A DNA stretch of 64,000 bases from Aldrovandia affinis (Eukaryota; Chordata; Actinopteri; Notacanthiformes; Halosauridae), in contig JAINUG010000228.1 of assembly GCA_029706075.1 (NCBI GenBank), positions 248,001 through 312,000 of the forward strand, given 5' to 3'. Shown here in pieces: positions 1 through 64,000 of the stretch; the stretch's first letter is position 1, and each line of letters opens with the position of its first letter. Position numbers and translations under genes: made by a program. The notes under the pieces are model-generated. The model saw nothing but the letters and a program-made list of their open reading frames with translations, was not told the DNA's origin and made no database searches.

Positions 1-172
1 ACCCTCCACCAGCATGCCAGCTCCAAAGCAGCCCAAGCTCTCCTCCTCACCAAAGCTGCCCACACCTCCAGCTGGTCCTACCCAGAAGCTGAAAGCCACA
101 CCCTCCACCAGCATGCCAGCTCCAATGCAGCCCAAGCTCTCCTCCTCACCAAAGCTGCCCACGCCTCCAGAG
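1..172 (+). repeat. 99-bp coding tandem repeat, about 1.7 copies
   Basis: The stretch starting at 1 (accctccaccagcatgccag) recurs starting at 100, so the period is 99 bp (33 codons). The unit encodes a Pro-Ala-Pro, Ser-Ser-Ser-Pro-Lys rich peptide inside the hAT-like frame. The two copies differ at only a few positions, so the duplication is younger than the gene. More copies may lie upstream of the window. Confidence 0.8.
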
Positions 173-1460
173 ACTGTAGAGTTTGACTTAACCAGATTCA
201 TCTTCAAGCAAAATGAAGTTGGAAAGAGAGCTGCCAAAGAAAAAGAAAAAACGAAGGCCGAAAGGACCAAGAAAGAAGAGAAAAAGGATCTGACAAAACC
301 TGAGAAGGTACTTCAGTTCCTCACCAACCCCATGTCAAAGGTGTATTCACTCTTTCTGAAGAGAGCCATACCTATTTTTGACATCAGCAACCAGATACTT
401 CAAAAGAAGTGAGCCATGCATACAGATCCTGCTTCCAACTTTGGAGCTGCAACTGCAAAAGGTATTGCTTTAATTCTGTAAGCCTGAGCATGTGATCACT
501 ATGATGACTGAAATTGGTAGAGGTATCAAGCCAACACTGTACAGCACAAGGGAGAATCAGCTACCTGATGAGGAACTGTCATTTGGCCAGGACACCCAAA
601 CCTTCATCCAAAGCCAGGGTAACCTAGAGCTGAAGCCATTCTTCAGAGATGTGAGGAAGTTCTTTTCATCTGCAGCTGACTACATGATTTCCAAATTTCC
701 ATTTGGGGACGAGCTGCTTATGCATGCTGTTGTAGCAGATATAGGTAACAGGCTATCTGCAAAATTAAATTCTCTCCAGTTCTTTATCAGCCGCTTTCCT
801 TCTATTATGCCTGAAGACGTCACTGTGGATCAAGTGGAAGATGAGTTCCGGATGTATCAAACCACCAGCTTTGAGGACAGCATCCTCAACAAGCGCACTG
901 ATGAGGCCTGGCGAGACATTGGCCTGTTGAAGAGGAGAGGCAAGGAGGTCTTCTCCAACCTTTCAGCAGTCATGCTTGGGATACTGGTTGTCTTCCATAG
1001 CAATGCTGATTGTGAGAGGGTTTTCAGTCTTGTTACCAAAAACAAGACCCAATACAGAGCCAGCCTGAGCACTGAGATGATAAGCGCCTTGGTGACAAGA
1101 AAGGTGAGCATGGCTGCAAAGGGGACTGTCTGTCACATGGAATGCTTCAGTGATGCTCTGCTCAGAAAGGCTAAGTCAGCAACCTATGAGGCAAAGCAGT
1201 CAAGAGCAAGTGCCACTGCAAGTAGAGGTGATGAATGATGCAAAATGTGAATATCAGAAGTTTTATTGAGTGATGCAGAGAATTTTATTTTATTAGTATA
1301 TGCACTATGTAGCAGCAGTGTACAGTGTTCATGGAAAGTAGTGTACAATTGCACTTTAAGTTGAGAAAACTAAAACCTTTTGTAGGGTTTAAACAGTCTC
1401 TGTCCTGCAGTGATGTAATCTGTTTCAATAAAGGAATTATTCTAAAGAATATGATTGTAT
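1..1460 (+). pseudogene. hAT-transposase-like gene, C-terminal part (decayed, 5' end off window)
   Basis: The reading frame starts before or at the window edge. It has a Pro/Ser/Lys-rich N-terminal stretch, then a Lys/Glu-rich likely coiled segment (about 200-300), then a long helical region. It ends at 1236-1238 with the block CERVFSLV (about 1014-1037), the hallmark of the hAT C-terminal dimerisation domain. One frameshift lies near 410: the frame ending in TGA at 410-412 is continued from 411 in the frame used by 492-1238. An in-frame TAA lies at 471-473. The homology reads on across both breaks. A 3'UTR with AATAAA at about 1427 follows. It could be a degraded hAT transposon or a host gene derived from one. 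No BED zinc finger or catalytic Asp is visible in this part. Confidence 0.6.
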
Positions 1461-1883
1461 TGTTTTCTTCATAGCCAATTTATTTGTTGAATAACTTGAT
1501 ATGGCAGTGAGTGGGGAAATGACGGTGTGCAAAGCGTAGTGGTGCGAAAGCATGTGAAGTAAGCGTTACACTATTGTGGCATTGCATTTGTCCCCCCAAT
1601 AAAAGCATGAAAGAAGCCTTGCTTCTTATAACAACATTATATTCCATGCATTATATTCCATTATATTTAGAATTGTCACCTGGGCCTGAATTTTGTGTTT
1701 TCCTTAAATATAGTTCCACCAGAAAGTGATGCAGAATAGGCACATTGGTGCATAAAAATTCAGCAGAATGCAGGAATTTAAGTGTCAAAAAGTCCCCCAC
1801 GTCGCGTGCGTCGCGTGTGTCGCCCCCAATGTTCAAACGAAACCTACGCCGCTGGTTGTACGAATTCCCAGGGTTGGCAGGTC
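1461..1883. other. No recognised feature
   Basis: The stretch lies between the hAT-like 3'UTR and the SINE. It is AT-rich with short open frames only. I recognise no coding block, RNA or repeat in it. Confidence 0.5.
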
Positions 1884-2092
1884 TGAGTGTGGTATAATGG
1901 TTAGGGAGCTGGGCTTGTAACGTTAAGGTTGCAGGTTCAATCCCCAGGTGGGACACTGCCGTTGTACCTTTGAGCAAGGCACTTAACCTGAATTGCTTCA
2001 GTTAATATCCAGCTATATAAATGGATTGTAAAGAAATGTAAACTGTAAGTCGCTCTGGATAAGAGCGTCTGCTAAATGCCTGTAATGTAATA
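1884..2092 (+). mobile_element. tRNA-derived SINE with L2-type 3' tail
   Basis: The head carries an A-box-like TGGTATAATGG (about 1890-1900) and a B-box-like GGTTCAATCCC (1934-1944), the two internal RNA polymerase III promoter elements of a tRNA gene. The 3' end holds the stem-loop CGCTCT-GGATA-AGAGCG (2051-2067), followed by GTCTGCTAAATG and a TGTAATG-type tail. A GGATA loop on such a stem is the signal that L2-clade (UnaL2-like) reverse transcriptase binds, so the SINE is probably mobilised by an L2 LINE. I did not find a clear target duplication. The exact SINE family (HE1/V-SINE-like or other) is not settled. Confidence 0.8.
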
Positions 2093-2165
2093 AGTTAAAA
2101 CATCTTTGATTAGGGAAATGGAACAGATTCTGCAATACATGTTCTCCAGTGAGTACTTTTCTCTT

Positions 2166-2770
2166 TTAGCCAGAAGACGGCCATGGAGCAATGGAAGTAC
2201 AGCACTAAATATCCGGTCCCTCCTGGTAATGTGAATGTGTTCATAGCAGTGTTCACGACCACCTACACTCGGCTAGAGCTGTGCAATCTCATGGATAAAC
2301 TAGAGATGCATACTGTATCATGAAACTGACAGTGTGGTTTTTGTCAGTAAGCCTGGAAATTGGATGCCCGAACTGAGTGATTTTCTAGGCAGTCTCACTA
2401 GTGAATTAAACCCACAGGATCACATTGGTGACTTTGTTTAAGGGGGCCCCAAAACCTACGGTTATCACACTCTATTGGAGAAACATGTTTGAAAGCTAAA
2501 GGGATCACGTTACACCATGCCCAATGCCTCTGTAGTAAGCCTAGAGTAACTCATGAGTCTGGTTGACCATTTTGTACAACACAGGGATGATTCCAGGGAG
2601 GTGATCACCAGCGAACAAAAGATTGTCTGGGATAAACAGGGGTTCATTTAAAAAAACACCACAGTAACAAAATGGTTCAGGGTTGTGTACAACAAACATG
2701 TGCTCCTGACGAATTTCAACACACTGCTATATGGCTTTTAAAGCCCTAGGAAATACAGGCGCTGAGAGGT
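2166..2770 (+). mobile_element. Polinton/Maverick fossil: DNA polymerase B, C-terminal part
   Basis: Plus-strand fragments match, in order, the palm and thumb region of the protein-primed DNA polymerase B carried by Polintons. They include a block around FTTTYTRLELCNLMDKLE (about 2250-2300), a GGPK-T-YGY-like block (about 2443-2470), a MSLVDHFVQHRDDS-like stretch (about 2550-2600) and a final block before the usual end. This is an old and clearly broken fossil, with several breaks over about 600 bp. No terminal repeat of its own was found nearby, and the CR1 downstream may have cut the rest. Its relation to the Polinton at 41-48 kb is unknown. Confidence 0.65.
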
Positions 2771-3608
2771 TTGATGTACTCTTCCAACACCCCTTTTCAT
2801 GCATCATTTCTGGACCTAGTGTAACGCTAAATGACTAAATGATCATGAATTGATGACCAGAAGACTTCTCTCTCTCTCAATTTATTCTGGAAAACACAGC
2901 ACACACAATGCGTTTTCTCAAATGTGTAACTGCAATCGCTTTTGAAGATCTGCAGCATCGGAAAAGTATACTTTTCTTTTCTTTTACAATACATAACATC
3001 ACCAATATAAATGTATCATTACAAGAATAAAGAGCTATAATTATACATATAATTATACTCTAAAATATTGCAATAAGCATGTGATCGTATAGTGTTCAAT
3101 TTAAAATAACAAAATAACACACTGTTATTCCTGAATACAAGAGAGATGCATAGTTTTACATCCAACATTCTACCAGTGATTGCATTCGAATGTGAAATGC
3201 ATACTGTTTGTTCTAAACAAACTTTACTGACCGCAATATTATTAAAACGCCATTACGAGAACACCATGCTGGCTAGCCAGCAAACCAATAGCATTGACTA
3301 AAGACGTAGGCTACAGTATAGTACAGTGCATGAAATAACTAAATATATTACATAAAATACATGAGTGACATACCTGGAAAACACACCACACACAATGCAT
3401 TTTCTCAAATGTGTAACTGCAATTGCTTTTGAAGATCTAAATAATATAGAATGAAAATGCATTTACTTTTCATATAACTGACTCATCACCACCAGCACTT
3501 GGTGATGGCCAGCTAGCTGACAGTATTATGATGCCTATAAAGTCACTATTACCAAGTAGCATTTAATATAAATGATAACATTACATGCTAATGAGAACAG
3601 ACAACATT
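2771..3608. other. AT-rich stretch with a 65-bp direct repeat
   Basis: A 65-bp segment at 2887-2951 recurs at 3374-3438 with few differences; both start CTGGAAAACAC and end GAAGATCT. The DNA between is AT-rich and non-coding. It may belong to the Polinton fossil or to an undefined non-autonomous element. A short further similarity (ACATCGGAAAAG) lies beyond the CR1 at about 6434, so the CR1 may have landed inside this repeat. Confidence 0.55.
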
Positions 3609-3677
3609 ATAAGAACATAAGAATACATAATGATGAGAACGGGCCGTTCGGCCCATCTAGGCTCATCATGTCCTAAT

Positions 3678-4052
3678 CTAAAGAGTATCTAGTACTACAT
3701 CTAGCCTGGACTTGAATAGCCCAAGCGTTTCTGCCTCTACTACCTGACCTGGCAAGCTGTTCCAGGCATTGACAACTCTCTGTGTAAAGAAAAACGTCCT
3801 AATATCTGTGCGGAATTTGCCTTTAACTAATTTCCACCTGTGGCCTCTTGTTCTGCTGACCCCACTTATCTTAAAACATCTTTGGTATTTTACTTTGTTA
3901 ATCCCTTTTAGGAATTTAAAAACCTCAATCAAATCCCCCCTAAGTCTCCGTTTGCTAAGTTTAAATAGATTGAGTGCCTTAAGTCTATCATCATAACTTT
4001 TACCTTTCATAGCAGGTATCAGTTTAGTTCCCCCTCTTTGGACTTTTTCCAA
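3678..4052 (-). pseudogene. CR1 ORF2: C-terminal domain
   Basis: The frame holds the conserved post-RT region: a short helical segment, then RTRGHRWKLVKGKFRTDIRTFFFTQRVV and WNSLPG near the end. It stops at the natural ORF2 end, just before the 3'UTR. This C-terminal module is strongly conserved among CR1 elements of fish and reptiles. Confidence 0.85.
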
Positions 4053-4058
4053 GAGCTT

Positions 4059-5211
4059 CTATATCTTTCTTGTAGTGCGGTGCCCAGTGAGGTGAGGTCT
4101 GACAAAGGCATTATATAACATTAATATAACCTCCTTTGATTTATACTCAATACTTTTTGCTATGTATCCCAGCATCCTGTTGGCTTTTTTCACTGCTGTA
4201 GCACACTGCTTTGATGCAGATAGGCTTTGATCAACTACAATTCCTAAGTCCTTTTCAAATTGAACACCTACTAACTTTTCTCCTCCCATAAAATACTCCT
4301 GTCTAATGTTTTTATTTCCCACATGCATAACTTTACATTTAGCAATATTGAATGTCATCTGCCATGTATCTGCCCATTTTGGGATTTTGTTTAAATCATC
4401 TTGGATTACTTTAGTCAATTCCAAACTGTTTGCCAAACCCCCAAGTTTAGTATCATCAGCAAATTTAACTATTTTGCTACTACCGTACATATCAAGATAA
4501 CTTATGTAAATAAGGAAGAGCAGAGGTTCCAGCACCGATCCCTGCGGGACACCACTGCCCACAGCACCGAGGTCAGATATGCCCCCCCCCTACTGTTACT
4601 CTTTGTATTCGCTTTTGCAGCCAATTATGAACCCACTCTGAAACTACTCCTGCAATTCCTACTGAATTCATTTTAGCAATGAGCCTCTCATGTGGTACCT
4701 TGTAAAATGCTTTCTGAAAGTCCAAATATATAATATCATAAGCCTGGTTCAGGTCAACACACTTTGTAGCCTCTTCGAAAAAGTCCAGGAGGTTTGTTAG
4801 GCATGACCTCCCTTTGAGAAATCCATGTTGGCTCTCCCTTAAAATACTATTATTTTTCAAGAATGATTCCAGCTTATCCCTAATAATACATTCCAGCATT
4901 TTGCATGCTATGCAAGTTAAACTGACAGGCCTATAGTTCCCTGGGTCAGTACGGTCCCCCTTCTTATATATTGGAATTATACTACCCTGCTTCCAGTCAT
5001 CTGGTATTTCTCCAGTGATTATGGATTGAATGAAAATATCTGTCAATGGTTTATATATAATTTCCCCAAGTTCTTTGAGTACTCTTGGATATATGCCATC
5101 CGGGCCTGCTGCCTTATTTGTCTTAAGTTTTTGTCGTTTTTGTAGTACTTCTACGTCCCTTATCTCAAAGTCCTCCAAAACATTCTGTACCTTGTCTATA
5201 CATTTAGGCAT
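4059..5211 (-). pseudogene. CR1 ORF2: reverse transcriptase domain
   Basis: Two frames (5211-4573 and 4562-4059) together span the RT. The first shows KAAGPDGI, a YKKGDRTDPGNYRPVSLT block and LDFQKAFYKVPHERL, which holds the first catalytic Asp. The second shows GVPQGSVLEPLLFLIYI and the FADD catalytic pair (about 4460). All the RT blocks are therefore recognisable. A break lies at about 4565-4573. Confidence 0.9.
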
Positions 5212-5255
5212 ATTTATAACGTCTTCTCTAGTAAAGCTCTCAACAAAGTAACTGT

Positions 5256-5867
5256 TTAGTGTGTTAGCAATATCCTTATTATTCTAAACCAAAGTTCCTT
5301 CCTTATTCTTAATGCACTTAACCTCATCCTTAACTTTCCTTTTCCTACTACAATATTGAAAAACGTCTTAGGATTACTTTTTGTATCTTGGGAAATTTTA
5401 ATTTCAAACCGCCTTTTAGCTGATCTTATTTCCTTTTTAGCCTTAGCCCACATATTACAATAATTGAACTTGTTTCTCTCTGAGTTATCCTTTTTATATA
5501 CTCTGTACAGTCGTTTCTTTTTCCTCAAAATCTCCCGTAAAGATTTAGTCATCCACTGCGGAGACAGTTTTTTCATCCTATTTTTCCTTACTTTGGGGAT
5601 GAATTTACACTGTACATCTACAATAACCCTTTTAAATATAGTCAATTTTTCATTCACAGTTCTGCAATCTAGAAGTTTTACCCAATCTATATTACTTAAA
5701 TTCTCTCTCATTTTATTGAAGTCAGCTCGTCTAAAATTAAAAATTTGAGATTTAGAGGAGGCTGTCTTAACTTGCCAAAAAATATCAAAAATAACTGCAC
5801 TGTGGTCACTTGCCCCTATTGGTTCTCCTACCTCTGTGCTGCAAATTCTATCAGGATTGTTACACAA
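5256..5867 (-). pseudogene. CR1 ORF2: end of endonuclease and linker
   Basis: The frame starts with the terminal ASDHSAV block of the endonuclease, whose His is catalytic, and continues as a Lys/Arg-rich helical linker toward the reverse transcriptase. It is 203 codons long. It lies out of frame with both the upstream endonuclease part and the downstream RT part, so at least two indels have occurred. Confidence 0.8.
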
Positions 5868-5879
5868 AACCAGATCCAG

Positions 5880-6340
5880 TATTGATTTCCCTCTCGTAGG
5901 TACAGACTATACCAAAAAGCAGTCATTGACCATATCTAAAAACTCCTCTTTCGCCCTGACCTGTCACTATCTCCCAATTAATAGAGGGGTAATTGAAGTC
6001 GCCCATTATTATCGTCTCTCCTTCAGCACAGATTTGTTTTATGTTACCAAAGAGCATACTATTTATGTTACTGTCTGAAGTTGGAGGTCTATAGCATACT
6101 CCTATATTAAGGCCCTTCTCATGATCTCCCAATAATCTAATCCAGATGTCCTCACAAGAAACGAATGAGTGTATACCTGGAATTTCGTGCACATTAAGAT
6201 TGTCTTTCACATAAAGGGCCACTCCCCCTCCTCTTTTATTAGTTCTATCCTTCCTAAACAATTTGTACCCCTCTACATTATATTCATCCCCATCCGCTGC
6301 GCCAAGCCATGTCTCAGTAATCCCAACAATTATGCATTAT
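5880..6340 (-). pseudogene. CR1 ORF2: AP endonuclease domain
   Basis: The frame shows an ITETW-like block near 6320, then GGGVALYVKD (about 6225), a YRPP block and GDFNYPSI (about 6000), the order found in exonuclease-endonuclease-phosphatase domains of LINEs. This enzyme nicks target DNA to prime reverse transcription. The SDH motif (SDHSAVIF) lies just downstream in a different frame at about 5790, so a frameshift splits the domain. The first catalytic block (Asn) is lost with the 5' truncation. Confidence 0.85.
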
Positions 6341-6344
6341 GCAT

Positions 6345-7700
6345 CATAACTTTCAACCCAAAACACATTATTTCTCATAAAATGTCAAAATACAGGGGAC
6401 TGCAAGGTTCACACAAAACATACAGTACCTCCAACATCGGAAAAGCATACTTTAGCTGGAGCACGCAATTCACCACAGACGTAAATGCAGATTGCAGTAC
6501 CACATTCGGCCAGCAGAGAGTCACTCGCACACAGAAACATTACATAGGAACAATGTCAAAAATGATTAAAAGAAAGTAATAATTTTGGTGAAAGTCACTA
6601 AATTCAACAAGGGCATTTCCAACTCTGTTACACTAGCAAATATTATTTTATATTTACTAAAATATACTATACTATTAACTTCAATAAATTCTTCAATAAT
6701 CATGTTATTGTATTTTTCCATAAATCAAACCATGTTTTTGATAAACATTGTCATTGTGTTATACATGCTGGCAGCCTCTGTATGATGAACTGTTGTAAAA
6801 CATTACATTTGTTGAAGGAATTCCTGACTTTGTGTGATGATAATTTGCTTCCTGTGCACAAGACAAACGTGTTGGTTATCTAATGGAAGCGGCTAGCGGG
6901 AATAAAGAAGTGGAGAAAGTGGAGAGTGGAGAGTGTTATATACTTGGTGCAAAATATATTTTTAGGAAAAACAAGTAGAACAATAAATCGTAATGCAAAC
7001 TATATGGTGTTGTTTAAAAACCCCAGGGATAAACAACAAATCAGTGTTTTGGTCCATCAAATGGACCAAAACATTTTTCATTGAATTTTTTAGGATTCCA
7101 CATGAAAGCCCTATGGCTATCTCCTGGGCTAATTTGTTCAAAAGTAGTCATCAGATCTTGAAAATGGGTATTCTAAAAAAAAGTATTCTGAAATTGGATC
7201 AGATCACCTAATCAAATCTTGGTTTTTATCTGGATCAAAACTTGAATATGTGTTGTTCAAAACGTTTATGTAGGATTGGGATAGTTTTGATCCAAAAAAT
7301 CTGGATTATCTTGATCCCAGCAGAAGGGTGGATTCCTGGTGGATTTCAGGAACAAAATGTAATACAACTTTATAATTGGTCAATTAATACAACATTTGTA
7401 GCATATAGTGGTTTGTAAATATATTTCTTTTTTTGTTTAACATTTACAGTGATAAAGTAGACAGTCCACCAAATAATGAATTTGTCCTTGTAAAATAATC
7501 CCAAAATGAACAGCTGTCAATATCAAACAGAAATATCAATCAGATATTTCATAATTAATTTATCACTGTATACCGTTTTTCTCCAAATTTGGTTGCCAAT
7601 TATACCCTCTATCTGAATTCACCCTCCCCCACGAGTCTGCCGCCTATCCTCTGGGTAAGAAGTACATCTTTCCAGACTGGTATATCCGCCTCCTATATCC
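6345..7700. other. AT-rich DNA, no gene recognised
   Basis: The stretch between the two CR1 copies is AT-rich. At 7010-7330 there are several short inverted or repeated words (GGATCAAAAC, GTTTTGATCC), which could be the remains of a small DNA transposon, but I cannot fix ends. No coding block stands out. Confidence 0.4.
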
Positions 7701-8315
7701 GACAAACTCACCCCCCCCCATTTTCATTTCTGCACCTGTCTGTTCAGAACCACCTTGGTGCTGCTTGTAATTTTATTGACTTGGTGTCTCTGTCTTGGCA
7801 GCAATTCATTCAGTTTCAGGGAGGGTCAGGTTAATATACTTAGGGGTTAAAATGTGGCAGTGCAGTGTGAGTGTTGTAAAATGATTACATTTCTGGGGAC
7901 TTCCAGGAGGCTGTTGTCTGCGACCGTTGTCAGCTTGTGAAGCATCTCAAGAGCAAGATTCTTGATCTCACGACTGCCCTGCAGAATTAGTAGAATCCCA
8001 GGAATGTATTAGTACGCCCTTTAGAAAGTTTGCATGCACACCGAAGCTTGGTAGGGGGGATCCTCTGGAGAAGATGGGGAGAGAGATTGTTACGTGATGG
8101 TAGGGTGTAAGCATAGAAAAAGACATGCACATGCGTGTCCAACTAATTCCAGTCCTCTCCAGCAGGAAGAGTATGTGGCTCAGCCCTCTGAGTGGGAGGA
8201 CTGATGAGCCCCAGGGCACCCTGGCAGGCACACCAGCCAGTAAAGGGGAGTTAGTCATAGTGGGGAATCAATTCTCAGAGGTGTACACAGTATAGTCTGT
8301 TCACAGGAAAAGGAG
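7700..8315 (+). mobile_element. CR1 LINE, second copy: ORF1 region
   Basis: This stretch matches the reverse complement of 12530-13030 over most of its length, so both come from the same CR1 family. It covers the end of the 5'UTR and the start of ORF1, including the Cys-rich block around GAGTGTTGTAAAATGAT (about 7868) and the start of the esterase domain (AGTCATAGTGGGGAATCA, about 8250). Indels break the frame throughout. With 8776-9640 it probably formed one plus-strand CR1 copy, now separated by an L2 piece. Confidence 0.75.
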
Positions 8316-8324
8316 TCTCAAATG

Positions 8325-8775
8325 GAAGATTCAATCTTCTGCTTCTAATCCTTGCAAACTGTTCTCTACGTTTTCCTCTCTCCTCACCCCTCCTCCTCCC
8401 CCACCTCCCTCCTCTCTAACTATGGATGACTTCGCATCCTTCTTTTGCAAGAAGGTTGATGATATTCGCAACACCTTCCCCCCATCCCCTCCCTCACCTA
8501 ACCCTCCCTCACCTATCTTGCTACCTAAACCTCTCATCCCTCTGTCTTCCTTCTCACCCCTCCCTGACTCGGACATCCTTCAACATGTTCACTCCCACCT
8601 CTACAAGTGGCCAAGTCCCAATCTCTTAGCTCCGTCCTCCTCCTGGACCTGTCAGCTGCATTTGATACTGTGGACAACCAAGATACTGCTCTCATCTCTC
8701 GTCGAGATGGGAATCTCTGGATCTGCACTGGCATGGTTCAAGTCATACCTGGCTGACCGGTCCTACCAGGTGGCC
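8325..8775 (+). mobile_element. L2-clade LINE fragment (RT, N-terminal part)
   Basis: A plus-strand frame reads DDFASFFCKKVDDIR at about 8422-8470, the segment before the RT in fish L2 elements. Another frame gives LDLSAAFDTVD at about 8640-8675, the first catalytic block, then LVEMGISGSALAWFKSYL and LADRSYQVA up to 8775. The region between these blocks has been lost. The fragment stops abruptly where CR1 sequence begins at 8776, so it was inserted into, or recombined with, the CR1 copy. Confidence 0.8.
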
Positions 8776-9640
8776 TAGTCAGTTTGACTTGCATCTCATG
8801 TAAAATACTGGAATGTATTATTAGGGACAAGTTGGAATCATTCTTTAAAAATAATGGTATTTTAAGGGAGAGCCAACATGGTTTTCTTAAGCGGAGGTCA
8901 TGCCTAAGGCTACAAAGTGTTGTGACTTGAACCAAGCTTATGATATTATATATTTGGACCACTGTTTCACAGTGGGTTCCTAATTAGCTGAAGGCATGAA
9001 TAAAGGCAGTAACAGTAGGTGGGTTCATATCTGACCTAGGTGCTGTGGGCAGTTGAGTCCCCTAGGGATCAGTGCTGGGACCTTTGCTCTTTCTTATTTA
9101 CATAAATTATCTTGATAGGGATGTTGGTAGCAAAATGGTTACATTTGCAGATGCTACTAAATTTGGGGGTTTAGCAAACAGTTTGGAATTGACTAAGGTA
9201 ATCCAAGATTATTTTTTGAAAATCCAAGAATGTGCATTGCAGATAACATTAAATATTGCTAAATGTAAAGTTATGCATGTGGGAAATAAATATAAGACAG
9301 GAGTATTTTATATCAGGAGAAACATCATGTGTTCAAGTTGAAAAAGACTTAGACTTTGATCAACTGCAATTCCTATCTGCATCTAAGCAGTGTGCCAAAT
9401 ATTTTTAAAGATAAATTTCATTTGCAGAACAAGAGGGAACAGGTTGAAATTAGTTAAAGGCAAATGCCGCACGGATATTAGGAATTTTTTTTACACAGAG
9501 AGTTCTCAATGCCTGGAACAGCTTGCCAGTTAATAATACGTAAAAAGGCACGTAATAACAATACTTGAGCTATTGGATAGATACAGTAAAAGATACTCTT
9601 TAGATTAGGACACATTATGTTCTTATGAATTAGAAATAAA
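8776..9640 (+). mobile_element. CR1 LINE, second copy: ORF2 fragments and 3' end
   Basis: The stretch parallels the reverse complement of 4930-3610. It starts in the RT finger region (GTGACTTGAACC-AAGC-type block at about 8925) and continues through a palm block (GMLGPLLFLIYINYL in frame, with FADA in place of FADD near 9150). After large internal deletions it reaches the C-terminal block (GAACAAGAGGGAACAGG, about 9427) and the tail ACATTATGTTCTTATG (about 9612). The catalytic FADD has become FADA, so the copy is dead. Confidence 0.85.
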
Positions 9641-10340
9641 TAATTCATAAGAACTTTATGAACATATTTATTTTTATAAGAAGAAATTTAAAAAGAGAAA
9701 AAGACAGACTACATTAATATTCTTTGATATGCAAGAAACTGCTAGATTTCTCTAGCATATCCCATGAGGTGAGTGATGTGACACTGAACACTCAGCAGCA
9801 CTAATACAGCGAACATGCGGTAGGCCCACCTTCAAACCCAACTCTACTGCCTCAGCTCAGTATCTATGGATCCTGATGGGCCTTCACAAATCAATGCATT
9901 ATTTAAACCCACTCTGGAGAAACAAGCTCAGCGAGGTGTCCATTTAATATTTAAGGAATCCTGAATGTTTTCCATTAAAGTCGTCTCCTTTGTGGAGGGT
10001 ACATGTGCGCACAGAGGCACTGCTAACTAGAGCCGACAGGACTATCGCCACCTTCATACACCTGACAGCTGTTTTAAAGCCATTTTGTAAAACCACTGTA
10101 AGATCTCTGTCAGTGACAATAAAATTGGATTAGTGAATATGATCCCTGGTCATAGAGCCAATTCAGCAAAAGCCAGAAGCTTCTAGTGAAGCAGTTTCCT
10201 CTATAGGTGAATGCATTTCTCCTCTCTTTATCGATGGCTTGAGCTGCAGTAGTTTTACCTTTTTTCTTCTTAAACTTAATTTAAACTTGATTAACTCACC
10301 AAACTGTTTTGAAGAAAAAAACGTAACACTTGCATATATG
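9641..10340. other. No recognised feature
   Basis: Unique-looking DNA between the CR1 tail and the Harbinger-like element. I see no coding block or repeat structure I can name. Confidence 0.45.
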
Positions 10341-11492
10341 GGGCCCTAATTTGGTGAATCAGAATGGTGTCGGTAACTCCAACGCAAAGTGAAGACGGTG
10401 GTGCTTCAGGGCGTGTCTAACGCAATTTAGGTGATTCTGTGATTTAGGACGATAGCGCGCCTCCGGCGCAGTTGTAAAAGAGGTTGGATTAACTTAAATA
10501 CATGTGGGTGTGGTGGGGGTTTGGTTTCATAATGGCCAATCAGAACACCTATTTTCTATCCCTTTAAATACCAGTGCACCAACGCTATAGCAAATTGGCA
10601 ATTTCCTGACATGGATGACAGTTTTGCGCGGCTGCGCGAGGAGCGCTTCTCAAAAGAGGAGAGCGATTTGCTTGTGCGGGAGGTGTGGAAAAATTGGCGC
10701 ACGAATCAGAGGGGGAAAACAAGGCGCACATTAATTTGTTAATATTTTGAGACCTACATTGTTAAAAGATGTTTTATTTTACCATCTCTTTTTTCCTTAT
10801 TTGTAGGCTTTCCAACTTAAAAAACAATGCGGGAGGTGCAGCGCATTGGCGGTATATGCGCTCACGGTATCGCCTTCGGCATCCAATTATGTACACCATT
10901 TTCTGTAGTGCAAATGGAAAGAACCCTTTCACATAAGAAAAACAATGTGCATACAAACATATTTATTTAACAGGTGTATCTTACTGAACGGTAGCGATGG
11001 ATGGCCTGCTAGCTTCAGTCTTTCATGTTCGTGAATAACCACAAGCTTTTAGCTTTAGTTATTAGTTTTTAGCTTAATTGATTACAGCTTGCAAGTTACC
11101 CATGGATTGGATGATTTGCCTCAACGTGGGGGGGAAATTCACAATATTCACAAAACATTCTCATGTGATTTCAGATAACCTTATGTTCATATGTGCGCAT
11201 CAATAAAGTCACCAAATTGCACAAAGCGCCAGCGTTTGTGTTAAGAGGTGGTCTAATTGGACGTTAACGCAAACTCATTATTTGACACCAAACTTGCGTA
11301 GCGCCAACTGTTTTCATTGTCACACCCCCTATTGTGCTGCCCAACCCATAGTCACGCAAACGCCTTCATTGCACACCACGAAATTGCCAAATTCGGCAGA
11401 GGCGGGAAATATTCCATTTGCAACAGACGAAACTGGCAATTTGCCAGCGCTAGGTCATAAAACCGCTTAGCGCGGGCATGAAAATAGGGCCC
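10341..11492 (+). mobile_element. Harbinger-like DNA transposon (non-autonomous), 1152 bp, with 3-bp target duplication
   Basis: The ends are GGGCCCTAATTT (10341-10352) and AAAATAGGGCCC (11481-11492), an imperfect terminal inverted repeat that matches the GGGCCCTATTTT ends common in fish PIF/Harbinger elements. ATG flanks both sides (10338-10340 and 11493-11495), the 3-bp duplication expected for this superfamily, although TWA is the usual choice. The element carries a small Myb-like frame, but I see no DDE transposase, so it must move in trans. Many short GCGC-rich words such as GCGCCAGCG and GCGCAATTT repeat near both ends, as in other members. Confidence 0.85.
10611..10742 (+). CDS. Short Myb/SANT-like frame in the Harbinger-like element
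   Basis: The frame starts at an ATG and encodes 43 residues. It contains RFSKEESDLLVREV, the first helix of the Myb/SANT-type DNA-binding domain in the second protein of Harbinger transposons (and the related host protein NAIF1). The intact domain is about 80 residues, so this is a truncated remnant or the first exon of a spliced gene; a CTTATTTGTAG acceptor-like word lies at 10796-10806. In full elements this protein brings the transposase to the ends. No partner is seen here. Confidence 0.6.
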   Translation: MDDSFARLREERFSKEESDLLVREVWKNWRTNQRGKTRRTLIC

Positions 11493-11495
11493 ATG

Positions 11496-11917
11496 GGTTG
11501 TTTTGCAACTACACTTGCAACATTTTGCAACATGGGCACTTTTGACAATACTTATTCATTTGATTGACCTTGAAACTGATACTGGTCTTACATACTTTTA
11601 TCAGGTATTTCTTATTTCTTAACTATATTCACCACATCTCCTCAGGAAATGTCATTACCATCACATCATTAAAAAGTTAATTTGTGTTAAAAATAGATTG
11701 CTGATGTGGTCCATTTAAATTGGATTAAGTCTTTTTAAAATAGTGCTTGGTAAGTAGTGTGGGGAAAAAAATATATATACAGTATTTGTTGCATTCGATG
11801 TAAAATTATGATGTTTTCTTACAACCATGCCAAGTTAATTATATTTCACATGCATTACAAGCCTGAAATCAACACTTATTTTCTTAGCAATCTTGTTTTC
11901 AATAAATAAATTCAATA
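11496..11917. other. AT-rich unique DNA
   Basis: Between the Harbinger-like element and the 198-bp MITE I see only AT-rich sequence with short poly-A and TATA runs. No coding block is seen. Confidence 0.45.
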
Positions 11918-11921
11918 TTAA

Positions 11922-12119
11922 CCCATTCAGACCTAAAATGCCTGCTAAAAACGCCTATTAAAACCTAAGCAATTATTCTACACAACCTCTTAAAACCTGA
12001 GGGTTTTCTGGAAAAAATTTAAAAAAAAAAAAGCAGACACCAACGTGCACTTCTTGTCTATTTCAGCGAATCACAGCGCAATAAATAGCGACCTAAACGT
12101 CACTCCAGGTCTTAATGGG
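11922..12119. mobile_element. 198-bp TTAA-flanked MITE (piggyBac-like)
   Basis: TTAA flanks both sides (11918-11921 and 12120-12123). The ends CCCATTCAGACCT and AGGTCTTAATGGG form an inverted repeat with one or two mismatches. Precise TTAA duplication and CCC/GGG ends are the hallmarks of piggyBac transposition. At under 200 bp it is a miniature element with no coding capacity. Its ends differ from those of the two other TTAA families in the window. Confidence 0.75.
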
Positions 12120-12193
12120 TTAAAACAGTATTTTGATACTGAAAAAAAAACAAATTAATTTGAAAGAAAATGATCATCGTGATGGTAATGACA

Positions 12194-12526
12194 TCAAATG
12201 TAGTTAATGACCAGATATTTTAGCCCCATACACCTGCACCCCTCTTTCCTACACCAGGTTTTTAGCCACATGTTAAATCTCCATATAAAATTCTGCTTCC
12301 CTTTACTAGCACGTGATATTGGCAGAATTTGTGAGAAGACCACCTTAGAGGTTCTGTTCCTGATCCTAATTATAAATGTGTCCTGCAGAATCTTAAACCT
12401 ACCCTTACCTATGTAATTGACTCCAATGTGGATCATGTCCACTGGATCCACCGCTGTTCTGGCCAGGAGCTTGTCCACGTGTTCCAGGAGGTCTCCAACC
12501 TTGGCACCAGGCAGGCAACATGTCAT
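12194..12526 (-). pseudogene. CR1 ORF1: SGNH esterase-like domain (partial)
   Basis: The frame reads CCLPGAKVGDLLEHVDKLL, then DMIHIGVNYIG in the position of the usual HVGTNDIG block, then VVFSQILPISR. This order is that of the SGNH/GDSL esterase fold found in ORF1 of fish CR1 and L2 LINEs. A LVIVGD-I-IRDV block (SGNH block I) lies just upstream on the same strand near 12600, with its Ser codon changed to a stop. The conserved Thr-Asn-Asp of block III has become Val-Asn-Tyr, so the enzyme would be inactive. Confidence 0.75.
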
Positions 12527-12707
12527 TCAAGATTCCTTTTCCCACAAACTGCTACAAAAGGCTGTACTGTCTACATCTCTGATAATTTAGTCTCCCACTA
12601 TCACTAACCCCCTTTTCCTGAGTGGTGTGGCTGCCAGCATGTCCTGGGGCTCAACAGTCCTCCAACTCAGAGGACTGGGCCAGATCCTGTTTGTGCAAAG
12701 GCTGGAA

Positions 12708-12962
12708 TCAGTTGGACATCACAAACTCTGGAGATGCCAATTCTGCAGGACAGTTGACTCTAGCAAGTTGGGTTTTGAGATCAAGAATCTTGCTCTCGAG
12801 ATGCTTTACAAGCTGACAATGGTCGCAGACAAAAGCTTCCTGGAAGTCTCCCTCCAGAAATGCAATCATTTTACAACACTCACACTGCACTGCTGATGGC
12901 CACATTTTAACCCCTACATATATTAACCTGACTCTCCCTGCAACTGAACTAATTACTGCCAA
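12708..12962 (-). pseudogene. CR1 ORF1: Cys-rich N-terminal domain
   Basis: The frame contains VQCECCKMIAFLEGD and then AFVCDHCQLVKHLES, a C-X-C-C and C-X2-C arrangement resembling the PHD/zinc-binding module at the start of CR1 ORF1. A short helical segment (KILDLKTQLAR) follows, which may help ORF1 chains associate. The frame opens about 250 bases upstream of the esterase part and is separated from it by indels or stops. Confidence 0.7.
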
Positions 12963-13030
12963 TACAGAGACTCTAAGTCAATACAATTACAACCAGCATC
13001 AAGGTGGTTCTGAACAGGCAGGTCCAGGAA

Positions 13031-13500
13031 TTAAAAATAGCAACAAAACCCCTTCTTATAGCTAACTTAGCTAATGGTCCAGTTGATTGTAGCAAGCGAG
13101 CTAGCAGCAGCCAGCCTAAATAGTTACCTCTTAACGTTTAAAGTTAAACACTTAAAGTTAAACAAAAGCTAGCTAGTTAGCTAATATTCCCCTGCTCTTG
13201 GATTTGCTCCTGAGAGGGCAAAAGACCACAAAAAATATCACATCAGCTAAACGGAATGCTAAATTTGATCATGGATTCACTCTTTAACAAGATTGCTGAA
13301 GCTAGACAGTGGAAAAAATGGCATTAGTGTTGAGTGCCAAAATTCTATCCCAATAATCTCAATCACCAAAAACCATAGAAAACAAACTGCTGTAGCGTCC
13401 TAGTAAATTCTCTGCATGAATGACCTTGTCAGCCAAGAGCAATCAACCTCCGAGACAGCAAGAGCAATCAGCCTTCATGCACAGTCACACACTCTTTTAC
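13031..13500 (-). other. Probable CR1 5'UTR, then unique DNA
   Basis: Sequence upstream of the ORF1 start is rich in AGCTAGC-type words and contains no open frame. Its position fits the 5'UTR of the third CR1 copy. The end of the element cannot be placed from this sequence alone. Confidence 0.4.
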
Positions 13501-16500
13501 TCTTTTTATACCAAGTATATAGTATGCTTTACATTCCTCTGAAATAATGAAATCAACAACTGATTGATTGAAATTATTTATTAAAACTATTGAATTCTTT
13601 AATTCTCTTACTTTCCTTTTTTTATTTCTTCCCTTTTTCCTTTTTTAATGTTCTGCAATCTCATTAACCAGTTATGTTTGCAGAGTAATGTAAAGGGTAA
13701 GTGGCAGTTAAGTTTGTGTTTGTGTGGCTTGGCATGTAACAGATTATAATCATTGTTTGTGGCCTAGGCCCTCCGTGGCGGTAATTGTGAATGCATTGCA
13801 CTCAAACTCATTTTGAGATATTTTCAGCCTGCTGCACTCTGGAAGGTTGCCCATAAGTTGACTTAAGTCTGGTGATCCACTTCACTTGGCCGCATGAGTG
13901 CATTGCTCCTAATGCATTTTATAATGCCATTCAGTAGCACACCAGTTGTTACTTGTATACATGGGACTTACATGCTCCCGTTTGCCGTGAAAGTTTTCTT
14001 CTGCCTCCATTTGTATTTCTTGTCGTGCCATGTAAAGCCTGTAATTTGTTTACAGCTTCTTTTTGTGAATCATCATAATGTTTTGGAAAACCTAAAGGGA
14101 ATCAAGACCCCTATGGGGATGAAAATGATTTAGTGTACACACATCTCTCTGGAAGTCACTGAGAGAAGAACATAAAGGTGTGTGATGAACAGTTTCAAAT
14201 GTTAGACCTTTCAAACAACCCTTGTTTTAGCTTTGTTTCAGTTTCTCACACAGGCCTAGTACTTACGTAATGTTGATGAAACCCTGCCGAGCACCACTTA
14301 AATGCTCTGGGTTTCAGACCACATCCATCAGCGCAATAGAGGGTTTGTCCATTTAAGTGTGGTTTTGTGTAGTACTTTGGTACAGAGGACAGATGGTAAG
14401 GTACGGTAGGATGTCTTTCTCTGGGCCCATAGGGAATATCTGCTCGCAGATCACTAGCCATTTTTTCACCCCCTGCGTAGCCTCGTTTATGACATCACAA
14501 TGCCCTTAGATGTTTGTTTTCAGTCTAGCCCTGTTGCTGTGTTGGCACTGGGAGTCCTTTCCTTTCCATCTATGTTTGTGACAAGAAGAAGGCCTACTTC
14601 ACAAAGCATGCCTGCCAGCTGCCACCTGTTTATACTTATGTTTACATACATTTTTGGCAAAATCTTAAATCAGAAACTTTTCGACTGAATGGCTTTGTTG
14701 GACAGGAGACAGAGCAGGCAGGAGGTTACACTCTCTGTGCCCTTGATGCACAGGGACGTGCATCTTAAAGATTAAAATGACAATGTTGGGAAGCAGAAAA
14801 AAATGCCATCTTATGGCTTCCGTATGATCTCAACAGCGCGGTGTGTGAGGATCTATTGCATGCTGAAGAACAGCAGCTTCATACAACACATTCAACAACT
14901 CTTCCTTTTTTAGCAATATGAGGTTCAGTGGCTGTGACTTCATAGTTGTATGCGGTGTGTGTTATGAAAGAAAAATTGTACAGGGGCAGATATTGATGTG
15001 TAGAATTTTCCAGAACAGATGACACCAGCATTTTATCAAAGACAACTTCTAAGGCTACGCCATACAAGTGACAGCTCCAGCATTCAGGGATGTGTAGGGC
15101 GCTGAGCTGTGCACATTTCATTTCACATTTGACACAATGTTAATGCTTGGGGCATGGTATGACTCCTTGCATTCTTTTCCGAATGGTTTGTACCTTTATT
15201 TAACGCCCCCAACCACCACCACCCTATCACTTTAATTATCATTTCTTAAATTATACTTTACATCACAAATGTTTTCATGGGTGCATTGAATTTGCACTCC
15301 AAATAAAGTCGGTTATAATAAAGTACCATAAAATACATATACCTATTTCAAAAATAAGATATCCCTGGAAGGAAAGTGACTGCGACTAATAGAAAAAGAA
15401 TGTATTTTGCATTTGAACCTCTATAATTTTTAGCAATAACTAAAAATGTCATTGCCAAGTAATAGAAAGCAGCTAACAGATCGCTGCTCTCGGTTGTGCT
15501 ATGAGGGTCTGTGTGAGGTTTCCTGGCACGGCCTTTTGGACATGTGGACGGGGAAGTGAGCAGTACTGAGCTGTATGTGCTGATGATGTGCATATTTATC
15601 TGACAGCTGCATGATAAGTGTGATTAAGGTTCCTCTCCACCGCCCTGCTCTGCACTACCGTACCCTGGTGTACAATTTATCAGACATCAGTGCTGGGGCT
15701 TACGCTTGATCCTCCTGTACATGGTTTGTGGGCATATGCACATAATTCTAATTCTTCACTAAACCCTCTTGCTAATTGCAAGCATGTCCTTTTACTTTGC
15801 TGCCTTCATTTGTGTTGCATACAGGACAGGATAGAGTAAACATTGAAGCAGCCCATGTGCTGTCTCTTCAAAGCCTGTTTGGAGAAGTGTGCCTGATTTC
15901 TGTGGAGTTCCTTGTAAGAATTCCATATTGTAAGATATTGCAGAATTCAGAGAGGTTCTAATCCTGTGTGTTTTTTTTGTAACTGGTGGTCATAATGTGC
16001 AATGGGTAAAGCAGGGCAGGAAAATACCATGAACTGTTACATTGTGTGTGTCTGTATACTATGCAGGATCATCCATGATAGTCCAACCCTGTTACCTAAT
16101 CATTCTCCTGCCACAGGAGCAGCTATCACTGTGATGGGTGTCACTAACCTGAAAGTCCTGCAGAAAATGCAATAACACCAGGCACCATTGCCTGTAACTT
16201 ACTACATTGAATGAGACTCAGCAAATCATATGGCCAATATTCCTTACATCCCCATGGCAACTGTGACAAAGATGTCACATTGCATCATGGGAATGACCCC
16301 TGGCTCTGATATGACACTGGTGCGGGTTTTGGCGTTCACATACTTCATGCGGCAAATTGGCCTAGTGCTAATGGGGCTTTGACACATTTTACAAAAAAGT
16401 CAAGTCAAAGACCTAAGAGGCCAATGTCACCATATGTCATTGTACACGACCAAACAAACTGTCTCTTTCTCTCATTTAAATGCCCACAGCAGCCTCATCT

Positions 16501-16747
16501 GGCCAGTGGCAGTTGTGGCTGTAATGAGATGTAATAGCAGCTGAGAAGAGAGACACTGTATACAGCACTGAACTCCACCCCTACAGGGGGTTCAGATTGC
16601 ACTTTAACAAGTGTGTGATTTCAGACATCCCGCCGCAAAACAAGGATCCACATTTCTGCTCGGCCTCCTCTGAAATGTCTGAAACATTGGGGTCCTATGA
16701 TGGGCAAACTGTAAATTATAATCTCTTACTGTATTTTGTCTGCATAG
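13501..16747. other. Unique-looking DNA, no gene recognised
   Basis: The stretch has no long frame with a recognisable domain and no repeat ends I can name. Base composition is moderately AT-rich. It may be intronic or intergenic host DNA. Confidence 0.45.
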
Positions 16748-16790
16748 ACAATGACGTGAGCGATAACGGAGATGAGACAGCCGGAGGAAG
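16748..16790 (+). other. Possible 43-nt host exon
   Basis: A pyrimidine-rich TATTTTGTCTGCATAG precedes 16748, and a strong donor GTGAGT follows at 16791. Between them only one phase is open; it reads N-D-V-S-D-N-G-D-E-T-A-G-G, an acidic stretch. Splice sites this good can occur by chance, so this is a candidate only. Its phase does not fit directly onto the possible exon at 40488. Confidence 0.25.
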
Positions 16791-17718
16791 GTGAGTGACA
16801 GCAGACTAGTTATGTTTCTCTGCTCTTGCATGTTTTCAGTGTAACTGTGTGGGCTGATTGGTTTCAGTTGCTTTTCCTGTTGGTGGTGGTGTTTGCCAAT
16901 CTTTTGATACTATAATGAACCCCTTAACCATCTCCCCCTATTTTGTGCATTTAGATCTATTTGGACATATTCTGAACTGAACTGTCCAAATATAACAGTT
17001 AATAGCTCAAGTATTGTGATGGCCACATGCCTACATTTGGTATAATTTGAAAGGAAACACATTGTAGTTTATAGGAGTGAGACACAACCCACCCATAAAT
17101 AGCATGGACACAAAACATCCCAAAGGACCGAAGATCAATCATGCAATAAAGTTAATAGTTTTTTGTGTAGAATCTCATGTTTGAAAAACAATAAATGAGT
17201 CACACTTCATAATATGGATTTGTGTCCATGCCTTGTCCAATATGTCAACTAAATCTGTGAAAAAACAGACTTATAGACCCAAGGATTCATGAACTAGAGG
17301 CCTTTTAGTGAGTGGTTTCACCAGTGGTCTGCAAGTGTCCCAAAACCTATCCAAGTTGGGCACATTTGCCCAATGATTTCTATTCACTTCTGTGGCGCCA
17401 GTGTCAAGTGGGAGATGAACACGGTGAGATACAAACTTTAAAGCACATGAAAGCCAAAGAACCAAGCGATGGAAAGCTGATTGAGGCGCATATACACATA
17501 AACCGACAAGCCATTTAGTTTGGGTTTTCCTATGAGAGAGGAGAAGACCAAAATTGTCATGGGATTTTTTGAAAATAACAAAACTTGAACAATGCCGACT
17601 GAGCTTGGACTGACCACCCACGAGGACGCTGAAGTGGAGCTGGCCCATGACTGCAAAACGAGTGACAGGTGTCCCATCGTTCTGTCGCCATTTCATTTCA
17701 TTCATTGTGCATCTAACC
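16791..17718. other. Unique-looking DNA
   Basis: No recognisable domain or repeat. The minus-strand open frame at 17271-17705 shows no motif I know and is probably chance. Confidence 0.4.
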
Positions 17719-17723
17719 TAGAT

Positions 17724-17927
17724 TGTAAGATCCGTCAGGAAGACAAGTGAGACGTTATAACAGGGGGGTAATTTACTGAACAACTTCATAGCAAACACCC
17801 ATACAGAACAGTATACATGTGCTTTTCTAGCTCACAGCCAACTGGCTAAAACATGTCAGGCACCGCGATATGCGCATGTGCCTTCTTACGTGCGCATGTG
17901 CATCACATCCAACCCCAATACACTACA
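17724..17927 (-). repeat. Gypsy LTR (3' LTR on the minus strand)
   Basis: The repeat is 204 bp, begins TGTAAGATCC and ends CACTACA, with the TG...CA ends normal for LTRs. It looks identical to 23575-23778. A TAGAT duplication adjoins it on the left and the purine tract on the right. Confidence 0.95.
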
Positions 17928-18133
17928 CCCCTTTCCCCCAGTTCACAAAATCAGCTAAGTGCCGTGGCGGGTGACGCTCTCTCGCCGGACGTCGTAGGGG
18001 AGTGGCGGGCTCAGGCGCACACACGGATCCACCAGGATTCCCCCTAGCCACAGCGTTATCGGCAGCGTCTGGCGTTCCTGGCCTTGCCGGCATGGCCGAT
18101 TCCAGTGGTGATTCCTCAAGTAACCCTGGCAGG

Positions 18134-20395
18134 TCACCATGATTTCCAGGCTCTGTCCGCACGCAAGGCCAACCGGCCACGCAACTGATCCACATGGCGG
18201 CGATGCAATTGCCCATCTGGTGTCTGCACCTTGTACGAAACCGGCCCGGTGACACTCACAATTACGCCTGGGATCCATTTGTGACCGCCGGTATAACTTC
18301 TCATGTACACGTCATCATCCTCTTGGAAACTCCTGTTTGGCCCATGATGCCCCTCACAGCTCACCTCCTGCTTATGGTGCATGTCACTCACATAGTCCGG
18401 ATGGAGGCGATCTAGGGCAGTGGTCAGTCGTCGGTTCATGAGAAGTTCAGCAGGGCTTTTCCCGGTTGCTGAATTGGGGGTGATATGCTGCGATAGCAAA
18501 AACCTAGCCAGACGTGTTTGCCAGTCACCGACAGTAATTCGGGATAAGGCCTCTTTGGTTGTCTGGACCATGCGTTCGGCTTGGCCATTCGAACTGGGAT
18601 GGTACGGCGCTGTGGTTACATGCCTGATGCTGTTACGTCTGGCAAACTCCTGGAACTCCGCAGAGGTGAAAGAGGCACCATTATCGGAGACAATGATATC
18701 TGGCAATCCGTGAGTTGCAAAGAGGAGTCTCAATGTGCTTATGACTGCAGAGGACGACATTGAACTCACAATGGACACATCCAGCCACTTCGAGTCCACT
18801 ACTATGAGGAATGTTTTCCCTTGGAATGGCCCAGCAAAGTCTATGTGTAGACGTGACCATTTCTTGGTTGTCCACTCCCAAGGATGCAGCTGTGCTGTAG
18901 GCGGTGCGTGGCGTGACCGCTGACAGATTTCGCAAGCGTTGACTGTTTCCTCTACCTCCCTATCCATACCTGGCCACCATGCATAACTCCTTGCCAGGCC
19001 CTTCATGTGCACAATGCCAGGGTGTGCATCGTGCAGCATAGCGAGTACCTCCTTCCTCGCCAGGTTGGGAATAACCACACGGCACCCCCACAACAAACAG
19101 TTCTTATGTGCCGACAACTCATGACGGCGGGAAATGAATGGCTTAAAACTGCCGTCGGGCACGTCTGTTGGCCATCCATGCAGGACCCAGCGCAGCACAC
19201 GGGACAGGATCGGGTCCTTCAATGTAAGGGCAGCAATTCTTGTGGCATGCAACGGGGCCTCAGGTACCATTTCCAGCAAAAGCACTTCCAGTGGAGGTGG
19301 TGTCTCTGTCACTGTAGTGGGCAGTGGTAAGCGACTCAAAGCATCCGCATTCGCCAACTGTTTACCTGGCCTGTAGCTCAACTCATAATCATACGCCCCA
19401 AGGAGCACACTCCAACGCAGCATGCGTGGTGACAGGACTGCCGGCATCGGCTTAGAGTGGTGTAGTAGACCTAACAGGGGTTTGTGGTCAGTGAACACCA
19501 CAAAGTGGCGGCCAGAGATGTATTGGTGAAACTTTTTAACTGCAAAAATGACGGCTAACGCCTCCTTATCGATCTGTGCATAATTCCTTTCCATGGAAGT
19601 GAGTGTTCTGGATGCAAAACATATGGGGGCCTCCCTGCCATTTGGCTCCATATGGAAAAGCAGTGCCCCCAGGCCATACGGGGAGGCGTCACACACCAGC
19701 GCCAGGGGCTTCGTCTCATCATAGTGTGCCAGCACGTCCTCTGACTGTAACAACTGCTTTGCAGCGTCGTATGCCTTTCTGTGTGCATCATTCCACTGCC
19801 ATGGGGCCGACTGGTCAAGCAGGCGATGCAAAGGTTCCAGGACAGTAGCCTTGTTGGGCAAAAACAGCTGTAAAAATTGAAGCCCGAGAAATGATTGAAG
19901 TTCCGTTTTGTTCTTGGGGAAGGGCGCCTTCTGGATAGCTTCCACTTTTTCACGTGTAGGCCGCACACCATATTTATCCACGCAAAAACCCAAAAATACT
20001 ACCTGGTCGGCAGCAAAGATGCACTTTTCCTTTTGCAATCGCAATCCCGCTTCCGCAAAGCGTGTCAAAACGGCACACAGCCGCGAGTTGTGCTCTTCAA
20101 TGGTTTTGCCAGTGACCAGTGTGTCATCGAGATACGGCTGAACTCCCGAAATCCCAGCAAGAAGGGTATTCATGAAACGTTGAAATATAGACACCGCCGT
20201 CGACACCCCGAACTGTAAGCGGCGGGCCCGAAAAAGTCCACGATGAGTATTTATGGTAAGTAGCTCTGCAGCCTTGTCATCCAACACAAGCTGCTGATAA
20301 GCTTGTTTGAGATCAAGCTTAGTAAAAACCACTCCGCCTGCTAACTTCGAAAACAATTCTGCTACAGTAGGAATTGGGTAAATGTCAGGTTTCAC
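18134..20395 (-). CDS. Gypsy Pol: reverse transcriptase, RNase H, integrase
   Basis: The frame has 753 residues. RT blocks include FTKLDLKQAYQQL and the catalytic YLDD. RNase H follows with LVCDASPYGLGA, DKEALAVIFAV and TDHKPL. Integrase shows the zinc-binding H-H-C-C region (HPGIVHMK ... CEICQR), then HIDFAGPF, SDNGASF and a Glu in the HPSSNGQAER block, which together make the DDE triad. A C-terminal chromo-type or GPY-like region ends the frame. The N-terminal part of RT is cut off on this side by the TTAA element at 20438-21951. Confidence 0.92.
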   Translation of the reverse strand: MKPDIYPIPTVAELFSKLAGGVVFTKLDLKQAYQQLVLDDKAAELLTINTHRGLFRARRLQFGVSTAVSIFQRFMNTLLAGISGVQPYLDDTLVTGKTIEEHNSRLCAVLTRFAEAGLRLQKEKCIFAADQVVFLGFCVDKYGVRPTREKVEAIQKAPFPKNKTELQSFLGLQFLQLFLPNKATVLEPLHRLLDQSAPWQWNDAHRKAYDAAKQLLQSEDVLAHYDETKPLALVCDASPYGLGALLFHMEPNGREAPICFASRTLTSMERNYAQIDKEALAVIFAVKKFHQYISGRHFVVFTDHKPLLGLLHHSKPMPAVLSPRMLRWSVLLGAYDYELSYRPGKQLANADALSRLPLPTTVTETPPPLEVLLLEMVPEAPLHATRIAALTLKDPILSRVLRWVLHGWPTDVPDGSFKPFISRRHELSAHKNCLLWGCRVVIPNLARKEVLAMLHDAHPGIVHMKGLARSYAWWPGMDREVEETVNACEICQRSRHAPPTAQLHPWEWTTKKWSRLHIDFAGPFQGKTFLIVVDSKWLDVSIVSSMSSSAVISTLRLLFATHGLPDIIVSDNGASFTSAEFQEFARRNSIRHVTTAPYHPSSNGQAERMVQTTKEALSRITVGDWQTRLARFLLSQHITPNSATGKSPAELLMNRRLTTALDRLHPDYVSDMHHKQEVSCEGHHGPNRSFQEDDDVYMRSYTGGHKWIPGVIVSVTGPVSYKVQTPDGQLHRRHVDQLRGRLALRADRAWKSW

Positions 20396-20437
20396 AACTG
20401 TATTGACTGTGCAGCGATAATCGCCACATATCCTTAA

Positions 20438-21951
20438 CCCTCTGAGGTCCGTGCTAAGCTTTTAGATGTTTTTTGATTTTGGCATGGTCTGATATTTATC
20501 TCAATTTCATCAATTTAACACACACTTACTCCAACGTGTTTGATATTTTTATTTGAAGGACAATCACAGCTACATTTGTATGCTATCAATAGTTTGGTCA
20601 GTATCATATGCAGCTTGTAAATAGATCTACAAACACACAAGTTAAAAATAGTAAATTTTTCTGCTGTCACAAAAGTTGTGAAAGCACACACTAAACTATA
20701 GTGACGAATTGTTTTGCCAATGTGCGTTTGTTCATCAAGGTCTTGGTTATGTAAGGGGTGTGAAAACAGTTTAGCACATCTGAGATCTAAATAGCTAAAA
20801 ACCTGTTTTTATCAGAACTGGTCACATTTATTTCAGGCTGTGGAGGGCTAAATGCTAAATACCTGAATATTCATTATTCATTGTCCACACCTCTAAGATC
20901 TGTCAGATGGGCCATCTCACTGGGCCATCAGTGTTATATTCTGAGTTCCTGTTCTGTTGTTTTTTGGCCTTTGTTTATTTTTCATTCAGTCCTTATTCAT
21001 TATTCTTTATCCAGTATTGCATTTTCCCTGTTCTGTCACGTTCTGCTCCTGTCTGTCCTTGTTCGTTTATTTCGAGATCCACACCTTGTCTTGTCATGCA
21101 CTTCGGGAGTTTATACTTTTCGGGGTTTTTCCGCCTTCGCTTATTATCTCGTTTTCTTCCTTCTTACTTTCTAGATTGCACTTTGTATATATTAGGTAGA
21201 TGTGTATAGTACTAACCAACTAATCTACTAACGTTAGGGATTTAGATTAAGTTACTAACACGCGGAATATGTTTGGCGTCACAAGACGCTGAATTCATAT
21301 ATTTTCACGAGTATTTGAAAACAAGCGAAATAAATAACATTTTAGGCTGTTTGAAAAGTATTCTTCCATAGATCTTGTGTGCATATTGCAATTTGTTACG
21401 TTGCAACACGCGGAATATGTAGTCACAAGACGCGGAATTCATATATTGAATATATATACGAGTATTTGATAACATGGCAAATCAAATATAGTTACTTACT
21501 CTTCGTCAGTTATTATCTTCGTCGCTTTTCATCAATACTCTCAAACACTGCAGCGCAGAAAATCTTTCCATCTTGAATAAAATTGTATGTCTGTATAAAA
21601 TCTTGCTTCAAATTGTCGGGACAGTTTATGTGTTTACGCCGGCGTTTTCACACATGGCCCGACGCCCTCCCACACACCTCGCCTAAACTCGCCCCTAGTT
21701 ACCATGTCAATAGAAGGGGGACGTTACTACCAGGTAAAAAAGAGAGTAAAAGGCAAGGTTTACTTTTGGTCTAATTAACCTAATTTAAAAAATCCCATTT
21801 GATTTGCCAGTGCTCAAATCGGAAAGTCGCGATTCTAAGGTTTCTGTCAATGTTTTTGTCGCGTGTGTATGATAAAATATCGCGAAGTTAGAAATAGTAA
21901 TATACTTTTATTGCTGCTGGGAGCGGCGCCGCTCCCGTCGACCTCAGGGGG
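20438..21951. mobile_element. piggyBac-like TTAA element, copy 1, inside the Gypsy pol
   Basis: TTAA flanks the element at 20434-20437 and 21952-21955. The ends CCCTCTGAGGTC and GACCTCAGGGGG form the inverted repeat. The length is 1514 bp. No transposase frame is recognisable, so this is a non-autonomous member. The inner sequence next to the left end (GTCCGTGCTAAGC...) matches the reverse complement of the right end of 36601-37962, so the two copies are of one family in opposite orientation. Because it sits within a Gypsy whose LTRs look identical, it moved recently. Confidence 0.88.
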
Positions 21952-21955
21952 TTAA

Positions 21956-22093
21956 GCTACCATCCTTCTTCGCTACTGGCACAATGGGTGTGGCCCACCT
22001 TCAATGTCGCACTGGCTCAAAAATACCCTGAGCTACCAGTTTATCAAGTTCCTCATCTAGTTTTGGTCGGAGGGCGAATGGCACTGGCCGCGC
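21956..22093 (-). other. Gypsy pol, segment between the TTAA element and the Gag-PR frame
   Basis: This short stretch continues Gypsy sequence on the far side of the inserted TTAA element. It holds the start of the RT region, with the Gag-PR frame stopping at about 22094. Confidence 0.7.
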
Positions 22094-23413
22094 TTAAAAA
22101 AATCTTGGTGAGGCTGTAGGATCAATATCAATGGATACTGGGGGAGTGCGTGCAGCCCCAAACTCCTGGAAAACTTCTGCATATTTGTTCACGATGGCAT
22201 CTACGGATTGCCAGTTCACCTGATGCACCCCCACTAATGAGATGCCTAGGGCATTAAACCAGTCTCGTCCCAGGAGGCTCGTCCCCTGACCCTGTACAAC
22301 AAACAAGGGCAATGTATCCCGTCTGCCTTGATACTGCACCTCCACAAAAATTCTCCCTTTAATCCGGAGCTCCGCTTGTGACCACTGCCGCAACACGCTA
22401 CTGACTTTATGTATTACAGGAGGCAGGACAGGCCACAGTGTGTGATAGGTGCTCTCACCTATTAAAGAGCATGCAGCCCCAGAGTCCACTTCCATTACAT
22501 GTGTTTTGTTATTCAGGATCACAGTGGCTTGATATGGCCGTTTTCCTTCAGCGTCCGACTGCTGACCTGTGTGGTAGATGCCATATTCCTCCTGTTCCGT
22601 CCGTGTAACCGTGTGCGCTTGCTGTGCTGAATGGGGGGCTGTCGCAGGAGATTCGGTAGTGGCACCATCCCTGGTCTTCTTTAAACAAACACGAGCTATG
22701 TGGCCCCCCTTTTTGCAATAATGGCATATGGCCATGGTAAATTTGCAATTGTGTGGGTTGTGTGTGCCACCACATCGGAAACATGGCCTCTGATCAATTT
22801 GAGCCTTTGCTTGCTTTTCTTCCATAGTGGGCTGACTGTGTGCAGTTTGATGTACTTCCGTCATTTGCGGTGGACCAGCTCGCTCTGGATGGAGCACGCG
22901 AGCATTTAACATCGCAGTTTCTGCAGCTAGTGCCCTCTCCTCAGCGTCTTTAAATGTCAATCTGTGTTCCGCCAGCAGGCGGCGCTGGAGCGCTTCATCA
23001 AGAACCCCACAGACAATACGATCACGCAGCATAGCCTCCAGTTGGTCGCCAAAAGCACAGTGAACCGACAGTTTACGTAGTTCCGCAATGTAACTTGAAA
23101 TGTTTTGGTTTGCTTTCTGTTTGCAATTATGAAACTGAAAACGCTGAACGATTTCTGAAGGGGTTGGGTTATAATGACGCTTCAAAGCTGTTACAATGTC
23201 CGCAAAATCCACTGTAGTGGGCAACCGTGGTGCGAGCACAGAACGCAATGTGGAATATGTTGCCGGCCCACACACACTGAGTAACACCGCGCGCTTTTTT
23301 CCATCTTCCCCTATTTCGTTAGCCTCGAAAAAACATTCCAATCGTTCAATGTATTCTTCAATTGAATTGTCAGAGCCTTCATCAAACTCCTCTATCCTCC
23401 CCAGCGTGGCCAT
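22094..23413 (-). CDS. Gypsy Gag-protease polyprotein
   Basis: The frame encodes 439 residues. Residues 1-180 form an alpha-helical Gag/capsid-like region (EEYIERLECFFEANEI near the start). Two CCHC zinc knuckles follow: CFRCGGTHNPHNC and CHYCKKGGHIARVC, around residues 210-245, which bind RNA during packaging. An aspartic protease follows with the catalytic DSGA and a LLGRDW block near residue 385. The fused Gag-PR layout is common in Gypsy elements. It is encoded by the element, not the host. Confidence 0.9.
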   Translation of the reverse strand: MATLGRIEEFDEGSDNSIEEYIERLECFFEANEIGEDGKKRAVLLSVCGPATYSTLRSVLAPRLPTTVDFADIVTALKRHYNPTPSEIVQRFQFHNCKQKANQNISSYIAELRKLSVHCAFGDQLEAMLRDRIVCGVLDEALQRRLLAEHRLTFKDAEERALAAETAMLNARVLHPERAGPPQMTEVHQTAHSQPTMEEKQAKAQIDQRPCFRCGGTHNPHNCKFTMAICHYCKKGGHIARVCLKKTRDGATTESPATAPHSAQQAHTVTRTEQEEYGIYHTGQQSDAEGKRPYQATVILNNKTHVMEVDSGAACSLIGESTYHTLWPVLPPVIHKVSSVLRQWSQAELRIKGRIFVEVQYQGRRDTLPLFVVQGQGTSLLGRDWFNALGISLVGVHQVNWQSVDAIVNKYAEVFQEFGAARTPPVSIDIDPTASPRFF

Positions 23414-23574
23414 CGTGCTACTTTATGTACAGTGCACAAGCGACGTAGGAGCTTTGTTAGCTAACTAGCTTGGTAGCCGTAAAGTTCTAGCCGTCTCAAG
23501 TCCAAACAGACACAAGAAACACCACAGTTCTCGTAAAAACCTGCTCTTTGGGTTCGGATCCGCTTCGTCGCCAG

Positions 23575-23778
23575 TGTAAGATCCGTCAGGAAGACAAGTG
23601 AGACGTTATAACAGGGGGGTAATTTACTGAACAACTTCATAGCAAACACCCATACAGAACAGTATACATGTGCTTTTCTAGCTCACAGCCAACTGGCTAA
23701 AACATGTCAGGCACCGCGATATGCGCATGTGCCTTCTTACGTGCGCATGTGCATCACATCCAACCCCAATACACTACA
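23575..23778 (-). repeat. Gypsy LTR (5' LTR on the minus strand)
   Basis: This is the second 204-bp copy of the repeat at 17724-17927. The primer-binding site lies directly to its left (minus-strand reading TGGCGACGAAGC), complementary to a tRNA 3' end of the form ...TCGCCA, as in several tRNA-Arg and tRNA-Ser species. Transcription of the element would start in this repeat on the minus strand. Confidence 0.95.
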
Positions 23779-23838
23779 TAGATAACCAACATTACATTCT
23801 AGGTTCCCCGTGATGTAACTCCAGTTGTGGGAGGGTAA

Positions 23839-24423
23839 TGTCGTGGAAATTCTACTATTCAAAGGAAGCGAGACTGTGTTCTCAATTTTCAAATCATGTT
23901 TTATTACTGTTTCGAAACAGGGGAGCAGTCTAACACTCTCGCATGAAGAATGTCAGAGTATCTCCGACGAGATAAAGGAAATACAACAGTATATATATTT
24001 TACATTCGAGGTGACCATCGCCCCTTTGGAGTTTCACCCATTGGCCATGGTTGAAACCCCTCCTTTATTGATGGGTCCAAACACATGTTTTACCCTCCCA
24101 ACATACACATTTCTTGCATACATTAGGATAAGGCAACTCTCACTTATGACCCAGTAATAACTTTCCATCCGTGTTATTATGATTAATACAGCACAATAAC
24201 AAACTCATTCCCAAGGAACCAACCCTGACGTTTCCTGCTCTCCAACCCAAACATCTTAATGTTTCTCATTCCTTCACACTGAATTGTCTCTCGCTCCTAG
24301 CAACACTCACTTATCTCTTCCCAAATGGTACACCATGTCTGACCCGTTAGTGGAAGCATAAACAACTCATTCAGCAAGCTGGAAACGACCGGTCGAAAGG
24401 CCTAATTAAATTTTTCCCTCACA
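23839..24423 (-). repeat. ERV LTR 1 (left, outer)
   Basis: The repeat is 585 bp with TG...CA ends. It contains a TATATATA stretch near 23993 and TTTATTG-type words. It is about 98 percent identical by eye to LTR 3 (about ten differences), so the insertion is fairly young but not new. Confidence 0.9.
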
Positions 24424-24967
24424 CTCCTCCCTTTTGTTACTAATGTAACAACTTAAGGAAAAATTTCATCAGGCAACTGGAATGGGTAGCTACCTTTAAA
24501 AATTATTACGCGAGAGTGTTACCTTATTGTTCCCATTCTCTCTCTCCTGCCTATTTACTTCAGAAACGCCAATCACCAAAATTAAAAGGAATAGGAACCA
24601 TCATAGGGGAATGGGTGCCGTGTGGCATGTGTTGACAAATCCAACAATTACTGTAGTTCATTTCTGCGGCAATCATCTCTACAGCCTGATTCTCAGGGGG
24701 AACCGGCGGCTGTTGTAAAGCCTCACTAGCTTGTAAAGTCACACACATAGACATGGCCAACATTTAAACAGTCGAACCCACTTAAAAGACACATATTCCA
24801 ACAGAAAACATCGGAAACATACAGGCATTGACTTCCGCCTAACACCCTGATTGTAGACATTTGTCCAGTCTATTGCAAAGTTATTGAATATACTACAACA
24901 TGTCTTGTGAGGTGTAGGGCCATTATTCAAGTCCCTCAGTTGGTCTGAGATGACGTCATTCAAGCTG

Positions 24968-25189
24968 TTATGTCCAGTCTGCTGTAGAATCGTCTCTCCC
25001 CTGGCCCTGCTTTGGGTCCCCGAAAGCAAGCATAAGGCTACACACCACAATGGTCAATGTTAGTGCGATAATAGTCATTATTATGCATGGAAACCAGGGG
25101 TTGTCCTGTGGCTTAAGCAGATGCGGGTACCGCCTCCTCAGGAACTCGTCTCTAGTGGGAAGCGTGTATCCAGGTATCTCTGTCCGCAA
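24968..25189 (-). pseudogene. ERV membrane-anchor frame, region A (possible Env leader)
   Basis: The 73-codon frame begins [19 protein letters not shown], then has a hydrophobic segment (CIIMTIIALTLTIVVCSLML) of about 20 residues. A basic N-terminus before a single hydrophobic span suggests a type II anchor such as a retroviral Env leader. It lies downstream of pol, where env should be. The homologous frame in region B is at 30094-30447. Assignment to Env is inference; I see no surface-unit or fusion-peptide motif. Confidence 0.4.
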
Positions 25190-26947
25190 CCTTCACAGCC
25201 GTGGGGGCGTCAGCAGCACCTGGTATGGTCCCCACCACCGGGTGGATGCCAATGTCCTTCTGAGGTCCTTCACCACCACCCAATCTCCTGGCCTTCCTTC
25301 GTCTCAGGAAGTGCTGCTTTCACCTTTAAAAATAGATCTCAGAACATTGTTTAACGCGACGCAGTATCTTACCATCATCTGTTCCTTGCAGAGTCAGCCG
25401 ATTCTGTGGAAAGTGTTTGATTAGCTCTTTCAACTGCACCACCACTGGCTGGGTGATAAGCACAGTGTGTTCTCAGATCCATCTGGTCGTGGATGGCATT
25501 GTTATGCCCTTCCCTACATTGTTAGTCAAACAAATAACAAATTTCAGCATATACATGAAAGCATGATGTATACCAACATTTATTTACAAGTTCTGTCATC
25601 CCCCCCTTTGATACATGGTCACTATCATGTATCAATTTGGCAAGGAAAGGAAAAGTAGAACGTGGAAGTGCAGGCAGGCCAGTCGGGCCTACCCACACAT
25701 TGTTGCGAGGGGTACACTGACGTTTCCAAACCTGTAATTCTCGTGCATCAGATCCTGTTCGTGACATCATTATTGAGAGAGAATGGGTTAAAAATGGCAC
25801 CTGCGCAGCCATCTGCACAATGGGGAAGAAAAGAGAGGAAGCAGCCAGCTTAGCTGCTGCATCCGCTGCTGCATTTCCCTGTGATACTGGATCATTCGCA
25901 TTCGTGTGGGCCTGACATTTACAAATCGCAATAGAAGAAGGCAACAATATGGCATTTAAAAGATTCTGTCCTAATACATACTGCATAATTGGTTTTCCTG
26001 TAGAGGTGAGAAATCCTCTCTGTGCCCATAAGGCCCCAAAATCCTGACACACCCCGTAAGCGTCAGTATAGATTGTAACTGATTTGCCCTCTGCCAATCT
26101 ACAGGCACGAGTTAGAGCAAACAGCTCTGCCGCTTGTGCAGAGAGATGTGAAGGCAGCCTCCCACTTTCTACTGTCCCGTATGTTGAACAAACAAAGGCC
26201 ACGTAGGCCACCAGGGGCTCGCCTGTGGCCCTGTCCCTCTGTGCAGAGCCATCCACAAAATATATCAGATCAGAATTTGGAAGGGGTATGTCTGTTAGTC
26301 AGGCCGGGGCTCAGAGAAAATCTCCACCAGCTGCTCACAGGAATGTGGCTCCATCATCTTCTGTGGGGAGCAAAGTAGCAGGGTTAAGTACAATACAAAG
26401 TTTCAGGTTGACATGCGACATAGTTAGTAGCACATTTTGCCAATGTAGAATCACTTGGTGTTACATGACATGCAGGTTTTATTTGTGCAGTCCGTGCCTG
26501 CGAGACTATCGCATATAGGCCTACTGCGTGTGGGACGTGTATCGTCACTTTGACATAAATCTTTTTATTTTCTCTGATACAAATAAATTGAAGGGACTTT
26601 GATGATTCGGTAAACCTAAACAGGGAGAAGAAGTCAATGCCTGTTTCAGGTGAGTCAAAGCTGTCAAAGATTCACTATTCCAGTCAATGTATTCTGTCAT
26701 GGCCATTTTGTGACCATGTATTAATTCCGAAAGTGGTTGAACTATTTCAGCATAGTCCATGTAGTAGCCACTCTGCAGTAGCCAGCCATTCCCAAAAGGG
26801 TCATCATGTGTTCTTTGTCGTCGGTTGAGGCAAGGCCAGAATCGCCTCGATTCTGTCCGAACTCAACCGACGTCCAGCAGGTGTGATGTCATGACCTAAA
26901 TATATCACATTTTGAGTAACAATTTGTAATTCAAACCAATTTTTAAA

Positions 26948-27142
26948 CACAGAATTTCTCTATCAATCGCTCCTTTTTATGATTTTATCCCATATAGTCA
27001 TAAAATACTTTCACATTTAGAACAACATTGTAATTTTGCTTTTGATACTTTAAGGCCATTTTCCGCTAAAAATAGAAGCACTGCTCTTGTATCTGTTTCA
27101 CAGGCCTTTTTGGAAAAGGAACACAAAAGTAAATCCTCTACA
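26948..27142 (-). repeat. Internal direct repeat of ERV region A, first copy
   Basis: About 195 bp including the RT YVEDLLL-side segment is repeated at 28155-28347, in the same direction, about 1.2 kb away. The same pair occurs in region B at 32217-32411 and 33424-33620. The duplication therefore preceded the tandem array. Confidence 0.85.
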
Positions 27143-28154
27143 TATTGAATTAATGTACTCCCCTCGGGCGGCACGAACTGATCTAAATTTGCTGCTAATT
27201 CAGCAGAGAAAATCGCTGGCAATTCGACATATCCTTGCGGAAGGACAGTCCAAGTCCATCGTTTACCTTTGAATTTAAATGCAAACCAAATCTGGAAGTA
27301 CCGCAATACAAAAAAATAAAATAAAATGCATTCGCTAAATCAATCACAGTGAACCAATTTGAATTTGACGGCACTTGAAAAAGAAAAACCAGAGTGACAG
27401 GGTTTGGTACAACAGGTGAGCTCCTGTCATTTTACCTATGTCAAATTTATTTTGAGCCCAGAGTGTTTGCGGAACATCATTTAATACCCAAGGATTTACC
27501 TGCTGTCTGCACTCCCTACCAGGCGGCATTTCTCTAACCCAAGAATCCACATCTTCCCATTCCCATTCGGTAATTTTCGATAATGACATATGCCACTTCC
27601 TGATTTGTTCATATAATAATTTCTGCTCTTCACTCAAGTCCCATCTATAATACTGGCTGCCTTCACATCTCTCTGCACAAGCGGCTGAGCTGTTACTAGA
27701 ATTTCAGTAATTGTCGATCCCGACTACGCGGTGCCTAAACATATCGTTTCGTTTATTTGCGGCATGTTCCAGAAACACTCATATTCTAAATGTCTAGTCA
27801 GGGGTGAGAAACGAGCGCACTTTGAAAAATAACTGGGCGGTCTGATTGGATGGAATATATTTACACAGTTCTGCAATTATTTTGTCATCACACAACTCCC
27901 ATCTATAATACCAATCTATCAATTGTGTAGGTACTATCGAAATAGTCCTAAAACAGGTGACGTGACTGACAACCCATTTTCATCACATTCAATAGTCATT
28001 TTGAATTTTAAATCTAAATTTGATAACGGTGCCCTAGGCACACTTCGTATCACAGACCATGAAGCACTGCTGTCAATCAAAAAAGATACGGACTTACCCA
28101 TGACTAGAAGGCTCATTGTTGGGCTGGCATTTGGTTGTATTGATAATTTTGAAA

Positions 28155-28347
28155 CACAGAATTTCTCTATCAATCCCTCCTTTTTATGATTTTATCCCAT
28201 ATAGTCATAAACTACTTTCACATTTAGAACAACATTGTAATTTCGCTTTTGATACTTTAAGGCCATTTTCCGCTAAGAATAGAAGCACTGCTCTTGTATC
28301 TGTTTCACAGGCCTTTTTGGAAAAGGAACACAAAAGTAAATCCTCTA
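28155..28347 (-). repeat. Internal direct repeat of ERV region A, second copy
   Basis: This is the partner of 26948-27142. It sits between the protease-like region and the leader, where an RT segment has no normal place, so it is a local rearrangement. Confidence 0.85.
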
Positions 28348-28499
28348 AAAACTTTTCATCAACTACTCGCCTCGAGAGACGGCAGGTGTTACTCTGCCTC
28401 GAATCCACACAGGAATTCCCCCTAGCGCTAGTAGGCATGTTAGGTTCTCACCTAACACTTCTTAAGGTCAAAGGCTCAAACCTCCCCTAAAAGTTCCAC

Positions 28500-28745
28500 G
28501 CGTGTGCCGTTTCGCGCGTTAGGCTCCAACCTAACACTAATTAGGGCATCATCAGGCTCCAACCCTCGCCACTAAGAAGTTCCACGCGTAACCCTCACAC
28601 TTTAGGCTCCTCACCTAACACCTCTTAGAAAACAGTTCCTCACGTGCCCCGTTTTCGCGTTAGGCTCCAACCTAACACTAATTAGGGCATCATCAGGCTC
28701 CAACCCTCGCCACCAAAAAGTTCCACGCTCACTATTTCCCCCTTC
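28500..28745 (-). repeat. Leader tandem repeats in ERV region A
   Basis: A unit of about 85 bp holding TTAGGCTCCAACCTAA (a near-palindrome) and GGGCATCATCAGGC occurs twice at a spacing of about 140 bp, with weaker flanking copies. The matching block in region B is about 33770-34010. Its place just downstream of the primer-binding site would suit a packaging or dimer-linkage region, but that is inference. Confidence 0.7.
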
Positions 28746-28799
28746 ACGGTTTAGGAAAACAGTTCCACGAACAAGGCTCGTGTACTGCTTACCTTCCTT

Positions 28800-28905
28800 T
28801 CCAAACTGTTTTTACTTTTTATTTTTGTATTCTTTTTTCTATTTTTATTTTTTTTTTATTAAAAAAGGAAAAAAAAATACTCTAATTAATTAACACAGTC
28901 TCACC
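28800..28905. repeat. T-rich then A-rich low-complexity run (also 34080-34175)
   Basis: Each copy of the ERV leader contains a long T-rich run followed by an A-rich run. The two copies differ in homopolymer length, as expected for slippage or for sequencing error in such tracts. Confidence 0.7.
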
Positions 28906-29093
28906 CTTATTTATTTTTTGTTCGGAATGGTGTTAGCCACCACAAACCCTCCGCAGGCTGTCAGGTGGGTCTCAAAAGTCCTGAGGTAGAGCTCCTGGAC
29001 CGATCCTCTGATGGTCCCCGTGCACGGTTAACCCTTGAGTCACTGCGGTTGATCAGCGGCGGACGTTACCGTCCCATCTGGGTCGCCAAGAAT

Positions 29094-29678
29094 TGTCGTG
29101 AGAAATTCTACTATTCAAAGGAAGCGAGACTGTGTTCTCAATTTTCAAATCATGTTTTATTACTGTTTTTGAAACAGGGGAGCAGTCTAACACTCTCGCA
29201 TGAAGAATGTCAGAGTATCTCCGACGAGATAAAGGAAATACAACAGTATATATATTTTACATTCGAGGTGACCATCGCCCCTTTGGAGTTTCACCCATTG
29301 GCCATGGTTGAAACCTCCTTTATTGATGGGTCCAAACACATGTTTTACCCTCCCAACATACACATTTCTTGCATACATTAGGATAAGGCAACTATCACTT
29401 ATGACCCAGTAATAACTTTCCATCCGTGTTATTATGATTTATACAGCACAATAACAAACTCATTCCCAAGGAACCAACCCTGACGTTTCCTGCTCTCCAA
29501 CCCAAACATCTTAATGTTTCTCATTCCTTCACACTGAATTGTCTCTCGCTCCTAGCAACACTCACTTATCTCTTCCCAAATGGTACACCATGTCTGACCC
29601 GTTAGTGGAAGCATAAACAACTCATTCAGCAAGCTGGAAACGACCGGTCGAAAGGCCTAATTAAATTTTTCCCTCACA
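29094..29678 (-). repeat. ERV LTR 2 (middle, shared)
   Basis: This 585-bp LTR lies between the two internal regions and serves as 3' LTR for one and 5' LTR for the other. The primer-binding site adjoins it on the left and the purine tract on the right, as expected for an LTR shared in a tandem array. Confidence 0.9.
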
Positions 29679-32600
29679 CTCCTCCCTTTTGTTACTAATG
29701 TAACAACTTAAGGAAAAATTTCATCAGGCAACTGGAATGGGTAGCTACCTTTAAAAATTATTACGCGAGAGTGTTACCTTATTGTTCCCATTCTCTCTCT
29801 CCTGCCTATTTACTTCAGAAACGCCAATCACCAAAATTAAAAGGAATAGGAACCATCATAGGGGAATGGGTGCCGTGTGGCATGTGTTGACAAATCCAAC
29901 AATTACTGTAGTTCATTTCTGCGGCAATCATCTCTACAGCCTGATTCTCAGGGGGAACCGGCGGCTGTTGTAAAGCCTCACTAGCTTGTAAAGTCACACG
30001 CATAGACATGGCCAACATTTAAACAGTCGAACCCACTTAAAAGACACATATTCCAACAGAAAACATCGGAAACATACAGGCATTGACTTCCGCCTAACAC
30101 TCCTGATTGTAGACATTTGTCCAGTCTATTGCAAAGTTATTGAATATACTACAACATGTCTTGTGAGGTGTAGGGCCATTATTCAAGTCCCTCAGTTGGT
30201 CTGAGATGACGTCATTCAAGCTGTTATGTCCAGTCTGCTGTAGAATCGTCTCCTCCCCTGGCCCTGCTTTCGGGTCCCCGAAAGCAAGCATAAGGCTACA
30301 CACCACAATGGTCAATGTTAGTGCGATAATAGTCATTATTATGCATGGAAACCAGGGGTTGTCCTGTGGCTTAAGCAGATGCGGGTACCGCCTCCTCAGG
30401 AACTCGTCTCTAGTGGGAAGCGTGTATCCAGGTATCTCTGTCCGCAACCTTCACAGCCGTGGGGGTCGTCAGCAGCACCTGGTATGGTCCCCACCACCGG
30501 GGTGGATGCCAATGCTTTCGTCTGAGGTCCTTCACCACCACCCAATCTCCTGGCCTTCCTTCGTCTCAGGAAGTGCTGCTTTCACCTTTAAAAATAGATC
30601 TCAGAACATTGTTTAACGCGACGCAGTATCTTACCATCTCGTCATCTGTTCCTTGCAGAGTCAGCCGATTCTGTGGAAAGTGTTTGATTAGCTCTTTCAA
30701 CTGCACCACCACTGGCTGGGTGATAAGCACAGTGTGTTCTCAGATCCATCTGGTCGTGGATGGCATTGTTATGCCCTTCCCTACATTGTTAGTCAAACAA
30801 ATAACAAATTTCAGCATATACATGAAAGCATGATGTATACCAACATTTATTTACAAGTTCTGTCATCCCCCCCTTTGATACATGGTCACTATCATGTATC
30901 AATTTGGCAAGGAAAGGAAAAGTAGAACGTGGAAGTGCAGGCAGGCCAGTCGGGCCTACCCACACATTGTTGCGAGGGGTACACTGACGTTTCCAAACCT
31001 GTAATTCTCGTGCATCAGATCCTGTTCGTGACATCATTATTGAGAGAGAATGGGTTAAAAAATGGCACCTGCGCAGCCATCTGCACAATGGGGAAGAAAA
31101 GAGAGGAAGCAGCCAGCTTAGCTGCCGCATCCGCTGCTGCATTTCCCTGTGATACTGGATCATTCGCATTCGTGTGGGCCTGACATTTACAAATCGTAAT
31201 AGAAGAAGGCAACAATATGGCATTTAAAAGATTCTGTCCTAATACATACTGCATAATTGGTTTTCCTGTAGAGGTGAGAAATCCTCTCTGTGCCCATAAG
31301 GCCCCAAAATCCTGACACACCCCGTAAGCGTCAGTATAGATTGTAACTGATTTGCCCTCTGCCAATCTACAGGCACGAGTTAGAGCAAACAGCTCTGCCG
31401 CTTGTGCAGAGAGATGTGAAGGCAGCCTCCCACTTTCTACTGTCCCGTATGTTGAACAAACAAAAGGCCACGTAGGCCACCAGGGGGCTCGCCTGTGGCC
31501 CTGTCCTCTGTGCAGAGCCATCCACAAAATATATCAGATCAGAATTTGGAAGGGGTATGTCTGTTAGTCAGGCCGGGGCTCAGAGAAAATCTCCACCAGC
31601 TGCTCACAGGAATGTGGCTCCATCATCTTCTGTGGGGAGCAAAGTAGCAGGGTTAAGTACAATACAAAGTTTCAGGTTGACATGCGACATAGTTAGTAGC
31701 ACATTTTGCCAATGTAGAATCACTTGGTGTTACATGACATGCAGGTTTTATTTGTGCAGTCCGTGCCTGCGAGACTATCGCATATAGGCCTACTGCGTGT
31801 GGGACGTGTATCGTCACTTTGACATAAATCTTTTTATTTTCTCTGATACAAATAAATTGAAGGGACTTTGATGATTCGGTAAACCTAAACAGGGAGAAGA
31901 AGTCAATGCCTGTTTCAGGTGAGTCAAAGCTGTCAAAGATTCACTATTCCAGTCAATGTATTCTGTCATGGCCATTTTGTGACCATGTATTAATTCCGAA
32001 AGTGGTTGAACTATTTCAGCATAGTCCATGTAGTAGCCACTCTGCAGTAGCCAGCCATTCCCAAAAGGGTCATCATGTGTTCTTTGTCGTCGGTTGAGGC
32101 AAGGCCAGAATCGCCTCGATTCTGTCCGAACTCAACCGACGTCCAGCAGGTGTGATGTCATGACCTAAATATATCACATTTTGAGTAACAATTTGTAATT
32201 CAAACCAATTTTTAAACACAGAATTTCTCTATCAATCGCTCCTTTTTATGATTTTATCCCATATAGTCATAAAATACTTTCACATTTAGAACAACATTGT
32301 AATTTTGCTTTTGATACTTTAAGGCCATTTTCCGCTAAAAATAGAAGCACTGCTCTTGTATCTGTTTCACAGGCCTTTTTGGAAAAGGAACACAAAAGTA
32401 AATCCTCTACATATTGAATTAATGTACTCCCTCGGGCGGCACGAACTGCTCTAAATTTGCTGCTAATTCAGCAGAGAAAATCGCTGGCAATTCGACATAT
32501 CCTTGCGGAAGGACAGTCCAAGTCCATCGTTTACCTTTGAATTTAAATGCAAACCAAATCTGGAAGTACCGCAATACAAAAAAATAAAATAAAATGCATT

Positions 32601-34382
32601 CGCTAAATCAATCACAGTGAACCAATTTGAATTTGACGGCACTTGAAAAAGAAAAACCAGAGTGACAGGGTTTGGTACAACAGGTGAGCTCCTGTCATTT
32701 TACCTATGTCAAATTTATTTTGAGCCCAGAGTGTTTGCGGAACATCATTTAATACCCAAGGATTTACCTGCTGTCTGCACTCCCTACCAGGCGGCATTTC
32801 TCTAACCCAAGAATCCACATCTTCCCATTCCCATTCGGTAATTTTCGATAATGACATATGCCACTTCCTGATTTGTTCATATAATAATTTCTGCTCTTCA
32901 CTCAAGTCCCATCTATAATACTGGCTGCCTTCACATCTCTCTGCACAAGCGGCTGAGCTGTTACTAGAATTTCAGTAATTGTCGATCCCGACTACGCGGT
33001 GCCTAAACATATCGTTTCGTTTATTTGCGGCATGTTCCAGAAACACTCATATTCTAAATGTCTAGTCAGGGGTGAGAAACGAGCGCACTTTGAAAAATAA
33101 CTGGGGCGGTCTGATTGGACGGAATATATTTACACAGTTCTGCAATTATTTTGTCATCACACAACTCCCATCTATAATACCAATCTATCAATTGTGTAGG
33201 TACTATCGGAAATAGTCCTAAAACAGGTGACGTGACTGACAACCCATTTTCATCACATTCAATAGTCATTTTGAATTTTAAATCTAAATTTGATAACGGT
33301 GCCCTAGGCACACTTCGTATCACAGACCATGAAGCACTGCTGTCAATCAAAAAAGATACGGACTTACCCATGACTAGAAGGCTCATTGTTGGGCTGGCAT
33401 TTGGTTGTATTGATAATTTTGAAACACAGAATTTCTCTATCAATCCCTCCTTTTTATGATTTTATCCCATATAGTCATAAACTACTTTCACATTTAGAAC
33501 AACATTGTAATTTCGCTTTTGATACTTTAAGGCCATTTTCCGCTAAGAATAGAAGCACTGCTCTTGTATCTGTTTCACAGGCCTTTTTGGAAAAGGAACA
33601 CAAAAGTAAATCCTCTAAAAACTTTTCATCAACTACTCGCCTCGAGACGGCAGGTGTTACTCTGCCTCGAATCCACACAGGAATTCCCCTAGCGCTAGTA
33701 GGCATGTTAGGTTCTCACCTAACACTTCTTAAGGTCAAAGGCTCAAACCTCCCCCTAAGAAGTTCCACGCGTGTGCCGTTTTCGGCGCGTTAGGCTCCAA
33801 CCTAACACTAATTAGGGCATCATCAGGCTCCAACCCTCGCCACTAAGAAGTTCCACGCGTAACCCTCACACTTTAGGCTCCTCACCTAACACCTCTTAGA
33901 AAACAGTTCCTCACGTGTGCCGTTTTCGGCGCGTTAGGCTCCAACCTAACACTAATTAGGGCATCATCAGGCTCCAACCCTCGCCACTAAAAAGTTCCAC
34001 GCTCACTATTTCCCCCTTCACGGTTTTAGGAAAACAGTTCCACGAACAAGGCTCGTGTACTGCTTACCTTCCTTTCCAAACTGTTTTTTACTTTTTTATT
34101 TTTGTATTCTTTTTTTCTATTTTTATTTTTTTTTATTATTAAAAAGGGCCCCAGAAAAAAAATACTCTAATTAATTAACACAGTCTCACCCTTATTTATT
34201 TTTTTGTTCGGAATGGTGTTAGCCACCACAAACCCTCCGCAGGCTGTCAGGTGGGTCTCAAAAGTCCTTGAGGGTAGAGCTCCCTGGACCGATCCTCTGA
34301 TGGTCCCCGTGCACGGTTAACCCTTGAGTCACTGCGGTTGATCAGCGGCGGACGTTACCGTCCCATCTGGGTCGCCAAGAAT
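29679..34382 (-). pseudogene. ERV internal region B (pol remnants)
   Basis: The layout is the same as in region A, displaced by roughly 5.27 kb: leader (33640-34382), protease-like region (33066-33443), N-terminal pol region (32612-32905), RT connection (31814-32029), RNase H and integrase start (30789-31527), and a membrane-anchor frame (30094-30447). It is nearly identical to region A, with scattered small indels. Because the same missing parts are missing in both, the losses came before the duplication. Confidence 0.8.
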
Positions 34383-34965
34383 TGTCGTGAGAAATTCTAC
34401 TATTCAAAGGAAGCGAGACTGTGTTCTCAATTTTCAAATCATGTTTTATTACTGTTTCGAAACAGGGGAGCAGTCTAACACTCTCGCATGAAGAATGTCA
34501 GAGTATCTCCGACGAGATAAAGGAAATACAACAGTATATATCTTTTACATTCGAGGTGACCATCGCCCCTTTGGAGTTTCACCCATTGGTCATGGTTGAA
34601 ACCCCTCCTTTATTGATGGGTCCAAACACATGTTTTACCCTCCCAACATACACATTTCTTGCATACATTAGGATAAGGCAACTCTCACTTATGACCCAGT
34701 AATAACTTTCCATCCGTGTTATGATTTATACAGCACAATAACAAACTCATTCCCAAGGAACCAACCCTGACGTTTCCTGCTCTCCAACCCAAACATCTTA
34801 ATGTTTCTCATTCCTTCACACTGAATTGTCTCTCAGTCCTAGCAACACTCACTTATCTCTTCCCGAATGGTACACCATGTCTGACCCGTTAGTGGAAGCA
34901 TAAACAACTCATTCAGCAAGCTGGAAACGACCGGTCAAAAGGCCTAATCAAATTTTTCCCTCACA
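34383..34965 (-). repeat. ERV LTR 3 (right, outer; 5' LTR of the array)
   Basis: The repeat is 583 bp, begins TGTCGTGAG and ends CCCTCACA. The 4-bp duplication GTAA follows at 34966-34969. In the minus-strand sense this is the promoter-bearing 5' LTR of the array. Confidence 0.9.
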
Positions 34966-35389
34966 GTAATGCAGAGAGCTTGTTGGTATTAACCTTGAAT
35001 ATTAACAAGCAGGACTATATTTGGTGAACTGTGACTTTGATTAATATAATTTCCTAATATTTCCTCTGTTGCAGTTTGTCATTCCCATAAGGAATCTGTT
35101 TTGAAACAGCTGTTGTTCTGGCTAGTCCAGGTCCACGTACAGTGTCCTGGGCGAGGTCTCATTTATCTGTGTGGAGTACACCTGTATTGTTGGTGCTGGT
35201 AGTAAGGAGATCTGCTGGAGTAGTACTCCTAAGACTCATGAAAGTACATTCTTGCATCTGTACATTCTGCGGTGGACATGTGGCGAGTGAGATGAGATTG
35301 GTGTCAGCTTTCACCGAGGGGCTTGATGACACCACCTACTTGCGCATTGTTTAGGGTTTAGGCAAATGGCTGCCCTGGATATGAGAGGA

Positions 35390-36596
35390 GGTGCCAGCCA
35401 CCCTAACAAAGAGAGATCCGGCGAAGCTTGCAGTGGAGTCATTCGACTTAGAGGAGTTATGGGCAGAGCAGGATAGAGAGCTTGAGTGGCAAGAGAAGGA
35501 GGAAAAGGAGGAAAGGCAATATCAATATGAGCTGGAAAGACTGCAGCTAGAGCAGCAAGAAAAGGATAGGGAACTTCATGGCCTTATCCCATCCTAAGGC
35601 AGGTAGGGTCATGTAGCTATGTGTTTGGCATGCCAGGCCGGCATGTAAAGTTGTCGCTGTGCCACGCAAATTGATTGAAATCCTGTAAGGGGCATGAACC
35701 AGTGGCTCCAGTGTGATATATTGTGGCCTGTGACTCTGAGGAGAAGGCTGAGTACCTGAGCCAGTGAGTGAGTACCCGGCTTCAGAATACGCAGGCTAGG
35801 GAGGCTCTGAGGGAGCAGTTGAGCCATCTCGAGCTGTCCCGAGCTGATGATTTAAGGCCAACCCAGGATTGAAAACGCTGTTCTCCCACAACGTTGATAC
35901 TGGGACGGCTGCCTGTATTAAACAACAGCCCTATCGCCTGAACCCCCATAAGCGGGAGATTATAAGTCAGGAATTGGAGTACATATTAGCGATAGGTGCC
36001 ATAGAACAGGGTGTAAGGGAATGGAGTTCACCTGTAGTGCTTGTGGCCAAGGAAGACGGGGTTCACCACCTCTGTATTGACTATGGAAAGATAAATGCGG
36101 TGACAAGGACTGAAGCCTATCCCATCCGCAGAGGACTGCATTGATAGGATAGGTCATGCCAGTTTTGTGTCCATATTTGATTTGCTTAAAGGGTATTGGC
36201 AGGGTCCTCTGGGTCCGCATGTCAGGGAAGCGTCGGCTTTGTATTGTTGCCAGGTGCTGCCCTTCAGAATGAAGAATGCCCCTTCGGAATGAAGAACACC
36301 CTTCCAACGGTTCCAGTTGGACTACCTGATGCCGTCAACTACATTGACAATGTCATGGTGTACAGTAGCACTTGGGGAGACCACATGCGGATGATCGGTA
36401 AGTTATTTTAGCACCTTGCTGACGCCGGCTTGGTGGTCAGCCTCCCAAATTGTGAGTTCGGGAAGGGACAGGTGACTTACCTGGGCCACCGGGTTAGCCG
36501 AGGCCAGGTGCTGCCCCGGTAAGCCAAGGTCCAGGCTATTGTTGATTTCCCATGCATTAAAGGTGTTCTGGCAGCTCTTGGTGGCCCAATGCCCTA
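35390..36596 (+). mobile_element. Second Gypsy fossil: Gag N-terminus and RT remnants
   Basis: On the plus strand a charged coiled segment (EQDRELEWQEKEEKEERQYQ, about 35469-35530) resembles Gypsy Gag N-termini. Further on are RT remnants: a YRLNPHKREIISQELEYIL block (about 35930-35990), WSSPVVLVAKEDG with LCIDYGKINAVT (about 36020-36110), a YIDNVMVYSS catalytic-pair region (about 36340-36370) and a GKGQVTYLGH-like block near 36470. This Gypsy lineage differs from the one at 17.7 kb. It is broken in several places, LTRs were not found, and a TTAA element adjoins its end. Confidence 0.75.
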
Positions 36597-36600
36597 TTAA

Positions 36601-37962
36601 CCCCCTGAGGTCGACTGAATCGCCGACGATCCGAGCAGCAATAAAAGTATATTACTATTTCTAACGTCGTGAGATTTTATTTAGCAAAAACATTGACAGA
36701 AACCTTAGAATCGTGACTTTCCGATTTGAGCACTGGCAAATAATATGAGATTTTTTAAATTAGGTTAATTAGAACAAAAGTAAACCTTGCCTTTTCCTCT
36801 CTGTTTTACCTGGAAGTATCATCCCCCTTCTATTGACATGGTAACTAGGTGCTAGTCTCGGGGAGGGGCGTGGGGCCATGTGTGAAATCACCGTGTAAAC
36901 AATGTCCCGACATTATATCGCATCTTGTCTGTGTTTATGGTTGCGATCTGCCAGCAACAGACTGTATGCTGATATTTATTTTATTTCCCATGTTTTCAAA
37001 ATATATGAATTCCGCGTCTTGTGATGCTATACGGAAATAATCAGAATCATTGCGAACTGATGCGAATAATTAACGGGAGGATATTTAACCAGCTGGCATT
37101 CTCTGTTTTGGCGCTTGGACATTATCTAGCTTAGCTTGATAGTAGCCTACCTATTGTGATTAATGTTTCTTGCCTCTCGAGAACTTGTTTGTTCGTGTGT
37201 GCTTATTGTTGTTTAGATTCCCAGTGTTTAGTTTATTCCGAGTTTTTGGATACGTTTTGGATTTACCGTTTTACTTTGTTTGTTCCTGATCATTGGTTAT
37301 TTTGTTTTTTTTGGTTATGTCTTTCCGTGTCTTCGCAGACACGGATTTTGCTTTAGTTTTCCTACAGACGTTTAAAGATAAATACATATCTTAAACCCAG
37401 AAAACGGGCTACTTTTGATCATGTGGCTGTGCCCACTGTCAAACAGACTCTGGCTTTTGTCTTTGTCTGATGGCCATTGAGAGAGAGATGGCCCATCTGA
37501 CAGATCTTACAGGTGTGGACAACCCTCAGGTGTGGGTCATGAATATTCAGGAAATTAGCATATAGCCCTCCCACAGCCTGAAATAAATTTGACCAGTTCT
37601 GATAAAAACAGGTTTTTAGCTATTTAGATCATTATTTTGACATCCTTACATAACCAAGACCTTGATGAACAAATGCATATTGGCAAAACAATTAGTCACT
37701 ATAGTTTAGTGTGTGCTTTCACAACTTTTGTGATGGCAGAAAAATGTACTCTTTATAACTTGTGTCTTTGTAGATCTATTTAGAAGCTGCATATGATACT
37801 GACCAAACTATTGATGGCATATAAATGTAACTGTGATTGTCCTTCAAATCAAAATATCAAACACTTTGGAGTAAGTATGTGTTAAGTTGATGAAATTGAG
37901 ATAAATATCAGACCACACCAAAATCACAAAGCTGCTCTGAGCTTAGCACGGACCTCAGGGGG
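36601..37962. mobile_element. piggyBac-like TTAA element, copy 2
   Basis: TTAA flanks both sides (36597-36600 and 37963-37966). The ends CCCCCTGAGGTC and GACCTCAGGGGG form the inverted repeat. The length is 1362 bp. It is in the opposite orientation to 20438-21951: the right end here (about 37770-37962) is the reverse complement of that copy's left end. No transposase is seen. Confidence 0.88.
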
Positions 37963-37966
37963 TTAA

Positions 37967-40487
37967 GACACTTTATGTTTCTGTTTCCTTTATTTTGGCA
38001 GTTACTTGTATATACATGCACTCACAATGTGTATGCCATCTAAAAACCTATTGTCTAATGTACATAGATTCATGTAATTGTGTATTAAAATATACAGTTA
38101 TGTTCAATACAGAATTTGTCAAAATAAACAGCTGTGCATGTAAGTTTAAAGTCAAAAGTGAGTGAAATGCCACTTGAAATCTTACTGAATCACATAGGTC
38201 CTGAAGGTCGACAGCTGGCAAAAGCTGATGACATGCAATGCGAAGGCAGTACGCTAATCAATTTAGAATGATTTCGGCCGTCTGCGCACACCTCTATTTC
38301 CCTTATCATTCACTATTGTCATGTCATTCTTCTCTTCCAGTTTGAAAGGGAGCAGAAAATGTCAGGAGCATTCCGGTTTAGGGTCACGAGACTGAACTGA
38401 ATTATTTTCACTTTGATATTTCAAAGGGATGGGCACCATTTATTTCCTTGCATTTAAGCTTGCTTTTAAAGTGATTTACAGCTTATTCACCAAAATACAC
38501 TGTAGGAATTCATCATCAAGTCATCCACATACTAGTGAGTCCTCCCTCTCTCCTCTGCATCTGATTTGGTGGAGGCGTGTCCTGAGACTTCTGGAATTCA
38601 GCCATGCCTGGAAAGACACTGAGCCTGACTTCTCCACTGAGTTCAAGCTGTGCGCTGGGCATGTCATTTCCAGAGTGTGGAGCGGGCATCATGCCCACAC
38701 CATACCCACAGTGGTAAACAGGAGCTGCTCATCTCTCTCTATGGTGGTTTCATACATCCAAAAAAGAGAGTTAAAGACTTCATAAACGCAGTGCATCAGT
38801 GACTGCAGCTACAGACATTCTTGTATTGGCATGCCATCATTCTTATTGTATATGTAATTAAGGACATTAGGAAGACTGGGTGGAAACTTGACTAAATACA
38901 TTATCTTCCAATATAGTTTTCCCATATAACTTGAAGACACTATGTTTGTGAATGAATGAATAAGTTATGCCAAATGCAATTTCAAATCTCCAGGCTCAAT
39001 ATGAACACAGGTAGGACAGGAGCCAATTTGATTTTGGTATGCTTTTCCGGTTAAATAGAACCAGCCATGCATAAATATTGGATGACTGGTTTTTGGGCAT
39101 GCTACAAGCAGGAAAGTCAATTTTATGTCAGTCAAGGACGTTTTTAGAATATGGCTTCTTTGGGAGTACTAACTCTAGAAAGATAAGATTGCTTTCAAAA
39201 CAAATGTTTAACCCTTTTCACTAAGCTGCTCCTTAATCATGATCTAATATCATTTTAGAAAATGAGTGAAAATGCAGGGCCTGCCTGACAAATGTGATCT
39301 TCTAGAACAATACAAGGTGCACTGCATAGCAGTCTCTGTGATCACTTCACCTGGGTTGGCTTTACATTTTTAACACACGAAAATAAGGATGACGTCGTAA
39401 AAAGTCATTGGATCTCCATTGTTGCCTGAAAAATGAATCATCAGTTGTGTACTGTGAATGTTTTGTGGCTCTGTGAATAATACAGTTTTAGTCACATGGT
39501 GTTTTGAATAAACTAAGTCAAATATAATATAATTGTAAAACTCATTTCTTGAAAAGTTGTATTTTTGGAGATACAGTATATGTTTTTTTTAACAAGGACA
39601 CTTATATATTCCTTTAATAGGTTTTTTATTTAAACTTTTTCTTAGTTGGTCTTCCTGTTCTGCTAGTGTGGGCTGTATTACATGAATTTACACCACCAAG
39701 TTCCTTCAGAATGACATTCCCAACATTATTATATTTTAAGTATTGCCAGGGTTGCTGGGAGATTTAGCCAAGTCATTGTTGAGACCCCCTCCCTCTGAAC
39801 AGGCCTATCTAATTATGTCTGATGAATAACTGAATTCTGTGCATTCTGGGCTCTGGAGTCAAAGTGTTTAAATGACTGCAGTTTTCATTTGGAATGGTGC
39901 CTTTTGTGGAGAGTCAGCTAAGGCCTTCCCTTCAAAGGGGCAACGTTCTGCTCCATCTGTCTCAATTGAAGCCTTTTATCCAGTAGGCCTAAGAAAGAAA
40001 ACAAGGGTCATTAAAGTCTAGTGCATTCCCTTTTAGTCTGTGGTATCACAGCAGCATAGACTTTGAAGTACCAATAAAGTTGGGCATCTTACAAGACACC
40101 TTGCATAAAGTTCACCGGCAAAACCTGCAAATTTCACACAGCAAGTCCATGCCATGACGTACCGTGAGGGTTGGTCCATGGGCCAGTCTAGTACTGATGA
40201 ACTTCTACCCCAGTAGAACGTTGTGTGGCAACAGAGGCTCTGTGTGGGAAACACCATTGACTAATTCATATGACTATGGAAGCAGTATTATTTGGTGGAA
40301 GCATGTCCACGCTAGGCTTTCTGAAAAACATGTGTGGCAAATTTTTCCAGTGTGTGAGTCCACAAATTTGTTCATGTCACAGTTTATCTCTAAGGTTGTC
40401 ATGTATTGGTTGATGTTCAGACAGAACGTGTTATGATAAAATACTTAATTGTAATACTGTGTATTTTCTGTGACTTTCTTTGGACAG
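37967..40487. other. Unique-looking DNA
   Basis: I see no domain-bearing frame and no clear repeat ends. The sequence is moderately AT-rich with some pyrimidine-rich tracts, such as TCTTCTCTTCCAG at 38328-38340, that resemble splice acceptors. It may be intronic. Confidence 0.4.
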
Positions 40488-40558
40488 GTAAAAAAGACAA
40501 GAAATCTAAAAACAAGAAGTTGAGCAAAGGAGCTGAGGACTGCAAAGATGAACTGTAA
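40488..40558 (+). other. Possible terminal host exon ending in a KDEL signal
   Basis: An acceptor-like TTCTTTGGACAG precedes 40488. The next frame (codons from 40490) reads a Lys-rich stretch, KKDKKSKNKKLSKGAED, then C-KDEL and TAA at 40556-40558. KDEL at the C-terminus is the standard ER retention signal. I do not recognise the protein. A Lys-rich, in-frame, acceptor-preceded stretch can occur by chance, and KDEL alone is four residues. No preceding exon in a matching phase was found. Confidence 0.25.
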
Positions 40559-41070
40559 AAGTTTTATTCTAGCCCCAAGACCCAATGCAGGCATCTCACA
40601 ATGGGGAGCAGCTATCCTTAAACCATATTTCCACTGGAGTGAAGGTTGTTTTAGATGCTTTTATCTCACCATAATGCCACCTCAGCCCCTTCAGTTGGAT
40701 AATGTAGAAACAATTACTGGCCTCTCAAATAAGATGGGCCATAGATAATTAGATTCTTACATTGGATGGGCTGGGGGTTGTGGTAGGGTGGGAGGAAACA
40801 AGCAATTAACACAGCACATCATCCATTTGTCTTCAAAGGGGAAATTGTAACTGCCAGTGCTGCTTTCACAGTTTATTAAAATACAGACTTTTAATAAACA
40901 CTGCGGCACATAGCCTTTTCTATAAAGGCTTGGATATTGTAGGCTGTCCCGAGGTAACAGTGTTTTCTGTAATTGAACCAAACACCATCTTAGCTGCGGT
41001 CATCTTTTTTAAGCCAGCAAATAAAAGTTTGCTATAATGTAAGAGAGTAATTATGTACAAATATACTCAG

Positions 41071-41072
<2 letters not shown>

Positions 41073-41129
<57 letters not shown>

Positions 41130-41135
41130 CACACA
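41073..41135. repeat. Microsatellite (AC)n(AT)n(AC)n
   Basis: A run of AC dinucleotides (about 38 bp) is followed by about 19 bp of AT and a few more AC. This is a compound dinucleotide microsatellite just outside the Polinton. Confidence 0.95.
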
Positions 41136-41324
41136 TGAAAACAATGTATATTCTGTAAATAGCTATTATTATTATCTTCATAAATCCTCATTTACTGGGG
41201 CTTACAGCTGAATAGTAACTAATCCATACACAAATGAACATTGCACACCCATTTAATTCCAAATGAGCCTCATCAGTCCTTCATACAACCTCTATTATTA
41301 GAAAAAAGAAAGAAGAGAGTATTT

Positions 41325-41605
41325 TATACCTGCAGATTTGATGGATGGTGACCTTTGACCTGTATCCCCCTTTGACATCTCATTTCTACCTTGTTCTTTG
41401 ATTTCTACCTTTCCGTTCATTATAGTGGTTAGTTTAATAGAACGAAAAACATGCAAAGCCCTGATGATGTTTGTAATTGATCTGCAAAGCACTGGGGAAG
41501 GTTTTTTTAAATTAATGTTCTCTCACATAACATAGTTCAAACCACAGTGCAACATTCAGAGTTAATAAATAAGCCGGTTTCTGAGCCTATATTTAAGAGG
41601 AAATA
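41325..41605 (+). repeat. Polinton left terminal inverted repeat
   Basis: The repeat contains GGTGACCTTTGACCTGTATC and later AACGAAAAACATGCAAAGCC and AAGCACTGGGGAAGG, each matching the reverse complement of the right repeat. It is shorter than the right repeat because about 150 bp present there are lacking here. Confidence 0.75.
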
Positions 41606-41699
41606 GCCTAACTTTAGTTTCCTCTGGAATTGTCTTAACTAGAGTACTTAATGATCTATGTATGAATGCTCACTCCAGAAAATGATCTGTTCTTGTACT

Positions 41700-41830
41700 C
41701 TTCACCGTGGTCTTTGACACTATTGACCATGAAATCCTACTAAATAAACCACAAGACTGGGTTGGTATAACAAGAACTGCCTTAAGCTGGTTTAGAACCT
41801 ATTTCACCAAACATATCTCCGAAGAGGAAT
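41700..41830 (+). mobile_element. L2-type LINE scrap (RT fragment)
   Basis: A short plus-strand stretch reads VFDTIDHEILLN and then WFRTYF, the first catalytic region of L2-clade reverse transcriptase. It is a few dozen codons long, lies inside the Polinton and has no tail of its own. Confidence 0.6.
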
Positions 41831-41916
41831 GAGACAAATGTTTTGGCCTTTTGGTCCAAGAAAAATCCCCTGCCAAAGCCAGAGGCATGGGAAACTTATT
41901 ACAACATGCCTGATGA

Positions 41917-42620
41917 GTGAGAAAATACATTTTGGCTGAGGAGCTGAGTGCGCTCCTGTTCGAAATCCTTGTCAAACCCAGACATATAAACCACAAACCG
42001 GCCCCTGGGGTAAACGTTGCATTCCTAGAAGTGCATATGGATAATGTGAGACAGGTTTCTGGTGTAAACTGGAAAGAAATGTTGTCAGACACTATAGAAT
42101 GTACATCACCATTACATGTCTATTTACATGACCTTTTTACAATACTATTTAAAAATCAATAGGGTTGGAAGATTGCTCACATTTTGTCTGTAGTTCCATG
42201 TGTAACTGATGTCTGTATAATTAAATTGCATAGAAATGAAAATGTAAATGCTGATAAGGTTCCATGTTTGATAGCAACTCTTCTTGACAAAAATGTTCAA
42301 GCCTGTGTGGATTTTATAAAGTTCCTTGATGTAAAGTAACAGGGGCACTTTTTATATGAAAATGAAAATGAATGTTTTTAAAAACATTCAGACTGTCATT
42401 ATTCTTTCGACGTCTACATGTGGGGGGTCCTCTAACAATGTCAGAACGGTTGATGAAATCCGCGTATTACACACCAGCAAAACTGGCTCATATGGGGGAA
42501 AAGAAAACTTTCAAAGGAGCCTGAAGGAAGCAATTGGTGCAAGGTTAAATTATTCTCTTGAAGCTACAACAAGATGGGCTGTGCTTTTCCACAATCGAAT
42601 TGTGTAGTTATGAACAGAAT
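41917..42620 (+). other. Unassigned open fragments in the Polinton
   Basis: Plus-strand frames at 41917-42162 and 42356-42607 show no motif I can name. Their place between the left end and the integrase remnant suggests Polinton-coded sequence, but I cannot assign them. Confidence 0.35.
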
Positions 42621-43079
42621 TCCCAATGCAAGTATACACTTCAAATTTCTATTTTAAAAGCTTTTTGAAAAAGTAAGGCAGAAAAAAGCCCAATCCCCGA
42701 AGTCTACGTCAACCGTGTCGGAAAAGCACGAGTCGGATCAACATGTCATAGAGAGAACGGAAGAGGGGATTATGGCGTTACACTGTACTGAAATGCATTG
42801 AGCATATAGCAACTACAATATTCTACACTCTTAGAAATAACTTTATTAATCAACATGACAAACCATCTGCTATGTATTCTATCACACGTGAGGCGTCGGA
42901 AAAAATGTTTGATAGCGAGAGCAGACACAGTCCGCAGTCCTCCCCTCGTCCTGATGTTTTTATCGACGAGAGTGGCAATGCCCAAATGGAGATCGCAACA
43001 GTGATCCAACCATTTAGGTTTGAGCCTGAAGTGCGGGCATGTTTTTAAACTTAAAATATGCATATGTGTTTTCAGATAA

Positions 43080-43388
43080 ATATGATCACAAACTTACTAT
43101 GATATAGTTAGGGGGTATTTGAGAGACATGTGTCATCACTTTTGCAAGGTAAATTCGCTGGTGCCTACACTTTAAGGTTGGTGATACAGTCCGAGTGTCC
43201 CGAGTGAAAGGGCCTTTCGTGAAAGGTTGTGAACAAAATTTTACAGATGAGTATTTCACAGTTGTAGAATATATCCCCAGGGTCTCACCTGTGCACATAC
43301 TACAAGACTACAATGATAAAAAGATTGAGGGGACATTTTACGAGAAAGAACTGAAAAAGATGTTTGTGGGCAAAGACAAAGCTTTTAA
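43080..43388 (+). pseudogene. Polinton integrase remnant, C-terminal region
   Basis: The plus-strand frame reads VSRVKGPFVKGCEQNFTDE, then FTVVEYIPR and EGTFYEKELKKMF. This is the region after the catalytic core in Polinton integrases, which resembles the GPY/F-type C-terminal segment of retroviral and Gypsy integrases. The catalytic core upstream is not recognisable. The frame runs into the inserted TTAA element at 43389, and the chromodomain lies beyond it. Confidence 0.7.
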
Positions 43389-43433
43389 CCCTTTGATACA
43401 TAAGCCCTCCACACCCCCTCTAATGCATAACAT

Positions 43434-43449
43434 GGGTCAACAATGACCC
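43434..43449. repeat. GGGTCA palindrome, copy 1 (IR4)
   Basis: GGGTCA-ACAA-TGACCC is a 6-bp inverted repeat with a 4-base spacer. Two more copies with spacer TTTT lie at 44982-44997 and 45171-45186. The arms match the nuclear-receptor half-site RGGTCA, but an inverted spacing of four is not the standard estrogen-receptor spacing of three. It may serve transposase binding instead. Confidence 0.6.
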
Positions 43450-43585
43450 GTCATCAATAAAGACATACTATAATAATAATTTAATAATAATTTTGTTAAA
43501 ATAATGATTTTAGCAGTGATTTGGTCTACACAAGTATCCATTGATATTTGAAATATGTTTTTTTTTTTACTTTTCAGCACATATA

Positions 43586-44826
43586 CACCCATGGCCAAAA
43601 GTTTTGAGAATGACACAAATATTAATTTTCACAAAGTCTGCTGCCTCAGTTTTTATGATAGCAATTTGCATATACTCCAGAATGTTATTAAGAGTGATCA
43701 GATGAATTGCAATTAATTGCAAAGTCCCTCTTTGCCATGAAAATGAACTTAATCCCCAAAAAAACATTTACACTGCATTTCAGCCCTGCCACAAAAGGAA
43801 TAGCTGACATCATGTCAGTGATTCTCTCGTTAACACAGGTGAGAGTGTTGATGAGGACAAGGCTGGAGATCACTCTGTCATGCTGATTGAGTTAGAATAA
43901 CAGACTGGAAGCTTTAAAAGGAGGGTGGTGCTTGAAATCATTGTTCTTCCTCTGTTAACCATGGTTACCTGCAAGGAAACACGTGCAGTCATCATTGCTT
44001 TGCACCAAAAGGGCTTCACAGGCAAGGATATTGCTGCTAGTAAGATTGCACCTAAATCAACCATTTATCGGATCATCAAGAACTTCAAGGAGAAAGGTTC
44101 AATTGTTGTGAAGAAGGCTTCAGGGTGCCCAAGAAAGTCCAGCAAGCGCCAGGACCGTCTCCTAAAGTTGATTCAGCTGCGGGATCGGGGCACCACCAGT
44201 GCAGAGCTTGCTCAGGAATGGCAGCAGGCAGGTGTGGGTGCATCTGCACGCACAGTGAGGCGAAGACTTTTGGAGGATGGCCTGGTGTCAAGAAGGGCAG
44301 CAAAGAAGCCACTTCTCTCCAGGAAAAACATCAGGGACAGACTGATATTCTGCAAAAGGTACAGGGATTGGACTGCTGAGGACTGGGGTAAAGTCATTTC
44401 CTCTGATGAATCCCCTTTCCGATTATTTGGGGCATCCGGAAAAAAAGCTTGTCCGGAGAAGAAAAGGTGAGCGCTACCATCAGTCCTGTGTCATGCCAAC
44501 AGTAAAGCATCTTGAGACCATTCATGTGTGGGGTTGCTTCTCAGCCAAGGGAGTGGGCTCACTCACAATTTTGCCTAAGAACACAGCCATGAATAAAGAA
44601 TGGTACTGCATGAGGTCTTGAAAAAGAAGGGTCAACACTGCAAATATTGACTCTTTGCATAAACTTAATGTAATTGTCAATAAAAGCCTTTGACACTTGT
44701 GAAATGCTTGTAATTATACTTCAGTATACCATAGTAACATCTGACAAAAAGATCTAAAAACACTGAAGCAGCAAACTTTGTGAAAACCAATACTTGTGTC
44801 ATTCTCAAAACTTTTGGCCACGGCTG
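43586..44826 (+). mobile_element. Tc1/mariner element, internally deleted, nested in the TTAA element
   Basis: The ends CACCCATGGCCAAAAG and CTTTTGGCCACGGCTG are inverted repeats, flanked by the TA target duplication (43584-43585 and 44827-44828). Inverted repeat similarity continues for about 70 bp. The length of 1241 bp is about 350-400 bp below a full fish Tc1. It lies wholly inside the TTAA element, so it is the youngest layer of this nest. Confidence 0.92.
43961..44650 (+). pseudogene. Tc1 transposase, broken
   Basis: The frame from ATG at 43961 has the paired-type DNA-binding region (GKDIAASKIAPKSTIYRII), then GCPRKSSKRQDR, a second helix-turn-helix (TVRRRLLEDGLVSRRAAKKP) and the first catalytic Asp in VISSDESPF. 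A length change in the A-run at 44440-44446 shifts the frame, and the next part (KKLVRRRKGERY to MNKEWY) continues in the other frame. An internal deletion near 44607-44612 then removes the second Asp and the Glu of the catalytic triad. The last residues (KKKGQHCKY) follow to a stop at 44648-44650. It cannot make active transposase. Confidence 0.9.
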
Positions 44827-44874
44827 TACACATCTGATAACTGTCACATAACATAACAAAGATCAAAAGGTTCC

Positions 44875-45190
44875 TTATCAAAAACAAGTTACCTGGATTG
44901 CTGAGTGATAAAATACATTTATTCCAAAGATATAGCAAATAAACACTCAAGTGTGCATAAACGTACATAGGAAATGAATGCGGGTCATTTTTGACCCATG
45001 CTATGCATTAGAGGGGTAGTAATACAAAAACCATTTTTATTCAAAAAGTAAGAAAGGAAATATCAAAATAAAGATTTGTGATTATCAAAAACAAGTTAAT
45101 TGAGGAATACCTGGATTGCTGAATGATGAAATTCATTTTTTGTAAAGATATAGAAAATAAACTCTCCACCGGGTCATTTTTGACCCGGGT
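44875..45190. repeat. Tandem duplication, about 207-bp period, in the TTAA element
   Basis: TTATCAAAAACAAGTT begins at 44875 and again at 45082, followed in both cases by ACCTGGATTGCTGA-type sequence (a small insertion in the second) and by a GGGTCATTTTTGACCC palindrome. The end of the element was therefore duplicated. Confidence 0.75.
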
Positions 45191-45207
45191 TATGTATCAA
45201 AGGGTTA

Positions 45208-45338
45208 AAGTGGAAAAGATTTTGGCTGAAAAGAAGCAAAACAGAAAAAAAAAATGTTTAGTGAAATGGGTGGGCTGGACAGAGAAATGTAATACATGGA
45301 TACCTAGTGATCAAATTGTTAATATCCAAGCATTATAA
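45208..45338 (+). pseudogene. Polinton integrase chromodomain remnant
   Basis: The plus-strand stretch reads VEKILAEKKQNRKKK, then VKWVGWTEKCNTWIPSDQIV. The VKW-GW and NTWIP words are the chromodomain signature. Polinton integrases end in this module, which is thought to guide integration to chromatin. It starts directly beyond the TTAA element. Confidence 0.75.
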
Positions 45339-45355
45339 AACCCCCCACCTGCAAT

Positions 45356-45655
45356 GTGTACAAGCTCATAATATATATCCATGACGGTATGGACGGGGAT
45401 GGTTTTTATATCACGCTCCCAAGTAATACATCATTGGATATATATCCTGATAACAAAATTGGTAGTTACAGGACAAGGTTTGCCAAGCCTATTGATTTGA
45501 GGGGTGAATGGGAAGCTGCTCTTGCAGAGATACAATACCCTCATACCTGGGACTCGTTAACCATTATTATTTTGGACCCCTCCCAGTTCTTGATAATGGC
45601 CCATGGTAAGCTGGCGCGATTGCTAGGGTTGCCTTCAGGGGAATACTTTCCCACT
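45356..45655 (+). pseudogene. Polinton structural-protein remnant, N-terminal part
   Basis: The frame reads GDGFYITLPSNTSLDIYPDN, then SYRTRFAKPIDLRGEWEAA and LAEIQYPHTWD. The word order LPSN-S, YPDN, GEWE, IQYPH is that of a conserved protein in vertebrate Polintons I associate with the virion-protein cluster, but I cannot name the protein with certainty. It is interrupted by the L2 LINE that begins at about 45660. Confidence 0.65.
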
Positions 45656-46066
45656 GTTCTGTTATTTCTGCTCACGGTTTTTCCTATCACTGTAATGCCG
45701 ATGACACTCAACTCTTTCTCTCCTTCTCTCCATCTGAGACCCAGGTTCTGGGACGGATCTCTGCATGTCTGGCCGACATCTCTGCATGGATGTACAACCA
45801 CCACCTGAAGGTGACCTGGGGAAGACAGAGCTGCTCTTCCTCCCAGCGAAGGGCTCCGTGTTGATTGATGCTTCAATCACCATGGAAGGCTCCGTAGTGT
45901 CTCCGTCCCAGTCTGTCAGGAGTCTTGGAGTGACCCTGGACAACCAGCTGTGCTTCTCGGGCCACATTGCAGCGATCACTTGGACCTGCCAATTCTCCCT
46001 CCACAACATCCGGAGGATCCGACCGTTCATCACCCAAGAGGCCACACAACTCCTGGTCCAGACCCC

Positions 46067-46560
46067 AGACCCCATACGCCATGTGACAATCCCTGGATGG
46101 AATAGAGCAGTCTGGAAACAGGGTTGGAGTTTTCGGTCTACGGACCGGATTCTTTATTATTTATTTCAAAATGTTCTCTGATCCCGACACGGGCAGAGAA
46201 CTAGATCGGGAGTTCTTTTCAACAAATAAACCAAATTAAATCTGTCCGTCGCCCTCACGGATTCGGGACACAAAACCCATAAACTTTAAACACAACAAAA
46301 CTATCAAACAATAACTGGGAACTTTCCAGTTCCCGTTTTCCTTTTACTTCGCTTTTTCTTTCTTTCTTTCTTTTCTTCTCCTTGGTCTCCCACACCTTTT
46401 CTTTCTTGTTCCAGCCACCTACTGAAGAGAGCAGAGCAGTTTTCAAGCACACCGATGTGATTAGCAACACCAGACCAGTGCGTGCGTTGGCTGCTCTGCC
46501 AGTAGGCGTGGCCGCTAATCGCCCTGATCCGCTGCTGAGACCAACGCCTTCCACACACTG
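46067..46560. other. About 500-bp unassigned insert in the L2 LINE
   Basis: Between EATQLLVQT-type RT sequence and the C-terminal region there are about 500 bp with no L2 similarity. The insert contains CTTTTTCTTTCTTTC-type runs near 46350. I could not assign its family or confirm target duplications; a solo LTR or small transposon are options. Confidence 0.4.
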
Positions 46561-46879
46561 GTGCTTGCTTTTCAAGCAGCTAGAGGTACTGCTCCCCCAT
46601 ACCTCAAGTCACTCATCATTCCCTACACCCCAACCAGACCCCTCCGCTCCACCTCCTCTGGCAAACTGACTGTCCCATCCCTCCGGGCGCCTAGCAGCCG
46701 CTCCTCGTGATCTCGTCTCTTCTCTGTCCTGACACCTCGGTGGTGGAACTGCGGAATCACTTGCGATCTTCCGCACGAGACTCAAAACCCACCTTTTCAG
46801 ACTCCACTATCACTGAATTCTGTACATCTAGCTAATTGTCATCACCACTGCCTACTTGCGCAACACTATGTATCCCTGC

Positions 46880-46935
46880 TTAAAAATAAAAAATAAAAAT
46901 AAAATAAAATAAAAAATAAAAATAATAATAACTAC
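46880..46935. repeat. A-rich simple repeat (AAAAT)n
   Basis: A run of AAAAT and AAT words lies within the L2 3'UTR region, in a non-coding stretch. Confidence 0.8.
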
Positions 46936-47115
46936 TAACCTTTTCCATCCAAGTGTTACAGGTATGGTATGCAGCTGCCTGCAATGATGTCTATCGCTGT
47001 ATTACTGCACTGATCTCTTGCGCGAACTATCATTGTTACTACCATGTATTTATGCACATCTTGTAAGTCGCTCTGGATAAGAGTGTCTGCTAAATGCTTA
47101 AAATGTAAATGTAAA

Positions 47116-47245
47116 TGTATGAGCAGAACGTCTTCCCGCATCCTGCAGATATTCACACAGGGTTCTACATGCAGTACGTATATAGAAACTTTATAGACTA
47201 CCAAAGAGTAGGAAATAGCTTTGTGCCTTTTTTGAGATTAATCTT
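47116..47245 (+). pseudogene. Polinton structural-protein remnant, second part
   Basis: Just after the LINE tail a plus-strand frame reads VFPHPADIHTGFYMQYVYRN and then VGNSFVPFLR. Similar words (ADI-GGFYTLYVY, VG...PLLR) occur in vertebrate Polinton proteins. With 45356-45655 on the other side, this places the LINE within the Polinton gene cluster. Confidence 0.6.
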
Positions 47246-47329
47246 ATAAAAGTTTCCCATTCATAAAAGACACTTTTTAAATAATTTTTTAAAGAATCAA
47301 TGCTTTGAATTCACTTGAGGACATAAGAG

Positions 47330-47775
47330 ATATTTCCTCTTAACTATAGGGTCAGAAACCAGCTTATTTATTAACTTGAGTACGGCACTGTAGTTTGAAC
47401 TATGTTACGTGAGAGAACATTAATTACAAAAACCCTTCCCCAGTGCTTTGCTGATCAATTACAAAAACATAATCAGGGCTTTGCATGTTTTTCGTTCTAT
47501 TAAATTAACCGCGCAATAAAACCCCCAATTTCCTCCAGAACAGAATACGTGCTTTGGGGCTTTTCCAAACCCAAACCCATTCCTGATAAATACCTATTTC
47601 TATATTCATTGGATGCTGTGATAGCCGATTCATTAAGTTTAACAGGACAGCATGGAACCATTATATCTGCATTAATAACTAATGGAAAGGTAGAGATCAA
47701 AGAACATCAAAGGGAAAGGTAGAGATTAGATGTCATAGGGGGATACAGGTCAAAGGTCACCATTCATAAAATTTG
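47330..47775 (-). repeat. Polinton right terminal inverted repeat
   Basis: Read on the minus strand it repeats the left end. An additional stretch at about 47510-47660 has no counterpart in the left repeat; it could be a later insertion here or a deletion there. Confidence 0.75.
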
Positions 47776-48690
47776 TAGGTAGCTGCCGAGATGGAAAAAA
47801 ATTGGTCAGGAGCACAAAGACTCCTGTGTTTGTTATCCAGAACAACACAAGGTAGCCAGCCAAGTCCTGTTAAGAGCGATCGAGTGGGACATTTTAGATG
47901 GGAAAACATGGGACTGACTATCAAGGGCCTCTCTGTGCCTGGGGGGCTCAAAACATCATTAGCAATGCAAGCTGTCTGTCTGTGTGGAAGCTCAGCTGAC
48001 CTGTTCCCCTGAGGTCCATAGCAACTGCCTCTTGTTAGAACCTAGCAGACTAACGAAGAGCCTAGGTGACCACACCCATCAAGGCAGACACAGGGTGCTT
48101 ATGTAATCAGACAAGTCGTTCTTCAGAAAGTCTTTCATTCACAGCTTGGGGTGTCTAACGTCCCACCGGACCTCAGTCCCGACTTACAGTAGTGTCCATT
48201 ATCAGGGGACGGAGGCTGCAAACTGAGTTTTTTTTTGTTGGAAGGTCCTTGGCTTGACTGGTGTAGGAGGAGATTGGAGGGGGGATGCGGAGCAACACCC
48301 CCCCATCTAGGGGCAGAGTGATTCATAACAGAAGTACTGTTTTCAAGCACTGGTTTCCCATCCTCACCATCTCATTTTACAGATTACATTACGTTTTGGA
48401 TTCACATAGGGTTACAATGCTCTCCTGAATCCCTCTGTGATCAAAGCCCAAATAGTGGGGGGACTCTGTTAATTAAGAGAAAATTGCTTTTGTATGTGAA
48501 AAAAATGCTTTTGTCTCCCAAAGGAGACCATCCACAGAGATAAATAGCTGCATTACTGACCCTCACGTTCCCTCAACAGAACTGGGATTTAAAAACTGAT
48601 ACAGAGGCCCCATTTCATTGCAAGCATTGTAAGCATTGTGTTTCAGTGAACAAAAGGGATCAGGACAAGAAGGATCTGGATATGGCAGAA
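47776..48690. other. Unique-looking DNA
   Basis: No domain, RNA or repeat is recognised between the Polinton and the minisatellite. Confidence 0.4.
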
Positions 48691-48697
48691 GCAGAGG

Positions 48698-48987
48698 GTT
48701 TTAGTCTGTGTATCACTGTGATGGGCAGTATATGAGGGTTTTAGTCTCAGTGTGTCACTGTGACATGCAGTAGCTTGGGGTTTTAGTCTCAGTGTATCAT
48801 TGTGATGGGCAGTATCTTCAGGTTTTAGTCTGTATCACTGTGACCGGCTGTAGCTGAGGGTTTTAGTCTCAGTGTATCACTGTGACTGGCTGTAGCCAAG
48901 GGTTTTAGTCTCAGTGTATCACAGTGACTGGGTATAACTGAGGGTTTTAGTCTTGAATGTATCACTGTGACGGGCAGGAGCTGGAGT
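48698..48987 (+). repeat. Minisatellite, period 38-42 bp, about 7 copies
   Basis: The word GTTTTAGTCT recurs starting at 48698, 48738, 48780, 48822, 48860, 48902 and 48944. Each unit also holds a TATCACTGTGAYGGGCAGTA-type stretch. Units differ by several bases, so the array is not recent. Confidence 0.92.
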
Positions 48988-49132
48988 TTTCAGTTTCAGA
49001 TGCCCACCCGGGCCTGTTAATGCTGTCCCTCCGGAATGCGCTTCATTCCTTTACCCCTTGCGTGAAATGTTCAGTGTATGGAGTGATATGCAGGTAAAAC
49101 CATGTTTGTGTGTATGTTGGGGGGGATCAACA

Positions 49133-49380
49133 ATGCAGCAGGGGCGTGTTTAGGGGGTGGCCTAGGGTGGCACGTGCTACCCCTGGAATCTGATTGGCCA
49201 CCCCAGGTGCCACCCCAGATGCTGCGGGTGCACCGGGTGTAAAATTACGAGGGGCGTAAATTCCCCCCGGTACGCGAAATAACTGAACTGGTCTCAGCTT
49301 TTTTTCACGTACACACCCCCCCATCCCCCCCCACCCGGTCAGTGCCCCACTTGGGCCACCCCAGTCAAAACAGTCTGCAA
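49133..49380. other. GC-rich stretch with palindromic GGCCACCCC words, possible DNA-transposon end
   Basis: CAGGGGCGTGTTTAGG near 49138 resembles ends seen in fish hAT-type elements (CAGGGGCGT), and GGCCACCCC words occur in inverted orientation nearby. No matching second end or target duplication was found. Confidence 0.3.
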
Positions 49381-50024
49381 TGCAGGTGGGGGAGTGAGTA
49401 GGAGTGTGAGCAAAAGGCCCTCATTTAAGGCTGTCACATCAATCACAGACTCGCAGAATGTCCTCTCACATTCAGCATGGTCCTGTCTTGTAGGAGATGC
49501 TGTCTAGATGATAACAATGCTTTCGCTTTTTGTAACTACCTGTTAATTTCAAGGAAAGTGGGGGTGGTATTAAAATAATACAAGATGATACCTGTGGTGA
49601 GCTGAATGGCTCCAATTCCTGCATAACCCGGAGTGCCTATGTACTTGGGGAGTATGGATAATTGGGACGCTTGCTGGGGAAACACTGTTACACCACTGCC
49701 ACCTGCTGCCCAGACCTGTCTGTGCGCCCAGGTGGACACCTGCAGATGCCTTACTGAATTTCTGATGGATACTCGGGTTCTGCAGTGTAGATTTGAGTCA
49801 GACGAGTCAGGCTTTGTATCCATCCACACGATGACTGAAAATGCTGGTTATCATCCTGAATGGAATGATGTAATGTCCTGAAAACTGACTGTTTTTGTGT
49901 CTGTGTTGCTTGTTGTCCCAGTCATGCATTTGTAAATGGTGTAACCTGGCTTCTCTTCTTTATGAAGGACATAGAACAGCATTCAAGTAGCAAGTTGCTT
50001 TGCAAATCTGTCATACGAGACTCC

Positions 50025-50809
50025 TCCCCTTTCCAAGATGGCAGCATGCATGCTGTCCTCTGTGTGAGTGTTTGTTGCAAAAATGCATTTTAAATGGATT
50101 TTTGCAGGATTTTTTAACACAGTCTTTTCTGCTAAGGTACTGTTTTCAGTTTACTGTTGGTTGTCACTGTTACTCTGGATTGTTTATGTTTATTTTGGAA
50201 TGCAAGCAACTGGACTGCAAGCAGCTAGCCTGCTAGCAATATGCTAAGCTAGCCCAGCATTAGCTCAGTCAGCTTTGCTACAAATCCAGTTTTGAGCTGA
50301 CAATACTACAATATTTACCCTATTGCTGCAGTGTGGCTCGTTTTTTAGCCTAGAACTGTAGCAAGGGCCTACTGTGTTTTTTGGTTGAGAGTTTTATCTC
50401 TGCCTTTACTGCCATCTCTGCTACTACCCACCACTACCAGGCTAACCCTAGGCTGCTAGCTACAACCTGGGCTACTAGCTACCTCTCTAGCTACCTCTCT
50501 AGCAGGCTAGCACCTTTATAATATTTTACCCTCCCTAGTAGGCTACCGCCTTCTTAGTTTAACTACCGGAGAGTAGCCTCGCTCCCAGCAGATCTTCTAT
50601 CTGACGCTTGGATTTGGATTTTGGGATTTGGATTTAGATTCTTTAGCCACCTCCGAGCTAGCTCCCAGCTAGCATCTAGCTAGCTAGCTGCTAGACACCA
50701 CCAGCTAGCAGAACCAAAGGAGTACTTGCCTCTGACACTTCGGACACAGTATATCCCCCATTCGGCAAGTACTATTCTATGTTTTATTCAAGTATTATTC
50801 TAATATGCT
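50025..50809 (+). promoter_or_regulatory. L2 LINE 5'UTR with YY1-like site
   Basis: The start carries CAAGATGGC at 50034-50042, the core of the YY1 site found at the 5' end of mammalian L1 and other LINEs, where it sets the transcription start. AGCTAGC-type words, common in fish L2 5'UTRs, follow around 50220-50710. Whether this site is used is not known. Confidence 0.55.
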
Positions 50810-51010
50810 GTGCTAATTGCCTACTGGAAAAACGTAGCGGGCTCTCTCATAGAGCCCTCGTGTGCACGTATTTCTACATGCTATGCTGTGCTAATTGCTA
50901 GCCTAGCCACCACCTCTGACAAAGCACAACCCCCCAACCTAGCTCTATCCAAGACGCCTTTTACTGGCCAAAGCCCTTTGTCTCCACAGTACCTCTCGAC
51001 CTCACAAGAC

Positions 51011-52456
51011 ATGACTCCTGGTCCAGCACCCCCTGACTGTCATGGATGCCTTCAGAAGTCACTTAATATTGCTGAGCTGGAGGAAAGTATATCCACCTTT
51101 CTTCTGGCCAAGAGCATGGAGAGTCCTCCTGACAAGAACGACTCCAAAAGGAAGAAGAGTCCCTTCGATGTGAATGACTCGCTGTCTTGTTGCTTCCAAA
51201 TAGCTCAGAAGTTAAAGCTGCGACTGTCCATCTCAGACCCACCTGGAAAGGCTGAGGACCACAGTGACTCAGACTCAGAGATTGTCTTTGGGCCTTCTCT
51301 CTCCCCCACAGCTTCAAATGAGTTAAGTGACACTGTCCCTCTACTAGATCAGGATGCTAGCCAGAATACTACCCCTCCCCAGGCCTCTGTCCACAGACCT
51401 CAGCCGCGTGATGAGCCCAGACCTAACCCCTGGGCTTGTTCGACTCTCGTCTCTGAGGCGGCTGCGCCCTGGTCGAACCCGTCCTGCTCATCTCACGGTC
51501 ATGAAAGGCGGCGTTGTGGAAGCAGATTGGCTCCACGCCCGGGACTGGAGCTGTTTAACCACTTCACAGCCCTGTTACATGACGAGGCCGAGTTTCCCAG
51601 GTTAGCGAGAGGGTCCTCCTCAGCCTCTCGCCGCTCGATGGTAAAAGCTGCCGCTGCTGCAGCCAGGAGAAAGTCTGCTGCCATACGAAAGAGGAGCGCT
51701 GGCCCTGTGAACCTGTGGAGGGGTGCTGGCCCTACGGACCCTGCAACGGATCTCGTGATCCCTTTGGCTGGTCCTGCGACCCCCACTGCTGATGCTCCCT
51801 CTGCCCCCCTGACCGCTACTGCCTCTGCTCCCTCTTGCCCTCCGGTGGCGAAAGTGCCCTTTCCCCAAGCCTACTCGCACCTCCCGTAGGAGTGAACCCC
51901 CCCTCACCCTCCCCCCCAACCTACTGAGCCCCATCCCACTGCGCTTGTTGTCGGCTCCTCTATGGTGCGCCACGTTGTTGTCCCAAAAGCTGTAACCTAC
52001 TCCATGCCAGGGGCCACAGTCTCCGACATAAACTCTGTTATCACCATGCTGATCGAAGACCATCCTCAGGCCTCATCAGTCATCCTTCATGTTGGAGCAA
52101 ACGACCTCAAGTTTCAACAGTCAGAGACACTAAAAAAGGACTTCATGACCCTGATCAACACCGTATCTGAGTCTGGAAAGGCCTGCATTATCTCCGGACC
52201 TTTCTCCTCCCCTCGCTACGGTGATGTCAAGTATAGTCGAATCTGCAACCTTCACATATGGTTAAAAGGCTACTGCTGCAGCCTGAGTATTCCTTTCATT
52301 GACAATTTCACGATGCTCTGGGACCGAAAAGACCTCTTCGCCAGGGACGGCCTTCACCTAAACAGGGACGGAGCTCACATGCTATCCTTGTCCATGGACC
52401 TGGCCCTAAAGTCCCACGCCTCGTCCAGATCGTCCCACACCCCGTCTAGATCCTGA
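51011..52456 (+). pseudogene. L2 LINE ORF1 with SGNH esterase domain
   Basis: The probable start is the ATG at 51011 (MTPGPAPPDCHGC), although the frame is open upstream. A Cys-containing N-terminus is followed by Ser/Pro-rich low-complexity sequence. TAG at 51887 and TGA at 51893 interrupt the frame. It then continues in the same phase with LVVGSSMVRHV (block I, with Ser-Ser in place of Asp-Ser), HVGANDLKF and DGLHLNRDGAH, the last holding the catalytic Asp-x-x-His. The blocks identify an SGNH/GDSL lipid- or acyl-esterase fold, typical of L2/CR1 ORF1. It is broken by the two stops. Confidence 0.8.
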
Positions 52457-52616
52457 TGTACTGCAAGTCCGACCCGTTTTAGCTGCCCAACACCCAAACC
52501 CATATGCCCCATACTCACGGTTCGGATTACTTTCCCCCGTCCACCCCGTCACTGCTCAAGGCCAAGCCAGGCCATATGTCATTAATATTTCCCTCAACCC
52601 CACTTGAAAGCATTCA

Positions 52617-53708
52617 AATGCCCCCTCCAAACCCCTACAGAAAAGAATTAGGGCAGCTCTGTTTAATGTAAGGTCCTTGGCTAACAAATCTCTTCTGATT
52701 AATGATCTTATTACTCAGCATAGGATAGACTTACTCCTACTCACAGAGACCTGGCTAAATAGTAACAATAGTGCAGTTGTTCTGTTAGAGTCTGCTCCCC
52801 CTAATTTCAAATTCATTGATACACCCAGAGAGAATAAGAAAGGGGGTGGAGTCGCCATACTTTTCTCTGATAGTCTGGAATGTAGAAAGGTCAATTTTGG
52901 AACCTTCTCTTCATTCGAATACCTTGCCGCTGTACTAAAAACCACCCCTAATGTATTGCTTTTTGTCATGTATAGACCCCCAAAATATTCAGCAGCCTTC
53001 CTTGAGGAATTTGCCGAATTACTGTCCATTATTTCCATGAATTACGACCACCTGTCTATAACAGGAGATCTTAATGTTCACATTGACATTGAGAGTGATA
53101 GTCTTTCAAAAGGGCTTCTGGATCTTCTTGACACCTTCAGCCTGCGCCAACACGTATCCGGGCCTACCCATGTCTGCGGCCACACCCTAGATATTGTTAT
53201 GACAAAAGGTTTAGAAGCATCATTTACAAAAGCTATCGATGTTGCAATGTCAGATCATTCGTGTATTTTCTTTGAACTCAACCTCTTCCTAAATATATCA
53301 AACCGCTCTAAATGTATAAATAAACGTTATATCAACGATAGTACCAGCACAGGGTTTGTAGAAATGATGCTGTCCTCTCCCAGTCTCGCGCCCGCCCCAG
53401 TGGACAACCTCCTACAGGCCTTTGTCACTAAGACCACTGACATCTTAGATGTTATTGCACCCATCAAAACCAAGTTAATCTCTGGTAAAGATAGAGCTCC
53501 ATGGAGAAACGCTACTTCTGTCTCAGTGTTAAAAAGAGCATGTCGGAAAGCAGAACGAAACTGGCGTAAATCCAAACTCCATGTTCATCTTGAACTGTAT
53601 AAAGACACACTACAGTCTTACAACGCTGAGTTAAACAGAACCAGAAAGCTCTTTTTTTCCGACACTATTAATAGAAATGCTCACGATGCACGCACTCTTT
53701 TACGGTAG
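52617..53708 (+). pseudogene. L2 LINE ORF2: endonuclease and linker
   Basis: The frame reads AALFNVRSLANK, DLLLLTETWL, GGGVAILFSD, YRPPK, SITGDLNVHID and VAMSDHSCIFFEL. These are the catalytic Asn, Glu, Tyr, Asp and Ser-Asp-His blocks of AP endonuclease, in order. A Lys/Arg-rich linker follows to an early stop TAG at 53706. The endonuclease is intact by motif. No ATG near the natural start is obvious, so the start is approximate. Confidence 0.85.
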
Positions 53709-53725
53709 CAAAACTAACCAAACCC

Positions 53726-54538
53726 GTGTTTCAATTAGATCCAGAGTTTCTCTCCAAGGAAAAATGCAACGAATTTGCTTCCTTCTTTAACCAAAAAATA
53801 GACGATATCAGACAATCCATCACGGCATTTAGCAGTGCTCCCCCAGCAGCAGAACCCAGCAGTGGGACTCATAGGATGGGTGTTAGCAGCCAGCTCAAAG
53901 CCTATTCGCGAAATCTTAAAGACAAAGTCAGAAACCTTGGTGTCATTCTGGACTCTGATCTAAGTTTTAATGCTCATATCAAGTTGATCACGAAAACAGC
54001 ATACTTCCATTTAAAAAACATCTCTAGAATTAAGGGCTATATGTCCAAGCATGACCTAGAAATACTTATCCATGCCTTTATATCTAGTAGACTGGACTAT
54101 TGCAACGGCCTGTTCTCGGGACTCTCTAAACAGGCACTTAGACAGCTTCAACTCATTCAAAACTCTGCCGCTAGAATCTTGACTAACACCAGAAAATTTG
54201 CTCATATTTCTCCCATTCTTAAATCACTACACTGGCTGCCTGTTTCATATAGAATAGATTTCAAAATTCTACTTGTTGTCTACAAAACTCTAAATGGTAT
54301 GGGACCAAAATACATAGCAGACATGCTGATACCTTATAATCCCATTAGATCACTAAAATCATCTGACAGTGGCCTTTTAACTGTCCCTAGAGTTAAAAGC
54401 AAACATGGTGAGGCAGCCTTTAGCTTCTACGCCACCCAGAGCTGGAACAAGCTCCCATTTGATCTTAGACACGCTCCCACCATTACGCGTTTTAAATCCG
54501 GACTAAAAACCTTGCTCTTCTCACACGCTTTTGAGTAA
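53726..54538 (+). pseudogene. L2 LINE ORF2: post-RT region after internal deletion
   Basis: The frame opens with FASFFNQKIDDIR (the pre-RT segment), then a junction at about 53870, after which it reads KVRNLGVILDSDLSFNAHI, HAFISSRLDYCNGLFSGL, LHWLPVSYRI and WNKLPFDLRHA through FKSGLKTLLFSHAFE. The joining of pre-RT to post-RT segments shows an internal deletion that removed the catalytic palm with its Asp residues. The C-terminal module is intact. Confidence 0.88.
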
Positions 54539-55160
54539 AACTCGATTTGATTTACTGAAATTCACCTAAAAATCATATTACTGACCAGTAGCCAACACAA
54601 ATGTCCTACTGTATCCAGTAGGTAAGGTCTCTATAATCTTGACAATCATTACATTGCCTGCTGCCCCCTCAAGTTGCCCTTACCCCACCTACCCTGACCC
54701 CCCCCAACCCTTATCCTAGCCCAGGTCCGTATCCTATGTATCCCATGTCTCTGTATCCCATGTCTCTGTATGTTGTATCTAGCCCATGCCCAGTGCTGTA
54801 TGATGTATCTATGTATCTGCTGTATGATGTATCTAGCCCATGTCCAATGCTCTGTAAATGTTCTGACCAAATAGACCAGCATTTTCCAGGAGCTTGCTCG
54901 ATCGTCTCATTGAGAGAGGTCAGGGAAGAATTTTTTGCAGCTCACTTTTCTGGCCCCCGGGTGAACCTGTTTTTTTTTTTGCTTCCCTCTGGAAAATACG
55001 TAATACTTAATATTTAAAATGTAATATTGATACTGATAAATGTGCATACTATGTAAATTGCTTCATGTTCAATGTGTGCATATTTGTTGTCTATTTGCAT
55101 TCAATGTGTGTTTATACGCTGTAAAGCATCTTGAGTTGCATTCATTTGTATGATAAGGCG

Positions 55161-55165
55161 CTATA

Positions 55166-55211
<46 letters not shown>
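55161..55211 (+). repeat. (AAAT)n tail of the L2 LINE
   Basis: About 12 AAAT units follow the word GGCGCTATATAAAT. This is the simple-repeat 3' tail of the LINE. Confidence 0.9.
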
Positions 55212-55212
<1 letters not shown>

Positions 55213-56451
55213 GTCTGAAGAGGTTTCCAGGTCTTTCCAGGTCAGGGTGCAGCAAACCACACTTACCCCTTATGATTTTTTTAAGTTTAAAACTTGCTCT
55301 AATGATTTGTTTTAATTTGTACCTATGGGTGACGACATGCAAACCTCATAATTACTACCTCCTGTGCACAAGTGCTCCAGTTCAGCCTCGAAATTCCTAA
55401 ATGCTATTATTTTGATTGCGTAAAGATGGAGAGAGCAAAGCATGCAAGCTCCAGAACTGAAGGTGGTTAGGTTTTGTAGGCAGCTACTAATTAGAACAGA
55501 AAATGCAATTAGTTCAGGGTTACAGCCTTCTTCACTACCAAACCCAGTAGTGTTTTGGGAGGGGACAGGGGTATTCAAATTTGTATACAAAAGTAACATG
55601 AAAAATGTGCTCCCCTAAAATAAGTGCTCATTCCCTAAAAAGGAAGGAAAATAAATTCTGGTGCTTTTGATTCCTTTCCACATGTGAGATTTGAATTCAT
55701 GATTTTATCTTCATGAGCTCACATCCATGTGTCACATGAGAAAGGCTGTTACTCCATCTCAGTTATTCTCTTGATTACGATTAGGACATGATGAGCCTAG
55801 ATGGGCTGAACGTTACATCTCTCTTTGTTTTTTTGGTTCCTTTTCAAAACCGACTCTTTCCACAGCCTGAAGAGGTTGATCAAAGTAACACTTTAAACCT
55901 GGAGATGGAGAGTCAAATTTGAGGTACTCTATGATGCATGGTGTGTTCTTCTCCTCAATCAGGCTCTTTTGTATAAACATATTAGCAACATATTTATGGT
56001 GAGGTATACTATCCACTAAGACAATTTGGTGTTCATGTCAACAATGCCTTTCTTTGGTAAAATGTGTCACCGTAAAAAAAGCAACAACCTTAATTGTATC
56101 AATCTCTACATACATGGCATGTCATATCCTGATGTAGTACCAATTGTCTCCTTCAGTGGCTCTAAGCTTATGGAGGATCCAAAGATTTAATGGGCAGACC
56201 TTTGTAGCATCATCCATCAACTGTTTAAAGGGAAATGTCAACAGTGTATTTGACTTCTTCCAGGTTTCATACAAAATGTATTTAAAACAAGCCAATCAAC
56301 AAAGTGCATTACACAAATCCATGGTGATTCCTTCGAGCCCTGTCCTTAACCCGATCTTATCAGCACAAAGAACAACCCACACACGGTTATTACTGTTGAC
56401 ATGGACATACTGAATATAGAATATGTTTCCATATTATGTTTATATGTACAT
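55212..56451. other. Unique-looking DNA with a small CR1 tail piece
   Basis: The stretch is mostly non-coding. At 55784-55812 the words GACATGATGAGCCTAG and ATGGGCTGAAC match the 3'UTR of the CR1 at 3609-6340 (reverse complement of about 3640-3675). Nothing else is recognised. Confidence 0.55.
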
Positions 56452-57984
56452 TAGGGATGTCACGGTACATAGGTTTGACAGTATACCATCGTGTCAGAAT
56501 TGATGGTTATCATACCATAAACATTTTCCCCCCACCGTGATGGTATGGTTGGTATGATGAGTTGGTGGTACATCATGATATTTAATATAAAATAATTACA
56601 CCGGTTTAGTATGCGTTAGACTAAAAGTTGCATAAGGTTTTATTGACATGTCTCTGCTTTACGAGGTTGCTATGGTCTCTCACTTTAGATTCAGCAGCTC
56701 ACTGTAGTACTTCATGCATTCTATTTCACGAGGATTCAAGGCAATGGATGTCATTGGAAGAAAAGCTCAGACAGTGCAGAATTGTGCTCTCCTGAGGTGG
56801 GTGAACAGGTTGGACTTTATTCTCAATAATTGATTAACTAACAATTATATTGTTGAAAATGTACTTTAGTAGAACAAAATGTTACTCTAGAATGTGACCG
56901 CTATTTATCAATCTGTCCCCGAATACAGTTCAGTGGTCACCAGTCATAGTAGGTAGCTTGCTAGTTAGCTACAGACTCACTACTCGAATCCAGAATTTCA
57001 TGAAAGCCTCTAGTGTTCCATATGAACGCTCAATTTGCAAATGCAGTTAATAGCTACCTAGTTAGACCGGTCAAGAAATTTTATTAAAACGATAAGGAAC
57101 AATAGGCCCTGGTATATCACGAATATTGGCAGTGCTACTTTGTAGCCTATATCGCTACTTTGTATACTTTGAATATTGGCAGGGTGTCGTTGGGTACGTT
57201 CCTGCAACCCCTAGATGTGCCAATATTCATATAAAATAATGTTAATTCCAATGGCTGTATGTACATTTGTAGGGTTTCCCCCCTCAAAAACATGAGACTG
57301 TTTCAGTATAGGTTACAGTTCCTGCAAACTTCATTCATACTCATTGATTGTTAGCTAACGTGAGCCATTTTGGCTTATTCTAAAAACGTAAAGGTGTACA
57401 TCTTCAGTTTTCTCAGAAGAATATTCCTTTTTTGCATATGTATCAGCAAGCCAGGTAACTGCGTAGTCAAGCTGCTTATATTAGGCCACATAGGTAGCTA
57501 GATAGTTAGCTTGCTACAAATAACAAATTAACAATTAGATAATAATAATAATAATAATTAAATTACAAATAAACTAATAAATAAAATAAATAACATTCGA
57601 TCACCAAAAAACTTTGGCTACATACAAAAAACTAGCCAATTAGTTTCAACCTCAATGGACATTGATACACTAATGGGCAGATAACTACCTAGCAAGCTAA
57701 AACAGTTTGCTTATGAAACAAAGTTGTTTTTTTTGCTTGTTTTTATAATCTCTGACTTCACTTTTTCACTTTATATAAATATATATAGAAGTCCTTAACT
57801 TCAAGGGCTAACATTCACATTGAATAACAATCAGTAAACATTGGGGCACATGCTGATATTGGGTAATTTAATGAATTCATATCAGTGCATTTATATTACT
57901 CATTGATACCGTGGTGCCATAATAACCATCCTGAATAATACTGTGGTAATCATACCAACGCAATCTCACACCGTGACATCCCTA
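56452..57984. mobile_element. Non-autonomous DNA transposon with TAGGGATGTCACGGT ends
   Basis: TAGGGATGTCACGGT at 56452-56466 matches the reverse complement of ACCGTGACATCCCTA-like sequence at 57970-57984, giving a terminal inverted repeat of about 15 bp. Related CACGGTA and TACCGTGG words repeat inside. The length is 1533 bp. The ends resemble fish hAT-type elements, but the 8-bp duplication expected for hAT is not seen, so the family is not certain. No transposase frame was found. Confidence 0.7.
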
Positions 57985-60345
57985 TGACCCAGAGCCAGGC
58001 GTGAGAGCTGAGAATTGATCCCCCGAAGCAGTCACTGCAAGTGGTTCGTGCAGCCTAATACACCCGGCTGATGAGCATGGGGCAATAGCAAGGGTGCTTT
58101 CCCTCTCACAAGTTAAGTGAATTGTTTTACATGCTGCTGCATTCTGTTCCTGACCATCACCCTGCCACCTATTTTAAACTACTCTGGAGTTTTACCGTCG
58201 TTTTTAACTGGTATTTTCTGCCATTTGAATCAAAGTTCCACGTAGTCCCCCCATTGTGTATTCGTTACTCTGGCCGCTTGTTTAGCTTCCGGTGCTAGCG
58301 TTTTCTTGTAAATTGAAATCCCTATAGCAATGTATCAAGTTATTCAATGTCTTGCTGACCCTAATGGAGCAGCAGGACCCAAACAGCATTGGGTTTGTGA
58401 TTAGATTTTCCTTTTATTTATCTGTATGGCATTTGAAGTATTATCTGGGCCCTCATTTTCTCAAAGCTAACATACAGGGAGTGTCCTTAGTATTTTATAC
58501 CTGCCCAGCCCACTGCCAGTTTTTAGTATCGGGCCAACCCTTTTAAAGATTACTTCACTCCCAGCCTATCTTATTAAAAGGTGCTATTCTCTAGATTGAG
58601 ACCCCTTATTGCTAACCCCCTGAAGCTTTTCATAACTCAGCACTCTGTTGTATCCTATTGGCTGGGTTTTCTCTGTCCCCCTATCAGGAATTCCTGAGAC
58701 GGTACCGACTTGACCAATTCCCCTGACAAAATCCTACCTGTTGTGTTGCTGCCCTCTCCTGGCTCTTGATGACTTTCAATCCCTAGGGACCCACCAGAAG
58801 CAATTTTCGCACTAGATTCACTTTGATCACTAGCCAACGGCGTTAATCTGCTTAACCTGCTCTTCGCAAAAGTTGTGCACGTCCAGCTATCAAGTTTGTA
58901 ATAAAGTGAACTGAGCCAAGCCCATAGAACACAAAGCAAGTAAACTACTATCAAGACATTGACAGTAAAACATTTGACTTGAACAGCATGTTCGCACTCG
59001 CATTACTCAAACTGGCTAACTTTACCTTTACCTTTCTAACTATCTACTGGCAATTAACTTACTCCCCACTATTTCTGATATATTACGCCATGTGTCGTTC
59101 TTTTTGTTGTCATCCCTGTATACAAACAGGGATGCATTGTAAAGTTTGGGAAACCCAGTTACTGTGACAATTAACAACTTCAATTTTGGTATGGAACAAA
59201 GTTAACATAGGAACCAAAAACATGCAATTTAGTTTACAGTGGGGGAAAATGAGGACAAACTAGGTTGTTCATCATTCCTATTGGTTATTGCTTCACCACA
59301 TCACCGCTAATTTGCATAAAGGTAGTCTGTTCAACTTTCTTTCGATGCTGAGCACGCTGACTTTGTGCTGCCAAGAGTCACTTCGCCCTGCGTCACCTAC
59401 TGTCGCCAGCTCCCATTGAAAAATAATTACTTTCTTCGCTTTTGTCACTTCTGGTGGATGCGCAACCTTTATGGTTGTTGCTGTGTTGGAGTAGACCAGA
59501 GACATTGCACTTGGCTTTTATATATTGAACATATTCCTGCTGACTGTGTCTGCATGTTCAGAGGTCTTTCACTCAAATGCAACCAGGTAAACCACGTGAC
59601 ATAAATGTATGAATACATTTTTACTTCTAACCTGGGGAAATGATCCCTTTGCTATTTAAGCCCTGTTACAAATGTGGGTTGTGTTGTAAAGCTAAATAAG
59701 CTGTGGGAGAAGTGCTGTCGATAACCGATGATATGGATCATTCTAGTCACAGATGTCAGGATGTGCCCACGTGGGTAGAGCACAAGTGTGCCATTGAGGG
59801 GACGGGGGGCAAGTACCAGGTGGTAATCTATCACGTGGGTGAGTAGGATGTATGTTTCTCACCGGCTGGCATGGCACAGCTCCTTCCATGGGCACCAAGG
59901 CAGGACTGCTGCGAGCTACCCCAACACTCACCCCCATGCTCTCCCCTCTCTATCTCCCTCCCTCTTCCCCTCTGTTGTGGTCTGTCATACTGCAGCACAC
60001 CACTGGATTTCACTGATTAGCTCACCACCTGGACCAAGGAGGTAAACCAATTGGTGAAATCATGTTGTAGTCCATGGTTGGAGGCAATACCAGCAGACAC
60101 CGTGGGCCTCGAGTTCTGGAATTGAATAGCCCTGCCCTACTCTGACAGCATGGCACAGTGGCTTGGGGACAGGACCCAATAAGTCCAGTTCAAGTCCTAG
60201 GTTGTTGATACCATCATATTCTTGATCCTTATTTGATGTGGTTCTGTTAATACACAACTTGTATATGTTGATAACATATTGAAATATAAGCTTTCTAAGA
60301 TGTCAGTCCAGCTGGAATGATCCCACAGGACCCTATTTGACAATG
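57985..60345. other. Unique-looking DNA, no gene recognised
   Basis: No domain-bearing frame or clear repeat. The minus-strand frame 58655-58954 has a hydrophobic start (MIVVYLLCVLWAWLSSLYY) but no family I can name, and could be chance. Confidence 0.4.
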
Positions 60346-60685
60346 GATGGATTACATTTATATAGCACCTTTACATTGAAACTCACCTCAACCACCACCA
60401 ATGTGTAGCACCCACCTCGGTGATGCACGCTAGACATTTTGTGCCATACTGCTCACCACACATCAGCTGAGGTTGGGAGGGAGGGAATTATTGAGCCAAT
60501 TTAACTGGGAGATGATTAGGTGCCAGGCTGAAAGTGCTATGTGGGGAATTTCACCAGGACACTGGGAAATCCCATACTCTGCGATAAGTGCCATGGGATC
60601 TTTGATAACCACAGTGAGTCAGGACCACGGTTTAATGTCTCATGTGAATAATGGCCATGTTTTTGGCATGGACAGTACTAATTTT
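60345..60685 (+). repeat. Dispersed vertebrate repeat fragment, family not assigned
   Basis: The stretch TTACATTTATATAGCACC (about 60353) followed by CACCACCAATGTGTAGCACC (about 60391), TTGAGCCAATTTAACTGGG (about 60490) and GTGAGTCAGGACCACGGTTT (about 60613) resembles a sequence I know as widely scattered in fish genomes. I cannot place it in a named family without a search. Confidence 0.45.
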
Positions 60686-61715
60686 TAATCAGACAGTAAA
60701 AAAGGACTGTTGTATCAATATTTTATGTCATCTTTTACAATATGTAATTCCTCTTTTTGGGCTGTTTTTATTTAGCCAGCATGTTCTGTAATACCATTTT
60801 AATTGAAGAAAACTATTTCTATTTCATCAGCTACTGGCCTGCACGCCTTTGTGAATCTACAATTGTTAAAACAAGTCAGTTGTTTCCTCAAATAAGGAAT
60901 TGAATTGGTCATTTAATCAAAGAGTCCCATGAAATAAATGTCAGCACACACATGCTGTAAAATGTTTTATAAAGATGAGGGACTTGTAAACTGCTGTGCC
61001 ATACATTAGCCTACGGCAAGTTGTGTTTGTATGAAGGAGTAGCCAAGAAAAGAGAAATGTTTACAGGCCTCCCAACAGTAATTTACTGGTGATTGGTACC
61101 GTAAATATAATTAACAACTGACTGATTTATTTCAACCTGTCAGTTCCTCACTGTGGTATTTAAAAAAAGCAAAGCATGATAATAAAAATGTGTTGTAATT
61201 TATTGCATCCGTCTACTGGAACAAGTCGGACAAGTCCATACGCCAGAGATTTTTATTGTACTGGAGGAAAAGGAAAAATGTCACCTATTACTATATCTAT
61301 TACTGTATCTGAAATATTTATGTGCTGGTACACCCTCTTCAGATTCCAGACTTGCAGTGTGGTCTGGTAAACATCAGTTTTAATGATCATTTGCTTCCAA
61401 ATAGCAAGTGTTTCTTGGTTATCTTGTGGATTCCTTTGCAGAATCAGTCAGTTCAGGAGCTGCACTGAGCCAAGCATTCTTGGTCTCTATATGTGAGGTT
61501 TTTGAAGAGGAGTGTCAGGAATTCATTTTCTCAACAAACACACATGTGGAATCCCCCACACCTGTTTGTTTTGGACTGCAGTCTAGCATTCCTTACAATC
61601 TGAGCAATTCCTCCCATTGTTCCTGCCATTGGGAGAAAGGATGCGTTTGCCAAAATGCATCTGAGCAATCTGGGTGTCTGTTTTATTTAATCTCAGATTG
61701 ACGTTCCCCTCTTTA
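60686..61715. other. Unique-looking DNA
   Basis: No recognisable domain or repeat ends. AT-rich with short frames only. Confidence 0.4.
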
Positions 61716-61899
61716 AGGCCTATACATGCTCACGCAACTGCAATGTGACTGCGACGCGACATCCTCTGCAAAACGTCGCAGAGGATGTCACGTACCTAGC
61801 ACAAAAATCAAACTTGCAACATGTCGCGTAGACATTGCACAGCATTGATTGGTTGATTGCTGTCATGGTCATAGTTCATCGAGCTAGTACATCATTTTT

Positions 61900-61960
61900 T
61901 TACATTTTACATTTTAAGCATTTAGCAGATGCTTTTATCCAGAGCGACATCCAGATTAGG
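61900..61960 (-). repeat. L2-type tail hairpin (minus strand), fragment 1
   Basis: On the minus strand the words read ATGTCGCTCTGGATAAAAGC and GTCTGCTAAATG-like sequence, the L2/SINE 3' tail. It is a short fragment, probably of a SINE or LINE end. Confidence 0.75.
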
Positions 61961-62389
61961 GGAGAAAGATAAAAGTAGCGATTTTTTAAATTCTGTGAAA
62001 AGACAGAAAAAGACCGTTCTTAATTTCCCTTAATACATGAACATTATTAGAGTCGTGCTGGTTCCTTTGTTCCACGTGAATTTACTCTATTATTTTAATG
62101 CTATAAAGGTGAGTTGCTCGCACACAAGCTGCTTTAATGACAGGCGTCCTTTTTTTTTTCAAAGGTTTTAAAGTCTATTGTACTGACAGTACATTAAACT
62201 CGGAGATTCTGCAAACAACAAAGGATCGACTGTGGTCTTCACGTCATTCTAAATGATATATTTAAGGTTGCAAATATCCAGATGTTTTGTGTTGTGCTTT
62301 AAATTACATATAAATGTAACATGTAAACTACAACACCTTAATGCGCAGAATATTCAACTAACAAAACAAAGAAAGAGCAGGGCGCATAT

Positions 62390-62545
62390 CCATTTTTTTA
62401 AGCATATGGCAGATGCTCTTATCCAGAGTGATTTACTAGATGTGCATTAATACATGGTAAGAACAATCATAGTTAGCACAAGAGATCAGTGAAGTAATAC
62501 AGCGATAGACATCATTGTTGGCAGCTGCATACCATACCTGTATAT
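62390..62545 (-). repeat. L2 3'UTR and tail (minus strand), fragment 2
   Basis: The reverse complement matches 46955-47110 over about 150 bp, including CAGGTATGGTATGCAGCTGC and CTCTGGATAAGAG. It is therefore the 3'UTR and tail of the L2 family seen at 45660-47115. Confidence 0.85.
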
Positions 62546-62902
62546 TAGCTAAGCAAAACTATTGATATCTATCTAGCTAGCTAGCTAGCAACGTGGTATC
62601 ATGGCCAAATAAAGCTAACAGTAGCTGACGTTATAGATAGCTAGCATAATTTGTTGAACACGGTATAAAATAAACCAGCTTCAGGAAAGATTGGCTGAAG
62701 TAGTTTGAAGGTACGGGAGTTTCCCTGCTTTCATGAAAACTTTACCGACCTTGTTCAATACATTTACGTCTACTAGTGTACAGAAGTGTAACACCATGTC
62801 GCATAGGTTGTGCAGAAGTATAAATTGCCGAGTGATCTGTAACATGTTGCAGAGGATGTCGCGCCGCAGTCGCGCTGCTTACGCAGAAGCATGTAGAGGC
62901 CT

Positions 62903-63947
62903 GTAGAGAGATGTGGAGCATTGGAGACTCTGCTGTCTCCACATGTGCATAATGGGGCAGGGCTTTGTCTGTGTGGCCAATGACTCAAAGCTCCAATGTG
63001 AGTTAGTCAGTCAGGACAACCTTGCAATAATCTCTCCAGAGTTCTCGGCTCAAAAGTAAATCATATTGAAGTTAACAACTTGGCATAAAGTATTCCCTGA
63101 CCTGCTTTTATAAAGCAGCAGAATTTATGTCCGAGTCCTTAATTTATCCAGAGAGCAGACCAGCTCAAGAATCAACCTGTCCTCCCTCCTGTGTCAGAAA
63201 GCCCAACTCAAAATACAAAATGCAATGAGAACCTGATGCATCGCATGCAAGGCCAAATGCAGCACAGGCATGACCCACTGCAGCACAATGGGGATCTGAC
63301 ACAGAGCAAACAAGGCCCATTTTAGCACAGGGTGGACCTGACACAGTGCAGGGAAAGCCCATTGCATCACAGTGTATCTGACACAGCACAGGCAAGGAGT
63401 GAATCTTCTAATCTCACTGGAGTGAATCTTCTAATCATTCTGTAAAAAAGCTCCACTGTTTATACTGAATGTTATTTTTCCTCAGAGTTTAGAATTTAAG
63501 GTGAACAGGACTCCAGTGGCATGCCATTTCTTAAGTCCTTTTGGTACGTTTCCATATTACCCTGTAGGATCTGGCAAATGATACATTTTTTATTAGACTT
63601 TTTCCCCAGGAGCTTTGTGCAATTTTTCACATCTTATCAGAGGCTGCGAGGAAGGCACATTTAGTCATCATTCACAGAATCAATCCGCCCCCCCCAACCT
63701 TGCACAATGGGCACACCTGAACTGAGTTGCTCACCCCTCCTCAGTCGGCATATAATTGGCACTTGGGTCACACCAGGCTCCCTTTGTGCCATGCAGGTCT
63801 TAAGCAGCACGAACAGGGTGCAAAGTGTCTTCTCCAAGCTCTGCAAATTGCTCCTCTGGGCTCCCCTGACACCTTCTGAAAGTGGATATTCCACCGCAGA
63901 GCTGGGGCAATTTGTGGAACCTGTACGTGTACCTAGGGCGGGACACC
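62903..63947. other. Unique DNA with short tandem and direct repeats
   Basis: At about 63280-63400 a degenerate repeat of about 43 bp (GACCTGACACAG ... GCCCATT-AGCACAG) occurs in about three units. At 63398-63443 GGAGTGAATCTTCTAATC occurs twice in direct repeat. No gene is recognised. Confidence 0.6.
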
Positions 63948-64000
63948 AATGGCGCTTTTCCACTGCACAGTATGGTACGGCATGGCACGGTAACCAATCC
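63948..64000 (+). mobile_element. Left end of a DNA transposon, cut by the window edge
   Basis: CAATGGCGCTTTTCCACTGC followed by ACAGTATGGTACGG resembles the terminus of a common fish hAT-type element. Only about 50 bp are present, so neither the second end nor a target duplication can be checked. Confidence 0.45.

Follow-up and report, generated by a model that had tools for sequence, protein, structure and literature searches.

Vertebrate Polintons/Mavericks, as described in PMC8097293, are bounded by inverted repeats of 46-1447 bp with an (AG)3 or (AGT)2 terminal motif, and most of their known copies are degraded; PMC11071296 gives the chromodomain as a feature of adintovirus integrases. 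Among the smaller elements of fish, the salmon pTSsa1/2 paper (PMC2198921) describes piggyBac-like copies that lie inside other transposons or inside one another, and CAG is the footprint stated in PMC8151067 for Sleeping Beauty, an element of the Tc1 type. The locus described here lies in a 64,000-nucleotide stretch (the window) of contig JAINUG010000228.1 of the fish Aldrovandia affinis, and we are highly confident that it is best explained as a Polinton fossil with later inserts, among them a co-mobile piggyBac-like/Tc1 composite from which the Tc1 has at times been excised (Table 1). Nests commonly serve as relative clocks for mobile elements, and the first-pass annotation had taken this one for four layers that time four families. 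Instead, it clearly shows nested elements that were amplified together, a variation on something already known; it is not a four-step clock.

Table 1. Features of the nest, by position in the window
Feature	Position	Strand	Basis or remark
Polinton fossil, left TIR	41314..41627	+	self-comparison, family alignment; extends to 41627 vs L009
LINE reverse-transcriptase scrap, both ends lost	41620..41812	+	tblastn
Polinton-derived stretch	41815..42460	+	77.6% to L016, there ~1.4 kb inside a Polinton repeat
Probable integrase C-terminal end (left of TTAA insertion)	43171..43388	+	matches L009:1669-1854
TTAA target duplication, left / right	43385..43388 / 45205..45208	.	direct reading; left: empty sites L009, L025
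Composite: piggyBac-like non-autonomous TTAA element + Tc1	43389..45204	+	also present as one unit at other genomic sites
TA duplication, left / right	43584..43585 / 44827..44828	.	direct reading
Tc1-like element	43586..44826	+	PF01498 helix-turn-helix, E 5e-19; 1241-bp form
Polinton integrase chromodomain	45207..45338	+	PF00385, E 2.8e-8, 34 bits vs cut-off 25.1
N-terminal piece of gene after integrase (left of L2)	45353..45653	+	matches L009:2079-2518
5'-truncated L2 (UnaL2-type) LINE	45654..47119	+	RF00436; relatives L019, L020, L027
LTR-like insert (490 bp) inside L2	46066..46555	.	in the place of 188-189 bp of L2 in L020, L027
L2-interrupted gene, continuation	47120..47238	+	86.6% to L009:2521-2632
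Polinton fossil, right TIR	47331..47793	-	self-comparison; no (CT)3 in last bases

The TTAA element has perfect 15-bp inverted ends of the CCY type (composite end sequence CCCTTTGATACATAA), and the window has a single instance of TTAA plus a 15-bp inverted pair spanning no more than 3 kb, as against none in 100 order-1 Markov windows. The first-pass annotation had its coordinates, ends and duplication exactly right. It had also described a complete-ended Tc1 with a TA duplication; the ends and coordinates of that element stand, but it is without 328 internal bases that are present in a full-length relative with a 358-aa open frame (L037), a deletion that leaves the transposase catalytic domain without the greater part of its second half. 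A query of the genome with this Tc1 gave 550 candidates, the best 40 of which were scored, and the proportions that follow apply to these best-scoring copies. They comprise the window copy, 29 others of the same 1241-bp form, eight with a full interior (break at 1021/1022), and two that are otherwise arranged (C2276 and C1800). Of the 29 other deleted copies, 28 border directly on sequence from the arms of this TTAA element. Both ends of the element are reached in 20 of the 29; these represent 19 distinct sites, since C460 and C1589 share their outer flanks, which otherwise differ from copy to copy. TTAA stands on both sides of 18 of the 20 end-to-end copies, the other two reading TTAA/TAAA (C657) and TTAT/TTAA (C280). 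Both of the full-length Tc1 copies whose flanks were inspected (two of eight) lie outside the TTAA element. When the arms of the window copy are aligned with those of 19 others, the mean pairwise difference is 2.0% and a minority base is shared in 9 of 573 columns; the window composite has eight private substitutions in these 573 arm positions. Because the Tc1 with the identical 328-bp deletion occupies that internal TA of the TTAA element elsewhere too, it was in place before the TTAA element landed here. On these comparisons the Tc1-bearing TTAA element is a single mobile composite that arrived in one event, and the order "TTAA element, then Tc1" proposed at first fails. Term searches of the literature, which prove little, brought up no description of a composite of this kind.

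A second query, with the right arm, gave 237 candidates; among the best 40, which were scored and to which the proportions apply, the Tc1 is present at the junction in 37 loci, including C1113, where its deletion is larger. At the other three it is absent, and the site reads TA-CAG-TA in C2322 and C2160 and TA-TG-TA in C1989. Given these footprints, the three Tc1-free elements once held a Tc1, which has, to judge from such Tc1-type scars, jumped out of some composites; the CAG footprints of C2322 and C2160 could reflect one excision that was copied in later moves. TTAA elements without Tc1, which the first-pass annotation had suggested looking for, do exist, but all three are footprinted, and a never-occupied element was not seen among the best 40 of the 237 right-arm loci. 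One deleted Tc1 (C1827) lies outside the TTAA element and may be either a re-insertion or older than the composite. We tentatively suggest, with slightly less than even confidence, a nest driven by two engines, in which a piggyBac-like vehicle spreads a dead Tc1 while a Tc1 transposase keeps excising it and seeding free copies such as C1827. Two unrelated systems would then act in parallel on one unit, each copy recording the last engine to have acted, in TTAA duplications outside and CAG-type footprints inside. Divergence between the inverted repeats of the Tc1 was rejected as a measure of age, as an arm identity of 84-90% recurs across the scored copies.

The outer inverted repeats, first placed at about 41325 and 47775, are confirmed by self-alignment in an inner block (41427-41605 versus 47331-47510, 90% over 181 columns, E 4e-64) and an outer one (41327-41423 versus 47675-47781, 80% over 107 columns, E 2e-23), the left repeat being without about 164 bp of the right one (47511-47674). 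An (AG)3 motif can be read directly at 41314-41319, at the left end, and is seen as a terminus also in L012; for the 6-bp target duplication there are just A-rich candidate 6-mers, GAAAGA and GAAAAA (5/6) if the element starts at the (AG)3. The repeat family is dispersed in the genome, with 38 rows in the genome search, two of them the window's own. In one relative (L009) the same repeats lie 13.6 kb apart and enclose integrase-end and chromodomain pieces and a weak PolB remnant (PF03175, E 7e-5, 22.3 bits, under the Pfam cut-off of 25.8). Because this relative bears PolB and chromodomain remnants, the outer element is, as far as sequence can tell, a Polinton/Maverick fossil, in agreement with the first reading. 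The window itself gave no PolB match in the 10 pieces run against Pfam. Of the remnants that had been expected to hit Polinton profiles, the chromodomain does so; the integrase rve core has no Pfam match in the window pieces given, and the putative capsid piece at 45353..45653 has neither a Pfam match nor a useful PDB match. The segment at 43171..43388, with no Pfam match at E 1, is probably the integrase C-terminal end, judged by its place before the chromodomain, and the gene beginning at 45353 may encode the minor capsid protein, by the gene order of PMC8097293. Searches beyond this genome brought no confirmed relative of the Polinton proteins in viral-contig scans, none for the integrase piece in the protein database, and a single unnamed distant match there for the PolB-side piece (E 3e-10, 34% of the query covered); the best PHROGs match (E 0.0046) was to a family of unknown function, and PDB was likewise of no use. 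L009 also has letters with a putative resemblance to MCP and protease, for which Pfam returned nothing. An equal 41971-to-43319 spacing in L025 was rejected as proof of colinearity, as L025 has a Tc1 there.

The L2 LINE, first drawn at about 45660-47115, is identified by its 3' stem-loop (RF00436 at 47051-47103, 56.9 bits versus a gathering score of 55) and by relatives that set its 5' truncation near 45654-45656 and its end at 47119. A scrap noted near 41700 is indeed reverse-transcriptase-like, matching a LINE in L014 (tblastn E 8e-15) and the L2 copies L019, L020, and L027 (E 5.6e-5 to 1.1e-5). Within the L2, an LTR-like insert had been missed; its first ~100 bp are 87% identical to L032:7562-7653, and the L032 unit at 7554-8401 has TG..CA ends with GTTAG on both sides. 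One empty site in a relative (L009:2518/2521) supports a later entry of the L2 into the Polinton, and two composite-free Polinton sites (L009 and L025), of the kind proposed as a check, likewise support entry of the TTAA element after the Polinton insertion. "Polinton first, then L2 and TTAA element" therefore survives. The L2 divergence from its relatives (0.10-0.14) was rejected as a separate age because the Polinton repeats (K 0.090 and 0.124) diverge to an overlapping extent. With this overlap and with more than four insertions present, the nest orders events only coarsely, and neither the count of four layers nor the clock for four families holds.

These observations would fit a history in which an old Polinton/Maverick insertion shed the greater part of its interior, so that ~3 kb of its own sequence is left, and accumulated the L2 (later struck by the LTR-like sequence), the LINE scrap, and last the composite. 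At some other place, a 573-bp non-autonomous piggyBac-like element would have acquired the internally deleted Tc1. As the outer ends of this composite are kept, a piggyBac-type transposase could move the whole 1.8-kb unit; we infer both this enzyme, acting in trans, and the copying route to new TTAA sites, among them the TTAA in what is left of this Polinton's integrase. The Tc1 would thus have multiplied as a passenger of the TTAA element, with a Tc1 transposase sometimes, and independently, cutting it back out and leaving CAG-type footprints.

Nesting itself might suggest that the TTAA element came into the Polinton without the Tc1, which joined it at this locus afterwards, the more so as three Tc1-free elements occur among the scored right-arm loci. 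However, those three are footprinted and hence were once occupied, and the recurrence of the same deleted Tc1 at the same internal TA in other sites would need repeated hits on the same base, which makes this order extremely improbable. An origin of the composite copies by segmental duplication or by copying in the assembly, and not by transposition, has a little in its favor in C460 and C1589, both small contigs, whose common flanks make them one locus, but the different flanks of the other 18 end-to-end copies, and the TTAA on both sides of 18 of the 20, leave that account next to no probability.

As for the outer element, one may ask whether its inverted repeats are those of some unrelated transposon in which a Polinton fragment was captured, seeing that no integrase core was detected in the window and that there is no clear 6-bp duplication. 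Against this, the same repeats bound the 13.6-kb relative with its PolB, integrase-end, and chromodomain remnants, and the (AG)3 at the left end, found also in L012, is the terminus that PMC8097293 gives for vertebrate Mavericks; we regard such a capture as very improbable. A less remote alternative, which we still consider unlikely, is that the element inserted already internally deleted, as a non-autonomous Polinton derivative: inverted repeats of the same family lie just ~3.3 kb apart at C347:2163001 and 2166311. The LINE, L2, and composite inserts, together with the diverged TIRs, speak instead for long decay in place.

The reading of a Polinton fossil bearing a co-mobile composite has a consequence beyond this locus. 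The rule that the inner element is the younger fails here, since the inner Tc1 was there before the middle layer reached this locus; before any chronology is read from nesting, it has to be asked whether two layers travel as one. The same genome offers a natural series, made up of composites that are occupied, composites that are footprinted, a single free deleted Tc1, and full-length Tc1s, in which one can count how often either of two unrelated transposases has acted on one unit.

Compared with the vertebrate Polintons/Mavericks of PMC8097293, the outer element agrees in repeat length, in the (AG)3 at its left end, in the succession of integrase and putative structural gene, and in the weak PolB remnant of a same-repeat relative; it differs in that ~3 kb is left, with no integrase core found and no clear 6-bp duplication. 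The L2 conforms to UnaL2/L2 LINEs in its RF00436 3' element and 5' truncation, with no notable difference. The TTAA duplication and CCY-type ends are those of fish non-autonomous piggyBac-like elements such as salmon pTSsa1/2 (PMC2198921); what sets the present element, without a transposase of its own, apart is that in most of the copies scored a Tc1 rides in it as a fixed passenger. That passenger shares the TA target, a helix-turn-helix transposase remnant, and CAG-type footprints with Tc1 elements showing Sleeping-Beauty-type excision (PMC8151067), yet it has a 328-bp internal deletion and has moved mainly within another transposon. An analogy may also be drawn with Teratorn, the medaka fusion of a piggyBac-like transposon and a herpesvirus (PMC5601938): in both cases a piggyBac-like vehicle bears another mobile genome, although the cargo here is a dead 1.2-kb Tc1 with no sign of a function for its vehicle.

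A composite, an internally deleted Tc1 within a non-autonomous piggyBac-like TTAA element, recurs across the genome in the arrangement found in the window. The best 40 of 550 candidates for the Tc1 were scored: they comprise the window, 29 copies of the same 1,241-bp form (some trimmed), eight with an intact interior, which break at query 1021/1022, and two in other arrangements (C2276 and C1800). At the break, the full-length Tc1 of stretch L037 has 328 additional bases, and it contains an open frame of 358 aa; this copy and the one on contig C2211, the two viewed of the eight, sit outside the TTAA element. Both flanks were retrieved for each of the 29 deleted copies and for a single full-length one. 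Arm sequence of the TTAA element adjoins the Tc1 in 28 of the 29, all but C1827. A strict test finds the left arm complete in 25/29 and both element ends reached in 20/29, with internal gaps in some arms (C460, C1589). TTAA stands on both sides in 18 of these 20, the others reading TTAA/TAAA (C657) and TTAT/TTAA (C280). Apart from C460 and C1589, a single locus, the 20 have mutually unlike outer flanks (tens of bases each), giving 19 distinct composite sites. Since 28 of the 29 deleted copies share the arms and 20 reach both ends, the Tc1 already resided in the TTAA element before the window's copy reached the Polinton. The coordinates of the first-pass annotation are exact, while its step-by-step clock (Polinton, then L2 and TTAA element, then Tc1) fails. 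The TTAA element is itself asymmetric, as its right end holds two copies of the end region and its left end one.

Features of the nest, its relatives and its neighbours (window coordinates unless a contig or stretch is named)
Feature	Coordinates	Remarks
Polinton inverted repeats	41327-41605 / 47331-47781	
Reverse-transcriptase scrap	near 41620-41812	
TTAA element	43389-45204	
Tc1	43586-44826	
End-region copies, TTAA element	44890-45018; 45108-45207	diverged, 82-86%
L2	45654-47119	
Insert in L2	46066-46555	490 bp
848-bp unit	L032:7554-8401	TG to CA, GTTAG copy at each side
Same-family repeat pair	C113:8693267 / 8706923	spacing 13.6 kb
Another fossil of the Polinton family (L025)	C2022:4147000-4155500	different Tc1-like transposase at 930-1400
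Neighbour stretch of L025 (L036)		retrotransposon-like gag-pol frames
Composite with larger Tc1 deletion (L113)	C1113:1264663-1264923	
Other UnaL2-type 3' ends	2032-2085; 61899-61948, 62385-62542	RF00436; like the nest's L2 tail
Long gag- and pol-like open frames of a Gypsy-like retrotransposon	18134-23422 (-)	442 and 775 aa; named by eye
RNase H-like frames	25522-26298 (-); 31015-31533 (-)	near-identical, 5 kb apart; named by eye

The passenger has also been lost from some copies. A genome search with the right arm gave 237 candidates, of which the best 40 were scored (identity 96-100%) and the junction viewed in all. Tc1 is present there in the window, 14 earlier-viewed loci, C2276 and 20 newly fetched loci, and C1113 was classed by script as "other" but read as Tc1 with a deletion larger than the common 328 bp, which shows that the passenger has eroded further. 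In three of the best 40 it is absent: C2322 and C2160 read GCACATA-TA-CAG-TA-CACATCTG, and C1989, whose left outer TTAA is CTAG, reads GCACATA-TA-TG-TA-CACATCTG. All three differ from the virgin-site expectation GCACATA-TA-CACATCTG, a string not found among the fetched sequences. CAG is given as the Sleeping Beauty footprint in PMC8151067. Because these Tc1-free junctions bear footprints and the virgin string was not found, Tc1 was excised from within the composite; the equal footprints of C2322 and C2160 may be one event.

Over 573 columns, the arms of 20 composite sequences differ pairwise by 2.0% on average, and the window from the others by 2.7% (1.9-3.5), with eight private substitutions. 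As nine columns have shared minority bases, their relations are nearly star-like. For the Polinton repeats, K is 0.090 in the inner part and 0.124 in the outer; between Polinton pieces and their paralogs it is 0.095-0.183. The L2 stands at 0.103-0.137 from the relatives closest to it, and at 0.22 from L022. By these values the composite is, in relative terms, the youngest arrival, and the L2 and Polinton are indistinguishable, being ordered by nesting alone.

The outer inverted repeats are real, and their family has 38 matching rows in the 1.22-Gb genome, whose element families suggest a fish, two of the rows being the window's own. Within the same-family pair on C113, stretch L009 is colinear with the fossil over 43171-43379, 45205-45566, 45564-45652 and 47120-47238, in the same order, and a remnant of PolB lies on the other side of this relative, its PF03175 hit (E 7e-5) scoring 22.3 bits, short of the Pfam cut-off of 25.8. 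The chromodomain scores above cut-off in the window and below it in the relative (20.5 bits, cut-off 25.1). Together with (AG)3 at the fossil's left end and the gene order in PMC8097293, these make a Polinton/Maverick fossil the best reading, as the first-pass annotation had proposed. In the window fossil no integrase core was found, nor a clear right terminus or 6-bp duplication; its putative structural gene is named from position alone. The positions of the inserts are fixed because relatives without them exist: L009 (CTTTTAAAATGG) and L025 (GCTTTTATAGTGG) are both uninterrupted at the TTAA site, where the window reads GCTTTTAA//TTAAAGTGG and L009 differs also by a stretch of several bases, and L009 passes the L2 site uninterrupted (2518/2521). 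The L2 carries the UnaL2 3' stem-loop and is 5'-truncated relative to L020 and L027, which have 188-189 bp of L2 in place of its insert. The insert's first 100 bp match the L032 unit, probably a related solo LTR (3'-end likeness judged by eye); given that unit's termini and GTTAG copies, the insert is likely an LTR, with no target duplication visible around it in the window. Elsewhere in the window, the paired RNase H-like frames are perhaps a duplicated retroviral pol piece.

What makes the composite of interest is that two unrelated transposition systems would have acted on it, one moving the unit from its outer ends and the other trimming it internally. A term-based literature search found no account of a piggyBac-like element spreading with a Tc1 inside. 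Nested and adjacent piggyBac-like copies have been described in salmon (PMC2198921), and interruptions among transposons have been used in mammals (PMC2517846).
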